Assembly (NCBI GenBank): GCA_028722305.1
Contig: JAQYHB010000009.1
Span: 1 to 52,757 of the forward strand
Source of the DNA: Spirochaetales bacterium
GTDB lineage: Bacteria; Spirochaetota; Spirochaetia; Sphaerochaetales; Sphaerochaetaceae
DNA: 52,757 bases
Direction: 5' to 3'
Shown here: one piece after another, positions 1 through 52,757 of the stretch
Layout of the letters: the number at the start of each line of letters is the position of its first letter
Numbering within the stretch: position 1 is the first letter of the stretch
Position numbers and translations under genes: made by a program
The notes under the pieces: generated by a model
Told to the model about the DNA's origin: nothing
The model's input: only the letters and a program-made list of their open reading frames with translations
The model's database searches: none

Positions 1-174
1 TCCTCCGCAATCGGCCTTCCGCCCCCGATTATCGCCGATTCCCCCCATTCCGTACAGGGAGAAGATCCCTTCAGGGGTCGCGTTTACCCTCCACTGTTGC
101 TCTTGCCGTTGCACTGTCGCACTTACTCGTTCAATCAACGATTCTTCTGGTTCCACTCGGATGTGTCCATACAT
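1..174 (-). CDS. Hypothetical protein, N-terminal fragment running off the window
   Basis: An open frame of 58 codons starts with ATG at 174 and stays open to the window edge, reading MYGHIRVEPEESL and onward. It is divergent from rqcH with 114 bases between the two starts. A weak AAAGGA lies 13 bases before the ATG, which is too far for a good ribosome binding site. I recognise no domain in the visible part, which is polar and has no signal peptide. It could be a real divergent gene or a chance open frame; only sequence to the left of the window can decide. Confidence 0.3.
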   Translation of the reverse strand, partial: MYGHIRVEPEESLIERVSATVQRQEQQWRVNATPEGIFSLYGMGGIGDNRGRKADCGG

Positions 175-288
175 CCCAAAACGTTAGTCCTTTTTCGGAG
201 TCATATATTGGATGTGCACATGGAAACCATCGCAATCCGTTTCGCGGGGGATGTTGTCGAACCAAGCAAAAAAGCATACCTTTGAAGC

Positions 289-1731
289 ATGTCGCTCAAC
301 CATCGGGAAATTGCCTTGATCCTTAGCGAGCTGCCTTTGGCAGGCTCGGTAATCCAGCACGTCACCCAGCATGATTTTCACTGCCTGACCTGGGAGTTGT
401 ACAGCCAAGGGACCGGCCGGTGGGAGCTCTACACGGAAATCGGCACCGCGCAGAGCCGCATCCATCGGGTGAGCCGCATGGTCGCGGCCGTCCAAGGACA
501 AAAGACGGCGAAGCTCCAACGCTTCGTCCAGTTCGCACGCAAACATCTGGAAGGGGCGAGAATCACCAATGTCCATCAGGCGGCCTTCGACCGCATGATT
601 GACCTTTCGCTTGACAACCATGGCACGCTGATGCACCTGATCATCCGCCTGTACAGCGGACCCCAGGCCAACATCATCGTCACCGATGCTACATACACGA
701 TCCTGGACTTGCTGTACCGCAGGCCCAACCGGGGCGAGACGAGCGCCCGGAAGCTCGAGCTCCCTCCCGAGCGTACGGAAGAGGGAAAGACCTTCGAGGT
801 CAGACCCCGGCAGGAAGGCCTCAGCTTCAACGAGCAGATTGAGGCCGAATATGGGCAGGCAAGCAACAGGGATTCCCTAGCGGGATTGATGGCGAAGGTC
901 TGCCAGAAACGCGACAGGGAGATGAAGTTGCTCGAGGGTACGGCAAAAAGCCTTACCCGAAAGGCGCAGGCAAACGCCGGATACATGGAGATGAAACTTG
1001 AGGGCGATTTGCTTTCCAGCTACAAATACCTGCTCAAACCCCACATGGACCACATCGAGTTGGACGACTATACGACGGGGGGCAAACGGGTCATCGCCTT
1101 GGATCCGAAGCTGACTCCAAGCGAGAACATCGAGGCATGCTATGGCCGTTACCAGAAGGCGAAGGGTACCTGGCAAGACAGCATGCAGGAGTACGAGAGG
1201 GTCAAAGCCCAGAAGGCGGAACAGGAAGCCCATTATCGGGAACTGTTGCTCCCCTGCGACGACGAGCGTGTGATGATCCGCCGCCTGCAGAAGGAACTCA
1301 GGGAGGAAACCGCAGACAAGAAAACGGAGAGCGCCAGTCCGGGGCTGACGTTCCACAGTGGCAAGTTCACCATCCTCGTCGGTCGCAACGCGAAAGAAAA
1401 CGACGCGCTGCTGCGCCACTGGGTGAAGAGCTACGACTGGTGGATGCACACCCGCGACTGGCCTGGCGGGTATGTATTCATCAAGGCTTTCAAGGACAAA
1501 AGCGTGCCCTTGGAAGTGATGCTGGACGCGGCAAACCTGGCCGTAATCTACAGCAAAGGGAAGAGCCAAGGGTCTGCAGACCTGTACTACACCCAGGTCA
1601 AATACCTGCGCAGGGCCAAGGACGGCCCGCTGGGGCTGGTCCTTCCCACCCAAGAAAAGAATTTCTTCGTGAAGGTCGACCAAGATCGGCTTGCGCGCAT
1701 CATGCAGACCAAGGAGGGAAGCGATGACTGA
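289..1731 (+). CDS. rqcH: NFACT-family ribosome quality control protein RqcH
   Basis: RqcH binds stalled 50S subunits carrying peptidyl-tRNA and recruits tRNA-Ala to add C-terminal alanine tails that mark the nascent chain for proteolysis. The 480-residue protein has the family order: NFACT-N domain (about 1-190), a helical coiled-coil middle (about 200-340), and the C-terminal NFACT-R/DUF814 domain (about 350-465) with the hallmark stretch DWWMHTRDWPGG. The Asp-Arg dipeptide needed for tRNA tailing in the family is present (D101-R102). It is somewhat shorter than the roughly 570 residues of Bacillus RqcH. No strong Shine-Dalgarno sequence precedes the ATG. The gene overlaps the next one by 8 bases and probably heads a three-gene operon. 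Older databases may call it fibronectin-binding protein A. Confidence 0.9.
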   Translation: MSLNHREIALILSELPLAGSVIQHVTQHDFHCLTWELYSQGTGRWELYTEIGTAQSRIHRVSRMVAAVQGQKTAKLQRFVQFARKHLEGARITNVHQAAFDRMIDLSLDNHGTLMHLIIRLYSGPQANIIVTDATYTILDLLYRRPNRGETSARKLELPPERTEEGKTFEVRPRQEGLSFNEQIEAEYGQASNRDSLAGLMAKVCQKRDREMKLLEGTAKSLTRKAQANAGYMEMKLEGDLLSSYKYLLKPHMDHIELDDYTTGGKRVIALDPKLTPSENIEACYGRYQKAKGTWQDSMQEYERVKAQKAEQEAHYRELLLPCDDERVMIRRLQKELREETADKKTESASPGLTFHSGKFTILVGRNAKENDALLRHWVKSYDWWMHTRDWPGGYVFIKAFKDKSVPLEVMLDAANLAVIYSKGKSQGSADLYYTQVKYLRRAKDGPLGLVLPTQEKNFFVKVDQDRLARIMQTKEGSDD

Positions 1732-2512
1732 GAAACCCTTCATGCACATCTTCTATCCCGAGAACATCGAACCTGCGCTCTCGCAGGCGCGGCCACGCCC
1801 GCTTCCCGCGGCGATCCTGGTGCCGGACGCAGCCTACGACTGGGTCAAGGAGGAAATCCGGGCACCCTATGAGCGCATGAGCGCATGCAATCCGGCACTG
1901 GCCATCGTGCTCTCGCCATTGCACCAGGAGGTCCGCAAGGAAAACGGCGCCACCTTCGCCCTCATTCCCGAGGACGGGACGTTTGGAAAGCTTCCGCTCT
2001 ATTCGGTTGAGGACATTCCGGACTGGATGGGCAAGGACAACGCCTATTTCCATGAGGAACCCGCGTCTGAGGAACAGGGGTCGGTCATCGAAGCCTTCTT
2101 CCCCCACACGGCAATTCTCCCCATACTGGTCAAGCCTGACCTTTTCTCCAAGGAATGCCAGCAACTGTCCACATTCCTCGACCATCTGATTGAAACGGAG
2201 CCTCGGACTCTGGTGGTTTGCTGCCTGAACGGAAACGGACTTTCCACCAGCAAGACGGCAAACAAGGATTTCCTCTCCCTGTGCGGACTGCTTGAGGCAG
2301 GAAAGCCATTGCTCGGAGCCCTGCATTCCCGCCAGGTTTCCTCACTCGGAACAGCCATCCTCGAGTCGGTTGGACGCTGCAAGCGCCTTCCCGGCAACTG
2401 GCACCTAACGGGATTCTCGCTCAGGAACAACCACTTCACCCAACTCCCCGATTCCCTTCCCGAAGAAGAAGGCAGGTATGCCTGGCATATTTCAGGCTTC
2501 AAAGGAAACTGA
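1724..2512 (+). CDS. Divergent MEMO-like (AmmeMemoRadiSam protein B) family protein
   Basis: The start at 1724 is chosen because AAGGAGGG lies 5 bases upstream; the ATG overlaps the rqcH stop, so translation is probably coupled. The 262-residue protein has no signal peptide or membrane segment. Its block order matches MEMO proteins: FYP at 10-12, ILVPDAAY at 31-38 (family PHAGY), a SPLH block at 64-67 (family GPSH), an EEQGSVIE block at 116-123 (family EHSIE), then ILPILVKP at 131-138. Two of the histidines that define the metal site in canonical MEMO proteins are replaced (PHAGY becomes PDAAY; EHS becomes EQG), so it may be catalytically dead or bind something else. The family assignment is by pattern only; a conserved hypothetical protein is the safe alternative. 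Confidence 0.6.
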   Translation: MTEKPFMHIFYPENIEPALSQARPRPLPAAILVPDAAYDWVKEEIRAPYERMSACNPALAIVLSPLHQEVRKENGATFALIPEDGTFGKLPLYSVEDIPDWMGKDNAYFHEEPASEEQGSVIEAFFPHTAILPILVKPDLFSKECQQLSTFLDHLIETEPRTLVVCCLNGNGLSTSKTANKDFLSLCGLLEAGKPLLGALHSRQVSSLGTAILESVGRCKRLPGNWHLTGFSLRNNHFTQLPDSLPEEEGRYAWHISGFKGN

Positions 2513-2514
2513 TT

Positions 2515-4017
2515 ATGGACATCACGAATATCGCACCAAAAATCATCCAGACGGAAATTGACGGCGTAAAAGCCACCTGCATTGTCCTCGGAGACACCCA
2601 TACCCATCTGCCAGGATATCTTCTGCAAGGGAAGAGCCAGGTTGGTTTCTCGTTGAGGAACGGCCTGGTCACCGCCATCTCCTGGGAGGGCATCGCCATC
2701 ATCGATGGCATGCAATGTCTCAGGCTCCCCTCCATGCCCCTCTATTCGGTGTGGGAACTGGCTGACAAGCGACGGGGGGAAACCCTTTCCTTCGTGCGCG
2801 ACTTCATCCAGCTGCTAGGCAGAATGGAGGAAAGCTATATTTCCTTGGAGAGCGGAACCATCCCACTATGGAGGATGTACGGACTGGAAGGTGGCGGCGT
2901 CTTCCTGCTGCCCCCTTCCCTTTCCAGCGCAATCGAGGCATGCCTGGGAGAACAGGCACGCGAGGCCAGCTTCAATGACTGGGTCCATTACGATCTGCAC
3001 AAGCCTTACACATTGATCGACCAGATGGCGCAGTTGCTGTACCTAGGCGCCACGGGGAGAGTGCCTCTCGCCAACCCGGACACGAGGGAGGATCACTGTG
3101 ACATCCCTCCGCTACGCCTTCTGGGAACCAATCTAGAGCCAGAGCTGGCGCGCCTGATCGACGATGCACTGCACGCCAAGCTGACCGAGCAACGGGACCT
3201 GACAGGCAACCAGCAGCCCCAGCAGGCGCTCTCCTGGCTCGGAGACCAGCTGGCCCCGATGAAATGGCCCGAACATGTCGAGTCGAAGCCTGACACAAAG
3301 GCGCTTTCACAGTTCGAGGAGCGCCAGCACAAACGCGCCACCAAGCGTCGTTTCTGGCGCAAGCGTGGCTGGCTGGTGGTCACCATCACCGCCATCGTCC
3401 TTACGGTCGGCTACTTCACCGCAAGCAGGATCAAGCAGGCCTTGACTCCCCCCTATACCTACGGTATGAGCGACGAGCAGATTATTGCCGAATACTATGC
3501 AGCCCAGAGCGAGCTGGATGTGCAGAAGCTGGACGCCAGCCTCGCCCCCCACGTGAAAAGCCCAGCGGAGCTTGAGGTGATGAACCTGTTCGTCAACCGC
3601 CAGACTCGACAGGCCTACGAGAACATCAACGCGATCATCAACGTCAACGACTGGATTTCCCAGGGCAAACCAGCCATCGGCTCCTCCCAGGGGTTGTACG
3701 GGGTGACCGACGTGCAGGTCACGCGGACCTCGCCTGACACCTATCAGGTGACCAGCACGATCTACACGCCCTTCCCCTACGACGAGGAGGACGAGACCGC
3801 GAAGGTACGCGAGGGATACACATTGGCCTTTGTCTATACCCAGCGGCAGGATTTCACCTTCGAGACCAACAAGCGGGGATGGAGGCTGATCACAAGCATC
3901 ACCAACGTGGACTACCACAAGGTGGAGACAATCGAGATACCGGTCACTCCCGACAGGCCTTCTCAGACAACTCAAGCGGTAAACGCCGCCTACTCTCTGA
4001 TGACTCCAACCACGTGA
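2515..4017 (+). CDS. Single-pass membrane protein with possible pseudokinase cytoplasmic domain
   Basis: The ATG lies 2 bases after the preceding stop, so this is the third gene of the rqcH operon. The 500-residue product has a cytoplasmic N-terminal part (about 1-280), a basic stretch (KRATKRRFWRKR), one membrane segment (about 284-306), and an extracytoplasmic domain of about 190 residues resembling the NTF2-like or SnoaL-like alpha+beta cone. In the N-terminal part, residues about 120-240 resemble the C-lobe of Ser/Thr kinases: LIDQMAQLLYLGATGRVPL fits the helix-F 'Dv.slG.lLYelltG..Pf' pattern, and a later 'LxxLIxxAL...QR' segment fits the end of the lobe. No glycine-rich loop, HRD or DFG motif is visible, so if it is a kinase fold it is a pseudokinase. 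The last 24 codons overlap miaA on the other strand. Confidence 0.75.
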   Translation: MDITNIAPKIIQTEIDGVKATCIVLGDTHTHLPGYLLQGKSQVGFSLRNGLVTAISWEGIAIIDGMQCLRLPSMPLYSVWELADKRRGETLSFVRDFIQLLGRMEESYISLESGTIPLWRMYGLEGGGVFLLPPSLSSAIEACLGEQAREASFNDWVHYDLHKPYTLIDQMAQLLYLGATGRVPLANPDTREDHCDIPPLRLLGTNLEPELARLIDDALHAKLTEQRDLTGNQQPQQALSWLGDQLAPMKWPEHVESKPDTKALSQFEERQHKRATKRRFWRKRGWLVVTITAIVLTVGYFTASRIKQALTPPYTYGMSDEQIIAEYYAAQSELDVQKLDASLAPHVKSPAELEVMNLFVNRQTRQAYENINAIINVNDWISQGKPAIGSSQGLYGVTDVQVTRTSPDTYQVTSTIYTPFPYDEEDETAKVREGYTLAFVYTQRQDFTFETNKRGWRLITSITNVDYHKVETIEIPVTPDRPSQTTQAVNAAYSLMTPTT

Positions 4018-4900
4018 CAGAGGAGAAGCTCTTGAAGAAGGTCATCTGCCGCTTCGCGTAGAGGCGGCTGTTGTGCACGATTTCCGCCTTGATGGTTTCA
4101 AGGCTGCACTCTCCTTCTTCGCGAGCAGTGAAGAACTCACGATAGCCTATTCCCTGCATACCGGGCCAACTATCCTTGGCTCCATGGGCAATCAGGGTAC
4201 GGATCTCGTCCAACAGCCCTTCACGGAACATCTCCTCGACCCGAAGCGCGATACGCTCGTCCAGCTCTTTCTGAGGGCGGGTCAAGCCGTAGACCAAAGG
4301 TTTCATACCATAGCGGGGAGTATTGCTGGGCTTGAAGGCGGAGAGGGGTTTCCCGCTGCACCGATAGACCTCCAACGCGCGGGTAATCCGGTAGGCGTCG
4401 TTGGGATGGATCCGGAGGGCGCTCTCCGGATCCACCCTGCCCAGTTCCTGATACGCCCAATCGAGACCTTTCCGTTCCGTCTCTTCGGCTATCTCGGCCC
4501 GAACCATCGGGTCGCTGGCAGGGGCCTCGGAAAGGCCATAGAGGAAATGCTTGAAGTAGTAGGCGGTACCGCCACAGAGGATCGGGATCTTCCCTTGCGA
4601 GGCGATTTCGCGGACAGCCTGGTCGGCAAGCTCAAGGAACCTCGCGACTGTGAATTGGTTCCAAGGATCCTCGACATCAATCAGATAATGACGGATATAT
4701 GCACGAACATCGGCCGACACTTTCGCCGAGCCGATGTCCAATCCCCGATAGACTTGAATGGAATCCGCATTGATGACCGCGAACTGGCCTGGATCGAGGT
4801 GAGTAAGGAAATCAGTCTTTCCTACTCCGGTCGGTCCGAAGAGAAAGACAACGCGAGCGAAGGGGTTACTGCTCCGCTGGCTGGTACTTGATTTCGTCAT
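3944..4900 (-). CDS. miaA: tRNA dimethylallyltransferase
   Basis: MiaA transfers the dimethylallyl group from DMAPP to N6 of A37 in tRNAs that read U-starting codons. The 318-residue product has the P-loop GPTGVGKT near the N-terminus, NADSIQVYRGLDIGSAK, CGGTAYYFK, and the C-terminal GIGYREF and YAKRQMTFFK blocks, all family hallmarks. The frame extends 66 bases further upstream, but the ATG at 4900 fits the family N-terminus best. It starts inside the 3' end of rpoZ (35-base overlap), so it is likely translated by coupling in the murC-to-miaA operon. At its 3' end it overlaps the convergent membrane-protein gene by 74 bases. Confidence 0.95.
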   Translation of the reverse strand: MTKSSTSQRSSNPFARVVFLFGPTGVGKTDFLTHLDPGQFAVINADSIQVYRGLDIGSAKVSADVRAYIRHYLIDVEDPWNQFTVARFLELADQAVREIASQGKIPILCGGTAYYFKHFLYGLSEAPASDPMVRAEIAEETERKGLDWAYQELGRVDPESALRIHPNDAYRITRALEVYRCSGKPLSAFKPSNTPRYGMKPLVYGLTRPQKELDERIALRVEEMFREGLLDEIRTLIAHGAKDSWPGMQGIGYREFFTAREEGECSLETIKAEIVHNSRLYAKRQMTFFKSFSSVTWLESSESRRRLPLELSEKACRE

Positions 4901-5066
4901 GGACGGCTTTTTCGAGAACGACACTGACGATTTTCTCGTTCTTCTTCTCGATTTCCTCGCCGCCACAGCCGGGTTGGCTCAGGATGTCCGCTTCCTTGAT
5001 TGCTGCGCAGGTCATCTGGTAGACATTACCGGAAAAATCTTCAATTTCTTTCAAAGGGATGCTCAC
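4866..5066 (-). CDS. rpoZ: DNA-directed RNA polymerase subunit omega (short form)
   Basis: The small omega subunit clamps the beta-prime C-terminus and aids RNA polymerase assembly. The product of about 66 residues carries the spirochaete-like pattern IPLKEIEDFSGNVYQMTCAA followed by an acidic/lysine linker and IVSVVLEKAVHDEIKY. A GTG 9 bases upstream in frame overlaps the Shine-Dalgarno sequence AAGGAG itself, so I place the start at the second GTG (5066), 8 bases after that site. Its position between cmk and miaA resembles the common bacterial gmk-rpoZ arrangement, with a different nucleotide kinase. It overlaps miaA by 35 bases. A canonical-looking promoter lies just upstream. Confidence 0.85.
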   Translation of the reverse strand: MSIPLKEIEDFSGNVYQMTCAAIKEADILSQPGCGGEEIEKKNEKIVSVVLEKAVHDEIKYQPAEQ

Positions 5067-5099
5067 GCTCTTCACTCCTTGTACGAAGTACGGATAGTA

Positions 5100-5128
5100 A
5101 CTATACGCAAAAAAAGCAAACGTGTACA
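5100..5128 (-). promoter_or_regulatory. Putative sigma-70-type promoter for rpoZ-miaA
   Basis: On the minus strand TGTACA (5123-5128) is followed after 17 bases by TATAGT (5100-5105), in the short gap between the cmk stop and the rpoZ start. A T-rich tract lies within the spacer. It would let rpoZ-miaA be expressed apart from murC-yicC-cmk. Confidence 0.5.
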
Positions 5129-5131
5129 GAC

Positions 5132-5653
5132 TCAGGCGCCCAAGCTCCGGGCCCTGGCTACAATCCGGGAGGCCACCTCCTCGGCAGAAATATCGGAGGT
5201 ATCGATGACCAAGTCAGCCACGCTGGTATCGCTGTTGTCGATGCCGTACAGCCGCTTGTAGCGGGCGCTGTCATGGAAGTCGCGCTCGCTGGTCTCACGC
5301 ATGCGCTGTTCCAGCGACCCCCCCTCGCGCTTCTGGATCCGCCTGGCGCGCTCCTCGGGGGAAGCGGTCAGGTAGACCTTCAAATCCGCCTCCTTCAGCA
5401 TCCAGATGGCAAGCCTGCTGCCAAGCACGCAATCCTTGCTCGCCAAGGCAAGCCTGACTTGGCGGGAATCCACCTCCCGGTCCGGCTCATCGCTTTTCTC
5501 GGCGAGCTTGCAGAAGTCCCAGAAATCCATGTTCCGCTCCTTCGCCAAGTTGCGGAAGGTAAAATTGATCATCGGATAGCCCAAAATCTGGCTGACGAGC
5601 GTGGTGACCGTGGTGTTGCCACAGCCGCTCTTGCTGCTGATTGCGATTCTCAT
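5132..5653 (-). CDS. cmk: Cytidylate kinase-like protein (archaeal-type Cmk)
   Basis: Predicted to phosphorylate CMP/dCMP. The real start is the ATG at 5653, whose ATGA overlaps the yicC stop; the frame upstream of it is a shadow of yicC. The 173-residue protein opens with MRIAISSKSGCGNTT, a P-loop with Asn in place of the usual Lys (GCGNTT for GxGKST), as in the short AAA_18/Cmk2 group. Further features are a helical CMP-binding region (FRNLAKERNMDF), a LID-like stretch of basic residues (EERARRIQKREGG), and a C-terminal ADLVIDTSDISAEEVA block typical of cytidylate kinases. It sits mid-operon behind yicC. Substrate is inferred from family; a general nucleoside monophosphate kinase is possible. 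Confidence 0.8.
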   Translation of the reverse strand: MRIAISSKSGCGNTTVTTLVSQILGYPMINFTFRNLAKERNMDFWDFCKLAEKSDEPDREVDSRQVRLALASKDCVLGSRLAIWMLKEADLKVYLTASPEERARRIQKREGGSLEQRMRETSERDFHDSARYKRLYGIDNSDTSVADLVIDTSDISAEEVASRIVARARSLGA

Positions 5654-6516
5654 TCGATATTCCTTATCTGCTCGCGGATGTTCTCCAAGCTGTCCTTCAT
5701 CCGGACCACCTGCAGGTTCATCTCGACAATCTGGCTCTTGCTCCCGATGGTGTTGATCTCCCGGTTCATCTCCTGGCACAGAAAGTCAAGGCGCTTGCCG
5801 ACCGGCTCCCGCTCCTCAAGAAGCCCGTCATAGGCCTTCAGATGGGTGGACAACCGCTTGACCTCCTCATTGATCGTGTAGCGGTTCAACATGACCGCGA
5901 CCTCCTGCAGAATCCGGTTCTCGTCGTACTGCTGGTCTTTGAGCATCTCGTCCATGCGGCTTCTCAGGTTCTGCCTGATCAGCGACTCCAGCTCGTCGGC
6001 GTGGGCCGCGATAGTGGCAAGACCATCCTTCACCTGGCTCCCCAACCGGACCAAGTCATCGTGGGTCGCCTTACCCTCCCGCTGTCTGCTCTCGGAAAAC
6101 TGCTTCAAGGCCTCGCCGAGGGCTTGGAACAGGGCTTCCTTGTAGCGCTCACCGTTCTGCCTCACGCTGGAAAGCAATCCTTCCTGGGCAAGGTAATCGC
6201 CCAAGGAAGGTTGCAGATTCCCACCCGCAAGCTCGGAAATCTGCTGGAAGGCGTCATGATACGCCTTGACCGCCTCTTGGTCGACCATCAGGTTCACATC
6301 GTTCTTGACGCCGACAATGCGGACGGCGAGCTCGATGTGGCCACGCCTGGCAACCTCGCCGACGCGCCGGTCGATGTCCATCTCGTAGGACGCGAGATAG
6401 TACGGCATGGTATGGTCGATATCCAGATAACGGTTGTTGTAGGATTTCACCTCAACTTCCAGCTGGAACTCGTCGGTCGTCACCGTTGACGAGCCGTATC
6501 CGGTCATACTGGTCAT
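5650..6516 (-). CDS. yicC: YicC family endoribonuclease-like protein
   Basis: A 288-residue full-length YicC/YloC protein: N-terminal MTSMTGYGSST with the family SMTGYG signature, then EVKSYNNRYLDI, and the C-terminal region RLDFLCQEMNREINTIGSK followed by the IVEMNLQVVRMKDSLENIREQIRNIE end that marks the DUF1732 part. Family members are cytosolic RNA-binding proteins implicated in RNA decay, and in many genomes they sit next to gmk or rpoZ; the same arrangement is seen here. Both ends show 4-base ATGA overlaps, upstream with murC and downstream with cmk, so translation is probably coupled. Confidence 0.95.
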   Translation of the reverse strand: MTSMTGYGSSTVTTDEFQLEVEVKSYNNRYLDIDHTMPYYLASYEMDIDRRVGEVARRGHIELAVRIVGVKNDVNLMVDQEAVKAYHDAFQQISELAGGNLQPSLGDYLAQEGLLSSVRQNGERYKEALFQALGEALKQFSESRQREGKATHDDLVRLGSQVKDGLATIAAHADELESLIRQNLRSRMDEMLKDQQYDENRILQEVAVMLNRYTINEEVKRLSTHLKAYDGLLEEREPVGKRLDFLCQEMNREINTIGSKSQIVEMNLQVVRMKDSLENIREQIRNIE

Positions 6517-7979
6517 AGATTCTGTTTCCTTTGGGAGACGATTCTGCTTGTCAGAAAGCGATTGTTTCCCGCACCCATAGTAACGAGAATATCCCCTTCC
6601 ATCAACCAGCTTGCGCAGACGTGGACAGCCTCGTCATCCGTGGCGGCATAGGTCACCGCCGATAACTTTCCATAGAGGGTGCGGTCGATTTTCCGTTGCA
6701 GAGCCTCGGCCAGTTGCCGGGCGGTGTCCTCGCCTTGGTCGCTGTCTCCCCGGGCGGAGGCATAGGTTTTCTGGACGACCACTTTGTCGGCCGTGGCGAG
6801 CGATTTGACGAAATCGGGGAACAATGCGCGGGTACGGCTGGCGGTATGGGGGCAGAAGAGCAACAGGATCCTGCGGTTCGGATACCGCCCCCTCAGGGCC
6901 TCTACTACCATGCGGATCTGGGTAGGATGGTGGGCGTAGTCATCCAGATACAGCACCCCGCCTTCGTCCGCCATCACCTCCATGCGGCCGATGGTGCCCG
7001 GATACCTGACGATATCCCGCAACATGCCGAGCAATACCGTCGGCAACACTTCGTCGGTCACCAGCAGGCCATCGTCCAGGTACAGCTTCGGCTCCTTGGC
7101 GTCCAACAGCATGCAGGTAGCCAGAAGCGACGCCCCGACCATGTCGTCGACCCATTGCTGGCTAAGCGAGGGCAATTCCACATAGGTGGGCAGCGAACCT
7201 ACCCCATACAGGGTTTTCTGGATGCGTCTGATTCCGAAGAGGCCGCGCTCGGCAAATCCATACGGCAACAGGTTCAGGTCACTTCGGTGCTCTTTGGCCC
7301 ACTGGCAGAGCTCCCGAGCGTGCCTGTCATCGATGCAAATGACCAAAAAACCACCTTGCTCAATTCTGTTTACAAAGCTATGGAAACTAGTGATATAGCT
7401 TTTCTCTGTCGGGAAATAATCGGGATGGTCCCACTCGATATTGGTGATCAGGGCTCCACGGGTACGATACGACAGAAAGTGGTCCCGGTACTCGCAACCT
7501 TCGAGCAGAAACGCCTGGCGCCCTTGGTCAGGCATACGGTCGCTGCCCCGCAGCATCGAGCCATAGACCGCGTAGAACGGGTACTGGCTCCGCTTGCCCT
7601 GCCCGAGCAGGAAGGCGGCCATGGCGGTACAGGTTGTCTTCCCGTGGCTGCCGGCCACCACATAGCTGTCCTGCCGCTGGGTCAATTGAGCGAGGAACTC
7701 GTTGTAATCCACCACCCTGCAACCCGCTTTTCTGGCTCTCTCCAAGATCGGGAGATCTTTCGGGTAGGCGCTGCTGTAGACGACCCAATCGGTATGAGGG
7801 GGAAGCAACACCGGGTCGAAGCCGACGTCGCGCCGAATCCCGTGGTCCTCCAGCTGCGCTTCGGTACTGAAGATCTCTTGCCGGTCACAGCCCGCGACCT
7901 GCATGCCCCACTCGCCCAAAAGCACGGCGAGCGCCGCCATGCCGGTCCCCTTGATTCCAACCAGATAAAACGATTCCAT
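6513..7979 (-). CDS. murC: UDP-N-acetylmuramate--L-alanine ligase
   Basis: MurC joins L-Ala to UDP-MurNAc in the first peptide step of peptidoglycan precursor synthesis. The 488-residue protein has the N-terminal Rossmann motif GIKGTGMAA, the ATP loop GSHGKTTCTA, the central TNIEWDHPDYF block, and DDYAHHPTQIRM in the C-terminal domain, the best single marker of MurC/Mpl ligases. The acidic strand reads EGCEYRDHFLSY rather than the usual EADE form, which also brings Mpl (peptide recycling) into question; MurC is favoured by length and by presence of murE nearby. A Shine-Dalgarno AGAGGA lies 9 bases before the ATG. First gene of the murC-yicC-cmk run. Confidence 0.85.
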   Translation of the reverse strand: MESFYLVGIKGTGMAALAVLLGEWGMQVAGCDRQEIFSTEAQLEDHGIRRDVGFDPVLLPPHTDWVVYSSAYPKDLPILERARKAGCRVVDYNEFLAQLTQRQDSYVVAGSHGKTTCTAMAAFLLGQGKRSQYPFYAVYGSMLRGSDRMPDQGRQAFLLEGCEYRDHFLSYRTRGALITNIEWDHPDYFPTEKSYITSFHSFVNRIEQGGFLVICIDDRHARELCQWAKEHRSDLNLLPYGFAERGLFGIRRIQKTLYGVGSLPTYVELPSLSQQWVDDMVGASLLATCMLLDAKEPKLYLDDGLLVTDEVLPTVLLGMLRDIVRYPGTIGRMEVMADEGGVLYLDDYAHHPTQIRMVVEALRGRYPNRRILLLFCPHTASRTRALFPDFVKSLATADKVVVQKTYASARGDSDQGEDTARQLAEALQRKIDRTLYGKLSAVTYAATDDEAVHVCASWLMEGDILVTMGAGNNRFLTSRIVSQRKQNL

Positions 7980-8058
7980 CGGTTTCCGTCCTCTATAGAC
8001 AAGAAGGGCTCCCTGTCACCAGAGAGTCCTTCCCCAACAGCAGATGCTGGATGCCAGC

Positions 8059-8283
8059 TCAGTTTGCGGCAGCGGGCGCGGCAGTCTCGGCTGCGGCCGG
8101 CTTGGCACTGGCGGCGACGTTCTTGATATGGGCATCGCATGCCTTGCAAACGTTGACCTTCTTGTCATCCACAGTCTGCTCATACAGCAGCTTCACACCG
8201 CTTCTCTTGCAGACAGGGCAAGTCCCACGACCCTGATTCGGGTGTTCCTTTCTGATTCCAGCTCCTCTATGTGCTTTGGACAT
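8059..8283 (-). CDS. Small zinc-ribbon protein, spirochaete-type
   Basis: A 74-residue basic protein with a CPVC ... CKAC zinc-knuckle pair (residues about 22-25 and 46-49) and an Ala-rich tail. The N-terminal MSKAHRGAGIRKEHPNQGRG is arginine- and lysine-rich as in small ribosome-associated proteins. I recall close relatives in Treponema-like genomes, but their function is not established. AAGGAG lies 6 bases before the ATG, and a near-consensus promoter is just upstream, so it is probably well expressed. A role on the ribosome or in nucleic-acid binding is inference only. Confidence 0.8.
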   Translation of the reverse strand: MSKAHRGAGIRKEHPNQGRGTCPVCKRSGVKLLYEQTVDDKKVNVCKACDAHIKNVAASAKPAAAETAAPAAAN

Positions 8284-8323
8284 ATGTATCTCCTTCCACC
8301 TAAGTTCATATTGAACATTCCAG

Positions 8324-8353
8324 ACTATAATAGATTGGAGTTTTCACTGTCAA
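8324..8353 (-). promoter_or_regulatory. Near-consensus sigma-70 promoter of the zinc-ribbon gene
   Basis: On the minus strand a perfect TTGACA (8348-8353) is followed after 18 bases by TATAGT (8324-8329), 40 bases before the start codon and immediately after the stop of the upstream barrel-protein gene. It is among the best promoter matches in the window. Confidence 0.7.
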
Positions 8354-8363
8354 GGGAAAGGGT

Positions 8364-9371
8364 TCAACGGCTGAAAGAGAACGAGACCGTGGTCTGCACG
8401 TCGCGTGCCGAACCGTCGCCCTCATACAGTTTCGCGGGGAATTCAGCGTATGCGTTGATCCTCCATCCCTGCAAGGTCACCAGGACCCCGATGCTCTGTG
8501 TCGCCTCCGTCCAGTCCATCCCGAACAACTCGTCCGTCGAGAAGGGCTGCTGCCATCCGGCCATAAAGTCAATCTGCGCGTCAGAAAGCATCTGCATCTT
8601 CAGGTCGATGCCGCCGCGCAGCGTGCTGGCATCTTGGAACGGATGGATCAATTCCATCGAGACCCCGGCCTTGAACAGGTTCAGCTGGCTACGGTGGTTG
8701 AAGGTCGGGGAATACAGGGAGAAACCAAAGCAAAGGTTCTCGTACAGGTCCTTCCCGCTGAACTCCAGGCTCCCCTCGTCCGAGGCCTCGGCGAACTGGT
8801 CGCTGACGACGCCGATGGTGAACCAGTCCATATCGAGCATCGCCCCGAGGGCGGCGGTCACCTTGGTCGAGTTGGGTTTCGTCTCATAGCGTGAAAAGAA
8901 GGTCTGCACCGCCAAATCTGTCAGCTCGCGGCCCGCATCGATTTCGATGGAGGTCCGTTTCATCGCCGTCTGGGCATTCAGGCTGAGCCCGAAGGAAAGC
9001 CGTTTCCAGTTGTAGGCCCAGTCCATCCGCAGGTATGTGTATTTCAGCGCGTTGTACAGATTATCCTCCCGCTTGGTGAACTCGGTGGTCTGCTCAAGCG
9101 TGAATCCCATGCGCTTGCCACAGAAGGAGAGCATCAATCCACTGGCTGGCTCGTTGACATAGCCGTTGTCCGTCACCCACAGCGAAGCGGAAATGCTGCC
9201 GGGGTTGAAGACAAGCGACGCGGGGTTGGCGAACATAGTGCCATAGGAGTCGCTCAACGCGATTCCCCGGACACCCATTCCCCTGTGCTGGTCATCCCGC
9301 ATATCCGAGACACCAGCGAAGAGGCTGGCGTCAAGGAAGAGCAATAGGATGGCAAGCAGTCTGCGTCTCAC
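8364..9371 (-). CDS. Outer-membrane beta-barrel protein, FadL/UPF0164-like
   Basis: A 335-residue exported protein. A signal peptide (MRRRLLAILLLFLDASLFA, cleavage after about 19) is followed by RGIALSDSYGTMFANPASL, the 'NPA' hatch-like motif of FadL and UPF0164 outer-membrane proteins. The rest is alternating amphipathic strands ending in VSFSFSR, close to the aromatic C-terminus expected of a barrel. The start codon overlaps the stop of the TSCPD gene (ATGA), so they form an operon. A hydrophobic-substrate channel is inferred from family resemblance; the substrate is unknown. Confidence 0.75.
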   Translation of the reverse strand: MRRRLLAILLLFLDASLFAGVSDMRDDQHRGMGVRGIALSDSYGTMFANPASLVFNPGSISASLWVTDNGYVNEPASGLMLSFCGKRMGFTLEQTTEFTKREDNLYNALKYTYLRMDWAYNWKRLSFGLSLNAQTAMKRTSIEIDAGRELTDLAVQTFFSRYETKPNSTKVTAALGAMLDMDWFTIGVVSDQFAEASDEGSLEFSGKDLYENLCFGFSLYSPTFNHRSQLNLFKAGVSMELIHPFQDASTLRGGIDLKMQMLSDAQIDFMAGWQQPFSTDELFGMDWTEATQSIGVLVTLQGWRINAYAEFPAKLYEGDGSARDVQTTVSFSFSR

Positions 9372-9619
9372 AACGTCGCTTGCCTCAGCGCCTGAGCAAG
9401 CTGGTCAGGGCAACTGGTCGGACGGAAACCGCAGGTGGTTCCCGACAGAAGGTCGGCAATCTCGCTGGCCTTGTGTCCTTTGACCAAGCGGATGATGCCT
9501 TTGTGGTTGCCATCGCAGCCGCCGACAAAGGAGACGTCCTGGATGACATCGTTGTCGTCAAGGACCACGGTGATTCTGCGAGCGCATACTCCGTGCGGAG
9601 TAAAGTCCAATTGTTTCAT
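9368..9619 (-). CDS. TSCPD domain-containing protein (TIGR03905 type)
   Basis: An 83-residue protein with the three conserved blocks of the stand-alone TSCPD family: CARRITVVLDD, VGGCDGNHKGI and the name-giving TSCPDQLA near the C-terminus. The same domain is fused to some class II-type ribonucleotide reductases (NrdJ), but free-standing copies have no established role; the cysteines suggest metal or redox function. No Shine-Dalgarno precedes the ATG, and a strong promoter ends 7 bases upstream, so the mRNA is probably leaderless. Confidence 0.9.
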   Translation of the reverse strand: MKQLDFTPHGVCARRITVVLDDNDVIQDVSFVGGCDGNHKGIIRLVKGHKASEIADLLSGTTCGFRPTSCPDQLAQALRQATL

Positions 9620-9626
9620 GGAAGCA

Positions 9627-9655
9627 AGTATATCGACCCAGAGCGCTTATGGCAA
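9627..9655 (-). promoter_or_regulatory. Strong promoter giving a leaderless TSCPD mRNA
   Basis: On the minus strand TTGCCA (9650-9655) is followed after exactly 17 bases by TATACT (9627-9632). Only 7 bases separate the -10 box from the ATG at 9619, so transcription should begin at or next to the start codon. Confidence 0.65.
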
Positions 9656-9790
9656 CGCTTTTACTTTCAATGTAGCAAACAATTGTTTAAATAGAAACAA
9701 ATTAAAAGCAATATCACAGTACTGCGCACCGAACGGACAACCTTCGGACGTGGCATAGCAAAAAACGGCTTCTGGTGTTAGCATGAGGGC

Positions 9791-11257
9791 GTGAAAAAGT
9801 TGCAAGATCTCGCCCCCGAGTGGGCTGGCGACGAGCGGGAAGTCTCCGCTGTGGTGTATGACAGCCGGGCCTGCAAGCCTGGTTCGGTGTTTTTTGCCTT
9901 CCCTGGAATCCATACCCAGGGCTCGAACTATATCGCTGACGCGATCCAGAACGGCGCCATCGCGGTGGTCAGCGACCACCCGGTCCCCCTTCCCGAAACC
10001 GTGGCGGGGCTAGTCGACCCGCTGGTACGTACCCGCTTTTCGACCGTCTGCTCCCGCTTTCACGGCGAGCCGGAGTCAAGGCTCACCATCATCGGCGTGA
10101 CCGGGACGGATGGCAAGAGCACGACCAGCGAATACCTGTACCAGCTGTTGCGTCGTGCAGGCAAACGGACCGCGCTGATCGGGACGGTGTCGATGGATGA
10201 TGGTTCTGGCTACGGGCCGAGCCCGTACCGGCAAAGCACTCCGGAGGCCGACCAGCTCGAAGCCTTTCTTGACCGCTGCCTGCGTAACAAAGTCGAGTAC
10301 GTAGTGCTGGAGTGCACCAGCCATGCCCTCTCTGACCGGTACGACAGGCTTCACACCATCCGATACGAGGGGGGAATCGTCACCACGGTGACCAGCGAGC
10401 ACCTTGAGTTCCATGGAAGCGTGCAGGCATATGTGGACGCCAAATGCAACCTTGCCCGAAGGATCAAACAGGGAGGATTCTTCATCTCCACCACCGTCAA
10501 TCCCCATCTTGACGCCTTCCTCGACGTGTTGCCCGCAAGAGTCCAAAGCTTGGTAGTCAACCGGAACATCCAGGCGGAAATCGGGCTAGACGCGTCAATC
10601 ACCTATCAAGGGAAGGTCTATCCGACCCCTCTGCACTACCCCGTATTGGCCGGCAACGCCCTGCTCGCCTGTCTCGCCGCGTCGAAGATCCTGCGTACTT
10701 CTCTTGAAAGTCAACTGTCCTATGCCTATGACCTGCGGCCGGTAGACGGCAGGATGGTCACGGTGGAAAACCATCTCGGACTGACGGTCTTGATTGATTT
10801 CGCCCACACCGCCGACGCATACGAGAAGCTTTTCTCCTTCGAGTACCAGCGGAAGGGACAAGGGCGAATCCTTGCTTGCTTCGGTTGCGCCGGAGAGCGG
10901 GACACCTCCAAGCGCGCACCGATGGGGAAAACGGCGAGCCACTATAGCGACATTCTTTTCCTAACCGACGAGGATCCCCGCTGGGAGTCCACCGAGCAGA
11001 TTGACCGAGACCTGCTACGCGACGCGGAGCCGGTCGAGGTACATGAGATTCCCGACCGCGCAAAAGCCATCCAGGCGATGGTGGACGCCGCACGGCCGGG
11101 AGACACCCTGCTCTTTCTGGGCAAAGGCCACGAGCACTCCATCGAAAAACAGGGAGTCAAGTATCCTTGGAATGAACGAAAGGTGGTCGAGGAAGCGCTA
11201 CGCAGGAGGGAATCGCGCGAGCTGGGCCACGCCGGAGTCGACGCCGACTCGAGATAA
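9791..11257 (+). CDS. murE: UDP-MurNAc-tripeptide synthetase (MurE)
   Basis: MurE adds the third residue, a diamino acid, to UDP-MurNAc-L-Ala-D-Glu. The 488-residue product has the family blocks AVVYDSRACKPGSVFFAFPG, the ATP loop GVTGTDGKSTT, ECTSHALSD, DFAHTADAYEKLF and the C-terminal GKGHEHS. The specificity loop reads DEDPRWE in place of the DNPR that contacts meso-DAP in E. coli MurE, so L-Orn or another diamino acid, as known for spirochaetes, is plausible. The frame opens with GTG at 9791; an in-frame TTG at 9800 has better spacing (10 bases) to GAGGG, so the true start may be 3 codons later. The last 15 or so residues run past the usual family end. Confidence 0.9.
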   Translation: MKKLQDLAPEWAGDEREVSAVVYDSRACKPGSVFFAFPGIHTQGSNYIADAIQNGAIAVVSDHPVPLPETVAGLVDPLVRTRFSTVCSRFHGEPESRLTIIGVTGTDGKSTTSEYLYQLLRRAGKRTALIGTVSMDDGSGYGPSPYRQSTPEADQLEAFLDRCLRNKVEYVVLECTSHALSDRYDRLHTIRYEGGIVTTVTSEHLEFHGSVQAYVDAKCNLARRIKQGGFFISTTVNPHLDAFLDVLPARVQSLVVNRNIQAEIGLDASITYQGKVYPTPLHYPVLAGNALLACLAASKILRTSLESQLSYAYDLRPVDGRMVTVENHLGLTVLIDFAHTADAYEKLFSFEYQRKGQGRILACFGCAGERDTSKRAPMGKTASHYSDILFLTDEDPRWESTEQIDRDLLRDAEPVEVHEIPDRAKAIQAMVDAARPGDTLLFLGKGHEHSIEKQGVKYPWNERKVVEEALRRRESRELGHAGVDADSR

Positions 11258-11497
11258 CGAATCTTGCCGGTCGCGGCTATCAGCCTGCCGCACAGAAACG
11301 GCTGGACGGCCACCTCGAGGCTTGCCATGATACTGTCGCTCATAGGGAATGCTGTCTCTCCTTGTTTGGGTTGCGATTTCCAATCGTGAGACTTCATTCC
11401 CTTTTTTCCTACCCCCCCATCCCTTGTGATTCCGCTTCATCCCACAAAAACCTGTATTGAGCCTTGTTTCTCGTATCTCGAACTCGAGCGGACTTTC

Positions 11498-11527
11498 TTG
11501 ACACAAAAGAAGAATTCGAAGTAGATT
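11498..11527 (+). promoter_or_regulatory. Promoter-like sequence inside the murE-dinB gap
   Basis: A perfect TTGACA (11498-11503) is followed after 18 bases by TAGATT (11522-11527). No start codon with a ribosome binding site follows, but a hairpin with a T-rich tail does, about 75 bases later. Confidence 0.45.
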
Positions 11528-11533
11528 ACACCT

Positions 11534-11601
11534 GATTCCAAGTGTGGTTTAGTTCGACTGTTGTCGGATTATCCACCCCATTGGCTTGGGGTCATTCTTT
11601 T
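11534..11601 (+). ncRNA. Candidate small RNA of about 70 nt
   Basis: The stretch begins where transcription from the TTGACA/TAGATT promoter should start. It ends at a hairpin, ACCCCA (11575-11580), 6-base loop, TGGGGT (11587-11592), followed by CATTCTTTT. It has no open frame with a ribosome binding site. A bare promoter plus terminator is the only evidence; the hairpin may simply be part of the dinB leader. Confidence 0.28.
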
Positions 11602-11646
11602 GCGGGAGCACCTTTTCCGGTTGCCGTCATCCCTAAATCCCATCAT

Positions 11647-11676
11647 TTCACAGCATCTTCCATCTCGTGGTATAGT
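11647..11676 (+). promoter_or_regulatory. Putative dinB promoter
   Basis: TTCACA (11647-11652), 18-base spacer, TATAGT (11671-11676), placed 113 bases before the dinB ATG. I saw no clear SOS/LexA-type operator overlapping it. Confidence 0.4.
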
Positions 11677-11789
11677 GAAAAGAAAGAACCAGCTTCGGGT
11701 TTTGTCTATACATGGGATTGTTGTGGGCAATTGGGTGGACTGCGTATGGAAAGAAGCATGCAATTATTTGTTCGGAGAGGAGTTGATTG

Positions 11790-12953
11790 ATGTTGCGGCC
11801 ACTCTACTTCCACGTGGACATGGATGCGTTCTTCGCCAGTGTGGAAATCCACGATAACCCATCGTTGAAGGACAAACCTGTCCTGATCGGGCACAATGAA
11901 CGCAGGAGCGTTGTCTCAACCGCAAGCTATGTTGCCCGGCGGTACGGGTGCCACAGCGCCATGCCGATGGCGCAGGCGCTTCGGCTCTGCCCGCAGGCGG
12001 TGGTCGTCAATCCCCGCTTCGAGCGATACAGCCAGGTCAGCCACCAGGTTATGGAAATCTGCGGACGCTACAGCGACAAGGTGCAGCAAATCTCCATCGA
12101 CGAGGCGTTTCTCGACATGAGCGGCATGGAACGTCTCTACCGTAGCGCCAAAGAAGCGGCCATGAAATTGAAGGCTGAAGTATGGGAAGAGACAGGCCTG
12201 ACCATCAGCGTCGGAATCGCTCCGAACCGGTATCTCGCAAAGATGGCAAGCGACTACCACAAGCCGGACGGGCTTTGCCGGGTATCTCCGGGAAAGGAAG
12301 AGCTGTTCATCGACGCGGTGGGTTTGAACAAGCTCTGGGGAATCGGAAAGGTCGGACGCAAGCAGCTCGCGGACAGACACATCCACACCACCCAGCAACT
12401 CCGGTCCTTCAGCAAAATCCACCTGGAATCGATGTTCGGGCCTTCGATGGGCGGTTTTCTCTATGACGTGGCAAGGGGTATCGACCCCGGCATCTTCGAC
12501 GGGGAAAGCAAGAGCCACTCCATCAGCACGGAGACCACGTTCCTTGACGATGTGTCGGACGGGGAAGTGCTTCGACAATACCTGCTCTCGATGAGCCACG
12601 AGCTGATGTTCCGATGCCTGGAGGAACGGCAAATCGCCCGTACCGTGTCATTGAAGCTCCGCTGGCCGGACTTCTCCCTCCACGAAGCCCAGGTCACCCC
12701 GGATGAGAACATCCTCAGCGCAGAGCAAGTCTATCGGATTGCCGCAGGACTGCTTGAGGAGCGGTGGCACGGAACGCCGATCCGACTGCTCGGGCTAGGG
12801 CTCGGGGGCCTTTACCAAGGAGAAGCGCCAATGCAACAGGAACTCTTCTCCAGCCAGGACGCCAAGCGCCGGAAGGTGGAGAAGGTCATCCTCCAGATGC
12901 AGAAAAAGGGGCAGAAGGTGGTCAAAGCCTCGTCGCTGGTCAAGCGAGACTGA
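11790..12953 (+). CDS. dinB: DNA polymerase IV (Y-family)
   Basis: Error-prone translesion polymerase. The 387-residue product has the palm motif FHVDMDAFFASVE at the N-terminus and the catalytic SIDEAFLD (D104, E105), the finger segment VARRYG, and the helix-hairpin-helix region LWGIGKVGRKQL, followed by the little-finger domain. The C-terminal MQQELFSSQ resembles the QLxLF clamp-binding motif. The ATG at 11790 is preceded by GGAGAGGAG at good spacing; one codon upstream a TTG also fits the frame but has worse spacing. The last 14 bases overlap the convergent uppP gene. Confidence 0.95.
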   Translation: MLRPLYFHVDMDAFFASVEIHDNPSLKDKPVLIGHNERRSVVSTASYVARRYGCHSAMPMAQALRLCPQAVVVNPRFERYSQVSHQVMEICGRYSDKVQQISIDEAFLDMSGMERLYRSAKEAAMKLKAEVWEETGLTISVGIAPNRYLAKMASDYHKPDGLCRVSPGKEELFIDAVGLNKLWGIGKVGRKQLADRHIHTTQQLRSFSKIHLESMFGPSMGGFLYDVARGIDPGIFDGESKSHSISTETTFLDDVSDGEVLRQYLLSMSHELMFRCLEERQIARTVSLKLRWPDFSLHEAQVTPDENILSAEQVYRIAAGLLEERWHGTPIRLLGLGLGGLYQGEAPMQQELFSSQDAKRRKVEKVILQMQKKGQKVVKASSLVKRD

Positions 12954-13752
12954 AGAAGAGGACCACCAAAATCGCCAGAATGACGCGGTACCAGCCGAAG
13001 ACCTGGAAGTCATGGCTGGTCAGGTAACGCATCAAAGCCTTGATGGCGAAAAGCGAGACGACGAAGGAGACGACGAATCCGAACGCCACCAGCGTCCACT
13101 CGTAGCCGCTCAGGGCGAACCCCAGCTTGACCAGCTTCAATAACGACGCTCCGAACATGGCAGGAATGGCGAGGAAGAAGGAAAACTTGCTTGCGGTCTT
13201 GCGGTCCACCCCCAGCAGCATGCCGCCAAGAATCGTGGATCCGCTACGGCTGGTTCCAGGCACCAGAGCCAACGCCTCGAAAAGCCCCATGCCGACCGCC
13301 CGTGGAATTGAGATCCCGTCGATCGAGTGGATTGCCCCGTCCCTACCCTTCCGCTTGCGCTCCAGGACGATATAGGCGGCGCCATACAGGGCAAGGGTCA
13401 GGGCGACGACCTGCCACGTATAGAGTCTGCTCTCGATGAAATCGTCCAGAAGAAAGCCGATGATGGCCACCGGCACCGAGGCCACCACCACTTTTGTCCA
13501 GAGGGACCAGCAGGAACGCCGCTCCCCCTTGCTCATCCTGGGAGAGAACGGGTTCAAGGTATGCCAGTAGAGGATGATGACGGCCAGAATCGAACCCAGC
13601 TGGATCAGAACCATCATCAGGTTCCTGCATTGCTCGGATACATGGAGTGGAAACAACGCGTCGAACAAGATCAAATGGCCGGTGCTGCTGACCGGCAGCC
13701 ACTCGGTGACGCCTTGGATGACACCAAGCAGCAACGTTTTCAGTATTTCCAT
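12940..13752 (-). CDS. uppP: Undecaprenyl-diphosphatase
   Basis: UppP (BacA) dephosphorylates undecaprenyl pyrophosphate to recycle the lipid carrier for peptidoglycan. The 270-residue membrane protein carries both family signatures: GVTEWLPVSSTGHL near the N-terminus and LVPGTSRSGSTI in the middle, with about eight membrane segments. The ATG at 13752 (MEILKTLLLGVIQG) matches the family N-terminus; 31 extra in-frame codons upstream are charged and unlike the family. The Shine-Dalgarno is weak. It is divergent from trmL (81 bases apart) and convergent with dinB. Confidence 0.95.
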   Translation of the reverse strand: MEILKTLLLGVIQGVTEWLPVSSTGHLILFDALFPLHVSEQCRNLMMVLIQLGSILAVIILYWHTLNPFSPRMSKGERRSCWSLWTKVVVASVPVAIIGFLLDDFIESRLYTWQVVALTLALYGAAYIVLERKRKGRDGAIHSIDGISIPRAVGMGLFEALALVPGTSRSGSTILGGMLLGVDRKTASKFSFFLAIPAMFGASLLKLVKLGFALSGYEWTLVAFGFVVSFVVSLFAIKALMRYLTSHDFQVFGWYRVILAILVVLFFSLA

Positions 13753-13833
13753 GCCGTCATCGTAGTACACCTTCTCTTTGGCGTCTACCCAAAGCCGGAA
13801 CAACTGGCTACACTCCTTGCTGAGGAGCCTCTC

Positions 13834-14334
13834 ATGGGTCTGCATATTGTCTTGCTACAACCGGAAATTCCCCAGAACACCGGTAATATCGCCCGAACCT
13901 GCGCCGCTACCGGGGCGACACTCCATCTGGTGCGCCCGCTTGGCTACAGCCTTTCGGACAAGTATCTGAAACGGGCGGGACTGGACTACTGGCACCTCGT
14001 CACCATCAAGGAGTATCCCGACAACCAGGCATTTTTCTCCGAACATCCCCGGGAGCAGTGCTATTTCTTCACGAAGAAGGCACGGACGTGCTATGCTGAC
14101 ATCGCCTACCCGGAGGAAACCTATTTCGTTTTCGGCCGGGAGAGCGTCGGCCTTGACGAAGACCTTTTGCTGCAGGTTAAGGATCGCGCGGTACGCATTC
14201 CCATGCGAAGCGGTGCCCGATGCCTGAACCTGTCCAACAGCGTCGCCATCGCGGCCTACGAGTATTTCCGCCAGCGACACTGGCAGGGACTCGTTGAGGC
14301 GGACGACACGTTCGACTGGGAGGAAGGGAAATGA
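13834..14334 (+). CDS. trmL: tRNA (cytidine/uridine-34-2'-O)-methyltransferase TrmL
   Basis: A SPOUT-class enzyme that 2'-O-methylates the wobble base of tRNA-Leu isoacceptors. The 166-residue product is the minimal single-domain length of the family. It shows LLQPEIPQNTGNIARTC at the N-terminus, the SAM-site FGRESVGL, and the trefoil-knot end IPMRSGARCLNLSNSVAIAAYE. The long upstream extension of the frame is a uppP shadow; the ATG at 13834 has TGAGGAG 6 bases before it. The stop overlaps the proC start (ATGA), beginning a trmL-proC-serS-pncB run. Confidence 0.93.
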   Translation: MGLHIVLLQPEIPQNTGNIARTCAATGATLHLVRPLGYSLSDKYLKRAGLDYWHLVTIKEYPDNQAFFSEHPREQCYFFTKKARTCYADIAYPEETYFVFGRESVGLDEDLLLQVKDRAVRIPMRSGARCLNLSNSVAIAAYEYFRQRHWQGLVEADDTFDWEEGK

Positions 14335-15095
14335 CCATCGGGATTCTTGGGTGCGGCAACATGGGGGGAGCGATTGCCACCGCGCTTGTCCAGGAAGGAA
14401 AGGATACGGTTCTCGCCTATGACCATACGAGGGCGAAGGTCGAAGAGAGCGGAGCCGGCTATGTCTCCATGCAGGAGTTGCTTTCCCAAAGCGACCTGAT
14501 TGTAATCGCGGTCAAGCCACAGGGGATTCCTGCCCTATACCCCGCCCTGCGGCAGGCTTCTCCCTGCGAGGGATGGATTTCCATTGCCGCCGGCATCTCC
14601 CTGGCAACCTTGAAAGAGAACCTGGGCACCAGCAAGGTGGTCAGGTTCATGCCCAATATCGCGGCGAAAGTAAAGAAATCCGTCACCGCCGTCTGCGCCG
14701 ATGCCGAGTGCCCCCAGTCTCTGAGGGAGAAGGCCTTTGCCATCGCCACCAGCTTTGGTTCCGCATGCGCTCTGGACGAATCGCTGCTTCCCGCCTTTAC
14801 CGGCATCAGCGGCAGCGGGATCGCGTACATGTTCCAGTTCATGCATGCCATGGCACTTGGCGGGACCCGGATGGGGATTGCCTATCCAAAAAGCGTGGAG
14901 GTGGTGCGGGACACGATGGAGAGCGCCATCGCCCTTGCCCGCGCTACGGGAAAGAATCCGATAGATTTGATGATGGGAGTATGCTCCGCGGGAGGCACGA
15001 CGATTGAAGGCGTCGCTGCCTTGGAGCAAAACCAGTTCGACAATGCCGTGATCGAGGCGGTCACCGACAGTGCCAATAAATCGAAGAAGATGTGA
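14331..15095 (+). CDS. proC: Pyrroline-5-carboxylate reductase
   Basis: Last step of proline synthesis, P5C to proline with NAD(P)H. The 254-residue protein has the Rossmann loop GILGCGNMGGA, AVKPQ, RFMPNIAA, and the C-terminal signature SGSGIAYMFQF plus CSAGGTTIEGV that forms the P5C site and dimer interface. It overlaps trmL by 4 bases. The other proline genes, proA and proB, lie about 5 kb away on the other strand, so the pathway is split into two units in this window. Confidence 0.95.
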   Translation: MTIGILGCGNMGGAIATALVQEGKDTVLAYDHTRAKVEESGAGYVSMQELLSQSDLIVIAVKPQGIPALYPALRQASPCEGWISIAAGISLATLKENLGTSKVVRFMPNIAAKVKKSVTAVCADAECPQSLREKAFAIATSFGSACALDESLLPAFTGISGSGIAYMFQFMHAMALGGTRMGIAYPKSVEVVRDTMESAIALARATGKNPIDLMMGVCSAGGTTIEGVAALEQNQFDNAVIEAVTDSANKSKKM

Positions 15096-15107
15096 GGAGA
15101 AAGACCT

Positions 15108-16388
15108 ATGATTGATTTGAGAGAGCTGAAAAGCCGCCACGACGAGATTGCGGCGAACATCAAAAACCGCAACATGCGCGTCGACCTTGACGCGATCATC
15201 GCGCTGGGGGACAAACGTTCCTCCGTCATGCAGGAGGCAGATGCGCTTCGCGCCCGTCGCAACGAGGTTGCCAAGCAGATGAAGGGCAAGCTCGACCCGG
15301 AGACCCGTGCCAAGCTGATTGAGGAAGGCAAGGACCTGAAGAACCGAATCGCCGAAATCGAGAAAGAGGCCTCCGACCTGGACGCCCAGTATCTGACAGC
15401 CGCGCGGACCATCCCGAACTACGCCAACCCGAAGGCTCCAATCGGCAAGGAGGACAAGGACAGTACGGCAATCAAGTTTGTCGGCAAGCCACCGGTATTC
15501 GACTTCAAGCCGCTGGACCACGTCCAGCTCGGCGAGAAGCTCGACCTGATCGACTTCGACACCGCCACCGAGGTGAGCGGGCCGAAGTTCTACTATCTGA
15601 AAAACCAGGCGGTGTTGCTACAGATGGCCATCGAGCGGTACGCGCTCGATATCGTGTTGAAGCACGGCTTCACCCCCTTCATCACCCCGGATGTGGCGAA
15701 GGAGGAGATCCTGAATGGCATCGGCTTCAATCCCCGTGGCGCCGAGAGCAACATCTACACGCTGGAGGGAACCGGCACCGCCTTGGTCGGCACCGCCGAG
15801 ATCACCCTTGGCGGCTACTACGCCGGCAGGGTGCTGGACAAGAAGGAACTGCCCATCAAGATGACCGGACTGTCCCACTGCTTCCGCCGCGAGGCCGGGG
15901 CCGCGGGCCAGTACTCCAAAGGCCTGTACCGCGTCCACCAGTTCTCCAAGCTGGAGATGTTCATCTACTGTCTGCCAGAGGAGTCGGACAAGTGGCATGA
16001 CTACCTGCTCTCCATCGAGGAGGAAATCTACCAGGGCCTCGGACTTGCCTACAGGGTCATCGACACCTGTACCGGAGACCTCGGAGCTCCCGCCTACCGC
16101 AAGTTCGACATCGAGGCCTGGATGCCTGGCCGTGGCGAGAACGGGGAATATGGAGAGGTTACGTCGACCAGCAACTGCACCGACTACCAGGCGAGGAGCC
16201 TCCAGATCCGCTACCGCGACGACGACGGCAAGCTGCAGTACGTGCATATGCTCAACGGCACCGCGACCGCCCTTTCCCGCACGATGGTCGCCATCCTGGA
16301 GAACTACCAGCAGAAGGACGGCTCGATCGCCATCCCGGAAAAACTAGTTCCGTATTGCGGTTTCTCCGTAATTCCCGCGAAACACTGA
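15108..16388 (+). CDS. serS: Serine--tRNA ligase
   Basis: Class II aminoacyl-tRNA synthetase. The 426-residue protein has the N-terminal antiparallel coiled-coil arm (about 30-100) that grips the long variable arm of tRNA-Ser, then the catalytic core with TAEITLGG, motif 2 HCFRREAGAAG followed by the conserved RVHQF, and motif 3 LNGTATALSRTMVAILENYQ. GAGGAG precedes the ATG at good spacing. It begins 12 bases after proC and ends 9 bases before pncB. Confidence 0.97.
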   Translation: MIDLRELKSRHDEIAANIKNRNMRVDLDAIIALGDKRSSVMQEADALRARRNEVAKQMKGKLDPETRAKLIEEGKDLKNRIAEIEKEASDLDAQYLTAARTIPNYANPKAPIGKEDKDSTAIKFVGKPPVFDFKPLDHVQLGEKLDLIDFDTATEVSGPKFYYLKNQAVLLQMAIERYALDIVLKHGFTPFITPDVAKEEILNGIGFNPRGAESNIYTLEGTGTALVGTAEITLGGYYAGRVLDKKELPIKMTGLSHCFRREAGAAGQYSKGLYRVHQFSKLEMFIYCLPEESDKWHDYLLSIEEEIYQGLGLAYRVIDTCTGDLGAPAYRKFDIEAWMPGRGENGEYGEVTSTSNCTDYQARSLQIRYRDDDGKLQYVHMLNGTATALSRTMVAILENYQQKDGSIAIPEKLVPYCGFSVIPAKH

Positions 16389-16397
16389 GAGGTAACC

Positions 16398-17846
16398 ATG
16401 CACGTAAGCGCTCTGTACACGGACTTGTATGAACTGACGATGATGCAGGGGTATCTGGCCACCAACCACAACCCCCAGGTGGTCTTTGACATGTTCTATC
16501 GGAACAACCCGTTCGATGGCGGCTACGCCGTCTTCACCGGAGTCAATGACCTGATCGACAAGTTCGAGCACTTCTCGTTCGACAAGGAGGACATCGACTA
16601 CCTTGCGAGTCTCGGCACCTTCAAGAAGCCGTTTCTGGAATATCTGGCAACCTATCGGTTCCATGCCAATGTCTACGCCTTCCGGGAGGGATCGATTGTC
16701 TTCCCGGGCGAGCCGCTTGTACGGATTCACACCGACCTGGTCGAAGCGCAACTGATCGAGGGCATCATCCTGAACACGATCAACTTCCAGACCCTGATTG
16801 CCACCAAGGCTGCCCGCATGTGTCGCGCGGCCAAGGACAGCGCGATCATGGAGTTCGGACTGCGCCGCGCCCAGGGAGATGGGGCGATGGCGGCCAGCCG
16901 CGCCGCCTATATCGGGGGATGCGCGATCACCAGCAATACACTCGCGGGCAAGGTCTATGGCATACCGGTTGGCGGCACCATGGCCCACAGCTGGGTCATG
17001 AGCTTTTCCAGCGAGCTTGAGGCATTCCGTAAGTTCGCGGAGCTCTACCCGGACAACGCAGTCCTTCTGATCGACACCTATGACGTGCTTCGTTCCGGTA
17101 TCGAGAACGCGATTACCGTCGGTCTGGAACAGAAAAAGAAAGGCAAGAAGATCGGCGTCAGAATCGACTCAGGCGACCTGTCCTACCTGCCCAAGGAAGT
17201 CCGCAAGAAGCTGGACGCGGCAGGCCTTGAAGACGCCACCATCACCGTCAGCAACGACTTGACCGAGGATATCGTCCAACAGCTCGTCGAGAGTGGCACC
17301 CCAATCAACAGCTGGGGCATCGGGACCCACCTGGTCACGGGGGGCTTCCAAAGCAGCCTGAACGGGGTCTACAAGCTCGCGGCAAAGGCTGGAGAAGACG
17401 GGAAGATGATCCCGACCATGAAGATCAGCAATACCACCGCCAAGACGACCAACCCCGGCATCAAGCAGGTCTATCGCTTCTTTGACGCCGACGGCCAGGC
17501 GCTTGCCGACCTAGTCGCCCTGCAGAGCGAAGAGATTGTCGCGGGCCAGAAGTACACCTTCTACCACCCCTTCAGCGAGGCAGATTTCTTCCAGATGAAG
17601 CCGGGCGCCTATGCCAAGGCGGAGCCGATGCTGATCAAGCAGATGGAAGACGGGAAGCGCCTGCATCCCGAGCCAAAGCTCAAGGAAATCCAGCAGGAAG
17701 TGAAGGAAAACCTGAAGGCGTTCCACCCCACCTATCTGCGCCTGATCAACCCGCATATCTACAAGGTGAGTCTCTCCCAGCAGCTGAAGAACCTGAAGTT
17801 CGGACTGATCGTGCAGGAACGGGAACGGCAGTTCCAAGAAAACTGA
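16398..17846 (+). CDS. pncB: Nicotinate phosphoribosyltransferase
   Basis: Converts nicotinate and PRPP to nicotinate mononucleotide in NAD salvage. The 482-residue product has the N-terminal LYTDLYELTMMQGY, FGLRRAQGDGAM, and the GGTMAHSWV block that carries the active-site histidine, followed by LIDTYD and RIDSGDL for phosphoribosyl binding. Length and motifs fit the bacterial type 2 enzyme. GAGAGG lies 5 bases before the ATG. It is the last gene of the trmL run and is followed by an unusual repeat structure. Confidence 0.95.
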   Translation: MHVSALYTDLYELTMMQGYLATNHNPQVVFDMFYRNNPFDGGYAVFTGVNDLIDKFEHFSFDKEDIDYLASLGTFKKPFLEYLATYRFHANVYAFREGSIVFPGEPLVRIHTDLVEAQLIEGIILNTINFQTLIATKAARMCRAAKDSAIMEFGLRRAQGDGAMAASRAAYIGGCAITSNTLAGKVYGIPVGGTMAHSWVMSFSSELEAFRKFAELYPDNAVLLIDTYDVLRSGIENAITVGLEQKKKGKKIGVRIDSGDLSYLPKEVRKKLDAAGLEDATITVSNDLTEDIVQQLVESGTPINSWGIGTHLVTGGFQSSLNGVYKLAAKAGEDGKMIPTMKISNTTAKTTNPGIKQVYRFFDADGQALADLVALQSEEIVAGQKYTFYHPFSEADFFQMKPGAYAKAEPMLIKQMEDGKRLHPEPKLKEIQQEVKENLKAFHPTYLRLINPHIYKVSLSQQLKNLKFGLIVQERERQFQEN

Positions 17847-17847
17847 A

Positions 17848-17887
17848 CAGATAGCCTAGGGCGGAACAGTTTCCTATCTGCCCTGGG
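17848..17887 (+). repeat. Interleaved inverted repeats after pncB (possible pseudoknot or switch)
   Basis: Two pairs of complementary segments alternate. CAGATAG (17848-17854) pairs with CTATCTG (17874-17880). CCTAGGGC (17855-17862) pairs with GCCCTGGG (17880-17887) with one G-U pair. The order A-B-A'-B' permits either hairpin alone or a pseudoknot. There is no T-run, so it is not a normal intrinsic terminator. It starts 2 bases after the pncB stop. Confidence 0.4.
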
Positions 17888-18012
17888 AATCTTGGAGCCG
17901 GAGATCATCCGGGAGCGCGTCGCTAGTCTCTCCATCCGCAGGAGGGACCACCTTGGCTGGCCGTCGTTTGACGTTCGGCCTCAGGCGAACGCGCCAAGAG
18001 GAATCCGGCCGC

Positions 18013-18753
18013 CTACTGTCTGGCAACCTGCTCGATGGCGAGGACAATCGAGGAAGCCATGCGCTCCCGCCAGGCGTCGTCCATCAGGTTTCTCGCCTCA
18101 TCCTCGTTGGTCAGGAAGCCCAGCTCGACCAGGATGGATGGGGTGCGGCTCTCGCGGAGCACTTGCACATCCTGCACTTTCACCCCACGGGAAACAAAAC
18201 CCGTGGAAAGCACTTGGTCAACGGTTTCGGCAATCTGGTGGCTTCTCTGGTCCAGTAGCTGGTTCAGTTCCCCGTCCGTATAGGCGGCGAACAAAGGAAT
18301 GTTCTGCTTGGGGGTCTGGCTGCTGAGCATCACCGTCTCACGGGTGGAATCCCGTACCAGGACCTCGTAACCGCTCGCCGAGGGGCTTGGGGCGCTGTTG
18401 ACGTGGATCGACAGGAACAGGGCGGAGCTTTTTGGCGAAAGCGGAGTGGTATACGCAATCTGGCACCGCTCGGAAAGGCTGACGAACGTGTCGTCGTTCC
18501 GGGTCATGACGATATTCCAGTCAGAGTGCCGCGCCTGGAGTTTGGTCGCCACACGACCGGCAACATCCAGCACGATTTCCTTCTCGGTGACATCACCCCA
18601 GCCATAGCTACGGGCGGCCCCGCTGTCCCTGCCCCCATGGCCCGCGTCGACGAACACCGTCCGCATCGGGTAGAGGAACGGGTTGGAACGGGCGCTCAGG
18701 GAAAACGAGGCGCAAAAGGTCAGCAGGACAAGCGGGAACTTGCAGGGGTTCAC
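18013..18753 (-). CDS. N-acetylmuramoyl-L-alanine amidase (Amidase_3)
   Basis: Periplasmic zinc amidase that cuts the bond between MurNAc and the stem peptide. The 246-residue protein has a signal peptide (about 1-22, ending SLSARS) and a single Amidase_3 domain. Zinc ligands and catalytic Glu fit the family: VDAGHGGRDSGA, KEIVLD, LSIHVNS and SILVELGFLTN. No SPOR or other wall-binding domain is attached, so targeting must come from a partner. It is the last gene of the proA-proB-glycosyltransferase operon; its ATG overlaps the preceding stop. Confidence 0.92.
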   Translation of the reverse strand: MNPCKFPLVLLTFCASFSLSARSNPFLYPMRTVFVDAGHGGRDSGAARSYGWGDVTEKEIVLDVAGRVATKLQARHSDWNIVMTRNDDTFVSLSERCQIAYTTPLSPKSSALFLSIHVNSAPSPSASGYEVLVRDSTRETVMLSSQTPKQNIPLFAAYTDGELNQLLDQRSHQIAETVDQVLSTGFVSRGVKVQDVQVLRESRTPSILVELGFLTNEDEARNLMDDAWRERMASSIVLAIEQVARQ

Positions 18754-19670
18754 AGCTTCCCCCAGTTCCGGACCAAGGTGGGATAATCCTGCTTGACGAG
18801 ATACCGATAGCGGAGCCGGACATCCTGCTCCCAGGCATCATGGTCGAAGTCGCGCCTGGGCCTGACCACCTCTGGCCGATGTCCCTCGGCCACCTTCAGG
18901 CTGAGCGCTTTGGTGGAGCACCTTCTCCACCCCTCGCTTTCGCTCTGGTCTTCGACCAAGGAAAGGTTTCCGGGGAAGAACAGGACCGCAAGTTGGGAAA
19001 GATATAGGGGATAGCCCATCATCCAGCAACGGATACCCCAATCCATCGCCTGCCAGTACTCGCTGTGGATCTGCTCGTCGTAGCCCCGAAGCCTCTGGAA
19101 CAAGGCGGTATCGTACAACCCCATCTCCATGATCGGGTAGAGCGACGGCATCGCTCCCCCATCGGGAACCTTGGGCATATCGCTTTCCACGTCAATCCTC
19201 CCGTCGCCAGTCAGCAATGGAACACGGATATCGGGGGTGAACTCCCCCTTGTTGTTCAGTCTGAGCGGAAGGACCATCGCGGGATGGTTTTCCTGTGCCA
19301 TGAGCTTCGTCATGGACGCGCCATCAAAGAACACCAAATCGGCGTCGCTACGGGTGATGAAGAAGAAGCGGGAACGGCACCCGTATGCGAACTGGTTGAT
19401 CTTCTCGCCATTGAAGCCGCTCGCGGTGAACACGATGAAGGTTACCGACGGGAATCTTTCCTGCATGGCCCGCACATCCACTCCCCCATCGGTGGTCATG
19501 ACATGGAGATCGAGATCCATATGGGCGGTATACCAGTCCAGCACGGTCCTCAGGCGGGCCTCGCTCGAAGTATCGATGATACCGATGGAAAGCTGTGGCG
19601 TGTCGTGAAGCGAGGAAAGCGGGTTGCGCACGCTGTGCAAATTCGGATACACCCTGCAGTTGCTGTTCAT
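18750..19670 (-). CDS. Putative glycosyltransferase (GT-A fold, family 2-like)
   Basis: A 306-residue soluble protein. Residues about 28-120 look like a GT-A nucleotide-sugar domain: LSIGIIDTSSEARLRTVLDW at the start and FFITRSDADLVFF as a DxD-bearing strand for metal and sugar-nucleotide binding. A second half with an aromatic-rich stretch (YDEQIHSEYWQAMDWGIRCW) resembles the acceptor side of family 2 enzymes. The ATG lies one base after the proB stop and its own stop overlaps the amidase start. Cell-wall or surface glycan work is suggested by the neighbouring amidase; donor and acceptor are unknown. Confidence 0.7.
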   Translation of the reverse strand: MNSNCRVYPNLHSVRNPLSSLHDTPQLSIGIIDTSSEARLRTVLDWYTAHMDLDLHVMTTDGGVDVRAMQERFPSVTFIVFTASGFNGEKINQFAYGCRSRFFFITRSDADLVFFDGASMTKLMAQENHPAMVLPLRLNNKGEFTPDIRVPLLTGDGRIDVESDMPKVPDGGAMPSLYPIMEMGLYDTALFQRLRGYDEQIHSEYWQAMDWGIRCWMMGYPLYLSQLAVLFFPGNLSLVEDQSESEGWRRCSTKALSLKVAEGHRPEVVRPRRDFDHDAWEQDVRLRYRYLVKQDYPTLVRNWGKL

Positions 19671-19671
19671 C

Positions 19672-20799
19672 TCATCCCTCCACCTCTTGTAGGATGACCA
19701 TGTCCTCGGGCCGGAAAAGCACATCCTTGTGCCCCTTCCCCAAAAGTCCGTCCAATTCATCGTTGGAGTGCCCCGCCATCGCCGCAGCCTGGGTGCTGTC
19801 GTAGTAGGGTACCGCCTTGGCGAAGGCCACTCCCTGCTCGTCCTGCACCTGCACCACGTCCCCGCTGGCGAAATCACCGGTCACCCTGACGACCCCGCTG
19901 GGAAGCAGGCTCTTGTGCTCCAGAAGCGCCTTCTTGGCTCCCTCGTCGACAACGATGGCGCCTTGGTGCGTGTTGTTCAGGATCCAGCGCTCCTTCTGGC
20001 TCAGACGTTTCCTGGGGTGAATGTAGGTACCGATCTCCTTGCCGTGGACAATCTTCAGTAGGGCGTCCTTCTTGAAACCGCTGGCAATCACCGTGCCACA
20101 TCCGGCAAGGGTCGCGATTCTGGCCGCGAGAAGTTTGGTCTTCATGCCACCAGTACTGAAGGTACTGCCGGCACCGCCCGCGAAGCCCATCGTCTTGTCA
20201 TCCAGCGACTCGACGTCGCTGAGTAGCTGCGCTTGGGGATCCTTCTTCGGATCGGCGGTGTACAGTCCTTCGATATCGCTGAGAATCACCAGCAGATCGG
20301 CGTCGATCTTGCTCGCCACCATGGCGCTCATGCGGTCGTTGTCCCCGAAGGCGGTTCCGATTTCCGCTGTGGAGACGACGTCGTTCTCGTTGAAGATGGG
20401 GATGACATGAAGGCCAAGCAAGGTGAAGACGCTCTCGCGGAGGTGCACGTAGGTCGTGCGGTTGTTCATGTCGCTGCGGGTCAGCAGGATCTGCGAGCAG
20501 ATCATCCGGTATTTCTCAAAGGCGGTCCGGTAGCTGCTCATCAACAGCGGCTGGCCGATCGAGGCGCAGGCCTGGCGCATGGGAATCTGCTTGACCGCCT
20601 CTTTCAGCCCCAACTGTCTGGCGCCCATGCCGACGGCGCCGCTGGTGACCAAAAGCACCTGATAGCCCTCGTTCTCCAAGGTGGCTATCTGCCGCGCGAT
20701 ATCCTCAATCCGTTTCTCGTCAATCACCCCACCCTCGAGCGAGAGCAGGTTGGTGCCGACCTTGACCACCACACGGCGGACCTTTCCCCATTGCCTCAT
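19672..20799 (-). CDS. proB: Glutamate 5-kinase
   Basis: First step of proline synthesis. The 375-residue product has the amino-acid kinase domain (RVVVKVGTNLLS, LLVTSGAVGMGARQLG, FNENDVVSTAEIGTAFGDND, GGMKTKLLAARIA) followed by a C-terminal PUA domain (about 280-365), the full E. coli-like architecture, which implies proline feedback control is possible. It overlaps proA by 4 bases. Confidence 0.97.
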   Translation of the reverse strand: MRQWGKVRRVVVKVGTNLLSLEGGVIDEKRIEDIARQIATLENEGYQVLLVTSGAVGMGARQLGLKEAVKQIPMRQACASIGQPLLMSSYRTAFEKYRMICSQILLTRSDMNNRTTYVHLRESVFTLLGLHVIPIFNENDVVSTAEIGTAFGDNDRMSAMVASKIDADLLVILSDIEGLYTADPKKDPQAQLLSDVESLDDKTMGFAGGAGSTFSTGGMKTKLLAARIATLAGCGTVIASGFKKDALLKIVHGKEIGTYIHPRKRLSQKERWILNNTHQGAIVVDEGAKKALLEHKSLLPSGVVRVTGDFASGDVVQVQDEQGVAFAKAVPYYDSTQAAAMAGHSNDELDGLLGKGHKDVLFRPEDMVILQEVEG

Positions 20800-22082
20800 A
20801 CCAGCTCCTTATGCGTGAAGGGCCTCGCGTGCGGTCCCATATAGGTGGAGACCACTTGGCCCGAACCATCGAGAAGCCATTTGCTCGTCATCAATCCCAT
20901 CAACCCAACCGGGCCGCGGGCATGAATCTTGCTGGTGGAGATGCCGACCTCGGCCCCGAGGCCGAAGCGATATCCATCAGCGAAGCGGGTCGAGGCATTG
21001 ACGAACACATCGGCGGAATCGACCTGCTGCTGGAACATCCGCCCCTTCTCAGGATCATTGGTGACAATCGCGTCGGTATGGTGCGACCCATGGCGGTTGA
21101 TATGCTCCACAGCCTCCTGCAGAGAGCCGACCACATGGATGTTCAGCTCGGAGGCCAGATATTCCGTGTCCCAATCCCCATTGCGGCAAGGGACCACGTC
21201 GGGCACCAAAGCGGCGCATTCAGCGTCCCCATGGAGGACGACCCCTTTCCCACGGAGCGCCTTGGCGACCATAGGGATAAAGGCAGGCGCCACCTGGCGG
21301 TTGACCAGAAGCGTCTCGATCGAGTTGCAGGCGGAGGGGGCGTTGGTCTTGGCGTCGACAGCAATCGCGCAGGCCATCTTGAAATCCGCGTCGCTCTCCA
21401 CGTAGAGGTGGCAGATGCCGCTGGAGTGGCCGAGCACCGGGATGTCGGTATGCTCCATCACGTACGAGACAAAGGCGTTGGAGCCCCGGGGAATAATCAG
21501 GTCGATATCATTCCTGGCTGTCAGCATGACGGAGACCTCTTCCCTGTTCTCCAACAGGAGGATCCAGCCAGCGCCTACACGCGTCCCCTGGCAGGAACGA
21601 ACAATCGACCGGGCCAGAGCCCTGTTGGTGGAAAGGGCCTCGCTGCCACCTTTGAGGATGATGCCATTGCCACTCTTCACGGCAAGGCTGACAATCTGGA
21701 CCAGCGCGTCCGGTCTCGCCTCAAAGACCATGCCGATGACGCCAAGGGGGACGCTGACCCGGCTCAGGACCAGTCCGACATCCAGCTCGCGCTTTTCCAG
21801 CACTTTGCCCATCGGATCCGGCAGGGCGATGATATCGTCAATCCCCATCGATACGGCTTTCCGCTTTTCCTCATCGAAGACGAGCCTTGCCTTGAGGGCC
21901 GGCTTGAGCGCCTCCGCTTCCGCGCGGGCAAGGTCCTCGGCATTGGCCGAGGCAATCTCGCTCCAATCGCGGACCAGTCCTTCCCTGATACGGGCAAGCA
22001 GGTCGTCCCGCTCGTCCAGCGAAGCCGAGGCGAGACGCTTGCTCTGTTCCTTCACTTGGTGCATCTGTTCACGAATGGTCAT
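20796..22082 (-). CDS. proA: Glutamate-5-semialdehyde dehydrogenase
   Basis: Reduces glutamyl-5-phosphate to the semialdehyde. The 428-residue protein shows the family blocks LGVIGMVFEARPDALVQI, LKGGSEA, IIPRGSNAFVSYVMEHTDIP and the catalytic cysteine in TNAPSACNSIETLLV, plus GLGAEVGISTSKIHARGPVG near the end. No Shine-Dalgarno precedes the ATG, and a TATATT box lies only 7 bases upstream, so the transcript may be leaderless. First gene of proA-proB-glycosyltransferase-amidase. Confidence 0.96.
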   Translation of the reverse strand: MTIREQMHQVKEQSKRLASASLDERDDLLARIREGLVRDWSEIASANAEDLARAEAEALKPALKARLVFDEEKRKAVSMGIDDIIALPDPMGKVLEKRELDVGLVLSRVSVPLGVIGMVFEARPDALVQIVSLAVKSGNGIILKGGSEALSTNRALARSIVRSCQGTRVGAGWILLLENREEVSVMLTARNDIDLIIPRGSNAFVSYVMEHTDIPVLGHSSGICHLYVESDADFKMACAIAVDAKTNAPSACNSIETLLVNRQVAPAFIPMVAKALRGKGVVLHGDAECAALVPDVVPCRNGDWDTEYLASELNIHVVGSLQEAVEHINRHGSHHTDAIVTNDPEKGRMFQQQVDSADVFVNASTRFADGYRFGLGAEVGISTSKIHARGPVGLMGLMTSKWLLDGSGQVVSTYMGPHARPFTHKELV

Positions 22083-22089
22083 ATCGCCA

Positions 22090-22095
22090 AATATA
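22090..22095 (-). promoter_or_regulatory. -10 box of a probable leaderless proA promoter
   Basis: TATATT on the minus strand sits 7 bases before the proA ATG. The matching -35 is poor (TAGCTA after a 17-base spacer), so this call rests on the -10 box, the spacing and the absence of a ribosome binding site. Confidence 0.35.
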
Positions 22096-22199
22096 CCACA
22101 ATGGCCCCCGAATAGCTACGTTCGCACCGTTTTCCAAGGTAACTCGTCCCGATGGAGCAAATTATCTCACGCAAGAAAAGAGAATCACATAACTATTTT

Positions 22200-22239
22200 T
22201 ACCAAAATGAAATGCGACCGCCCTCCAAGGGACGGCCGC
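22200..22239 (-). terminator. Intrinsic terminator of the adenine deaminase gene
   Basis: Minus-strand hairpin with arms at 22230-22239 and 22214-22223 (10 pairs, two of them G-U) around a short loop, followed by ATTTCATTTT. It lies about 23 bases after the ade stop. Confidence 0.65.
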
Positions 22240-22261
22240 GAGAAAGGCGGAAAGCGGAAAC

Positions 22262-23998
22262 CTAGAGCTCAAGCGGGACGCGCTTGAACGCGTTCACGTC
22301 GAACAGCCCCATATCGGTGATTTTCAGGGCCGGAATGACGGGAAGCGCCATAAAGCAGAGCGTCATCAGCGGATCGACATCCTTGTTGACTTTCAGCGTG
22401 CAAAAGGCAATCTGGTGCAGTTTCGCCAGCTCGCCGGCCACCTCACGGGCAGGCTGGTCGGTCATCAATCCGGCAACCGGCAGGGCGAGGTCCCCGAGAA
22501 TCTCGCCATCCTTGGCAAGGGCGACTCCTCCACCGAGCCTGACCAGATCCTGGACAGCAAGGGCCATATCCTGGTCGTTGTCACCGACGACGATGAGGTT
22601 GTGCGAGTCATGGGCGATGCTGATGGCGACCGCTCCGTGCCTCAGCCCGTAGCCGCGGATCAGGCCGAGTCCGATGTTGCCGGTGGCGTGATGGCGCTCG
22701 ATGACGGCGATCTTCAGGATGTCGGCTGCCGGGTCATGGACCCAGAGGCCCTTCTCCACCTTGACGGTCGCCTCGCCGCTTGCCGTGACCACACCACCGG
22801 GTATGACGTCGATCACGCGCACATGGTTCTTCCTCAGATGAAGGGCAAGCCGCTCTGCCGAGAAATCCTTGACGTGCATCATCCCCGTCACGTTCTTCGG
22901 CTCAATCGCCTCGCTACGTACCTGCAGATACCCGTTCTCCGCCACCTGCCGGCCCAGGATGAAGACCCTCTGCGGGTTGAACTCCTTCAGGTCGTTGAGC
23001 AGCAGGAAATCGGCCCGACGTCCCGGCGCGATTGCCCCACGGTCATCGAGGCGGTAGCACTCCGCGGCGTTGATCGTGGCGATGCAGATCGCGGTAACCG
23101 GGTCGAGTCCGCCGGCGACCGCCATGCGCACGTTGTTGTTGATGTGTCCTTCGGAGAGGATCGATTTCGGTTGCCGGTCATCGGTGCAGAACAGGCAATG
23201 GCGCCAGTTGTTCCCGTCCACCCCGCCCAAAAGACCGTTCAGGTTCCGGCAGGCGGAGCCTTGGCGCAGCATGACGTACAGCCCGAGGCGGATACGTTCG
23301 CGCAGTTCTTTCGGCGTCTCGCTTTCGTGCGACGTGCGGACGCCGCTGGCTACATAGGCGCTCATATCCCCACCGGCAATCGCAGGGGCGTGTCCATCGA
23401 CGATAAGGCCTCTGCTCCTCGCCTCCCAGACCTTGTCCAGCACCGCTTTCTGCCCGTTGATCACCCCGACGTAATTCATCATCTCCCCAAGGCCCAGGAC
23501 CCGCGGCTTGCCAAGCAGTGGCGCAATCGCCTTCGCGTCCAGGTTCGCCCCGGAGTGCTCGAAGCTCGTGGCGGGAACGCAGGAGGGAATCATCAGCATG
23601 ACGCTCAGGGCGGCATGCTCGCTGGAGGAAAGCATGTACTTGATTCCATTGACACCGCACACGTTGGCGATCTCATGGGGATCGGCGATGACAGTGGTTG
23701 TCCCGCAGGGAGTCACAAGGTTGGAGAATTCCGTTGGGGAAAGATGGCTGGACTCGATATGCACATGGCTGTCGATGAAACCAGGGACCAGGTACCTGCC
23801 GCCCGCTTCCTCGTAGGCGCGGGCCTTTCCCCTTCCGCTTTCCACTGTCCCTGCGATATAGCCCTCGGAAACCAAAAGGTCGCCGTCGAACCACTCTTTG
23901 TTGAAGACATCAAGGATTTTCGCGTGGCGGATGCAGAGGTCCGCCTCCTTGCGGCCCGAAGCGACCGCGATGATGGTGTCATAGGTTTTCCTGTTCAT
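22262..23998 (-). CDS. ade: Adenine deaminase
   Basis: Hydrolyses adenine to hypoxanthine and ammonia. The 578-residue product is a metal-dependent amidohydrolase of the Ade family: beta-sandwich start with ADLCIRHAKILDVF, metal site GFIDSHVHIESSHLSP, IADPHEIANVCG, FCTDDRQPKS and a C-terminal domain with ISIAHDSHNL. Start at 23998 has AGAGGA 4 bases upstream; the extra 21 codons before it lack family similarity. It is divergent from an NCS2 purine permease, so the pair likely serves uptake and salvage of adenine. Confidence 0.96.
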   Translation of the reverse strand: MNRKTYDTIIAVASGRKEADLCIRHAKILDVFNKEWFDGDLLVSEGYIAGTVESGRGKARAYEEAGGRYLVPGFIDSHVHIESSHLSPTEFSNLVTPCGTTTVIADPHEIANVCGVNGIKYMLSSSEHAALSVMLMIPSCVPATSFEHSGANLDAKAIAPLLGKPRVLGLGEMMNYVGVINGQKAVLDKVWEARSRGLIVDGHAPAIAGGDMSAYVASGVRTSHESETPKELRERIRLGLYVMLRQGSACRNLNGLLGGVDGNNWRHCLFCTDDRQPKSILSEGHINNNVRMAVAGGLDPVTAICIATINAAECYRLDDRGAIAPGRRADFLLLNDLKEFNPQRVFILGRQVAENGYLQVRSEAIEPKNVTGMMHVKDFSAERLALHLRKNHVRVIDVIPGGVVTASGEATVKVEKGLWVHDPAADILKIAVIERHHATGNIGLGLIRGYGLRHGAVAISIAHDSHNLIVVGDNDQDMALAVQDLVRLGGGVALAKDGEILGDLALPVAGLMTDQPAREVAGELAKLHQIAFCTLKVNKDVDPLMTLCFMALPVIPALKITDMGLFDVNAFKRVPLEL

Positions 23999-24015
23999 AT
24001 GTTCCTCTTGCCTAG

Positions 24016-24043
24016 AGTCTACCACACAACCGGAATCTTTCAA
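24016..24043 (-). promoter_or_regulatory. Putative ade promoter
   Basis: Minus-strand TTGAAA (24038-24043), 16-base spacer, TAGACT (24016-24021), which would give a leader of only about 10-15 bases that still holds the AGAGGA site. Confidence 0.45.
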
Positions 24044-24162
24044 GAAAGAATAATTGAGCATTTCATCGGTACATGAAAAATAAAATTCTTATTTGTCAAA
24101 TAATTATAATAAAATTTGAGATTTACTTCAGTTTCAGAAAAATAACATTTTCACAAATCATG

Positions 24163-24190
24163 TTGCAGAATAACAAAAATATGCTAGGAT
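24163..24190 (+). promoter_or_regulatory. Putative promoter of the purine permease
   Basis: TTGCAG (24163-24168), 16-base spacer, TAGGAT (24185-24190), within a 150-base AT-rich stretch. I looked for a purine riboswitch in the leader and saw none; the leader is only about 30 bases. Confidence 0.5.
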
Positions 24191-24224
24191 GTTTTTATCG
24201 AAGAAACACGAAAGGAGTGTTCGT

Positions 24225-25538
24225 ATGGAAAAATTCTTCAAACTGAAAGAAAAAGGAACGGATGTCAAGACCGAAATCATGGCGGGTATTACCACCTTCC
24301 TGACGATGGCATACATCCTCGCCGTCAACCCTGGCATCCTGAGTCAGGCCGGACTCGTTGGTGAAAAAGTATTCGCCGCCACAATCCTCGGCGCCGCGAT
24401 TGCCACGCTCGTCATGAGCTTGTACGCGAATCTTCCGTTCGCGCTGGCCCCCGGCATGGGACTGAACGCGTTTTTGACCTATACCGTATGCATGGGCATG
24501 CACAAGACCCCGCAGTTCGCTCTGACTGCCGTCTTCGTGGAAGGCTTGATCTTCATCGCCCTGACCGCCTGCAACGTCAGAGAGGCCATCGTCAACGCCA
24601 TTCCGTCGAACCTCAAGAAGGCCATCGGAGCCGGTATCGGCATGTTCGTCGCCTTCATCGGTCTGCAGAACGCAGGCATCATCGCCGGTGGAGCCACGCT
24701 GGTCCAGCTTTCCGACTCATGGTTCAGGGGACCCGCATTGCTGGCCATGGTCGGTTTGGTCATCACCGGCATCCTGATGGCCCGAAAGGTCACCGGAGCC
24801 ATGTTGCTCGGCATCATCATCACCACCATCATCGGAATCCCGTTCGGCATCACCAAGTACGCCGGCGGTTCCTATGTTCCTCCCGCACCCTATTTCTTCC
24901 CGTTTGATTTCGCCTCAGTCGCCGCCGACCCGTTCGATTTCATCATCGTCATGTTCACCTTCCTGTTCGTGGATATGTTCGATACCGTCGGCACGTTGAT
25001 TGGATGCGCCACCAAGACCAACATGGTCAAGGAAGACGGTTCCATCGAGAACTGCAAGCAGGCCCTGTTCGCCGATGCGATCGGCACCACCGCCGGCGCG
25101 ATTTTCGGCACCTCCACCGTCACGACGTTCGTCGAGTCCTCCTCCGGTATCGCCGAGGGTGGACGCACGGGACTCACTTCCCTGACGGTCGCCGTCCTGT
25201 TCCTGCTTTCCTGGTTCCTGTCCCCGCTGTTCCTCTCCATCCCGTCCGCGGCGACCGCCCCGATCCTGATCATCGTCGGCGCCCTGATGATGGAGCCGGT
25301 CGTCCAGATTGACTGGAAAGACATCACCGAGGCCCTGCCCTCGTTCCTCACCATCCTGTTCATGGTCTGCGCCTATTCCATCGCCGATGGCATCATGATG
25401 GGTATCCTGACCTACGTCCTGATCAACTTCCTGTCCGGTCACAAGAACAAGATGAACACCATGATGTGGGTGCTCTTCGTCCTGTTCCTGATCAAGGTGA
25501 TCGCCCGCGCTGCCAGTCTGGCCGCGGCGGCAGCCTGA
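24225..25538 (+). CDS. NCS2 family purine permease (AzgA-like)
   Basis: A 437-residue inner-membrane transporter with 12 or more hydrophobic segments. The first helix carries GITTFLTMAYILAVNPGIL, the signature of the AzgA/GhxP/AdeP branch for adenine, guanine and hypoxanthine. Other conserved stretches are ALAPGMGLNAFLTY and FGTSTVTTFVESSSGIAEGGRTG, the substrate-site region. The ATG at 24225 has AAAGGAG 7 bases before it; the in-frame ATG at 24189 has none. Adenine is favoured because ade is divergent next door. A strong hairpin follows the gene, into which an IS200-type element appears to have moved. Confidence 0.93.
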   Translation: MEKFFKLKEKGTDVKTEIMAGITTFLTMAYILAVNPGILSQAGLVGEKVFAATILGAAIATLVMSLYANLPFALAPGMGLNAFLTYTVCMGMHKTPQFALTAVFVEGLIFIALTACNVREAIVNAIPSNLKKAIGAGIGMFVAFIGLQNAGIIAGGATLVQLSDSWFRGPALLAMVGLVITGILMARKVTGAMLLGIIITTIIGIPFGITKYAGGSYVPPAPYFFPFDFASVAADPFDFIIVMFTFLFVDMFDTVGTLIGCATKTNMVKEDGSIENCKQALFADAIGTTAGAIFGTSTVTTFVESSSGIAEGGRTGLTSLTVAVLFLLSWFLSPLFLSIPSAATAPILIIVGALMMEPVVQIDWKDITEALPSFLTILFMVCAYSIADGIMMGILTYVLINFLSGHKNKMNTMMWVLFVLFLIKVIARAASLAAAAA

Positions 25539-25563
25539 TTGAGAACGACAAGCAGCTATACGC

Positions 25564-25600
25564 GTGAAGCCGGAGCAATCCGGCTTCACGTTTCTTGTTC
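25564..25600 (+). terminator. Terminator hairpin of the permease gene
   Basis: Perfect 10-base arms GTGAAGCCGG (25564-25573) and CCGGCTTCAC (25580-25589) around AGCAAT, followed by GTTTCTTGTT. The T-rich tail may belong to the left end of the insertion element rather than to the original terminator. Confidence 0.75.
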
Positions 25601-25606
25601 CTCGAA

Positions 25607-25629
25607 AACCTCCGGCTGGGCCGGAGGTT
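25607..25629 (+). repeat. Left-end subterminal hairpin of the IS200-like element
   Basis: Perfect palindrome AACCTCCGGC, loop TGG, GCCGGAGGTT. Such hairpins are the structures recognised by TnpA; in the 5' untranslated region they can also stop read-through transcription. Confidence 0.85.
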
Positions 25630-25664
25630 CCAAGTAGCTTTAGCGATGAACAGGTTGAAAAGAA

Positions 25665-25729
25665 GAAACTCCTTTGCGGAAGATGGAGGTGCGATCAACC
25701 AATTGCACCAAGACCAGCAAAGGAGTTTC
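25665..25729 (+). promoter_or_regulatory. mRNA stem that buries the tnpA ribosome binding site
   Basis: GAAACTCCTTTGC (25665-25677) and GCAAAGGAGTTTC (25717-25729) are perfect 13-base complements; the second arm contains the whole AAAGGAG of tnpA. An inner stem GGTGC/GCACC (25688-25692, 25705-25709) strengthens the fold. This matches the known translational silencing of IS200 transposase. Confidence 0.8.
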
Positions 25730-25732
25730 AAA

Positions 25733-26209
25733 ATGGACGAGCAAAGTCTATCGCATACGACCTGGAACTGCAAATACCACATAGTGTTTGCACCGAAATA
25801 CCGGCGCCGGGTGATCTACGGGACGGTGAGGAAGGAGATCGGGAAGATCCTGCGCGAGCTGTGCCTGCGCAAGGGAGTGGAGATAATAGAGGCGGAGGCG
25901 TGCGTGGACCACATCCACATGCTGGTGATGATACCGCCGAAGCTGAGCGTGTCGAGCTTCATGGGCTACCTGAAGGGCAAGAGCAGCCTGATGATATTTG
26001 ACCGCTTCGCCCAGATGAAGTACCGCTTTGGGGACCGGGAGTTCTGGTGTCGCGGGTACTTTGTGGACACGGTGGGCAAGAACAAGAACAAGATAGCCGA
26101 GTACATACGGAACCAGCTGGAAGAAGACCGGTACGCCGACCAGCTGGTGATGAACGAGCTGGTGGATCCGTTTACCGGCGAGCCGATGAGGAAGAAGGGC
26201 CGCAAGTAA
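25733..26209 (+). CDS. tnpA: IS200/IS605 family Y1 transposase TnpA
   Basis: A single-strand HUH transposase of 158 residues, normal length for the family. It shows KYHIVFAPKYRRRVIYG at the start, the metal-binding HUH pair as H60-I-H62 in VDHIHMLV, and the catalytic tyrosine most likely Y124 in KIAEYIRNQ, preceded by GYFVDTVGKNK. All key residues are present, so it is probably active. ATG at 25733 is set by AAAGGAG 7 bases upstream, which is sequestered in a hairpin. Upstream in-frame codons are untranslated leader. Confidence 0.95.
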   Translation: MDEQSLSHTTWNCKYHIVFAPKYRRRVIYGTVRKEIGKILRELCLRKGVEIIEAEACVDHIHMLVMIPPKLSVSSFMGYLKGKSSLMIFDRFAQMKYRFGDREFWCRGYFVDTVGKNKNKIAEYIRNQLEEDRYADQLVMNELVDPFTGEPMRKKGRK

Positions 26210-26348
26210 GAGGATCAAGGTGTCGGCCGGCCCCGCGATTGGCCGAATCCAAAAGCTGCCTTGGCAGCAGGCTGGTGAAGTGGTGCGAGAGGCGGAACGT
26301 TCGTGGGCGCAAGCCTGGCCGGTACCATGCCCTTATAGGGCTGGAGCA

Positions 26349-26370
26349 AACCACCGGCTTGCCGGTGGTT
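26349..26370 (+). repeat. Right-end subterminal hairpin of the IS200-like element
   Basis: Perfect palindrome AACCACCGGC, loop TT, GCCGGTGGTT. It matches the left hairpin in arm length and in the central CCGGC/GCCGG, as expected for a pair recognised by the same TnpA. Between tnpA and this hairpin lies about 140 bases of structured sequence without a gene. Confidence 0.85.
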
Positions 26371-26427
26371 GTGATTCACAGACAATCCGCGATTTCTTTC
26401 GTATATTCCCTAATAGGAGGTACGACT

Positions 26428-26724
26428 ATGGAGTATGACGCGTCCAAGCTGGAGCGAGAGGCCGTCACAAGCCTTGTGCTCGGCATTCTTTCCATCGTCT
26501 GCGGTATCTCGGGGATGATGCTCATCGGTACCATCCTTGGTATCATCGGCATCGTCCTAGGAGCAAAGAGCAAGGACTACAACGGAAGTGGCAAGGCAGG
26601 TTTTGTCTGCTCGATCATCGGCACGGTGATCAGCAGCTTCTTCCTGATCCTGATGGTCGCCCTGGTGGGCTTCATCACCATCCCGATGCTTTGCATGCCA
26701 CTCTTTTTCTGGTTCTGGATTTGA
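26428..26724 (+). CDS. DUF4190-type small membrane protein
   Basis: A 98-residue protein with a short charged N-terminus (MEYDASKLEREAVTSLVLGI) and two to three membrane segments separated by a small polar loop (AKSKDYNGSGKAG). The pattern of a glycine-rich first helix pair 'LGILSIVCG...GTILGIIGIVLG' followed by 'G.AGFVCSIIGTV' is that of DUF4190. Function of the family is unknown. TAGGAGG lies 7 bases before the ATG. It stands alone between the insertion element and a hairpin terminator. Confidence 0.8.
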   Translation: MEYDASKLEREAVTSLVLGILSIVCGISGMMLIGTILGIIGIVLGAKSKDYNGSGKAGFVCSIIGTVISSFFLILMVALVGFITIPMLCMPLFFWFWI

Positions 26725-26732
26725 CTGCAAAT

Positions 26733-26758
26733 GAGGGCAGACCCTAGGGCCTGCCCTC
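26733..26758 (+). terminator. Hairpin after the DUF4190 gene
   Basis: GAGGGCAG (26733-26740) and CTGCCCTC (26751-26758) form an 8-pair stem around a 10-base loop, 8 bases after the stop. Only TT follows, so termination may be weak. Confidence 0.5.
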
Positions 26759-26946
26759 TTACGCCATAGGAGATTACGCCACCTTGCGGGTGAAGCAAGT
26801 TAACTATACCACGAAATGGCCCTAGGTCAAGCACAAATCCATACATTGCATATAGATATCGTTTTAATTTGATTAAATATAACTTTCTCTTCCAATTGCT
26901 TTTCCCATAACGAAAAAAGAAAGAGATGCCTTTCGAGTGGAATCCG

Positions 26947-27501
26947 TCAGAAAAGCTTCACGAAGACCACCACGCCATCATAGTCCGTGTAGGCCGGAAG
27001 CAACGTCTTCTGGTACCCGATACCCACCTCGACCTGATAGAACTTGCTTTTGGCCAAGACCGTGCCGACAGCAGGGCGCACCATGACGCCATTGTGCATG
27101 CGATAGTAGTCGTTCGGGCTAGAGGGTAAGGAGACATGCTGGGCGTAGTAGCCGGCATCCAGCGTGAAGCTGCTGGAAACCCGCTCACTGTTGAACAGGT
27201 TCCAGACGAAGCGCAGTCCTCCCTCGATCATGAACTCGCCCGAGGCGTTCCGCCCCTCGCTGCTTCCGCCGGGCTTCTGCATGATTTCGGTCATGCCGTA
27301 GGCCTCGACGCCATAGACGTTGCCCTTGATTCCGAGGGAAAGCCCTCCGCCGGGCGCGAAGTCGGAGCCCCGCACGAAGGCGAAGACCGTATCCAGATGG
27401 AAGTCATACCGGAACGGTTTTGTCCCTGACTCGCTTTTTGCCGCCAACGGGAGCCCGCAGGACAGAAGCAACGCGACCAGCATCATTCTCCACTTCTTCA
27501 T
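26947..27501 (-). CDS. Small outer-membrane beta-barrel protein
   Basis: A 184-residue exported protein with a signal peptide (ending LPLAAKS, about residue 20) and alternating amphipathic strands (FHLDTVFAFVRG, GLSLGIKGNVYGVEAYG, FTLDAGYYAQHV, FYQVEVGIGYQ) ending VVVFVKLF. The C-terminal aromatic residue is the usual barrel-assembly signal. The ATG at 27501 has GAGG 7 bases upstream; a GTG one codon earlier is the alternative. It is the last gene of the Fn3 lipoprotein operon, 4 bases after the small lipoprotein gene, which suggests a surface anchor or export partner. No specific family recognised. Confidence 0.75.
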   Translation of the reverse strand: MKKWRMMLVALLLSCGLPLAAKSESGTKPFRYDFHLDTVFAFVRGSDFAPGGGLSLGIKGNVYGVEAYGMTEIMQKPGGSSEGRNASGEFMIEGGLRFVWNLFNSERVSSSFTLDAGYYAQHVSLPSSPNDYYRMHNGVMVRPAVGTVLAKSKFYQVEVGIGYQKTLLPAYTDYDGVVVFVKLF

Positions 27502-27505
27502 CACG

Positions 27506-27940
27506 TCACCTCTGCACGAACGAATAGGATACGCCGGAAAGCACCAGACGCTGCGGACCAGCGTCCTCGTCCGCCGTATAGCTGAAGGCCATCTGCCTCT
27601 GGCTGTCTGGGGGCAAAGCCTTGCTGAAGGTCACCGTGCCCGACGCCTCGAGCAGGTCCAGATGGTCATAGGACAAGCTGTAATCGCCGGTAATCGTGCT
27701 GTCGTCGACCATCTCCATGGTAAAGGTTCCATCCGTCTTCAGGGTCAGGCGGTACAGGTAGGCTCCCTCATAGAAGGTGCTCTTCACTATCCAGGTCCCG
27801 CTGATCAGATTGGGCACCCCGCCCTTGAACTTCGGCATGGCGCCTTCTGCGGTGTCCATAAGCTGTTGCAGGTCGCCGCACCCCGTGAAGGACAGGGAGA
27901 GCAGAAGGACAAGCAGAACCAGTTTGGCGCGTCTCATCAT
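27506..27940 (-). CDS. Small lipoprotein, lipocalin-like
   Basis: A 144-residue protein with a lipoprotein signal (MMRRAKLVLLVLLLSLSFTG followed by Cys21). After a short linker the pattern GTWIVKSTFYEG, FTMEMVDDSTITGDYSL and a final LVLSGVSYSFVQR resembles small lipocalin-like or META-like one-domain lipoproteins. An AGGAGG lies upstream of the ATG pair. Third gene of the envelope operon. Role unknown. Confidence 0.75.
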   Translation of the reverse strand: MMRRAKLVLLVLLLSLSFTGCGDLQQLMDTAEGAMPKFKGGVPNLISGTWIVKSTFYEGAYLYRLTLKTDGTFTMEMVDDSTITGDYSLSYDHLDLLEASGTVTFSKALPPDSQRQMAFSYTADEDAGPQRLVLSGVSYSFVQR

Positions 27941-27953
27941 TTCTTCCTCCTCC

Positions 27954-30221
27954 TTACAACGCGGTCACGTTGATCGTGCCCTGTCCATCGCGCATACGCA
28001 CTGAATACTGGCCGCTGAAGGCTTTGCCTTTGACGGTGATGTTCCCCAGCCCGATAACCGCAGGGTACATGCCACTGACGGTGAATCCGCCACTGCCGCT
28101 CTTCGCGCTTCCGGTACCTGACGAATCGACGTGCATCTCATACTCGCCGTTCGTGTACATATAGGATACCTCGCCGAAGTCGCTGAATGTGAAATAAATC
28201 TGTCCGCCGATACCCTCGGTAGAAGCCGAATAGCCGATGGATCCGAAATTGGACTCGCTGCCACCCGTCGTATGGCTTCCATGCAGGAAGTGACAGTAGT
28301 TGTAGATGTAGCTGCCACCGGTAAGCGCGTCCATCTGGGTGGAAAGCGAGGAGCTGTTGCCCTTGTCCACCTTGTTCTTGATCGACGAGTTGTTCCAATA
28401 GCCCTGCATGTTGAAACCGCTCTGGTAATCGGTGTCGACGCTTGCCGGAAGCTTGCTGGTGAATGCAAACGGCTTGAATGCGAACGCGGACCAGACTTCG
28501 ATGAACTTTGTTCCGGTCAAAGCCCCGTATCCGATATAATCGGTCGGATTATTCAGGGCGCCTTCCCTGCCTAGGACATCGAACGCCTGCAAGGTGTAGC
28601 TGTACTTGACGCCAACCTCGGCGTTGTCGTTGACGTCGTCATACGAGCTGGAAGAGCCGTCGATCGTCGCGGTTCCAAGACGGATGGCGCCGCTTTCGTC
28701 ATAGCGGGTCAACACGTAGTGGTCGATGTTGTTGTTCTTCGTCCATGTGACGCGGACCGGGTAGATGCCGTTGGTGGCGATCATGCCGCTCTCAAAGCGG
28801 TTCTGCGAAACAGCAAGGCCGGCGACTTCGCTTGGCGCGCCAATCGTCTGGCTTTCCGTGGCGACCGTCTCCAGTCCGTTTCCGTTGGAGACCTGGACCG
28901 AGAAAATCGTGTACTGGTCGTCAGCGGCGCCGCTGGTGTCGTAGGGTTCCTCGTAGACGACCGAATCGGTGTAATCGCCCGGTTTCAGGACCACCTGCTT
29001 GACCGCGCCGTTGGCTGTCTGGGCGTTGATGAGATACGTCCAACCGCTGTGACTTGTCCGGTCAGCGGAAGTATCCAGTCCGACGGCCTGCGGAAAGGAG
29101 ACCACATAGGCGTACTTCTTCAGCGACAAGGTCACCGGGCTGGGATTGGAAAGCAAATACCCGTCAACCGTGGCGGGAGAACCCTTGATGGTTTCTCCAT
29201 TCGCCTCTCCAAGCGGGATGACCGTGTAGGTGTAGCGGACGCCTGGGACAATCTTGTTCTTGCCGCGCTTGTCGGTGAAGGTCACCGTGCCGGTGCCGCT
29301 CATATCCAGCGTGTCGTCGCTCGAGCCGTAGGGATAGATCTGCTCCTCGTTCTCGCCTGGCGCGGAGCGATAAATCAGATACCCGGTCGTCCCGCTGTCC
29401 GCCTTGTTCCAGGAGAGCGTCATCTGGTTCTTAGAGGTCGAGTACACCAAGGCCTGCCCTTGGGTGGCGGTCAGGTTGGTCGGTGATGTGGGCGCTCCCG
29501 CGACCAAGGAGAAACCGATGGCGTAGGGGCCGTCTTCAAGGTCGGTAGTCGCATTGTTGCTCCCTACCGAGGAGACCTTAAAGTAGAGCTCATCGCCCTG
29601 CTCGTTCTCCTCTACCATATAGCGGAACTTGGTCTGGCTGCCAGAAGCGGTTCCGGCAAGGGTATAGGAAGCGGAATTGGTTCCCTTCACATACACCTTG
29701 TAAGCCGTCGCATCAACGACCGGGCTCCAGGAGACCATGATGTACTTGGTATTTTTGCCCTTGTCCGCGGAAACACTCTCCGGGACGGTCAGAATCGACC
29801 CGACAGCCTGGGCAGCCGTCTGGCTGCCAGATTCCGCCTTCTTCGCGTAGCTGCGCGCATAGACCCTGTAGCTGTAGCGCTTGCCCGCGACAATCGGGTT
29901 TGTCGTGTCCGCGACATCGTCATAGCTGGTCCCCATCACTGCTTCCGGCAGCTCCCGATACTCGTCGGAACCTTCGGGAGCGCGCTCGACCACATAGTAA
30001 TCGGCGCCAGTTACCTTCGTCCAAGAGAGGGAGATCCGGTCAGTATAGGCACCCTTGGTGGCGCTCAGGAATACCGGATTGCTCCCGTCAAAACCGTTAT
30101 CCAGCGACTCATCGACCGTCGTCACCTGCTGGTCCTTGAACTCCGAGGTGTACAAGTCCATGTTGCAACCGGCAAACCCCAGAAGGGAAACAAGCCCAAG
30201 CATCATCAACGCTTTCCTCAC
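27954..30221 (-). CDS. Fibronectin type III repeat lipoprotein (755 residues)
   Basis: The GTG start has GAGGAGG 5 bases upstream. The lipobox GFAGC puts the lipidated cysteine at about residue 19. Then come about four Fn3-like modules (roughly 45-140, 140-245, 245-360, 470-570), each with the pattern 'LSW..v.GAD.Y.V.R...' and 'G..Y.Y.V.A'. The C-terminal 180 residues (from about 575) are different: glycine-, serine- and tyrosine-rich, with HFLHGSHTTGGSES and repeated beta-type strands. Likely an outer-leaflet surface protein. It follows the larger Fn3 gene by 10 bases and precedes the small lipoprotein by 13. Ligand unknown. Confidence 0.85.
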   Translation of the reverse strand: MRKALMMLGLVSLLGFAGCNMDLYTSEFKDQQVTTVDESLDNGFDGSNPVFLSATKGAYTDRISLSWTKVTGADYYVVERAPEGSDEYRELPEAVMGTSYDDVADTTNPIVAGKRYSYRVYARSYAKKAESGSQTAAQAVGSILTVPESVSADKGKNTKYIMVSWSPVVDATAYKVYVKGTNSASYTLAGTASGSQTKFRYMVEENEQGDELYFKVSSVGSNNATTDLEDGPYAIGFSLVAGAPTSPTNLTATQGQALVYSTSKNQMTLSWNKADSGTTGYLIYRSAPGENEEQIYPYGSSDDTLDMSGTGTVTFTDKRGKNKIVPGVRYTYTVIPLGEANGETIKGSPATVDGYLLSNPSPVTLSLKKYAYVVSFPQAVGLDTSADRTSHSGWTYLINAQTANGAVKQVVLKPGDYTDSVVYEEPYDTSGAADDQYTIFSVQVSNGNGLETVATESQTIGAPSEVAGLAVSQNRFESGMIATNGIYPVRVTWTKNNNIDHYVLTRYDESGAIRLGTATIDGSSSSYDDVNDNAEVGVKYSYTLQAFDVLGREGALNNPTDYIGYGALTGTKFIEVWSAFAFKPFAFTSKLPASVDTDYQSGFNMQGYWNNSSIKNKVDKGNSSSLSTQMDALTGGSYIYNYCHFLHGSHTTGGSESNFGSIGYSASTEGIGGQIYFTFSDFGEVSYMYTNGEYEMHVDSSGTGSAKSGSGGFTVSGMYPAVIGLGNITVKGKAFSGQYSVRMRDGQGTINVTAL

Positions 30222-30231
30222 GATCCCCTCC

Positions 30232-33200
30232 TCAATACGGCTTCACCGTCAGGTCGCTGTACGAGAAACTCGTAGCTAAACCATCTTTCGTGATTTCAAC
30301 GGTTCCAGTGGATTCTTTCACATTTAGTTCAGTGGTAATCTGATACGTCGCAGTTCGGTTGCCATATTTATCCGGATACCTCAGGACAAAAGTTCCCGTT
30401 TCGCCATAGCCGACATACTTCAGGCCATCAACCCCCAGGTATCCGGCCTCCCCGTCATTCGATGCCCGGAGCACAGCATCCACAGTGGAAGAGAGGACGA
30501 ACCCGGAAGCGGAGGTAAGAGAATCCGCAGACGACGGAACCGGCGCGTCACTCATTTTCATGGAACCGTTATGTTGCGTTGGGTCTCCCCACCGATCGGC
30601 ATAAGAACTCTTGATAGTGACTCCCGTCATGTCGGTATAGATATTGGTGGAAACACTCTCAATCATTCCTGAAGGCGGCCACCAGTCGCCACCGAACTGC
30701 TTGTTAGCCTCAGTCAAGGCAATCTTGAACATGAAATGCACGATATTCGCAAGCTCAGCGGGAGAGAAGTCCCGATAGACTCCTGTTACCGGAGAACTGG
30801 ATTGTGAGGTGACGGCGACATCTTCCATCTCTTTATAGCTGTACATGGAGACGGTATGGTTCCAAGTGGAGTTGACCATCTCGCTTCCCGGACAGTTATA
30901 GGTGTAGGTAGAGCCGTCAGCACTTAGTCGCACATACCCTGCAGTACCTTCAGTACCTCGGGACTCCCCTTTTCCTAGATCAGTGACATCTATTGCTATT
31001 GCAGACGAGGAGTCCTCCGTGACGTAATATCGTGTCGCCCCGTCCACCGCGCTCCAGACCAAGGTGTAGTAGGGCTTATCCGCGTTGCTTGTCGCGCTGA
31101 AGCTCGATGGAGCCTTGAATACATAGCCAAGGTTGGTGTCATCGCCCGAGATATAGCTCTGCAGCTGGCTGGTCAGGCCACCCTTCACGCTGGCGATGGT
31201 GAAATAGGTGTCGCTGGTCGTGGTAAGCGTGTAGCTGGTGCCAGTCACGGTGGTAGCGGCGCCCCAGGTAGACCCGTCGCTGCTCTGGTAGAGCAGATAG
31301 CTCTCCGCTCCGTCGACCGCATCCCAGCTTACCGCAATCTGCGTCCCGCTTGCCGCCTTGCTGGCGGTAAGGACGGGCGGTGAGAACCAATGGCCCTCGA
31401 CCCCGTCGACCTGTTCCTCCGCAACCTCCCCGCCATTCTCCGCAAGGGAATAAGGAACCACCTTGACCAGGTAGTGGGAAGAGAGCGGATAGGGGTTATT
31501 GCCCTTCACCGCGAAAAGCGCGTCGGAGGAAAGGAACTGCTGGCTGTACCCAGCGGTACCCTCCACCGTCTCCACCAGCTTGGAACCAAGATAGGTCGTG
31601 CTGTCATATATCGGTTTGCCGTTGCCATCCAGCACCTTCCGGTACAGGTTGACATTGTAGCCGCCTGCCCCTGGAACCGCCTTCCAGGTGACAGTGAAGG
31701 AATTGTTGGCCGTATCGTTGTCGCTGATTGCCGCATCCAAGCCGTAGGGACCGAACAGGCTACCCGTTTCCACGCTGGAACAAGCACTCCTGTTTCCCTC
31801 CTCGTCCACCGAGACGACCACGAAGTCATAGACCATGCCCGCCTCCGCGGTTCCCGCCCCGACCTCACGGGAGAGGGTGAACGAGACCGTCCCGCTCGCA
31901 GACTGGTCGAGGTCGATGAAGGTGTAATTATCCTCCGAACCGCTCGGGCGGTAGCCGACTTTGTAGGAAGCGGCATTCTCCACCGTGCTGAAGCTCCCCG
32001 TCAGCGTCGTCTGGGAAACGCTGTCCGCCACTTTCAGGCCTGCGGGAATGGCGAGGGCACTGCCCTGGACAACCTGCACATAGGTGGCATTCAGATCTTT
32101 CTCTCCTGCGTAGGTCGCTGTCAGCTTGTAGTACTTGGTCACCCCGGCATCGGCATCCACAGTCCAAATGCCATGGTAACCGTTGTCGGCGCTGGGAAGT
32201 GTCGCCCCCTCCCCCGGGGAAACCTCCTCCGCGGAGGAAAGATTCTCGTACGAGCCAGAGCTCTGCAAGGTATAGGTGACCTTGTCATGCTCATAGTCGG
32301 TATCGGTGTCCTCGTTCCAGGAAAGCGTGACCTTTCCGGCCAGATTGGTGGTGGCAGCCAGCTCCTCGATATAGGCGACCTGCGAATAGCAGGTCTCATA
32401 CACCACTGTGCCGCTGACAAGCGGGTCGCTTTCGGTTCCATCCTCGTAAACAAGGCGCAACGCGTAGGAATAGGTATGGTCGACCTTCAGCTCGTCACCG
32501 GAAAGGGTGAAGGAATCGGAATACGTGGTATCGGTTGTGGTTCCGAGGGAGGTGGTGAGGTATTCGTCGCTGCGCGTGAGCGAGAAGGTACCCGACCTGC
32601 CACTAGGTTCCGCGTATGTCCAGGAAACCGTGTTGGCAAGATCCGCGTCTCCAGTCGAGTTTCTTCCGTCGTTGACCTTCAGGTCGGTGGGAAGCCATGT
32701 GCGGTAGCCAGGCTGCTCCGTTTCCAGCGGATCGAACGAGCTGTCCTGGGTCTGGATGACACCGGTGTCGGCGAAGTAATAGGCGGCAGTGACCCGGTAT
32801 GCGTAGGTGGTGTTGGCATCCGCGGAGGTATCCAGGAAACTGTAGGACGCCTTGCCATCGGTGCCGTCCTGCGTATAACCGTAATCGTCGGTGTTGATAT
32901 CGGTGCCAAGGGCCACCAAGGTAGTCCACGTCTCGGACCCGCTTCCACGTCTTTCGACCTTGGCCCTGTGCGTGACTGAGCCGGAGGCAAGGCCATTCAC
33001 ATAGTCGGGCAACGTCCAGTCGACCTGGATGCCCTCTTTCTTGGTTCCACGGGATGCAGCGATTGAAAGCGGTTCCGCCGGGGCGGTCGAGGTATCGGTG
33101 GTGATCTCCATCGGACTGCTGCTGATTTCCGGAACTTGTTCCAACAGCACTCCGTTCGCGTCCATCAGCACCATCCATACCCGGTACAGGGCATGGACTT

Positions 33201-33918
33201 CGTTGCCGGAAAGCTTGTCGGTGCAACTGGTGTCCGTCCCCTCATAGACCAGCGTCGCCCCCTTCCACATCGCAGCCAGCTCGTCGCTGGAATAGTTGTC
33301 CTCGTTGAAATCATCGCCCACCATCAACCGCCGGACCTGAAACTTATAGTGGTACAGCGGGGTCCTTCCGCTCTGGTCAAGCGCACTCATCAGCTTGCGG
33401 TCATCCCAAGAGAGGGAGACGGTGTTGCCGTCGACAATCGGAGAGGAAACTTCCACCGAGGGAAGCGAGGCGCCCTCCACCACCGTCGAGCTAGAGGCGG
33501 TCAACGTGGAGGAAGCGGAATACTGGATGACGGTATCAACGCTGAAGAGCACGTGGATACCGCTTGGAGCCTCCATCGTATAGGAGAACGAACTCTCCCC
33601 GCCCGAGGGTTTGAGGATATGGGTGAGGATGGGAGATGCCGCATTGGGCCCGTCGAACATCTGGTAGTTGACCCGATAATAGAGATTCTTGCCTTCGGCG
33701 TCCGTCTGGCCGTCGAAGGTCAGGGTGATGTGTCCATCCTCGGTGGTGGTTGCCCGCACGTTGGTGACCGCTTTGGCTGTCACGATGCCGGTCAGCGTGT
33801 CGTCCACCACATCCTGCGACGCATTGACGGTACAGGAAGTTGCCACACTCCCGGCAAGGAGCGCGCACGCAAGCAGACAAACCTGTGCCCAATGTCTCGA
33901 AACACTCATGTGGACCAT
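30232..33918 (-). CDS. Large fibronectin type III repeat lipoprotein (about 1228 residues)
   Basis: A signal sequence of about 25 residues ends in SVATSC, an acceptable lipobox. Roughly nine Fn3-like modules follow, with recurrent 'VSW..V.GA..Y.VY' strands and 'TYAYRVTA'-type ends, then a non-Fn3 C-terminal region of about 180 residues (from DFSPAELANIVHFMFK) containing FGGDWWPPSGM. Possible starts are a TTG at 33927 and ATGs at 33918 and 33909; none has a good ribosome binding site, so I take the first ATG. First and largest gene of a four-gene operon. The design suggests a long stalk that displays a terminal domain outside the cell. Confidence 0.85.
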   Translation of the reverse strand: MVHMSVSRHWAQVCLLACALLAGSVATSCTVNASQDVVDDTLTGIVTAKAVTNVRATTTEDGHITLTFDGQTDAEGKNLYYRVNYQMFDGPNAASPILTHILKPSGGESSFSYTMEAPSGIHVLFSVDTVIQYSASSTLTASSSTVVEGASLPSVEVSSPIVDGNTVSLSWDDRKLMSALDQSGRTPLYHYKFQVRRLMVGDDFNEDNYSSDELAAMWKGATLVYEGTDTSCTDKLSGNEVHALYRVWMVLMDANGVLLEQVPEISSSPMEITTDTSTAPAEPLSIAASRGTKKEGIQVDWTLPDYVNGLASGSVTHRAKVERRGSGSETWTTLVALGTDINTDDYGYTQDGTDGKASYSFLDTSADANTTYAYRVTAAYYFADTGVIQTQDSSFDPLETEQPGYRTWLPTDLKVNDGRNSTGDADLANTVSWTYAEPSGRSGTFSLTRSDEYLTTSLGTTTDTTYSDSFTLSGDELKVDHTYSYALRLVYEDGTESDPLVSGTVVYETCYSQVAYIEELAATTNLAGKVTLSWNEDTDTDYEHDKVTYTLQSSGSYENLSSAEEVSPGEGATLPSADNGYHGIWTVDADAGVTKYYKLTATYAGEKDLNATYVQVVQGSALAIPAGLKVADSVSQTTLTGSFSTVENAASYKVGYRPSGSEDNYTFIDLDQSASGTVSFTLSREVGAGTAEAGMVYDFVVVSVDEEGNRSACSSVETGSLFGPYGLDAAISDNDTANNSFTVTWKAVPGAGGYNVNLYRKVLDGNGKPIYDSTTYLGSKLVETVEGTAGYSQQFLSSDALFAVKGNNPYPLSSHYLVKVVPYSLAENGGEVAEEQVDGVEGHWFSPPVLTASKAASGTQIAVSWDAVDGAESYLLYQSSDGSTWGAATTVTGTSYTLTTTSDTYFTIASVKGGLTSQLQSYISGDDTNLGYVFKAPSSFSATSNADKPYYTLVWSAVDGATRYYVTEDSSSAIAIDVTDLGKGESRGTEGTAGYVRLSADGSTYTYNCPGSEMVNSTWNHTVSMYSYKEMEDVAVTSQSSSPVTGVYRDFSPAELANIVHFMFKIALTEANKQFGGDWWPPSGMIESVSTNIYTDMTGVTIKSSYADRWGDPTQHNGSMKMSDAPVPSSADSLTSASGFVLSSTVDAVLRASNDGEAGYLGVDGLKYVGYGETGTFVLRYPDKYGNRTATYQITTELNVKESTGTVEITKDGLATSFSYSDLTVKPY

Positions 33919-33936
33919 GGTGGACAAAAAGACTCT

Positions 33937-33965
33937 ATCATGTCAAGTAAACGACACTATGACAA
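33937..33965 (-). promoter_or_regulatory. Putative promoter of the Fn3 envelope operon
   Basis: Minus-strand TTGTCA (33960-33965), 17-base spacer, CATGAT (33937-33942). The spacing to the ATG at 33918 leaves a very short leader. The surrounding 130 bases are clearly more AT-rich than the genes on either side. Confidence 0.4.
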
Positions 33966-34064
33966 AAATAGTCGTTCTTGTATATCTTTGATTATTTTTT
34001 GTCCGGAAACCAAATACATCCCAATTTTATTCAACACCATGTTGACAATCGGTCAGTGTGTTGG

Positions 34065-34559
34065 TTATGTCACAACTTTCAAGAAACGCTCAAAAAACGT
34101 ACGGTAGGCTTCCAGTTTTCGTTCGAACGGCATCGTGTTGGCCGCGCTCGGCGAAGGCAAGGCCTGAAAGACCAGATGTTCCGGGTACCACGCGATGAAA
34201 CGACGATAGAACGCTTCCGCCTTCTTTCCGGTAAACGCCACCGCGCGCAGATCAGGATGGGATTTGATGAAAGGAACCAGGTCATTGGGCTCCACCTTCC
34301 GGTAGCCGGAGTCCAGGCTCCCCTCACGGTCAAAGCACCTGAGGGTATCCCACAGCGCGACCCGATGGGTCAACAGCAGCCGTTCCTTTGCTTCATAGGT
34401 GTCGATCGGGCTGTCGAACAGGCGGCCCATGATCGGCCAGAAGGCGTTGGTCGGATGCCCGTAGTACTCCCGTTTTTCCAGCGAGACACGGCTCGGGCCG
34501 GTGCCCAGCACCAGCACCAGCGCGTCACTCTTCTCAATTGGCGGAAATCCCTGTTCCAT
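34065..34559 (-). CDS. DNA-deoxyinosine glycosylase (uracil-DNA glycosylase family 6 type)
   Basis: Predicted base-excision enzyme that removes hypoxanthine (and perhaps other deaminated bases) from DNA. The 164-residue product has GFPPIEKSDALVLVLGTGPS (motif 1 region), REYYGHPTNAFWPIMG with the conserved Asn, and the motif-2 type LPSPSAANT. The start at 34559 is chosen because family members begin just before the GFPPI block; an in-frame ATG at 34610 is possible. It is divergent from the dioxygenase gene. Confidence 0.85.
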   Translation of the reverse strand: MEQGFPPIEKSDALVLVLGTGPSRVSLEKREYYGHPTNAFWPIMGRLFDSPIDTYEAKERLLLTHRVALWDTLRCFDREGSLDSGYRKVEPNDLVPFIKSHPDLRAVAFTGKKAEAFYRRFIAWYPEHLVFQALPSPSAANTMPFERKLEAYRTFFERFLKVVT

Positions 34560-34648
34560 GATTTGCCATGATACCCGATTCCGTGGCCTCTTGTCTTCGA
34601 GCCATTTCATAGGTATTTCTAGATATCTTTTCTCCGAGGAGCCCACAG

Positions 34649-35410
34649 ATGGAACGAGCACCGGTACTTTTTGTAGGACATGGCTCACCCATGAACGCGA
34701 TTACGGACAATCCGGCCAGGAATGCATGGAAACAGCTGGGAAGCCAGCTCGAGAAACCCAAGGCCATCATCGCCGTCAGCGCCCACTGGACGAGCAGGGG
34801 TAGGACTAAGGTGAACCCCCAAGAGGTCAACCGCCAGATATACGACATGTACGGTTTTCCGCAAGAACTGTACGACCTGCAGTACGAGCCGAAAGGAAAC
34901 CCAGCCCTGGCAGGCAGAATCGCCACTCTGCTGGAAGCAAGCCTGGACGACTCGTGGGGGATCGACCACGGAATCTGGAGCATCCTCTGCAACATGTACC
35001 CCGCATGCGACGTGCCGGTGGTGATGGTCAGCACCGATGTCACCGCCACGCCGGCAAAGCTCTACGGATTGGGCAAGAAGCTGGGCACCCTACGTGGCGA
35101 AGGGTACGCGGTCCTTGCCAGCGGAAACGTGGTCCACAACCTTGGGAAGGTCGACTGGGATATGCAGGACGGCTATCCTTGGGCTGACGCATTCGACAAA
35201 GAAATCGAGGACGCGGTCTGTGGCGGAGACCCTCAGAAGGTGATGGACTACGCCTCCATCGCCGGTTCCCGGCTGGCGGTCCCCACCTCCGAACACTTCC
35301 TGCCGCTCATCGTGGCCCTTGGAGCTGTCCGAGAAAGCGACAAGGCCACCAGCTTCAACGCCTATCGGGAATTGGGGTCGATGAGCATGACTTCCTTCCT
35401 GTGGAAGTAG
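34649..35410 (+). CDS. ygiD: DODA-type extradiol ring-cleavage dioxygenase
   Basis: A 253-residue class III extradiol dioxygenase of the YgiD/plant DODA group, known in E. coli to cleave 4,5 of L-DOPA. Metal ligands are visible: VGHGSPMNA near the N-terminus, SAHWTSRG, GIDHGIWSIL and SGNVVHNL, with SEHFLPLIVA near the C-terminus. GAGGAG lies 7 bases before the ATG. An oxygen-using enzyme is odd for a probable anaerobe, so oxygen removal or a non-dioxygenase role should be considered. It ends one base before the convergent flavoprotein gene. Confidence 0.9.
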   Translation: MERAPVLFVGHGSPMNAITDNPARNAWKQLGSQLEKPKAIIAVSAHWTSRGRTKVNPQEVNRQIYDMYGFPQELYDLQYEPKGNPALAGRIATLLEASLDDSWGIDHGIWSILCNMYPACDVPVVMVSTDVTATPAKLYGLGKKLGTLRGEGYAVLASGNVVHNLGKVDWDMQDGYPWADAFDKEIEDAVCGGDPQKVMDYASIAGSRLAVPTSEHFLPLIVALGAVRESDKATSFNAYRELGSMSMTSFLWK

Positions 35411-35411
35411 G

Positions 35412-36971
35412 TCAAAGGGAAACGTATTTCGCTACTGCGTCGGCACACGCGATGCCATCCAAAGCGGCACTGACGATGCCGCCGGCATACCCGGCTCCCT
35501 CGCCACAGGGGAAAAGCCCTGCGCGCCCGACGTGCATCAGGCTCGTCTCGTCGCGGGGGATCCGGACCGGGCTACTGGTACGGCTCTCGCAGGCGACGAG
35601 CAGCGCCTCGTTGGTCAGGAAACCCTTCGCCTTCCGCCCAAACACCTCGAAACCGGTTTTCAAGCGGGAGGAAACGAAGCGGGGCAGGACGGCATCCATG
35701 TCCGCGCTGACAATCCCCGGATAGTAGCTGGTCTGGGGCAGGGTTTCGGAAAGGTGCCCCTCAACGAAATCCACCATCCGCTGGGCGGGCGCCACCATCT
35801 TTCCACCACCCACCTTCCAGGTATGGGACTCGAAAGCCTCGACAAAATCGAGCATGGCGAGGTTCCCTCCGAACTGCTTCGGGGAAAGGTCTTCCGGGCG
35901 TAGCTCCACCACCATGCCACTGTTGGCGAACCGGCCGCTTCTGGCGCTGGAACTCATGCCGTTGACCGAAAGGAAGCCAGCCTTGGTGCAGGAGGGGACA
36001 ATCACTCCCCCGGGGCACATGCAGAAGGAATACACCCCCCTCCCTGCCGCTTGGGTGACGAACCAGTAGTCGGCTGGTGGCAGGTACTTGCCCCTCCCAT
36101 CCTCGCTGTGGTACTGGATCTGGTCGACCAACTCCTGGGGATGCTCAAGGCGGACACCGACGGCGATGCCCTTGCTCTGGATCGCGATGCCCTGCTCATC
36201 CAGATAGCGGAACAGCTCGCTCGAGGAATGGCCGACAGCCAGGATGACGGGGCCCTCGTAGCTCTTGCCGCTCTCGGTGACCACCCCGGTGACGGTGCCG
36301 TCACCGGCATACTCCAACGCGACCACCTTGCTTTCGAAATGGAACTCTCCCCCGTTGTTCTGGATTGTCGCGCGGATCTTCTGGATCACGTCCGGCAGTT
36401 TGTCGCTCCCGATATGGGGATGGGTCTCGTAAAGGATTGCGTGTTCCGCGCCATGCTGGCAGAGCTGGGAAAGCACCTTGGTGACGTCCCCCCGCTTGTC
36501 GCTCCGCGTGAAGAGCTTGCCATCGCTGAAGGCGCCCGCTCCACCCTCGCCGAATCCGTAGTTCGAGTCTGGGTTGACGATACCGCTTCGCCCCATCTTG
36601 GCGATATCCAGCTTGCGCTGCTCGACGCTCTTGCCCCGCTCGATGATGACTGGTTTCAGGCCGACCTCCAGCAATCGGAGCGCCGCGAAGAGGCCGGCGG
36701 GTCCAGCGCCAACGACAATCACCTGCGGTTTATGCGTGCAGTCCTGGTACTGGGTTCTCTCATAGTCCTGCTCCGCCTGCTCTCCGAGATAGACCTCGTA
36801 GGTACGGTCGACATAGACCTGCTTGCGGCGGGCATCGATGCTCTCACGCTTGATACGCAGGTCGGTGATATCTTCGCGTTTGATGGAAAGTTTCTGCGCG
36901 ATCTGGGCGTTGACGGCGCGGCTTTTGGACGCATCCTCCGGCTTCAGGCGTACATTGACAATGGTTCTCAT
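35412..36971 (-). CDS. FAD-dependent dehydrogenase, COG2509 type
   Basis: A 519-residue flavoprotein. It begins with a small ferredoxin-fold domain (about 1-85, MRTIVNVRLKPEDASKSRAV) followed by a GxGxxG FAD-binding domain (VIVVGAGPAGLFAALRL) and the family stretches GEGGAGAFSDGKLFTRS and SFCMCPGGVIVPS. The end, GLFPCGEGAGYAGGIVSAA, closes the FAD site. The substrate of this widespread family is unknown. GGGAGGATCC precedes the ATG. Confidence 0.9.
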   Translation of the reverse strand: MRTIVNVRLKPEDASKSRAVNAQIAQKLSIKREDITDLRIKRESIDARRKQVYVDRTYEVYLGEQAEQDYERTQYQDCTHKPQVIVVGAGPAGLFAALRLLEVGLKPVIIERGKSVEQRKLDIAKMGRSGIVNPDSNYGFGEGGAGAFSDGKLFTRSDKRGDVTKVLSQLCQHGAEHAILYETHPHIGSDKLPDVIQKIRATIQNNGGEFHFESKVVALEYAGDGTVTGVVTESGKSYEGPVILAVGHSSSELFRYLDEQGIAIQSKGIAVGVRLEHPQELVDQIQYHSEDGRGKYLPPADYWFVTQAAGRGVYSFCMCPGGVIVPSCTKAGFLSVNGMSSSARSGRFANSGMVVELRPEDLSPKQFGGNLAMLDFVEAFESHTWKVGGGKMVAPAQRMVDFVEGHLSETLPQTSYYPGIVSADMDAVLPRFVSSRLKTGFEVFGRKAKGFLTNEALLVACESRTSSPVRIPRDETSLMHVGRAGLFPCGEGAGYAGGIVSAALDGIACADAVAKYVSL

Positions 36972-37123
36972 GGATCCTCCCGGGAACCGGCGAGATTCGG
37001 TTCCGTGCTTGCATTCTACACAGGTGGCTCCCTCTAGGAAAGACGTGGATCCTGGCAGGATGCCCCATCACCGTAAAAACTATCGAACTACGAACTATCT
37101 TCACAAAAATCCAACATCCCGCC

Positions 37124-37153
37124 TTCAATTTCCATGGTTTTTTTCTGTATAGT
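37124..37153 (+). promoter_or_regulatory. Putative promoter of the RND efflux operon
   Basis: TTCAAT (37124-37129), 18-base spacer with a T-run, TATAGT (37148-37153), about 30 bases before the TolC-like gene's ATG. No TetR-type regulator gene or obvious operator palindrome accompanies it in the window. Confidence 0.5.
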
Positions 37154-37183
37154 AATGGACATCTTCTAAAGGAGAAGGTTTCC

Positions 37184-38482
37184 ATGCATCACCACCCTTC
37201 TGTGCTCATTGCATGCGTGTTGTCCTGTACTTTATCCCTGCCCGCGCAATCCATCACCCTCGACGAGGCGCTTGACGCCGCCCGATCCGACAACAAGGAA
37301 ATCAAGGTTGCCACGTTGGAGCTCGCCCAAAGCCAGAGGGAAAACTCGGTCAACGACTGGCTCCCTTCCATCACCCTGCAACTTGGGACGAGCGCCAGCA
37401 TCAGCATCATCGACAAGACATTCAACGCCAGCTACTCCCTCGGCGGCGTCACCTGGTCGCTGGATAGCGCGAACCATGCAGCCAGCAAAGCGGACCGGGC
37501 CCTGTCCAACGAAAGCGCCCAGCTTGCCTACCAGAGCAAGGTCAACTCGGTCGACAGCAGGGTCACCACTGCCTACTGGAACGCCGAGGCCTCCCGGCTG
37601 GCATGGAAGAGCCGGCAGAGCGCACTCGAGCGGAACCAGCGCGAACTGGAGACCATCCAGGACAAGTTCGAGGCGGGGACGGCGACCACCCTTTCCGTGA
37701 GCCAAGCGGAGATGAGCGTCGCCGACGCCCAGTACCAGACACAGATTGCCAGGCAGACCTACCAGAGCGCCCTGACCACCCTCTCCAACCTGACGGGTCT
37801 GGACATCGGCGAGGATGCCGTCTTCCAAGAGATGCCGGAAGGCTTTTCCCTGAAGGACCGTTCGCTTCTGACCGGCGACCTTGAGGACACCACCACGATC
37901 AAGCAATACGCGCTGACCCTCGCCCGGGCCAGGCAGGCTTTGGTTAACAAGAAGTCCTCGGGCAAGGGAATTTCGGTCAACGTCACCGCCAAAACCAGTT
38001 TCGGAGACTCCATCTACAGCTATCGCGACAGCGATGGTACCTGGGGTTTTTCCGACTTCGCCGATGCCACCTCCCTCGGAATGACTGTCTCGGTTCCCCT
38101 GGACCATCTGTTCCAGAATTCCAGCACATCCATCGCCATCGACAGCGCCCAGTACGACATCCAGATTGCCGAGCTGAACCTGCAGAAGGCGTTGGAAGAC
38201 CTACAGACCGACATCGAGGACGCCATCACCAGCGTCGAGCAGGCCGAGGCCAATCTGCTTCTGCTGGACCGCCATCTGGCGCTGGCGTGGAAGCAGCTCG
38301 ATCTTATCCAGACCAGCTATGACGCGGGAAAAAGCAGCTTCAGCGACCTGGAAGACGCCAAACAGGCGGTCAGCGACGCCGAGCTGGCCAAAGTGCAACA
38401 ACAGCTGAACCACACCATCGCGCTCTATGACCTGGCAACACTTCTCGAGCGCCCAGTCACCGACCTTGCTCGATACCAATAA
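37184..38482 (+). CDS. TolC-family outer-membrane efflux protein
   Basis: The outer-membrane duct of a tripartite exporter. The 432-residue product has a signal peptide (cleavage near LPAQS, about 22) and two OEP repeats: long heptad-rich helices (ALDAARSDNKEIKVATLELA; QTSYDAGKSSFSDLEDAKQA) around short barrel strands. The motif 'F.AGTATTLSVSQAEMSVADA' is the typical TolC helix hinge. AAAGGAG lies 9 bases before the ATG. It begins an operon with the adaptor (11-base gap) and the RND pump. Confidence 0.92.
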   Translation: MHHHPSVLIACVLSCTLSLPAQSITLDEALDAARSDNKEIKVATLELAQSQRENSVNDWLPSITLQLGTSASISIIDKTFNASYSLGGVTWSLDSANHAASKADRALSNESAQLAYQSKVNSVDSRVTTAYWNAEASRLAWKSRQSALERNQRELETIQDKFEAGTATTLSVSQAEMSVADAQYQTQIARQTYQSALTTLSNLTGLDIGEDAVFQEMPEGFSLKDRSLLTGDLEDTTTIKQYALTLARARQALVNKKSSGKGISVNVTAKTSFGDSIYSYRDSDGTWGFSDFADATSLGMTVSVPLDHLFQNSSTSIAIDSAQYDIQIAELNLQKALEDLQTDIEDAITSVEQAEANLLLLDRHLALAWKQLDLIQTSYDAGKSSFSDLEDAKQAVSDAELAKVQQQLNHTIALYDLATLLERPVTDLARYQ

Positions 38483-38493
38483 GGAAGTTTTGT

Positions 38494-39468
38494 ATGGAAG
38501 ATGAAGAAAAACAGAAACCGCAGGTAGTCTCCGAGACGGCCCCGAAGCCGGGCATCCTTGACCGCATCGTCACGATTATCCTGCTCGCCATCTGCCTGCT
38601 CATGGCATACCTGATCGCCAAACCGCTGATCGGCAAGGTTGCCGCTAGCGACTCCGGCCGCGGAGCTTCTGCCACAGGCATCGAGGCGGTGGTCAACGTC
38701 AGCACCTACACGGTCGAGCCGACCTCCTTCGTGCGCACCTCGACGATGGGAGCCCAGCTCGAGGGGAGCATGGACGCCCACAACCTGTACTCGAGCGAGG
38801 TCGCCGGCACGCTGACCTCGCTCGATCTTTCCGTCGGGCAGACCATCCAGACGGGCGACGTGATTGGCATGGTCGACCCCTCCACCCCGGGCGAGGTCTA
38901 CAAGCCTACCGCAATCAAGGCGACCATCGGAGGAACCATCTACTCGGTGGACAGCTATGTCGGGCAGAAGATCGCCACCAGCACCAGCCTTGCCACCATC
39001 GGTTCCTCCGGCGAGCTGGAAGTGGTGGCCCACGTGGCGGAACGCTATCTTTCCACCCTGACGGTGGGAATGCATGCGACCTTTTCCGCCAGCGCCTGGC
39101 CTGACGAGCGTTTCTCCGCCACCGTCAAAGCCATCAGCCCGACGGTCAACACAACCAACCGCACCGTCGAGGTGACCCTTTCCATCGACAAGCCAGACAC
39201 CCGCCTGAAGGAAGGCATGTACGTCTCCCTGGAGCTAACCATCGACGAGGAGGATAGCGCGCTCACCATCCCCTCGACCGCGCTGACCACCTATCTCGGT
39301 GAGAACGTCGTCTATGTAGCGGACGGAGAGTACGCCAGGCGCGTGCCTGTCACCCTTGGATCCGCCAACGACACCAGCACCGTCATCACCAGCGGCCTCG
39401 ATGCCGGCGACAAGGTGATTACCGCCGGCAACGTCACCGACGGGACCAGGATTTCCGTGATCAAGTGA
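38494..39468 (+). CDS. RND efflux periplasmic adaptor (HlyD/AcrA family)
   Basis: A 324-residue membrane-fusion protein anchored by one N-terminal helix (about 23-46) rather than a lipid. It has a barrel-sandwich/lipoyl domain (EVAGTLTSLDLSVGQTIQTG and the matching IGGTIYSVDSYVGQKI), with almost no alpha-hairpin between the halves, then a beta-barrel (VNTTNRTVEVTLSID) and a membrane-proximal domain. The missing hairpin makes it shorter than AcrA and may affect how it docks to the TolC partner. It lies 9 bases before the pump gene. Confidence 0.92.
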   Translation: MEDEEKQKPQVVSETAPKPGILDRIVTIILLAICLLMAYLIAKPLIGKVAASDSGRGASATGIEAVVNVSTYTVEPTSFVRTSTMGAQLEGSMDAHNLYSSEVAGTLTSLDLSVGQTIQTGDVIGMVDPSTPGEVYKPTAIKATIGGTIYSVDSYVGQKIATSTSLATIGSSGELEVVAHVAERYLSTLTVGMHATFSASAWPDERFSATVKAISPTVNTTNRTVEVTLSIDKPDTRLKEGMYVSLELTIDEEDSALTIPSTALTTYLGENVVYVADGEYARRVPVTLGSANDTSTVITSGLDAGDKVITAGNVTDGTRISVIK

Positions 39469-39477
39469 GGCGAGTCG

Positions 39478-42400
39478 ATGCAGGTTTCCGAATTCTCCGT
39501 ACGCAGGCCCATTTTCATCACCATGGTCTTTACCGTGGTGCTGGTCATCTGCGCCATGTTCCTCCCATCCTTGCAAATCGCGCTCTACCCCAGCGTGTCG
39601 ATGCCGATCATCGCCGTCATGGTCAGCATGGACGACGAGGCGGATCCTGAAGCGGTCGAGCAACAGGTCGCCAAAGTGATGGAGAACAGACTCGGGTCCA
39701 TCCAGAACCTCAATACGATGACGACCAGTTCCAGCGAGTCGCGGGCGATCGCCATCCTGGAATTCAACTACGGCACAGACCTGGACGAGGCGGAAGAGGA
39801 TGTTCAGACCGTCGTCAACCGTCTGAACAGCGGCTCCACCCTTCCCGACTGGGCGGGAACCGCCACCTTGTTCCGTTTTGACCGTCGCACCAACAGCAGC
39901 TTCATGCGCCTGTACATGGCCGGTTCCAATGACTTGAACGAGCTCTACACGATCGCGGAGAACGATGTCATGCCGATGCTCCAGCGCGTCGAGGGGGTCA
40001 GCCAGGTATCGGTTGCCGGCACCGGCAGCGTCGAGTACGACGTCAATGTCGATCCGGTCAGGCTTGCCAGCTATGGACTGACCCTGTCCCAGGTCAGGGC
40101 CGCCTTGGCTGCGGAGAACATCCAGCAGAGCATGGGCGAGATCACCCAGAACGAGATGGACTACACCATCAGCACCGACTCCCGTTTCCGGAGTCTGGAT
40201 GATGTGCGGAGGAGCCGCATCTCGACCTTGGATGGTGTCTCGGTAACCGTCGACGATATCGCGACCGTCACCCAAGGCGAGGGTACCTCTCAGGAGCGTT
40301 ATCGCGATGGCAGCAGGATCATCCAGCTTTCCATCTCCAACGAGAGCGACACCAACAGCGCAACCGTCGCCAAAGCGGTCCGCGCCGCGCTTCCGGGAAT
40401 CAACGACTCGCTCCCCGATGGAATCAAGGTCGAGATCCAGAGGGATGACACGACGATGATCAGTTCCACGCTGGAAGAGGTCTACTCAAGCGCCATCGAG
40501 GGTGTCCTGCTGGCCGCCTTGGTCATCTTCCTTTTCCTGCGCAATATCAAGGCGACGATCATCATCAGCCTTTCCATGCCGATTTCCATTCTGGTGACCT
40601 TGATGGTCATGAGCATGGCCGACATCACCGTCAACAGCATGTCGATGGCTGGCCTGATTCTGGGTATCGGCATGATTGTCGACGCCTCCACCCTCAATCT
40701 GGAGAACACCTACAACTTCCGGACCCAGGGCAAGAGCGCCGCCGCGAGCGCCATTCTCGGCAGCCAGGACATGGCGGCCGCCAACCTTGGCTCGACACTG
40801 ACCACCATCTGCGTGTTCCTGCCCTTGGTCATCTTCAAGAACAGGCTGGAGATGATCGGCATCATGTTCCAGGACCTGATCTATACCGTCTGTATATCTC
40901 TCGCAGTCTCCCTTGTGGTTGCCCAGACACTGGTCCCTGCCCTCAGCGGATCGATCCTTCGAATCGACTCCCGTACCCAGAAACCGCTTCGGCTCGCCCT
41001 GCTACGCTGGATTGACGCGGGCTGCAACAGGTTCGAGAAATGGCTGGAGGACATCTATGCCGGGACCTTGCGGTACTGCTTGAACCACCGGTTCCTGATT
41101 GTCATGGTCCTGACGCTGACGATGGTCTACTCGTTCGGCAAAGTGGGAAGAATCGGCATGAACCTGACTCCGCGGATGAATACCGATGATTCGGTCACCA
41201 TGAGCCTGACGCTGCCGGCTGGCACCAACAAGAACGCCACGCGCAGAGAGCTGTTTTCCATGCAGCAGAAGATCATCGACCAGATTCCGAAGGAGGCCTA
41301 TGACGAAATCCTGGTCAACGTAGGTTCCTCGAATACCGGCTCGATCGAGCTCGACATGCCCGATATCACCCAGCAGACCATCGGCGCGAACGAGCTGAAG
41401 AACATGCTCCGCCCGCTCCTGAAGGACAACCCCGCCGCCACCTGGGCATTCAGCGCCGGCCGTGGGCCGGGCGGCGGCAGCGCCATCACCATCCAGGTCA
41501 AAGGCAGGGACACCCAGGCAATCGCGGAAGCAGTCAACGAGATCGCCGCGATTATCATCGCCCACGTGCCCGAGGCGGTCGACGTCAGCACCGACCTCGA
41601 AGATGGAGCCCCGAGAGTCGTCATGCAAATCGACCAGGAGCGGGCCAAGGACCTAGGATTGACGGCCAGCCAGATCGCCACCACGGTCAGTTACGCGATC
41701 AGCGGAACCACAGCCACCACGATCAGCACCTTCGACGCCGACAACACCTATGACCTGGTCGTCCAGATGGACGAGGACAAGATTTCTTCCATCGGACAGC
41801 TCGGCAGCCTTTTGGTGACCGGATCCAACGGGCCGGTCTCGTTGGACCAGGTCGCCACCTTCTCGGTCAGCAACGGTCCCCTGTCGATCAGCCGAGAGAA
41901 CAAGCAACGGGTCAACGAAGTGACCGCCTCTCTTGCCGACGGCTACTCGGCCAACGAGGTCCAAGCCAAAATCAACGAGGCCCTCGACCAGTATTTCACC
42001 GCCCCCGAGGGGGTGACGGTAGAGCAGAACGGCGACATGCAGCAACTTGCCGAGTATGGCCCGACGCTGGTCTTGATCGTGATTCTCGCACTGCTGCTCG
42101 TCTTCGCCGTCATGGCGGCACAATTCGAAAGTCTGGTCGACCCCTTCATCATCTTCGCCACTGTCCCGTTATTGATGATTGGCGTCATCTGGATCCACAT
42201 CTGGATGGGGCAGAGCTTCAGTCTCTTTTCCATCGTCGGCGTGGTCGCCCTCATCGGCGTGGTCGTCAACAACGGCATCGTCCTGGTCGACACAATCAAC
42301 CGTCGGGTGCGTAGGCATGTGCCGGTGCGACAGGCCTGCATCGAGTCGGCGCGGCTCAGGCTCCGACCGATTCTGATGACGACGCTGACCACCGTGCTGG

Positions 42401-42648
42401 GCATGGTGCCCATGGCCTTCTTTCCCGGTGACGGCGCGGAGATGATGCAACCGATCGCGCTGACCTTCTTCGGGGGGCTGATCAGCGGAGCCTTCCTCAC
42501 CCTTTACCTCTCTCCGGTCCTCTACTCGCTTTTCAACTCCCGCAGGGAGCGCAAGTACGACGACCCGAGGACGCTGGCCAACCAGCTGGCGCGCTTCGAC
42601 AAGGAGCGGGCGGAACAACAGTTGCAAGAGGCGTTGCAGAGCAATTGA
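39478..42648 (+). CDS. RND-family efflux pump (AcrB-like permease)
   Basis: Inner-membrane pump of 1056 residues with the internal duplication of the RND superfamily: 12 membrane helices and two large periplasmic loops. The N-terminus SEFSVRRPIFITMVF is typical of HAE1/multidrug pumps. The TM4 proton site reads GIGMIVDASTLNLENTY (D402 present, second Asp replaced by A403) and TM10 reads GVVVNNGIVLVDTIN (N931-N932 in place of the Ala-Lys of AcrB). Substrate is unknown. A strong terminator ends the operon just after the stop. Confidence 0.93.
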   Translation: MQVSEFSVRRPIFITMVFTVVLVICAMFLPSLQIALYPSVSMPIIAVMVSMDDEADPEAVEQQVAKVMENRLGSIQNLNTMTTSSSESRAIAILEFNYGTDLDEAEEDVQTVVNRLNSGSTLPDWAGTATLFRFDRRTNSSFMRLYMAGSNDLNELYTIAENDVMPMLQRVEGVSQVSVAGTGSVEYDVNVDPVRLASYGLTLSQVRAALAAENIQQSMGEITQNEMDYTISTDSRFRSLDDVRRSRISTLDGVSVTVDDIATVTQGEGTSQERYRDGSRIIQLSISNESDTNSATVAKAVRAALPGINDSLPDGIKVEIQRDDTTMISSTLEEVYSSAIEGVLLAALVIFLFLRNIKATIIISLSMPISILVTLMVMSMADITVNSMSMAGLILGIGMIVDASTLNLENTYNFRTQGKSAAASAILGSQDMAAANLGSTLTTICVFLPLVIFKNRLEMIGIMFQDLIYTVCISLAVSLVVAQTLVPALSGSILRIDSRTQKPLRLALLRWIDAGCNRFEKWLEDIYAGTLRYCLNHRFLIVMVLTLTMVYSFGKVGRIGMNLTPRMNTDDSVTMSLTLPAGTNKNATRRELFSMQQKIIDQIPKEAYDEILVNVGSSNTGSIELDMPDITQQTIGANELKNMLRPLLKDNPAATWAFSAGRGPGGGSAITIQVKGRDTQAIAEAVNEIAAIIIAHVPEAVDVSTDLEDGAPRVVMQIDQERAKDLGLTASQIATTVSYAISGTTATTISTFDADNTYDLVVQMDEDKISSIGQLGSLLVTGSNGPVSLDQVATFSVSNGPLSISRENKQRVNEVTASLADGYSANEVQAKINEALDQYFTAPEGVTVEQNGDMQQLAEYGPTLVLIVILALLLVFAVMAAQFESLVDPFIIFATVPLLMIGVIWIHIWMGQSFSLFSIVGVVALIGVVVNNGIVLVDTINRRVRRHVPVRQACIESARLRLRPILMTTLTTVLGMVPMAFFPGDGAEMMQPIALTFFGGLISGAFLTLYLSPVLYSLFNSRRERKYDDPRTLANQLARFDKERAEQQLQEALQSN

Positions 42649-42653
42649 GCAAC

Positions 42654-42686
42654 GGGGCTTCCAATCATTGGAGGCCCCTCTTTCTT
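42654..42686 (+). terminator. Intrinsic terminator of the RND operon
   Basis: GGGGCTTCCAA (42654-42664) and TTGGAGGCCCC (42668-42678) form an 11-pair stem (one G-U) with a 3-base loop, followed by TCTTTCTT. Confidence 0.9.
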
Positions 42687-42714
42687 GTATCATCCAACCC
42701 CTTTTCTGTATGCT
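42685..42714 (+). promoter_or_regulatory. Putative promoter of the ABC-F gene
   Basis: TTGTAT (42685-42690), 18-base spacer, TATGCT (42709-42714). It starts within the T-tail of the preceding terminator. Only 7 bases separate the -10 box from the ATG at 42722, so the message may be nearly leaderless. Confidence 0.45.
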
Positions 42715-42721
42715 GGGGGAC

Positions 42722-44566
42722 ATGAATATCCTTTCAGTAGAACACCTTTCCAAGACTGTCAGGGATGTACCGCTTTTTTCTGAGGTCAGCTTCGGGCTGG
42801 ACAGCGGGGAACACGTAGGTGTGGTCGGACGCAATGGAGCGGGAAAATCGACTTTGCTCAAGGTCCTTGGGAAGAAACTGCCCGCGGACGAGGGTCTCGT
42901 CAGCATGGCTCGCGAGTGCGATGTCGCCACCCTTTCCCAGATAATCACGTTTCAAGAGGGCGCTAGCGTCGATTCCTTCCTCTTCGAAGGGGAAGGCAAA
43001 CGCATCGAGCTACGGCGCCGGGAGCTTGGCCACGAATCGGTTTCCGCCACTGCCTTGGACGCGCTGGACTGCTGGAATCTGGAAAACGACTACCATGCCT
43101 TGCTTGGGGAGCTGGGAATCTTCGACTACAGCCAGCCGATGGCGGAGCTTTCCGGGGGACAATTGAAGAAAGCGGCGCTCGCCCGTCTGATGGCGGCAAA
43201 GGCAAATCTCCTGTTGCTTGACGAGCCGACCAACCACCTGGACATCCCTACCATCGAATGGCTGGAGAACAGGATCCACAATGGCAAGGAGACGGTACTT
43301 GTCGTCACCCACGACCGTTACTTTCTGGACACAGTGGCCACCAGCATTCTCGAGCTGGACGAGGGGACGATCTTCTATCATCCCGGTTCGTTCGCCGCCT
43401 ACCTGGAACGGAAGGAGACCCGTCTGGAGGACCAGAAGAAGGAACAGGCGCGGTTGAAGAACATCCTGCGGCGGGAGCTGGACTGGCTCGGGCACGGGGC
43501 AAAGGCCCGCACCACCAAGCAGCAAGGGCGCATCGCGCGCATCCAGGAGATGCAAGGCAAGGTCCGCTCTGTCGGGCACGAGGCGCAACGCCAGTTCGCC
43601 AGCCAGGAGCGCCGGCTTGGAAAGAAAATCCTCCAGATCGAGCATCTCTCCAAGGGCTATGGTGAAAACATCCTCTTCAAGGATTTCAGCTATGACTTCC
43701 TTCCCGGGGACCGGATCGGCCTGGTCGGGCCGAACGGGGCAGGCAAAAGCACGATGATGGACATCATCGTAGGCAGGACGGCTCCTGATTCTGGAAAGCT
43801 TGAGGTCGGAGTCAACACGACCTTCGCCTATTACGACCAGAAGAGCCGGGAACTTCCTCAGGGAAAGACCATCACCGAATATGTCAGCGACATCGCAGAG
43901 CGGATCAGGCTGAGCAAGGACGAAATCGTCTCCCCGGGAAGGTTCCTGGAAATCTTCGGATTCCCTCCCGTCATGCAACGGCAGGTGATCTCTTCCCTCT
44001 CCGGTGGCGAGCAACGGCGCCTGTACCTGGTCAGCCGGTTGCTCTCCAACCCCAACTTCCTGCTGCTCGACGAGCCGACCAACGACTTGGACCTGGAGAC
44101 GATGGAGAATCTCGAGCAGTACATCCGCGACTTCTCCGGCTGTGTCCTGGTCGTCAGCCACGACCGTGCCTTTCTCGACCAGACCTGCACCAAACTCTTT
44201 GTCCTCGGCGAGGCCGACAAGCTTGTCCACCCGTACGAGGGATGCTACAGCGATTACGAGGTCGATGACAGGGCAGCCAAGCAACGGACGAAACAGAAGG
44301 AGACGGTTTCCGCCCCGCGTGAACGCATCCATGCGGAGAAGAAAGGGCTGACCTTCCGAGAGAAAAGGGAATTCGAGGAGCTGGGCGCGAACATCGACGA
44401 GGCCACCAAGCTCAGGAACGAGCTGGAAGCCAGCTTCGCCACCCCGGAAACGACAGAGCTCGGAACATTGGCGGAACGGAGCGCGAAGTACGAGCAGCTA
44501 GGCAAGGAGCTCGAGACGATGGAACAACGGTGGTTGGAACTGGGAGAAAAGGCCGAGGAGGCCTGA
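42722..44566 (+). CDS. ABC-F family ATPase, Uup-like
   Basis: A 614-residue soluble protein with two ABC domains and no membrane part. Walker A loops are GRNGAGKST and GPNGAGKST; signatures LSGGQ and LSGGEQ; Walker B LLLLDEPTNHLD and LLLDEPTNDLD. A linker between the domains (about 230-300) is arginine/lysine-rich. A C-terminal coiled coil (about 545-614) is the feature of the Uup branch, which acts on ribosomes or branched DNA. It is not a transporter, though it lies between two exporter loci; a ribosome-protection role is possible. Confidence 0.9.
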   Translation: MNILSVEHLSKTVRDVPLFSEVSFGLDSGEHVGVVGRNGAGKSTLLKVLGKKLPADEGLVSMARECDVATLSQIITFQEGASVDSFLFEGEGKRIELRRRELGHESVSATALDALDCWNLENDYHALLGELGIFDYSQPMAELSGGQLKKAALARLMAAKANLLLLDEPTNHLDIPTIEWLENRIHNGKETVLVVTHDRYFLDTVATSILELDEGTIFYHPGSFAAYLERKETRLEDQKKEQARLKNILRRELDWLGHGAKARTTKQQGRIARIQEMQGKVRSVGHEAQRQFASQERRLGKKILQIEHLSKGYGENILFKDFSYDFLPGDRIGLVGPNGAGKSTMMDIIVGRTAPDSGKLEVGVNTTFAYYDQKSRELPQGKTITEYVSDIAERIRLSKDEIVSPGRFLEIFGFPPVMQRQVISSLSGGEQRRLYLVSRLLSNPNFLLLDEPTNDLDLETMENLEQYIRDFSGCVLVVSHDRAFLDQTCTKLFVLGEADKLVHPYEGCYSDYEVDDRAAKQRTKQKETVSAPRERIHAEKKGLTFREKREFEELGANIDEATKLRNELEASFATPETTELGTLAERSAKYEQLGKELETMEQRWLELGEKAEEA

Positions 44567-44575
44567 CCCTCCATC

Positions 44576-44598
44576 CCTTCCCCTCGGGGAAGGCTTTT
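44576..44598 (+). terminator. Intrinsic terminator after the ABC-F gene
   Basis: CCTTCCCC (44576-44583), loop TC, GGGGAAGG (44586-44593), then CTTTT. It lies 9 bases after the stop. Confidence 0.8.
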
Positions 44599-44624
44599 GG
44601 CTAGAATGCCCACGGGAGTGTGCT

Positions 44625-45956
44625 ATGCGTGATATGACAGAGGGAAGCATCAAGGGGCATCTGCTCTCCTATGCGGTACCTATGGTGCTGGGAAACTTGC
44701 TCCAGCTCACCTACAACGCCGTCGACTCGATCGTAATCGGAAAGTTCGTCGGCGCCGACGCCTTGGCGGCGGTCAGTACCGCCAATCCGATCATGACCAT
44801 CGTCATCCTCGGAGTCTCAGGGCTCTCCATCGGCGCTGGCGTGCTGATGAGCGAGTACTACGGGGCGAAGGATGCAAGCGCGCTGAAAAGGGAATTCTCC
44901 ACTACGATCCTTTTTGGATTCTGGACCAGCCTGGTCGTCTTCGCGCTGGGGTTCCTGTTCTCTTCCGATATCATCCGCTGGATCAACGTCCCCAGCGAGG
45001 CGGCGGACTTGGCGGTCACCTACCTAAGGATCGTCTTTATCGGTTTCCTCTTCACCTTCCAGTACAACCTGTGGACTGCCGCCCTCCGCTCCATCGGGGA
45101 TTCCAAGACACCTGTGGCCTTTCTTGGTTTCGCCGCAACCCTGAACATCTTCCTTGACCTCCTGTTCGTGGCGTGCTTCCGATGGGGTGTCATCGGCGCC
45201 GGCATCGCCACCGTCATCAGCCAGGCGCTGAGCGCCTTGCTGTGCATGCTCTACGTCTCCCGCCATGTCGATGCCCTGCAATTGGGGCGCGGGCAATGGG
45301 TGATCGACCACCGGCTTTTGAAGGCCACGTTGCGAAACGGTCTTCTGACCGCATTGCAGCAAGCGGCCCAGCCGATTGGCAAACTCTTGATCCAGAGCGT
45401 GATCAACAGCCAGGGCATCATCGCCATGGGCGCTTTCAACGCCGTCTGCCGCGTCGATGATTTCGGGTGCATTCCCGCCCAGTCGATCGGACACAGCATC
45501 ATGACCTGCGCCGCCCAGAACCACGGCGCGCGGAAAAGGGAACGGGTCCGGCAGACATTCCGCGAGGGCATGGAGCTGGCAGTGGCCTATTTCCCGATCA
45601 TTTGTGTCGCCATCCTGCTGCTCAAACGGCCGGTAGCCCTGCTGTTGACCCCGACCGGAAGCACGGAGATGATCCGCATGGTCGTCGACTACCTCGCAGT
45701 CAAGGCATTCTTCTACATCATGCCCTGCCTGACCAACGCGATCCAAGGGTTTTTCCGGGGCGTGGGCAACATGAAGCTGACCCTCTACTCCACACTGATC
45801 CAGATTTCCATCCGCACCGTCCTGGTCTTCCTATGGGTACCGCAGATGGGTATCGTCGGAGAGGCATGGGCCTGCCTTGGCGGCTGGAGCGTCATGCTGG
45901 TCTTCGAGTACGGCTATTATTTCAAGACAAGGAAACAGCTTTACGCGGTGATTTGA
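44625..45956 (+). CDS. MATE family efflux transporter
   Basis: A 443-residue inner-membrane antiporter with 12 predicted helices in two homologous halves. The N-terminus shows SIKGHLLSYAVPMVLGNLLQ and TYNAVDSIVIGKFVGADALAA, typical of the DinF/NorM-like branch; the second half repeats it with LRNGLLTALQQAAQPIGKLL. Cation-driven export of drugs or metabolites is the family role. The last 16 bases overlap the convergent trmO. Confidence 0.93.
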   Translation: MRDMTEGSIKGHLLSYAVPMVLGNLLQLTYNAVDSIVIGKFVGADALAAVSTANPIMTIVILGVSGLSIGAGVLMSEYYGAKDASALKREFSTTILFGFWTSLVVFALGFLFSSDIIRWINVPSEAADLAVTYLRIVFIGFLFTFQYNLWTAALRSIGDSKTPVAFLGFAATLNIFLDLLFVACFRWGVIGAGIATVISQALSALLCMLYVSRHVDALQLGRGQWVIDHRLLKATLRNGLLTALQQAAQPIGKLLIQSVINSQGIIAMGAFNAVCRVDDFGCIPAQSIGHSIMTCAAQNHGARKRERVRQTFREGMELAVAYFPIICVAILLLKRPVALLLTPTGSTEMIRMVVDYLAVKAFFYIMPCLTNAIQGFFRGVGNMKLTLYSTLIQISIRTVLVFLWVPQMGIVGEAWACLGGWSVMLVFEYGYYFKTRKQLYAVI

Positions 45957-46627
45957 GCAATCTCAACGACCTCAAGGCGATTTCCGTCGACACGGAAACG
46001 CACCTCCATTCCCGCGAATTCCATGCCATACAGACGGCTGGGGTCGTGCTGGTAGCTCGGTCGTGGATCCTGGGCGAGCACCCCCGCCAAAGCCTTCCGC
46101 TTTTCCTCGGGCACCTTGGCCAGCAGGCCATCGGGAATTGCGACCTCGAGCAGTCTCCGCTCCACCTGTTCGGTGAAGCCTCCGGTGGCGTCCGGATGGA
46201 TGTCGGTATAGGGCAGATAGGGCTTGATGTCGAAAATCGGGGTCCCATCCATCAGGTCGGCCCCTCGGACCACCAGGACCGCTCCCTCGGGAGTATCCCA
46301 CTCCACCCGCTCAAGACGCACCGAGGAAAGGGCCAGCCCATTTGGTCGGAAGGGGGACCTTGTGGCGAAGACCCCCAGACGGGCATTTCCGCCCAGGCGA
46401 GGCGGCCGCACGGTGGGAGACCAGTTTGTACGGAGCGTCTCGGAGAACTGCCAGATCAGCCAAAGATGGCTGAAACGGTCAATGCCTCGGAGGGCGTCGC
46501 TCCGACGGAATTCGCGCTCGAAGACGATACGGCCCTCCAGATCGTCGACTAGGCCGCTTTGTCGCGGGACTCCGAACTTGGTGGCGAAATCGGTATGGAT
46601 CCGCGCAATGATGGAAATCTCTGGCAT
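45941..46627 (-). CDS. trmO: tRNA (N6-threonylcarbamoyladenosine-37-N6)-methyltransferase TrmO
   Basis: TrmO adds a methyl group to t6A37 of tRNA-Thr. The 228-residue product has the TsaA/YaeB beta-barrel SAM domain: IARIHTDFATKFGVPRQSG, FSHLWLIWQF, GVFATRSPFRPNGLALSSV, and DIKPYLPYTDIHPD; plus a C-terminal domain ending in YGMEFAGMEVRFRV. It is on the same strand as and 35 bases downstream of the degenerate-GGDEF gene, so the two may be co-transcribed. Confidence 0.93.
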   Translation of the reverse strand: MPEISIIARIHTDFATKFGVPRQSGLVDDLEGRIVFEREFRRSDALRGIDRFSHLWLIWQFSETLRTNWSPTVRPPRLGGNARLGVFATRSPFRPNGLALSSVRLERVEWDTPEGAVLVVRGADLMDGTPIFDIKPYLPYTDIHPDATGGFTEQVERRLLEVAIPDGLLAKVPEEKRKALAGVLAQDPRPSYQHDPSRLYGMEFAGMEVRFRVDGNRLEVVEIAQITA

Positions 46628-46662
46628 GACACCAGTATCGGCTTTTCACCCCCCTTCGGCAA

Positions 46663-47721
46663 CTACCGCTCACGCGCCTCGGAAAAGGCGCTATCGACCA
46701 TCATCGTGCATTCCTCCAAGGTCGCGGGACGGGCGGTATGCAACGAACAGACGAAGTGGAATTCCTCCACCCCGCTCTCGTCCACCAGCGTCCTTACTCC
46801 CGCCTGCCAGTCGCGGATCATCGCGGAGGCCTGCTTCTCGGAGACCTCTGGCAGCATTACCAGGAACTCCTGCTTGCCCATGTGGTAGCAGGAAGGTTTG
46901 CGGAACGCCCGCACCAGGCCCTCCGTGAACAGGGGAAGGACCAGCGGGTCAAGGACGCTGTGGATGTGGATCGCCACAACGCTGAGAGGATGGTTGATAT
47001 ACTGGGCGTAGTCCCTTTTCAGGGCGAGATGGTTCTTCATCCGGCTCTCGTTGTCGTAAACCGACTGCTCGGACAGCCGCGCCTCAACCTGCTCCATCCG
47101 CTGGCGCGTCGCATAGAAACCGCACTGCTCCCTCCAGTGGACCAGAGCGAAGAGCCGAAGGCTCAGATACAGGATCACGTAGTTCAGCACATCGCCCTCG
47201 TTGGGAAGGCCGGAATAAAACATGGCCAACCCAAAGCACAGGAAGGTCAACGTGCACAAGAGGACCTCAAGCCACGGCGGCAGGAGGAAAACGCAGAAGG
47301 CTATGATGTCCATCAGCACGAAGGTGGTGGCCTGTCCGCCCCACTGGTAGTCGCAGCTGGAGATGTAGACACCGGAAGCGAGACAAACGACCAGATACCC
47401 CACCAGGATGACCTGCGCGCATTTCCCTCCAGTCCGCCCTGCCCTGAAACGGCGGGAAACGAGCGCAAGGCACAGGCTCGCCACCATCACCGCCGCGTAG
47501 CTGATCAGGTGGCCCACCAGCCAGGAAGTGCTCTTGTAGAGGGGACTCACCATCGGCACATGGCGGGAAATCAGGAGGATTGCCATCATCAAGGCCTCGA
47601 AGGCAAACGTCAATGGCGCGACAAAGGAGGCGCGTTGCATCGTAAGGGATTGGAGGTATTCGGGAAAACCTTTGAGAATCTTGGTGGCTCCCTGATAGCG
47701 AGCAAAACCTTGGCGCCGCAT
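46663..47721 (-). CDS. Six-TM membrane protein with degenerate GGDEF domain
   Basis: A 352-residue protein with about six helices (roughly 34-53, 68-88, 103-121, 132-148, 150-170, 180-196), then a coiled stretch and a cytoplasmic domain that follows the GGDEF layout: VYDNESRMKNHLALKRDYAQ for the 'D.LTGL.NR' block, a strand AIHIHSV for the metal-binding 'DiD' strand, and HMGKQEFLVMLPE for the 'RxGGDEFxVxLP' loop. The active loop reads GKQEF (282-286) and the metal Asp is His, so cyclase activity is unlikely; a c-di-GMP or partner-binding sensor is an inference. A strong promoter lies right at the start codon. Confidence 0.8.
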   Translation of the reverse strand: MRRQGFARYQGATKILKGFPEYLQSLTMQRASFVAPLTFAFEALMMAILLISRHVPMVSPLYKSTSWLVGHLISYAAVMVASLCLALVSRRFRAGRTGGKCAQVILVGYLVVCLASGVYISSCDYQWGGQATTFVLMDIIAFCVFLLPPWLEVLLCTLTFLCFGLAMFYSGLPNEGDVLNYVILYLSLRLFALVHWREQCGFYATRQRMEQVEARLSEQSVYDNESRMKNHLALKRDYAQYINHPLSVVAIHIHSVLDPLVLPLFTEGLVRAFRKPSCYHMGKQEFLVMLPEVSEKQASAMIRDWQAGVRTLVDESGVEEFHFVCSLHTARPATLEECTMMVDSAFSEARER

Positions 47722-47730
47722 AACCGCCTG

Positions 47731-47760
47731 ATTATATCCTCACTTTTCCCGTATATTCAA
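47731..47760 (-). promoter_or_regulatory. Consensus-like promoter giving a near-leaderless mRNA
   Basis: Minus-strand TTGAAT (47755-47760), 18-base spacer, perfect TATAAT (47731-47736). The ATG of the degenerate-GGDEF gene begins 9 bases after the -10 box, leaving 1-3 bases of leader. Confidence 0.6.
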
Positions 47761-47809
47761 GTGTGTACAAAAGCCCATTCGTGCTAAGATGAACGCGAAA
47801 GAGGAACCT

Positions 47810-49012
47810 ATGTCACTGAATTCAACGCCCGTGGCAATACGGACACATATCGGCTTTTTCGGCCTCTGCAACGCAGGTAAATCCAGCGTGGTAAACGCGA
47901 TTACCGGCCAGGATATGGCCATCGTCAGCCAGAGCCGGGGCACCACGACCGACCCGGTATCCAAGACGATGGAGCTGCTTCCCCTCGGTCCGGTTGTCAT
48001 CATCGACACTCCGGGGCTGGACGATGAAAGCGCTTTGGGAGAGGAACGCGTCAAGCGCACCCGAAGGGTGCTTGCCCGGTGCGACATCGCCATCCTGGTC
48101 CACGACGCGACCACAGCCTTTACCCAAGCGGAAAAGGAGCTGGTCTCGCTCTTCGAGCAGAGAGGCCTCCCCTATCTGGTCGCGCAGAACAAGATGGATT
48201 TGGCGCAATCACCCCATCCCTCCCAACCCCACACCGTGTGGGTAAGCGCCACCACCGGAGAGGGTATCCATGCATTGAAGGAGGCGATCGGCCACCTTTG
48301 CGGCAACGGGGAGATCGACAAGCCGTTGGTCAGGGATCTGCTCAGGGCAGGGCAGACCGCGGTACTGGTCACGCCAATCGACAGCTCAGCCCCGAAAGGA
48401 CGGATGATCCTGCCCCAGCAGCAGGCGATCCGGGATGTGCTCGAGGCGGGTTGCAGCTGTGTCGTCGTGATCGAGGACCAGCTCAAACGGGCTCTTGCCA
48501 ACCTGCAGGAAAAACCCGCCATGGTGATCACCGACAGCCAGGCGTTCGAACGGGTCTCGCGGGATACCCCCCTAGACATTCCCCTCACCTCCTTTTCCAT
48601 CTTGATGGCGCGCTACAAGGGTTTCCTCAAGCAAGCAGTCGAGGGAGTGGTCGCCTTGGAGCACCTGCAGGACGGGGATACCGTCCTGATCAGCGAAGGG
48701 TGCACCCATCACCGCCAGTGCATGGATATCGGCACGGTGAAGATTCCCAGATGGCTGTACCAGCATACCGGCAAACAGCTACGTATCGAGACCTCGTCGG
48801 GCACCGGATTTCCCGAGGATCTTTCCCGTTACAAGGTGGTCATCCACTGCGGTGGCTGCATGCTGAACGGCAAGGAGGTGCAGTACCGCATGCGCATGGC
48901 CCAGGCCGAGGGAATACCGATGACCAACTACGGAGTCGCCATCGCCCAGATGAAGGGCATCTTGAAACGGAGTCTCGCTCTGTTCCCGGATATCGCGGAA
49001 CTGGTTGACTGA
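47810..49012 (+). CDS. hydF: [FeFe]-hydrogenase H-cluster maturation GTPase HydF
   Basis: Scaffold GTPase on which the diiron subcluster of [FeFe] hydrogenase is assembled before transfer to HydA. The 400-residue product has an Era/TrmE-like G domain (GLCNAGKSSVVNAI, RGTTTDPVSK, DTPGLDDES, NKMD), a dimerisation domain, and the C-terminal cluster-binding domain with CTHHRQC (C298) and HCGGC (C347, C350), the three cysteines that hold the [4Fe-4S] cluster. AGAGGAA lies a few bases before the ATG at 47810. HydE, HydG and the hydrogenase are not in the window. Confidence 0.95.
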   Translation: MSLNSTPVAIRTHIGFFGLCNAGKSSVVNAITGQDMAIVSQSRGTTTDPVSKTMELLPLGPVVIIDTPGLDDESALGEERVKRTRRVLARCDIAILVHDATTAFTQAEKELVSLFEQRGLPYLVAQNKMDLAQSPHPSQPHTVWVSATTGEGIHALKEAIGHLCGNGEIDKPLVRDLLRAGQTAVLVTPIDSSAPKGRMILPQQQAIRDVLEAGCSCVVVIEDQLKRALANLQEKPAMVITDSQAFERVSRDTPLDIPLTSFSILMARYKGFLKQAVEGVVALEHLQDGDTVLISEGCTHHRQCMDIGTVKIPRWLYQHTGKQLRIETSSGTGFPEDLSRYKVVIHCGGCMLNGKEVQYRMRMAQAEGIPMTNYGVAIAQMKGILKRSLALFPDIAELVD

Positions 49013-49024
49013 CAGGAGGTTCTG

Positions 49025-49762
49025 ATGCAGGTCACACATGCTTCGTATCACAGCAAGCGGCTGCGAAGGGATATGCAGCTGATTACCTATGGGGCGAAGG
49101 GCTATCCCTTCCTGGTCTTCCCAACTCAGGACGGCAAGGCGGAACAGTGGGAAGACTTCGGCATGATCGAGGTGTTGCGCCCCTTTATCGACAGCGAAGC
49201 GATCAGGCTCTACTGCATCGATTCGGTCGACCAGGAAAGCTGGTCGGACACAAATGGCGACAAGAGCCATCGCGCGCAGGTGCAGGAAGACTATTTCCAG
49301 TCGGTCTGCGAGGACGTGGTGCCGCTCATCGAGGAAAACCGGCGTCCAATCACCACCGGCTGCAGCATGGGCGCCAACCATTCGGTCAACACCTTCCTTC
49401 GCCGCCCGGACCTGTTCGGTGGCTGTCTCGCCATGAGCGGAGTGTATGACACCAACTTCTTCTTCGGTGACTGGATGGACAAGAGACTCTACGACAACGC
49501 CCCTCTTGCCTATCTCAGGGGCATGCCAAAGAACCATCCCTACGTGAAGCTCTACCAGAAGAGCCAGATTGTCGTCTGTGTCGGGCAGGGCGCGTGGGAA
49601 GACGATGGCATCCGCACCACCCGAGACCTCGAGGCGCAGCTTGTGCGGCTGGGCGTCCCCGCCTGGATCGACTATTGGGGCACTGATGTCAACCATGATT
49701 GGCCATGGTGGAAAAAACAAATTGTCTACTTCCTTCCTTTCATGCTGGAGGCACTGGAATGA
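49025..49762 (+). CDS. Alpha/beta-hydrolase esterase (esterase D-like)
   Basis: A 245-residue soluble hydrolase without signal peptide. The nucleophile elbow is TTGCSMGANHS; the histidine most likely lies in the C-terminal DVNHDWPWW, and the acid in the preceding strand. FGGCLAMSGVYD follows as in putative-esterase (PF00756) proteins. It starts 12 bases after hydF with AGGAGG upstream and its stop overlaps the ATP-grasp start, so the three are one operon. Substrate unknown. Confidence 0.88.
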   Translation: MQVTHASYHSKRLRRDMQLITYGAKGYPFLVFPTQDGKAEQWEDFGMIEVLRPFIDSEAIRLYCIDSVDQESWSDTNGDKSHRAQVQEDYFQSVCEDVVPLIEENRRPITTGCSMGANHSVNTFLRRPDLFGGCLAMSGVYDTNFFFGDWMDKRLYDNAPLAYLRGMPKNHPYVKLYQKSQIVVCVGQGAWEDDGIRTTRDLEAQLVRLGVPAWIDYWGTDVNHDWPWWKKQIVYFLPFMLEALE

Positions 49763-50949
49763 ATGTAATCTTTATCTCCCCGCACTTTCCCCACACGTAT
49801 TGGCAGTTCTGCCAACGGCTCCGCCAAAATGGCGCTATCGTCCTTGGTATCGGAGACTGTCCGCAAGGTTCGCTTCCTGGAGAGGTCCGCTCCTCGCTGA
49901 ACGACTACTACTATGTACCCAACATGCAGAACTATCCTGACATGTACAAGGCGGTAGCATTCTATGCCTGGAAGTATGGGAAAATCGACTGGATCGAGAG
50001 CAACAACGAGTTCTGGTTGGAAACGGATGCCAGGCTCCGCACCGACTTCCATGTGACTTCTGGTGTCGGTGCCGCGGAAATCGGCAACTACAAGCAGAAA
50101 AGCGCCATGAAGCGTTTCTATAAGCTGGCCGGGGTGCCCACCGCGCGCCAGAGCATGGTGACCGACATCGAGTCGGCCAGACGTTTCATCGACAGGGTCG
50201 CCTATCCCGTCATCGTCAAGCCGGACGTCGGAGTCGGGGCGAACCATACCTACAAGCTTTCCAATGACGACGAGTTGGTCCAGTTCTTCAAGAACAAGGA
50301 CGGGCAGGACTACGTCATGGAGGAGTTTGTCAGCGGCTCGATTTATTCCTACGACGCGATTGTCAACAGCAAGGGGGAAATCCTTTTCGAGTCCTCGTCG
50401 GTTTTCCCGCCTTCGATGATGGAGATCGTCCATAGGCAGCTCGAGCTCTCCTACTGTGTGCTGAAAGGCGTCCCCGCCCAGCTACGACAGCGCGGCAGGG
50501 CCACACTGAAGGCCTTCGGTGTCAAGAGCCGCTTCATCCACTTCGAGTTCTTCTGTCTTGACGCTGACAAGAAAGGGCTTGGCAAAAAGGGGGATTTCAT
50601 CGGGCTTGAGGCCAACATGCGTCCCGCAGGTGGATATACTCCGGACATGATGGACTGGGCCCACTCGACCGATGTCTACGAGATCTGGGCCGACATGGTC
50701 TGCTTCGACGAGAACCGGAAGAAGCCCGGCGGGGACGACCATTTCTGCCTGTATCTGAGCAGGCGGGACCGTTTCCACTACCGCTACAGCTCGGAAGAGG
50801 TGCTTGCCGCCTGCCAGGGCCATGTGGCGATGCACGAGCGGATGCCCGAGGCGATTGCAGATGACCTGGGCAACGAGTTCTTCATCCTTCATGCCCGGAC
50901 CAAGGAAGAGATCGAACGCTTCACCAGGCTGGTCTGGGAAAAAGCGTAA
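49759..50949 (+). CDS. ATP-grasp domain ligase
   Basis: A 396-residue ATP-grasp enzyme. The N-terminal pre-ATP-grasp domain begins MNVIFISPHFPHTYWQFC; the central part has YPVIVKPDVGVGANHTYKL and DYVMEEFVSGSIYSYDA (ATP site), and the metal-binding end has FEFFCLD with GLEANMRPAGGYTPDMMDWA. This is the carboxylate-amine/thiol ligase type found in peptide- and cofactor-forming enzymes. Translationally coupled to the esterase by a 4-base overlap. I cannot name the substrate. Confidence 0.9.
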   Translation: MNVIFISPHFPHTYWQFCQRLRQNGAIVLGIGDCPQGSLPGEVRSSLNDYYYVPNMQNYPDMYKAVAFYAWKYGKIDWIESNNEFWLETDARLRTDFHVTSGVGAAEIGNYKQKSAMKRFYKLAGVPTARQSMVTDIESARRFIDRVAYPVIVKPDVGVGANHTYKLSNDDELVQFFKNKDGQDYVMEEFVSGSIYSYDAIVNSKGEILFESSSVFPPSMMEIVHRQLELSYCVLKGVPAQLRQRGRATLKAFGVKSRFIHFEFFCLDADKKGLGKKGDFIGLEANMRPAGGYTPDMMDWAHSTDVYEIWADMVCFDENRKKPGGDDHFCLYLSRRDRFHYRYSSEEVLAACQGHVAMHERMPEAIADDLGNEFFILHARTKEEIERFTRLVWEKA

Positions 50950-50973
50950 AAGCTCGGGGAAAAAGGACAAGTC

Positions 50974-51009
50974 GAGGCCGGCACCAAAACGGTACCGGCC
51001 TCTTGCTTT
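50974..51009. terminator. Bidirectional terminator between the ATP-grasp gene and trpB
   Basis: GAGGCCGG (50974-50981) and CCGGCCTC (50995-51002) close a hairpin extended by CC/GG pairs. On the plus strand TTGCTTTG follows; on the minus strand CTTGTCCTTTTT follows. It serves convergent genes. Confidence 0.75.
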
Positions 51010-51025
51010 GCCTCCTGGCCCACTC

Positions 51026-52411
51026 TCAGGCAAGGTTGCCTGGGAAATGGGGAATCTGGCTGATCGACTTCTCCAAATCGGCGTCGGTCGGGATGAAGTC
51101 GTTCATGGCGCCATCGTTGAACTGCTGGTAGGCGACCATGTCGAAATATCCGGTACCGGTCAGGCCGAAGACGATGTTCTTCGCCTCGCCAGTCTCCTTG
51201 CACTTCAGAGCCTCGTCGATCGCGACCCTGATGGCGTGGCTAGACTCCGGAGCGGGAAGGATTCCCTCCACTCTCGCGAAGTATTCGGCAGCCTTGAAAA
51301 CCGAAGTCTGCTCGACCGACCGTGCCTCGATGATGCCGTCATGGTAGAGCTGGCTGACGATGGAAGCCATGCCATGGTAGCGGAGACCTCCCGCATGGTT
51401 CGGCGAGGGGATGAACTCGCTGCCAAGGGTGTACATCTTCGCAAGCGGGCAGACGTGCCCGGTATCGCAGAAGTCGTAGGCATAGACTCCCCGTGTCATC
51501 GACGGGCAGGATGCCGGCTCGACGGCAATAATCTGGTATTTCGGACCACCCTTCAGCTCTCTTCCGACGAACGGGGCAATCAGGCCGCCGAGGTTGGAAC
51601 CGCCACCGGCGCATCCGATGATGATGTCTGGTGTGACGCCATACTTGTCCAACGCCGTCATGGTCTCCTGCCCGATGACCGACTGGTGGAGCAACACCTG
51701 GCTCAGCACGCTTCCGAGCACGTAACGATACCCTTCATGGGAGACCGCTTCCTCCACCGCCTCGCTGATCGCGCAACCAAGGCTGCCGTTGGTTCCCGGG
51801 AATTCCTCGTTGATTTTCCTTCCGACGTTGGTCGTCATCGAAGGCGATGGTGTGACTCTGGCGCCATAGGTCCGCATCACCTCGCGGCGGAAGGGCTTCT
51901 GCTCGTAGGAGCACTTGACCATGAAGACATGGCAGTCAAGGCCGAAGTAGGCGCATGCCATCGAAAGGGCTGTCCCCCACTGTCCGGCGCCAGTCTCGGT
52001 CGTCACCCCCTTCAGCCCCTGCTTCTTCGCGTAATAGGCTTGGGCGATGGCGCTGTTCAGTTTGTGGCTCCCACTGGTGTTGTTGCCCTCGAACTTGTAG
52101 TAGATGTGGGCAGGAGTGCCGAGCTGCTTCTCCAGACAGTAGGCGCGTACCAGCGGAGAAGGACGATACATCTTGTAGAAGTCCCGGATTTCCTGCGGGA
52201 TGGGAATCAGCTCGTCCGTATCGTCAAGCTCCTGCTTCACAAGCTCGTCGCAGAAGACATGGCTCAGCTCGTCGGATGTCATCGGCTGATGGGTGCCTGG
52301 ATTGAGCAAAGGTGCCGGCTTGTTCTTCATGACCGCACGGACGTTATACCAATATTTCGGGATTTCGTTTTCACTCAGATAGATCTTGTAGGGAATCTCT
52401 TGTTCTTTCAT
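51026..52411 (-). CDS. trpB: Tryptophan synthase beta chain, TrpB2 type
   Basis: PLP enzyme that joins indole and serine. The 461-residue length and the N-terminal extension (IYLSENEIPKYWYNVRAV) mark the TrpB2 subfamily. The PLP lysine is K117 in NNTSGSHKLNSA, followed by TETGAGQWG and the phosphate-binding GCAGGGSNLGG. AAGGAG lies 10 bases before the ATG at 52411. No trpA or other trp gene is in the window, so it may act on free indole or serve serine deamination. Confidence 0.95.
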   Translation of the reverse strand: MKEQEIPYKIYLSENEIPKYWYNVRAVMKNKPAPLLNPGTHQPMTSDELSHVFCDELVKQELDDTDELIPIPQEIRDFYKMYRPSPLVRAYCLEKQLGTPAHIYYKFEGNNTSGSHKLNSAIAQAYYAKKQGLKGVTTETGAGQWGTALSMACAYFGLDCHVFMVKCSYEQKPFRREVMRTYGARVTPSPSMTTNVGRKINEEFPGTNGSLGCAISEAVEEAVSHEGYRYVLGSVLSQVLLHQSVIGQETMTALDKYGVTPDIIIGCAGGGSNLGGLIAPFVGRELKGGPKYQIIAVEPASCPSMTRGVYAYDFCDTGHVCPLAKMYTLGSEFIPSPNHAGGLRYHGMASIVSQLYHDGIIEARSVEQTSVFKAAEYFARVEGILPAPESSHAIRVAIDEALKCKETGEAKNIVFGLTGTGYFDMVAYQQFNDGAMNDFIPTDADLEKSISQIPHFPGNLA

Positions 52412-52483
52412 ATAGAAACACTCCTTGACATCAATACTTCCACGTACCACGTTTTGTGTCAATTGGTTTTCGGAAAAAATTTC

Positions 52484-52519
52484 TATAAACAGAAACAGGC
52501 TCCCCTTGCGAGGAGCCTG
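52484..52519 (-). terminator. Intrinsic terminator of the ilvE gene
   Basis: On the minus strand CAGGCTCC (52512-52519) and GGAGCCTG (52496-52503) form an 8-pair stem, followed by TTTCTGTTT. It lies between the ilvE stop and trpB. Confidence 0.85.
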
Positions 52520-52540
52520 CCTTATCCACATCCGCAACCG

Positions 52541-52757
52541 TTAGTTTTCCGCCTTGATTTCGTAAATCCAGCCTTCCGGGGCCTGGATGCGGCCCATCTG
52601 GATGCCGGTAAGGGTGTCGTAGAGCTTGGAGATGACCGGGCCCGGCTTGTCCATGCCGCTGGGGATGTAGATGTCCTTCCTCTCGCTGTGGACCATGCCG
52701 ATCGGGCAGATGACGGCTGCGGTGCCGCAGACGCCCGCCTCGGCGAAGTCCCCCAGC
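52541..52757 (-). CDS. ilvE: Branched-chain amino acid aminotransferase, C-terminal part
   Basis: The last 71 codons of a gene whose 5' end lies beyond the window. The visible end reads LGDFAEAGVCGTAAVICPIG, then ISKLYDTLTGIQMGRIQAP and a final WIYEIKAEN. These are the C-terminal blocks of class IV aminotransferases of the BCAT group, including the GTAA phosphate/cofactor loop and the 'Y..L..IQ.G' end. The enzyme reversibly transaminates Leu, Ile and Val. Confidence 0.9.
   Translation of the reverse strand, partial: LGDFAEAGVCGTAAVICPIGMVHSERKDIYIPSGMDKPGPVISKLYDTLTGIQMGRIQAPEGWIYEIKAEN

Follow-up and report, generated by a model that had tools for sequence, protein, structure and literature searches.

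Four adjacent genes on the minus strand of a 52,757-nt contig from a spirochaete of the family Sphaerochaetaceae (the whole stretch is hereafter called the window) form one conserved, lineage-restricted unit, which encodes two long Fn3 proteins predicted to be lipoproteins (F1 and F2), a small predicted lipoprotein (LP) and a putative outer-membrane barrel (BB). Our best explanation, which we hold with about even confidence, is that this unit specifies an undescribed, lineage-restricted outer-membrane complex for recognition or adhesion, anchored by BB, in which F1-F2-LP can be replaced as a block.

A conserved four-gene unit

The four ORFs lie head to tail in the order F1-F2-LP-BB:

30232-33927, minus strand: F1, 1231 aa, Fn3 lipoprotein-like, TTG start (in-frame ATG at 33918)
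30235-30789, minus strand: F1 C-terminal domain, residues 1047-1231, modelled with AlphaFold2, DWW motif
27954-30221, minus strand: F2, 755 aa, lipoprotein-like, five Fn3-like domains and a C-terminal domain
27957-28526, minus strand: F2 C-terminal domain, residues ~566-755, conserved motifs LKPW(E), FGE and GMYP
27506-27940, minus strand: LP, 144 aa, small predicted lipoprotein of no named family
26947-27504, minus strand: BB, 185 aa, GTG start (in-frame ATG at 27501), predicted 8-stranded outer-membrane barrel
27415-33850, minus strand: segment fully diverged from the congener G002, comprising F1 from codon ~26, F2, LP and the 5' end of BB

The intergenic gaps measure 10, 13 and 1 nt (the last becomes 4 nt if BB starts at its ATG), in agreement with the 4-13 bases given in a first-pass annotation of the same DNA. 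Promoter and terminator scans stayed at background level, the Rfam scan returned no match, and none of the anti-phage defence families of PADLOC matched at E 0.1. In Pfam, NCBIfam, PHROGs and PADLOC neither BB nor LP could be assigned to a family, and the matches of F1 and F2 were limited to Fn3-like ones; the tail match phrog_7440 is located in an Fn3-like stretch.

Profile searches over 139 genomes of the host family, in which a genome counted as a carrier if one or more of the four genes were specifically matched, identified 47 carriers, 41 of which possess all four genes in the same order and on one strand. Among the fetched loci this order is kept in differing chromosomal neighbourhoods. 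The genes are therefore conserved together, and the synteny search bears out the first-pass annotation in treating them as a single system. F1 orthologues (~1060–1300 aa) head the cluster in almost every carrier, and F2 turned up in further genera of the family when the proteins of relatives were searched. Partial sets in four incomplete carriers (G075, G099, G119 and G121) are probably due to contig ends; direct inspection confirmed that the contig of G075 ends just after F1. In G032 and G109 an LP-like gene has been relocated from its place between F2 and BB to a divergent position upstream of F1, and in G032 (L025, 11588-12403) it encodes a 271-aa lipoprotein. A class-wide profile search for BB detected it in 40 of 395 genomes and 5 of 133 genera, all within the host family, where it thus occurs in 5 of 22 genera.

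Some carriers show altered or additional pieces of the cluster. In G072 (L122, 9322-10643) two transposase-like ORFs lie within F1 and split off its C-terminal domain. F2 C-terminal fragments adjoin the cluster as partial extra copies in G112 (L116, 9584-10507) and G106 (L117, 1-417), and a BB fragment lies beside it on the opposite strand in G100 (L053, 4239-4487). The partial extra copies in these three genomes are possibly remnants of recombination.

Fn3 stalks and C-terminal domains of F1 and F2

F1, F2 and LP begin with a signal sequence that ends in a Cys residue invariant across the aligned orthologues, features by which all three are predicted to be bacterial lipoproteins (signal peptide and lipobox Cys), with the reservation that the lipobox of F1, VATSC, is atypical. 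The stalks of F1 and F2, with their tandem beta-sandwich domains of ~90–100 aa, belong to the fibronectin type III superfamily. The AlphaFold2 model of F2 (8 sequences, mean pLDDT 73.5) displays five Fn3-like domains (residues ~50–565), followed by C-terminal helices and an 8-strand meander, and its Foldseek matches are tandem Fn3 proteins of the fibronectin/contactin/titin type. With a local Fn3 profile, F2 shows 4 clear modules and F1 about 7–8; the Pfam fn3 match of F1 remained below threshold (E 0.0017). The Pfam scan also reported weak matches of the Fn3 region to the carbohydrate-enzyme domains GH85_C and DUF4992, and found no Big_2 domain in F1 or F2.

Both proteins end in a non-Fn3 domain of ~185–190 residues. 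The first-pass annotation had described these ends as ~180 residues long and impossible to place, and the structure predictions it called for, carried out for the F1 domain alone and for the F2 domain within whole F2 (alignments of 8 rows), have left that description standing: neither domain was placed by database or structure searches. The F1 domain (pTM 0.78, mean pLDDT 76) is modelled as a long helix with ~10 antiparallel strands; one Asp, two Trp and one Pro residue are invariant in 8 aligned sequences (DWW motif). The same domain also ends two Big_2 lipoproteins of ~900–960 aa that adjoin the cluster in relatives. The structural matches were too weak for a fold assignment (best Foldseek E 0.77, best VIA Z 5.7); the VIA matches are helix-in-barrel shapes (TIC component, ORP ORD, BT-domain-like). 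Neither Foldseek nor VIA revealed a recognised carbohydrate-binding fold in the F1 domain, and a viral structure library gave no match to it. Comparison of the F1 and F2 C-terminal domains with each other by hhalign yielded an E-value of 3e-4 but a probability of 40%, and since LP against BB reaches a similar value, we do not claim that the two domains are homologous.

The putative barrel BB and the small lipoprotein LP

The BB protein of the window has a signal peptide and a C-terminal Phe residue, and its alternating hydrophobic strands exceed the shuffled background in 34 of 34 homologues. These features suggest that BB folds into an outer-membrane barrel of 8 strands, in line with the earlier proposal that the cluster carries its own outer-membrane piece; Pfam, NCBIfam and PDB contain no sequence match to it. 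If the loops are labelled according to our own strand assignment and an assumed standard OMP topology, the mean information is 2.7–2.9 in the outer loops L2 and L4, 2.4 in the strands and 1.85 in the periplasmic turns. Thus L2 and L4 appear to be the most conserved loops and the periplasmic turns the least conserved, while exposed barrels commonly show the opposite pattern.

For LP, a relationship to lipocalins could not be sustained: the weak match of its profile to 2mhd in the PDB (E 0.0056) vanished with a larger alignment, and Lipocalin_4 was found in 1 of 22 LP members (E 0.26).

Divergence of F1-F2-LP between congeners

At the DNA level the window genome (G000) and its congener G002 are similar over window positions 21270-25596, 26375-27415 and 33851-40961, and F1-F2-LP is almost unmatched. 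The amino acid identity between the two genomes is 37% for F1, 42% for F2 and 43% for LP, with 24–30% identity (i.e. random) at 4-fold sites, versus 83% and 68%, respectively, for BB, and 81–92% and 71–87% for the flanking FAD, TolC and UDG genes; the permease was left out of this comparison, because its start had been read in the wrong frame. The divergence begins at ~33850, inside the F1 signal peptide, and ends at ~27415, close to where the mature barrel of BB begins. In G002 the GC3 of F1, F2 and LP is 0.50–0.63 versus 0.79–0.83 in most flanking genes, the exceptions being UDG (0.70) and BB, which is itself lowish (0.685). In the F2 tree, built with a quick method, G000 groups with G027, a member of another genus, and not with G002 (SH-aLRT 97, AU p 0.025 for a clade test chosen after the divergence had been seen), and F1 of G000 is nearer to that of G075 and G027 than to that of G002. 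A third congener, G001, retains the neighbourhood, but there the permease is followed by the FAD oxidoreductase, and the cluster, UDG and the LigB-type gene are missing.

We read this combination of a diverged F1-F2-LP with a conserved BB and two conserved flanks as block replacement around a kept barrel; the simplest reading of the sequences is that F1-F2-LP was replaced by recombination, probably in the G002 lineage. The clean replacement comes from a single species pair (G000/G002). Other species pairs show identities in the order BB > F2 > LP without a contrast of this type, an order that slower evolution of BB would explain. Much faster evolution of F1, F2 and LP than of BB and the flanks in a vertically inherited operon would agree with most of the other pairs, where BB is better conserved than F2 and LP; as an account of the G000/G002 contrast it is very improbable, given the 4-fold sites, the sharp boundaries, the foreign GC3 of the G002 block and the conflicting F2 tree.

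Neighbouring genes

Among the 37 loci examined, the recurring neighbours other than housekeeping genes are Fn3/Big_2 lipoproteins of ~950 aa (14 loci), Fn3 lipoproteins of ~590 aa (13) and a secreted protein of ~420 aa (11). Big_2 was found only in such neighbouring lipoproteins of relatives. The ~590-aa lipoprotein and the ~420-aa protein, the latter without a Pfam family, recur as a pair, for instance in L021 (2032-5114) and L051 (11885-14950). Among the named neighbours in the 37 loci, no CAZyme, sugar transporter or other dedicated transporter recurs beside the cluster, and the SusC/SusD pair with CAZymes that defines a Sus-type locus does not recur either, which makes a polysaccharide locus unlikely.

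In the window an IS200-like element (25597-26374, with a Y1 transposase ORF at 25595-26209) lies between the permease and BB; it is missing from the same site in G002. Pieces of its ends (133–138 bp) occur at 11 further sites of the genome, several of them at contig ends, so the assembly is probably interrupted by an element present in multiple copies. Elsewhere in the window (8364-9371) a 335-aa protein with a signal peptide and no Pfam family is possibly another outer-membrane protein.

Possible function

We infer a physical complex, an outward orientation, a role in recognition and replacement by recombination. The N-terminal lipids would anchor F1 and F2 to the outer membrane, from which both proteins would extend as Fn3 stalks with the C-terminal domains at their tips. 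In this complex BB, a small integral barrel, would act as the unvarying partner in the membrane, accompanied by LP as a small accessory lipoprotein. Such a complex would most likely face outward and mediate recognition of, or attachment to, a host surface, particles or other cells, with F1-F2-LP as the specificity unit, co-inherited and replaceable as one block, and BB compatible with different versions of it. A more daring variant, which we consider possible but would not expect to hold, is a serotype-like swappable surface cassette of spherical spirochaetes, with three co-inherited lipoproteins as the variable specificity unit on a constant barrel, docked by its conserved outer loops and carrying tips of new folds.

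Spirochaete lipoproteins can be periplasmic, and the main alternative, in our opinion an unlikely one, is a periplasmic or envelope scaffold, in which F1 and F2 would point inward, their C-terminal domains would bind cell-wall or inner-membrane components and BB would serve as the anchor, in a lineage without MreC and flagella. Neither flagellin nor MreC was found in the window genome, in which the controls were detected (the lack of flagellin also speaks for the main reading); this fits the non-spiral clade with Sphaerochaeta and Bullifex, and the scaffold is favoured by the reported monophyly of that clade (PMC12236494) and by the absence of rodA and mreC from these two genera (PMC7738495). 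However, judged by BB the cluster is confined to 5 of the family's 22 genera, and one congener lacks it, so that it appears to be accessory rather than part of the core architecture; block replacement, too, suggests recognition over housekeeping.

Capture of nutrients or glycans in the manner of SusD/E/F, with the tip domains binding a polymer and BB aiding its uptake, strikes us as quite improbable. The weak GH85_C and DUF4992 matches could be cited for it, as could the fact that the relatives are MAGs of uncultured organisms, including one whose isolate name points to the rumen. Yet the neighbourhood offers no recurring CAZyme or dedicated transporter, no carbohydrate-binding family was matched, the terminal domains are unplaced, and an 8-stranded barrel is too narrow to pass a polymer. 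The results support the earlier proposal as to the conserved unit, the two Fn3 stalks and the putative barrel; of the "displayed adhesin or glycan-binding apparatus" itself, surface display and adhesion may hold, and glycan binding is less likely, given the neighbourhood and the F1 C-terminal domain without a recognised carbohydrate-binding fold.

Comparison with known systems

Literature searches that combined Sphaerochaeta with Fn3 or with lipoproteins returned nothing relevant. In the literature searched, no report emerged of a system by which spherical, non-flagellated spirochaetes attach or vary their surface, nor any description of this cluster, so the earlier remark that it was possibly undescribed still applies. 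With its constant barrel and a lipoprotein block that looks exchangeable, the cluster is a concrete candidate for such a system, and it adds two unannotated protein families and two unannotated terminal domains.

The leptospiral LigA and LigB proteins are likewise spirochaete surface proteins with a long stalk of Ig-fold repeats, and LigB has a non-Ig C-terminal domain. They are, however, encoded by single genes and built of Ig-like (Big_2) repeats, whereas F1 and F2 consist of Fn3 domains and have barrel and small-lipoprotein partners; the lack of Big_2 in the Pfam scan places F1 and F2 outside the Lig family. SusE and SusF of Bacteroidetes resemble F1 and F2 as outer-membrane lipoproteins with Ig/Fn3-type modules encoded beside a barrel gene, but the present cluster has no SusC/SusD, CAZyme or sugar regulator, and BB has ~185 aa against ~1000 aa in a TonB-dependent transporter. 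Within the same lineage, the pairs of ~590-aa Fn3 lipoproteins and ~420-aa proteins (11–13 of 37 loci) also combine a lipoprotein with a non-lipidated secreted partner, but they belong to other families, include neither LP nor BB and are absent near the window cluster. In size, strand alternation, C-terminal aromatic residue and predicted 8 strands BB resembles barrels of the OmpX, OmpA-N and PagP type; it differs from them in having no family match, apparently conserved rather than variable outer loops and near-constant operon partners, and it may represent a case of a small barrel that organises long surface lipoproteins.
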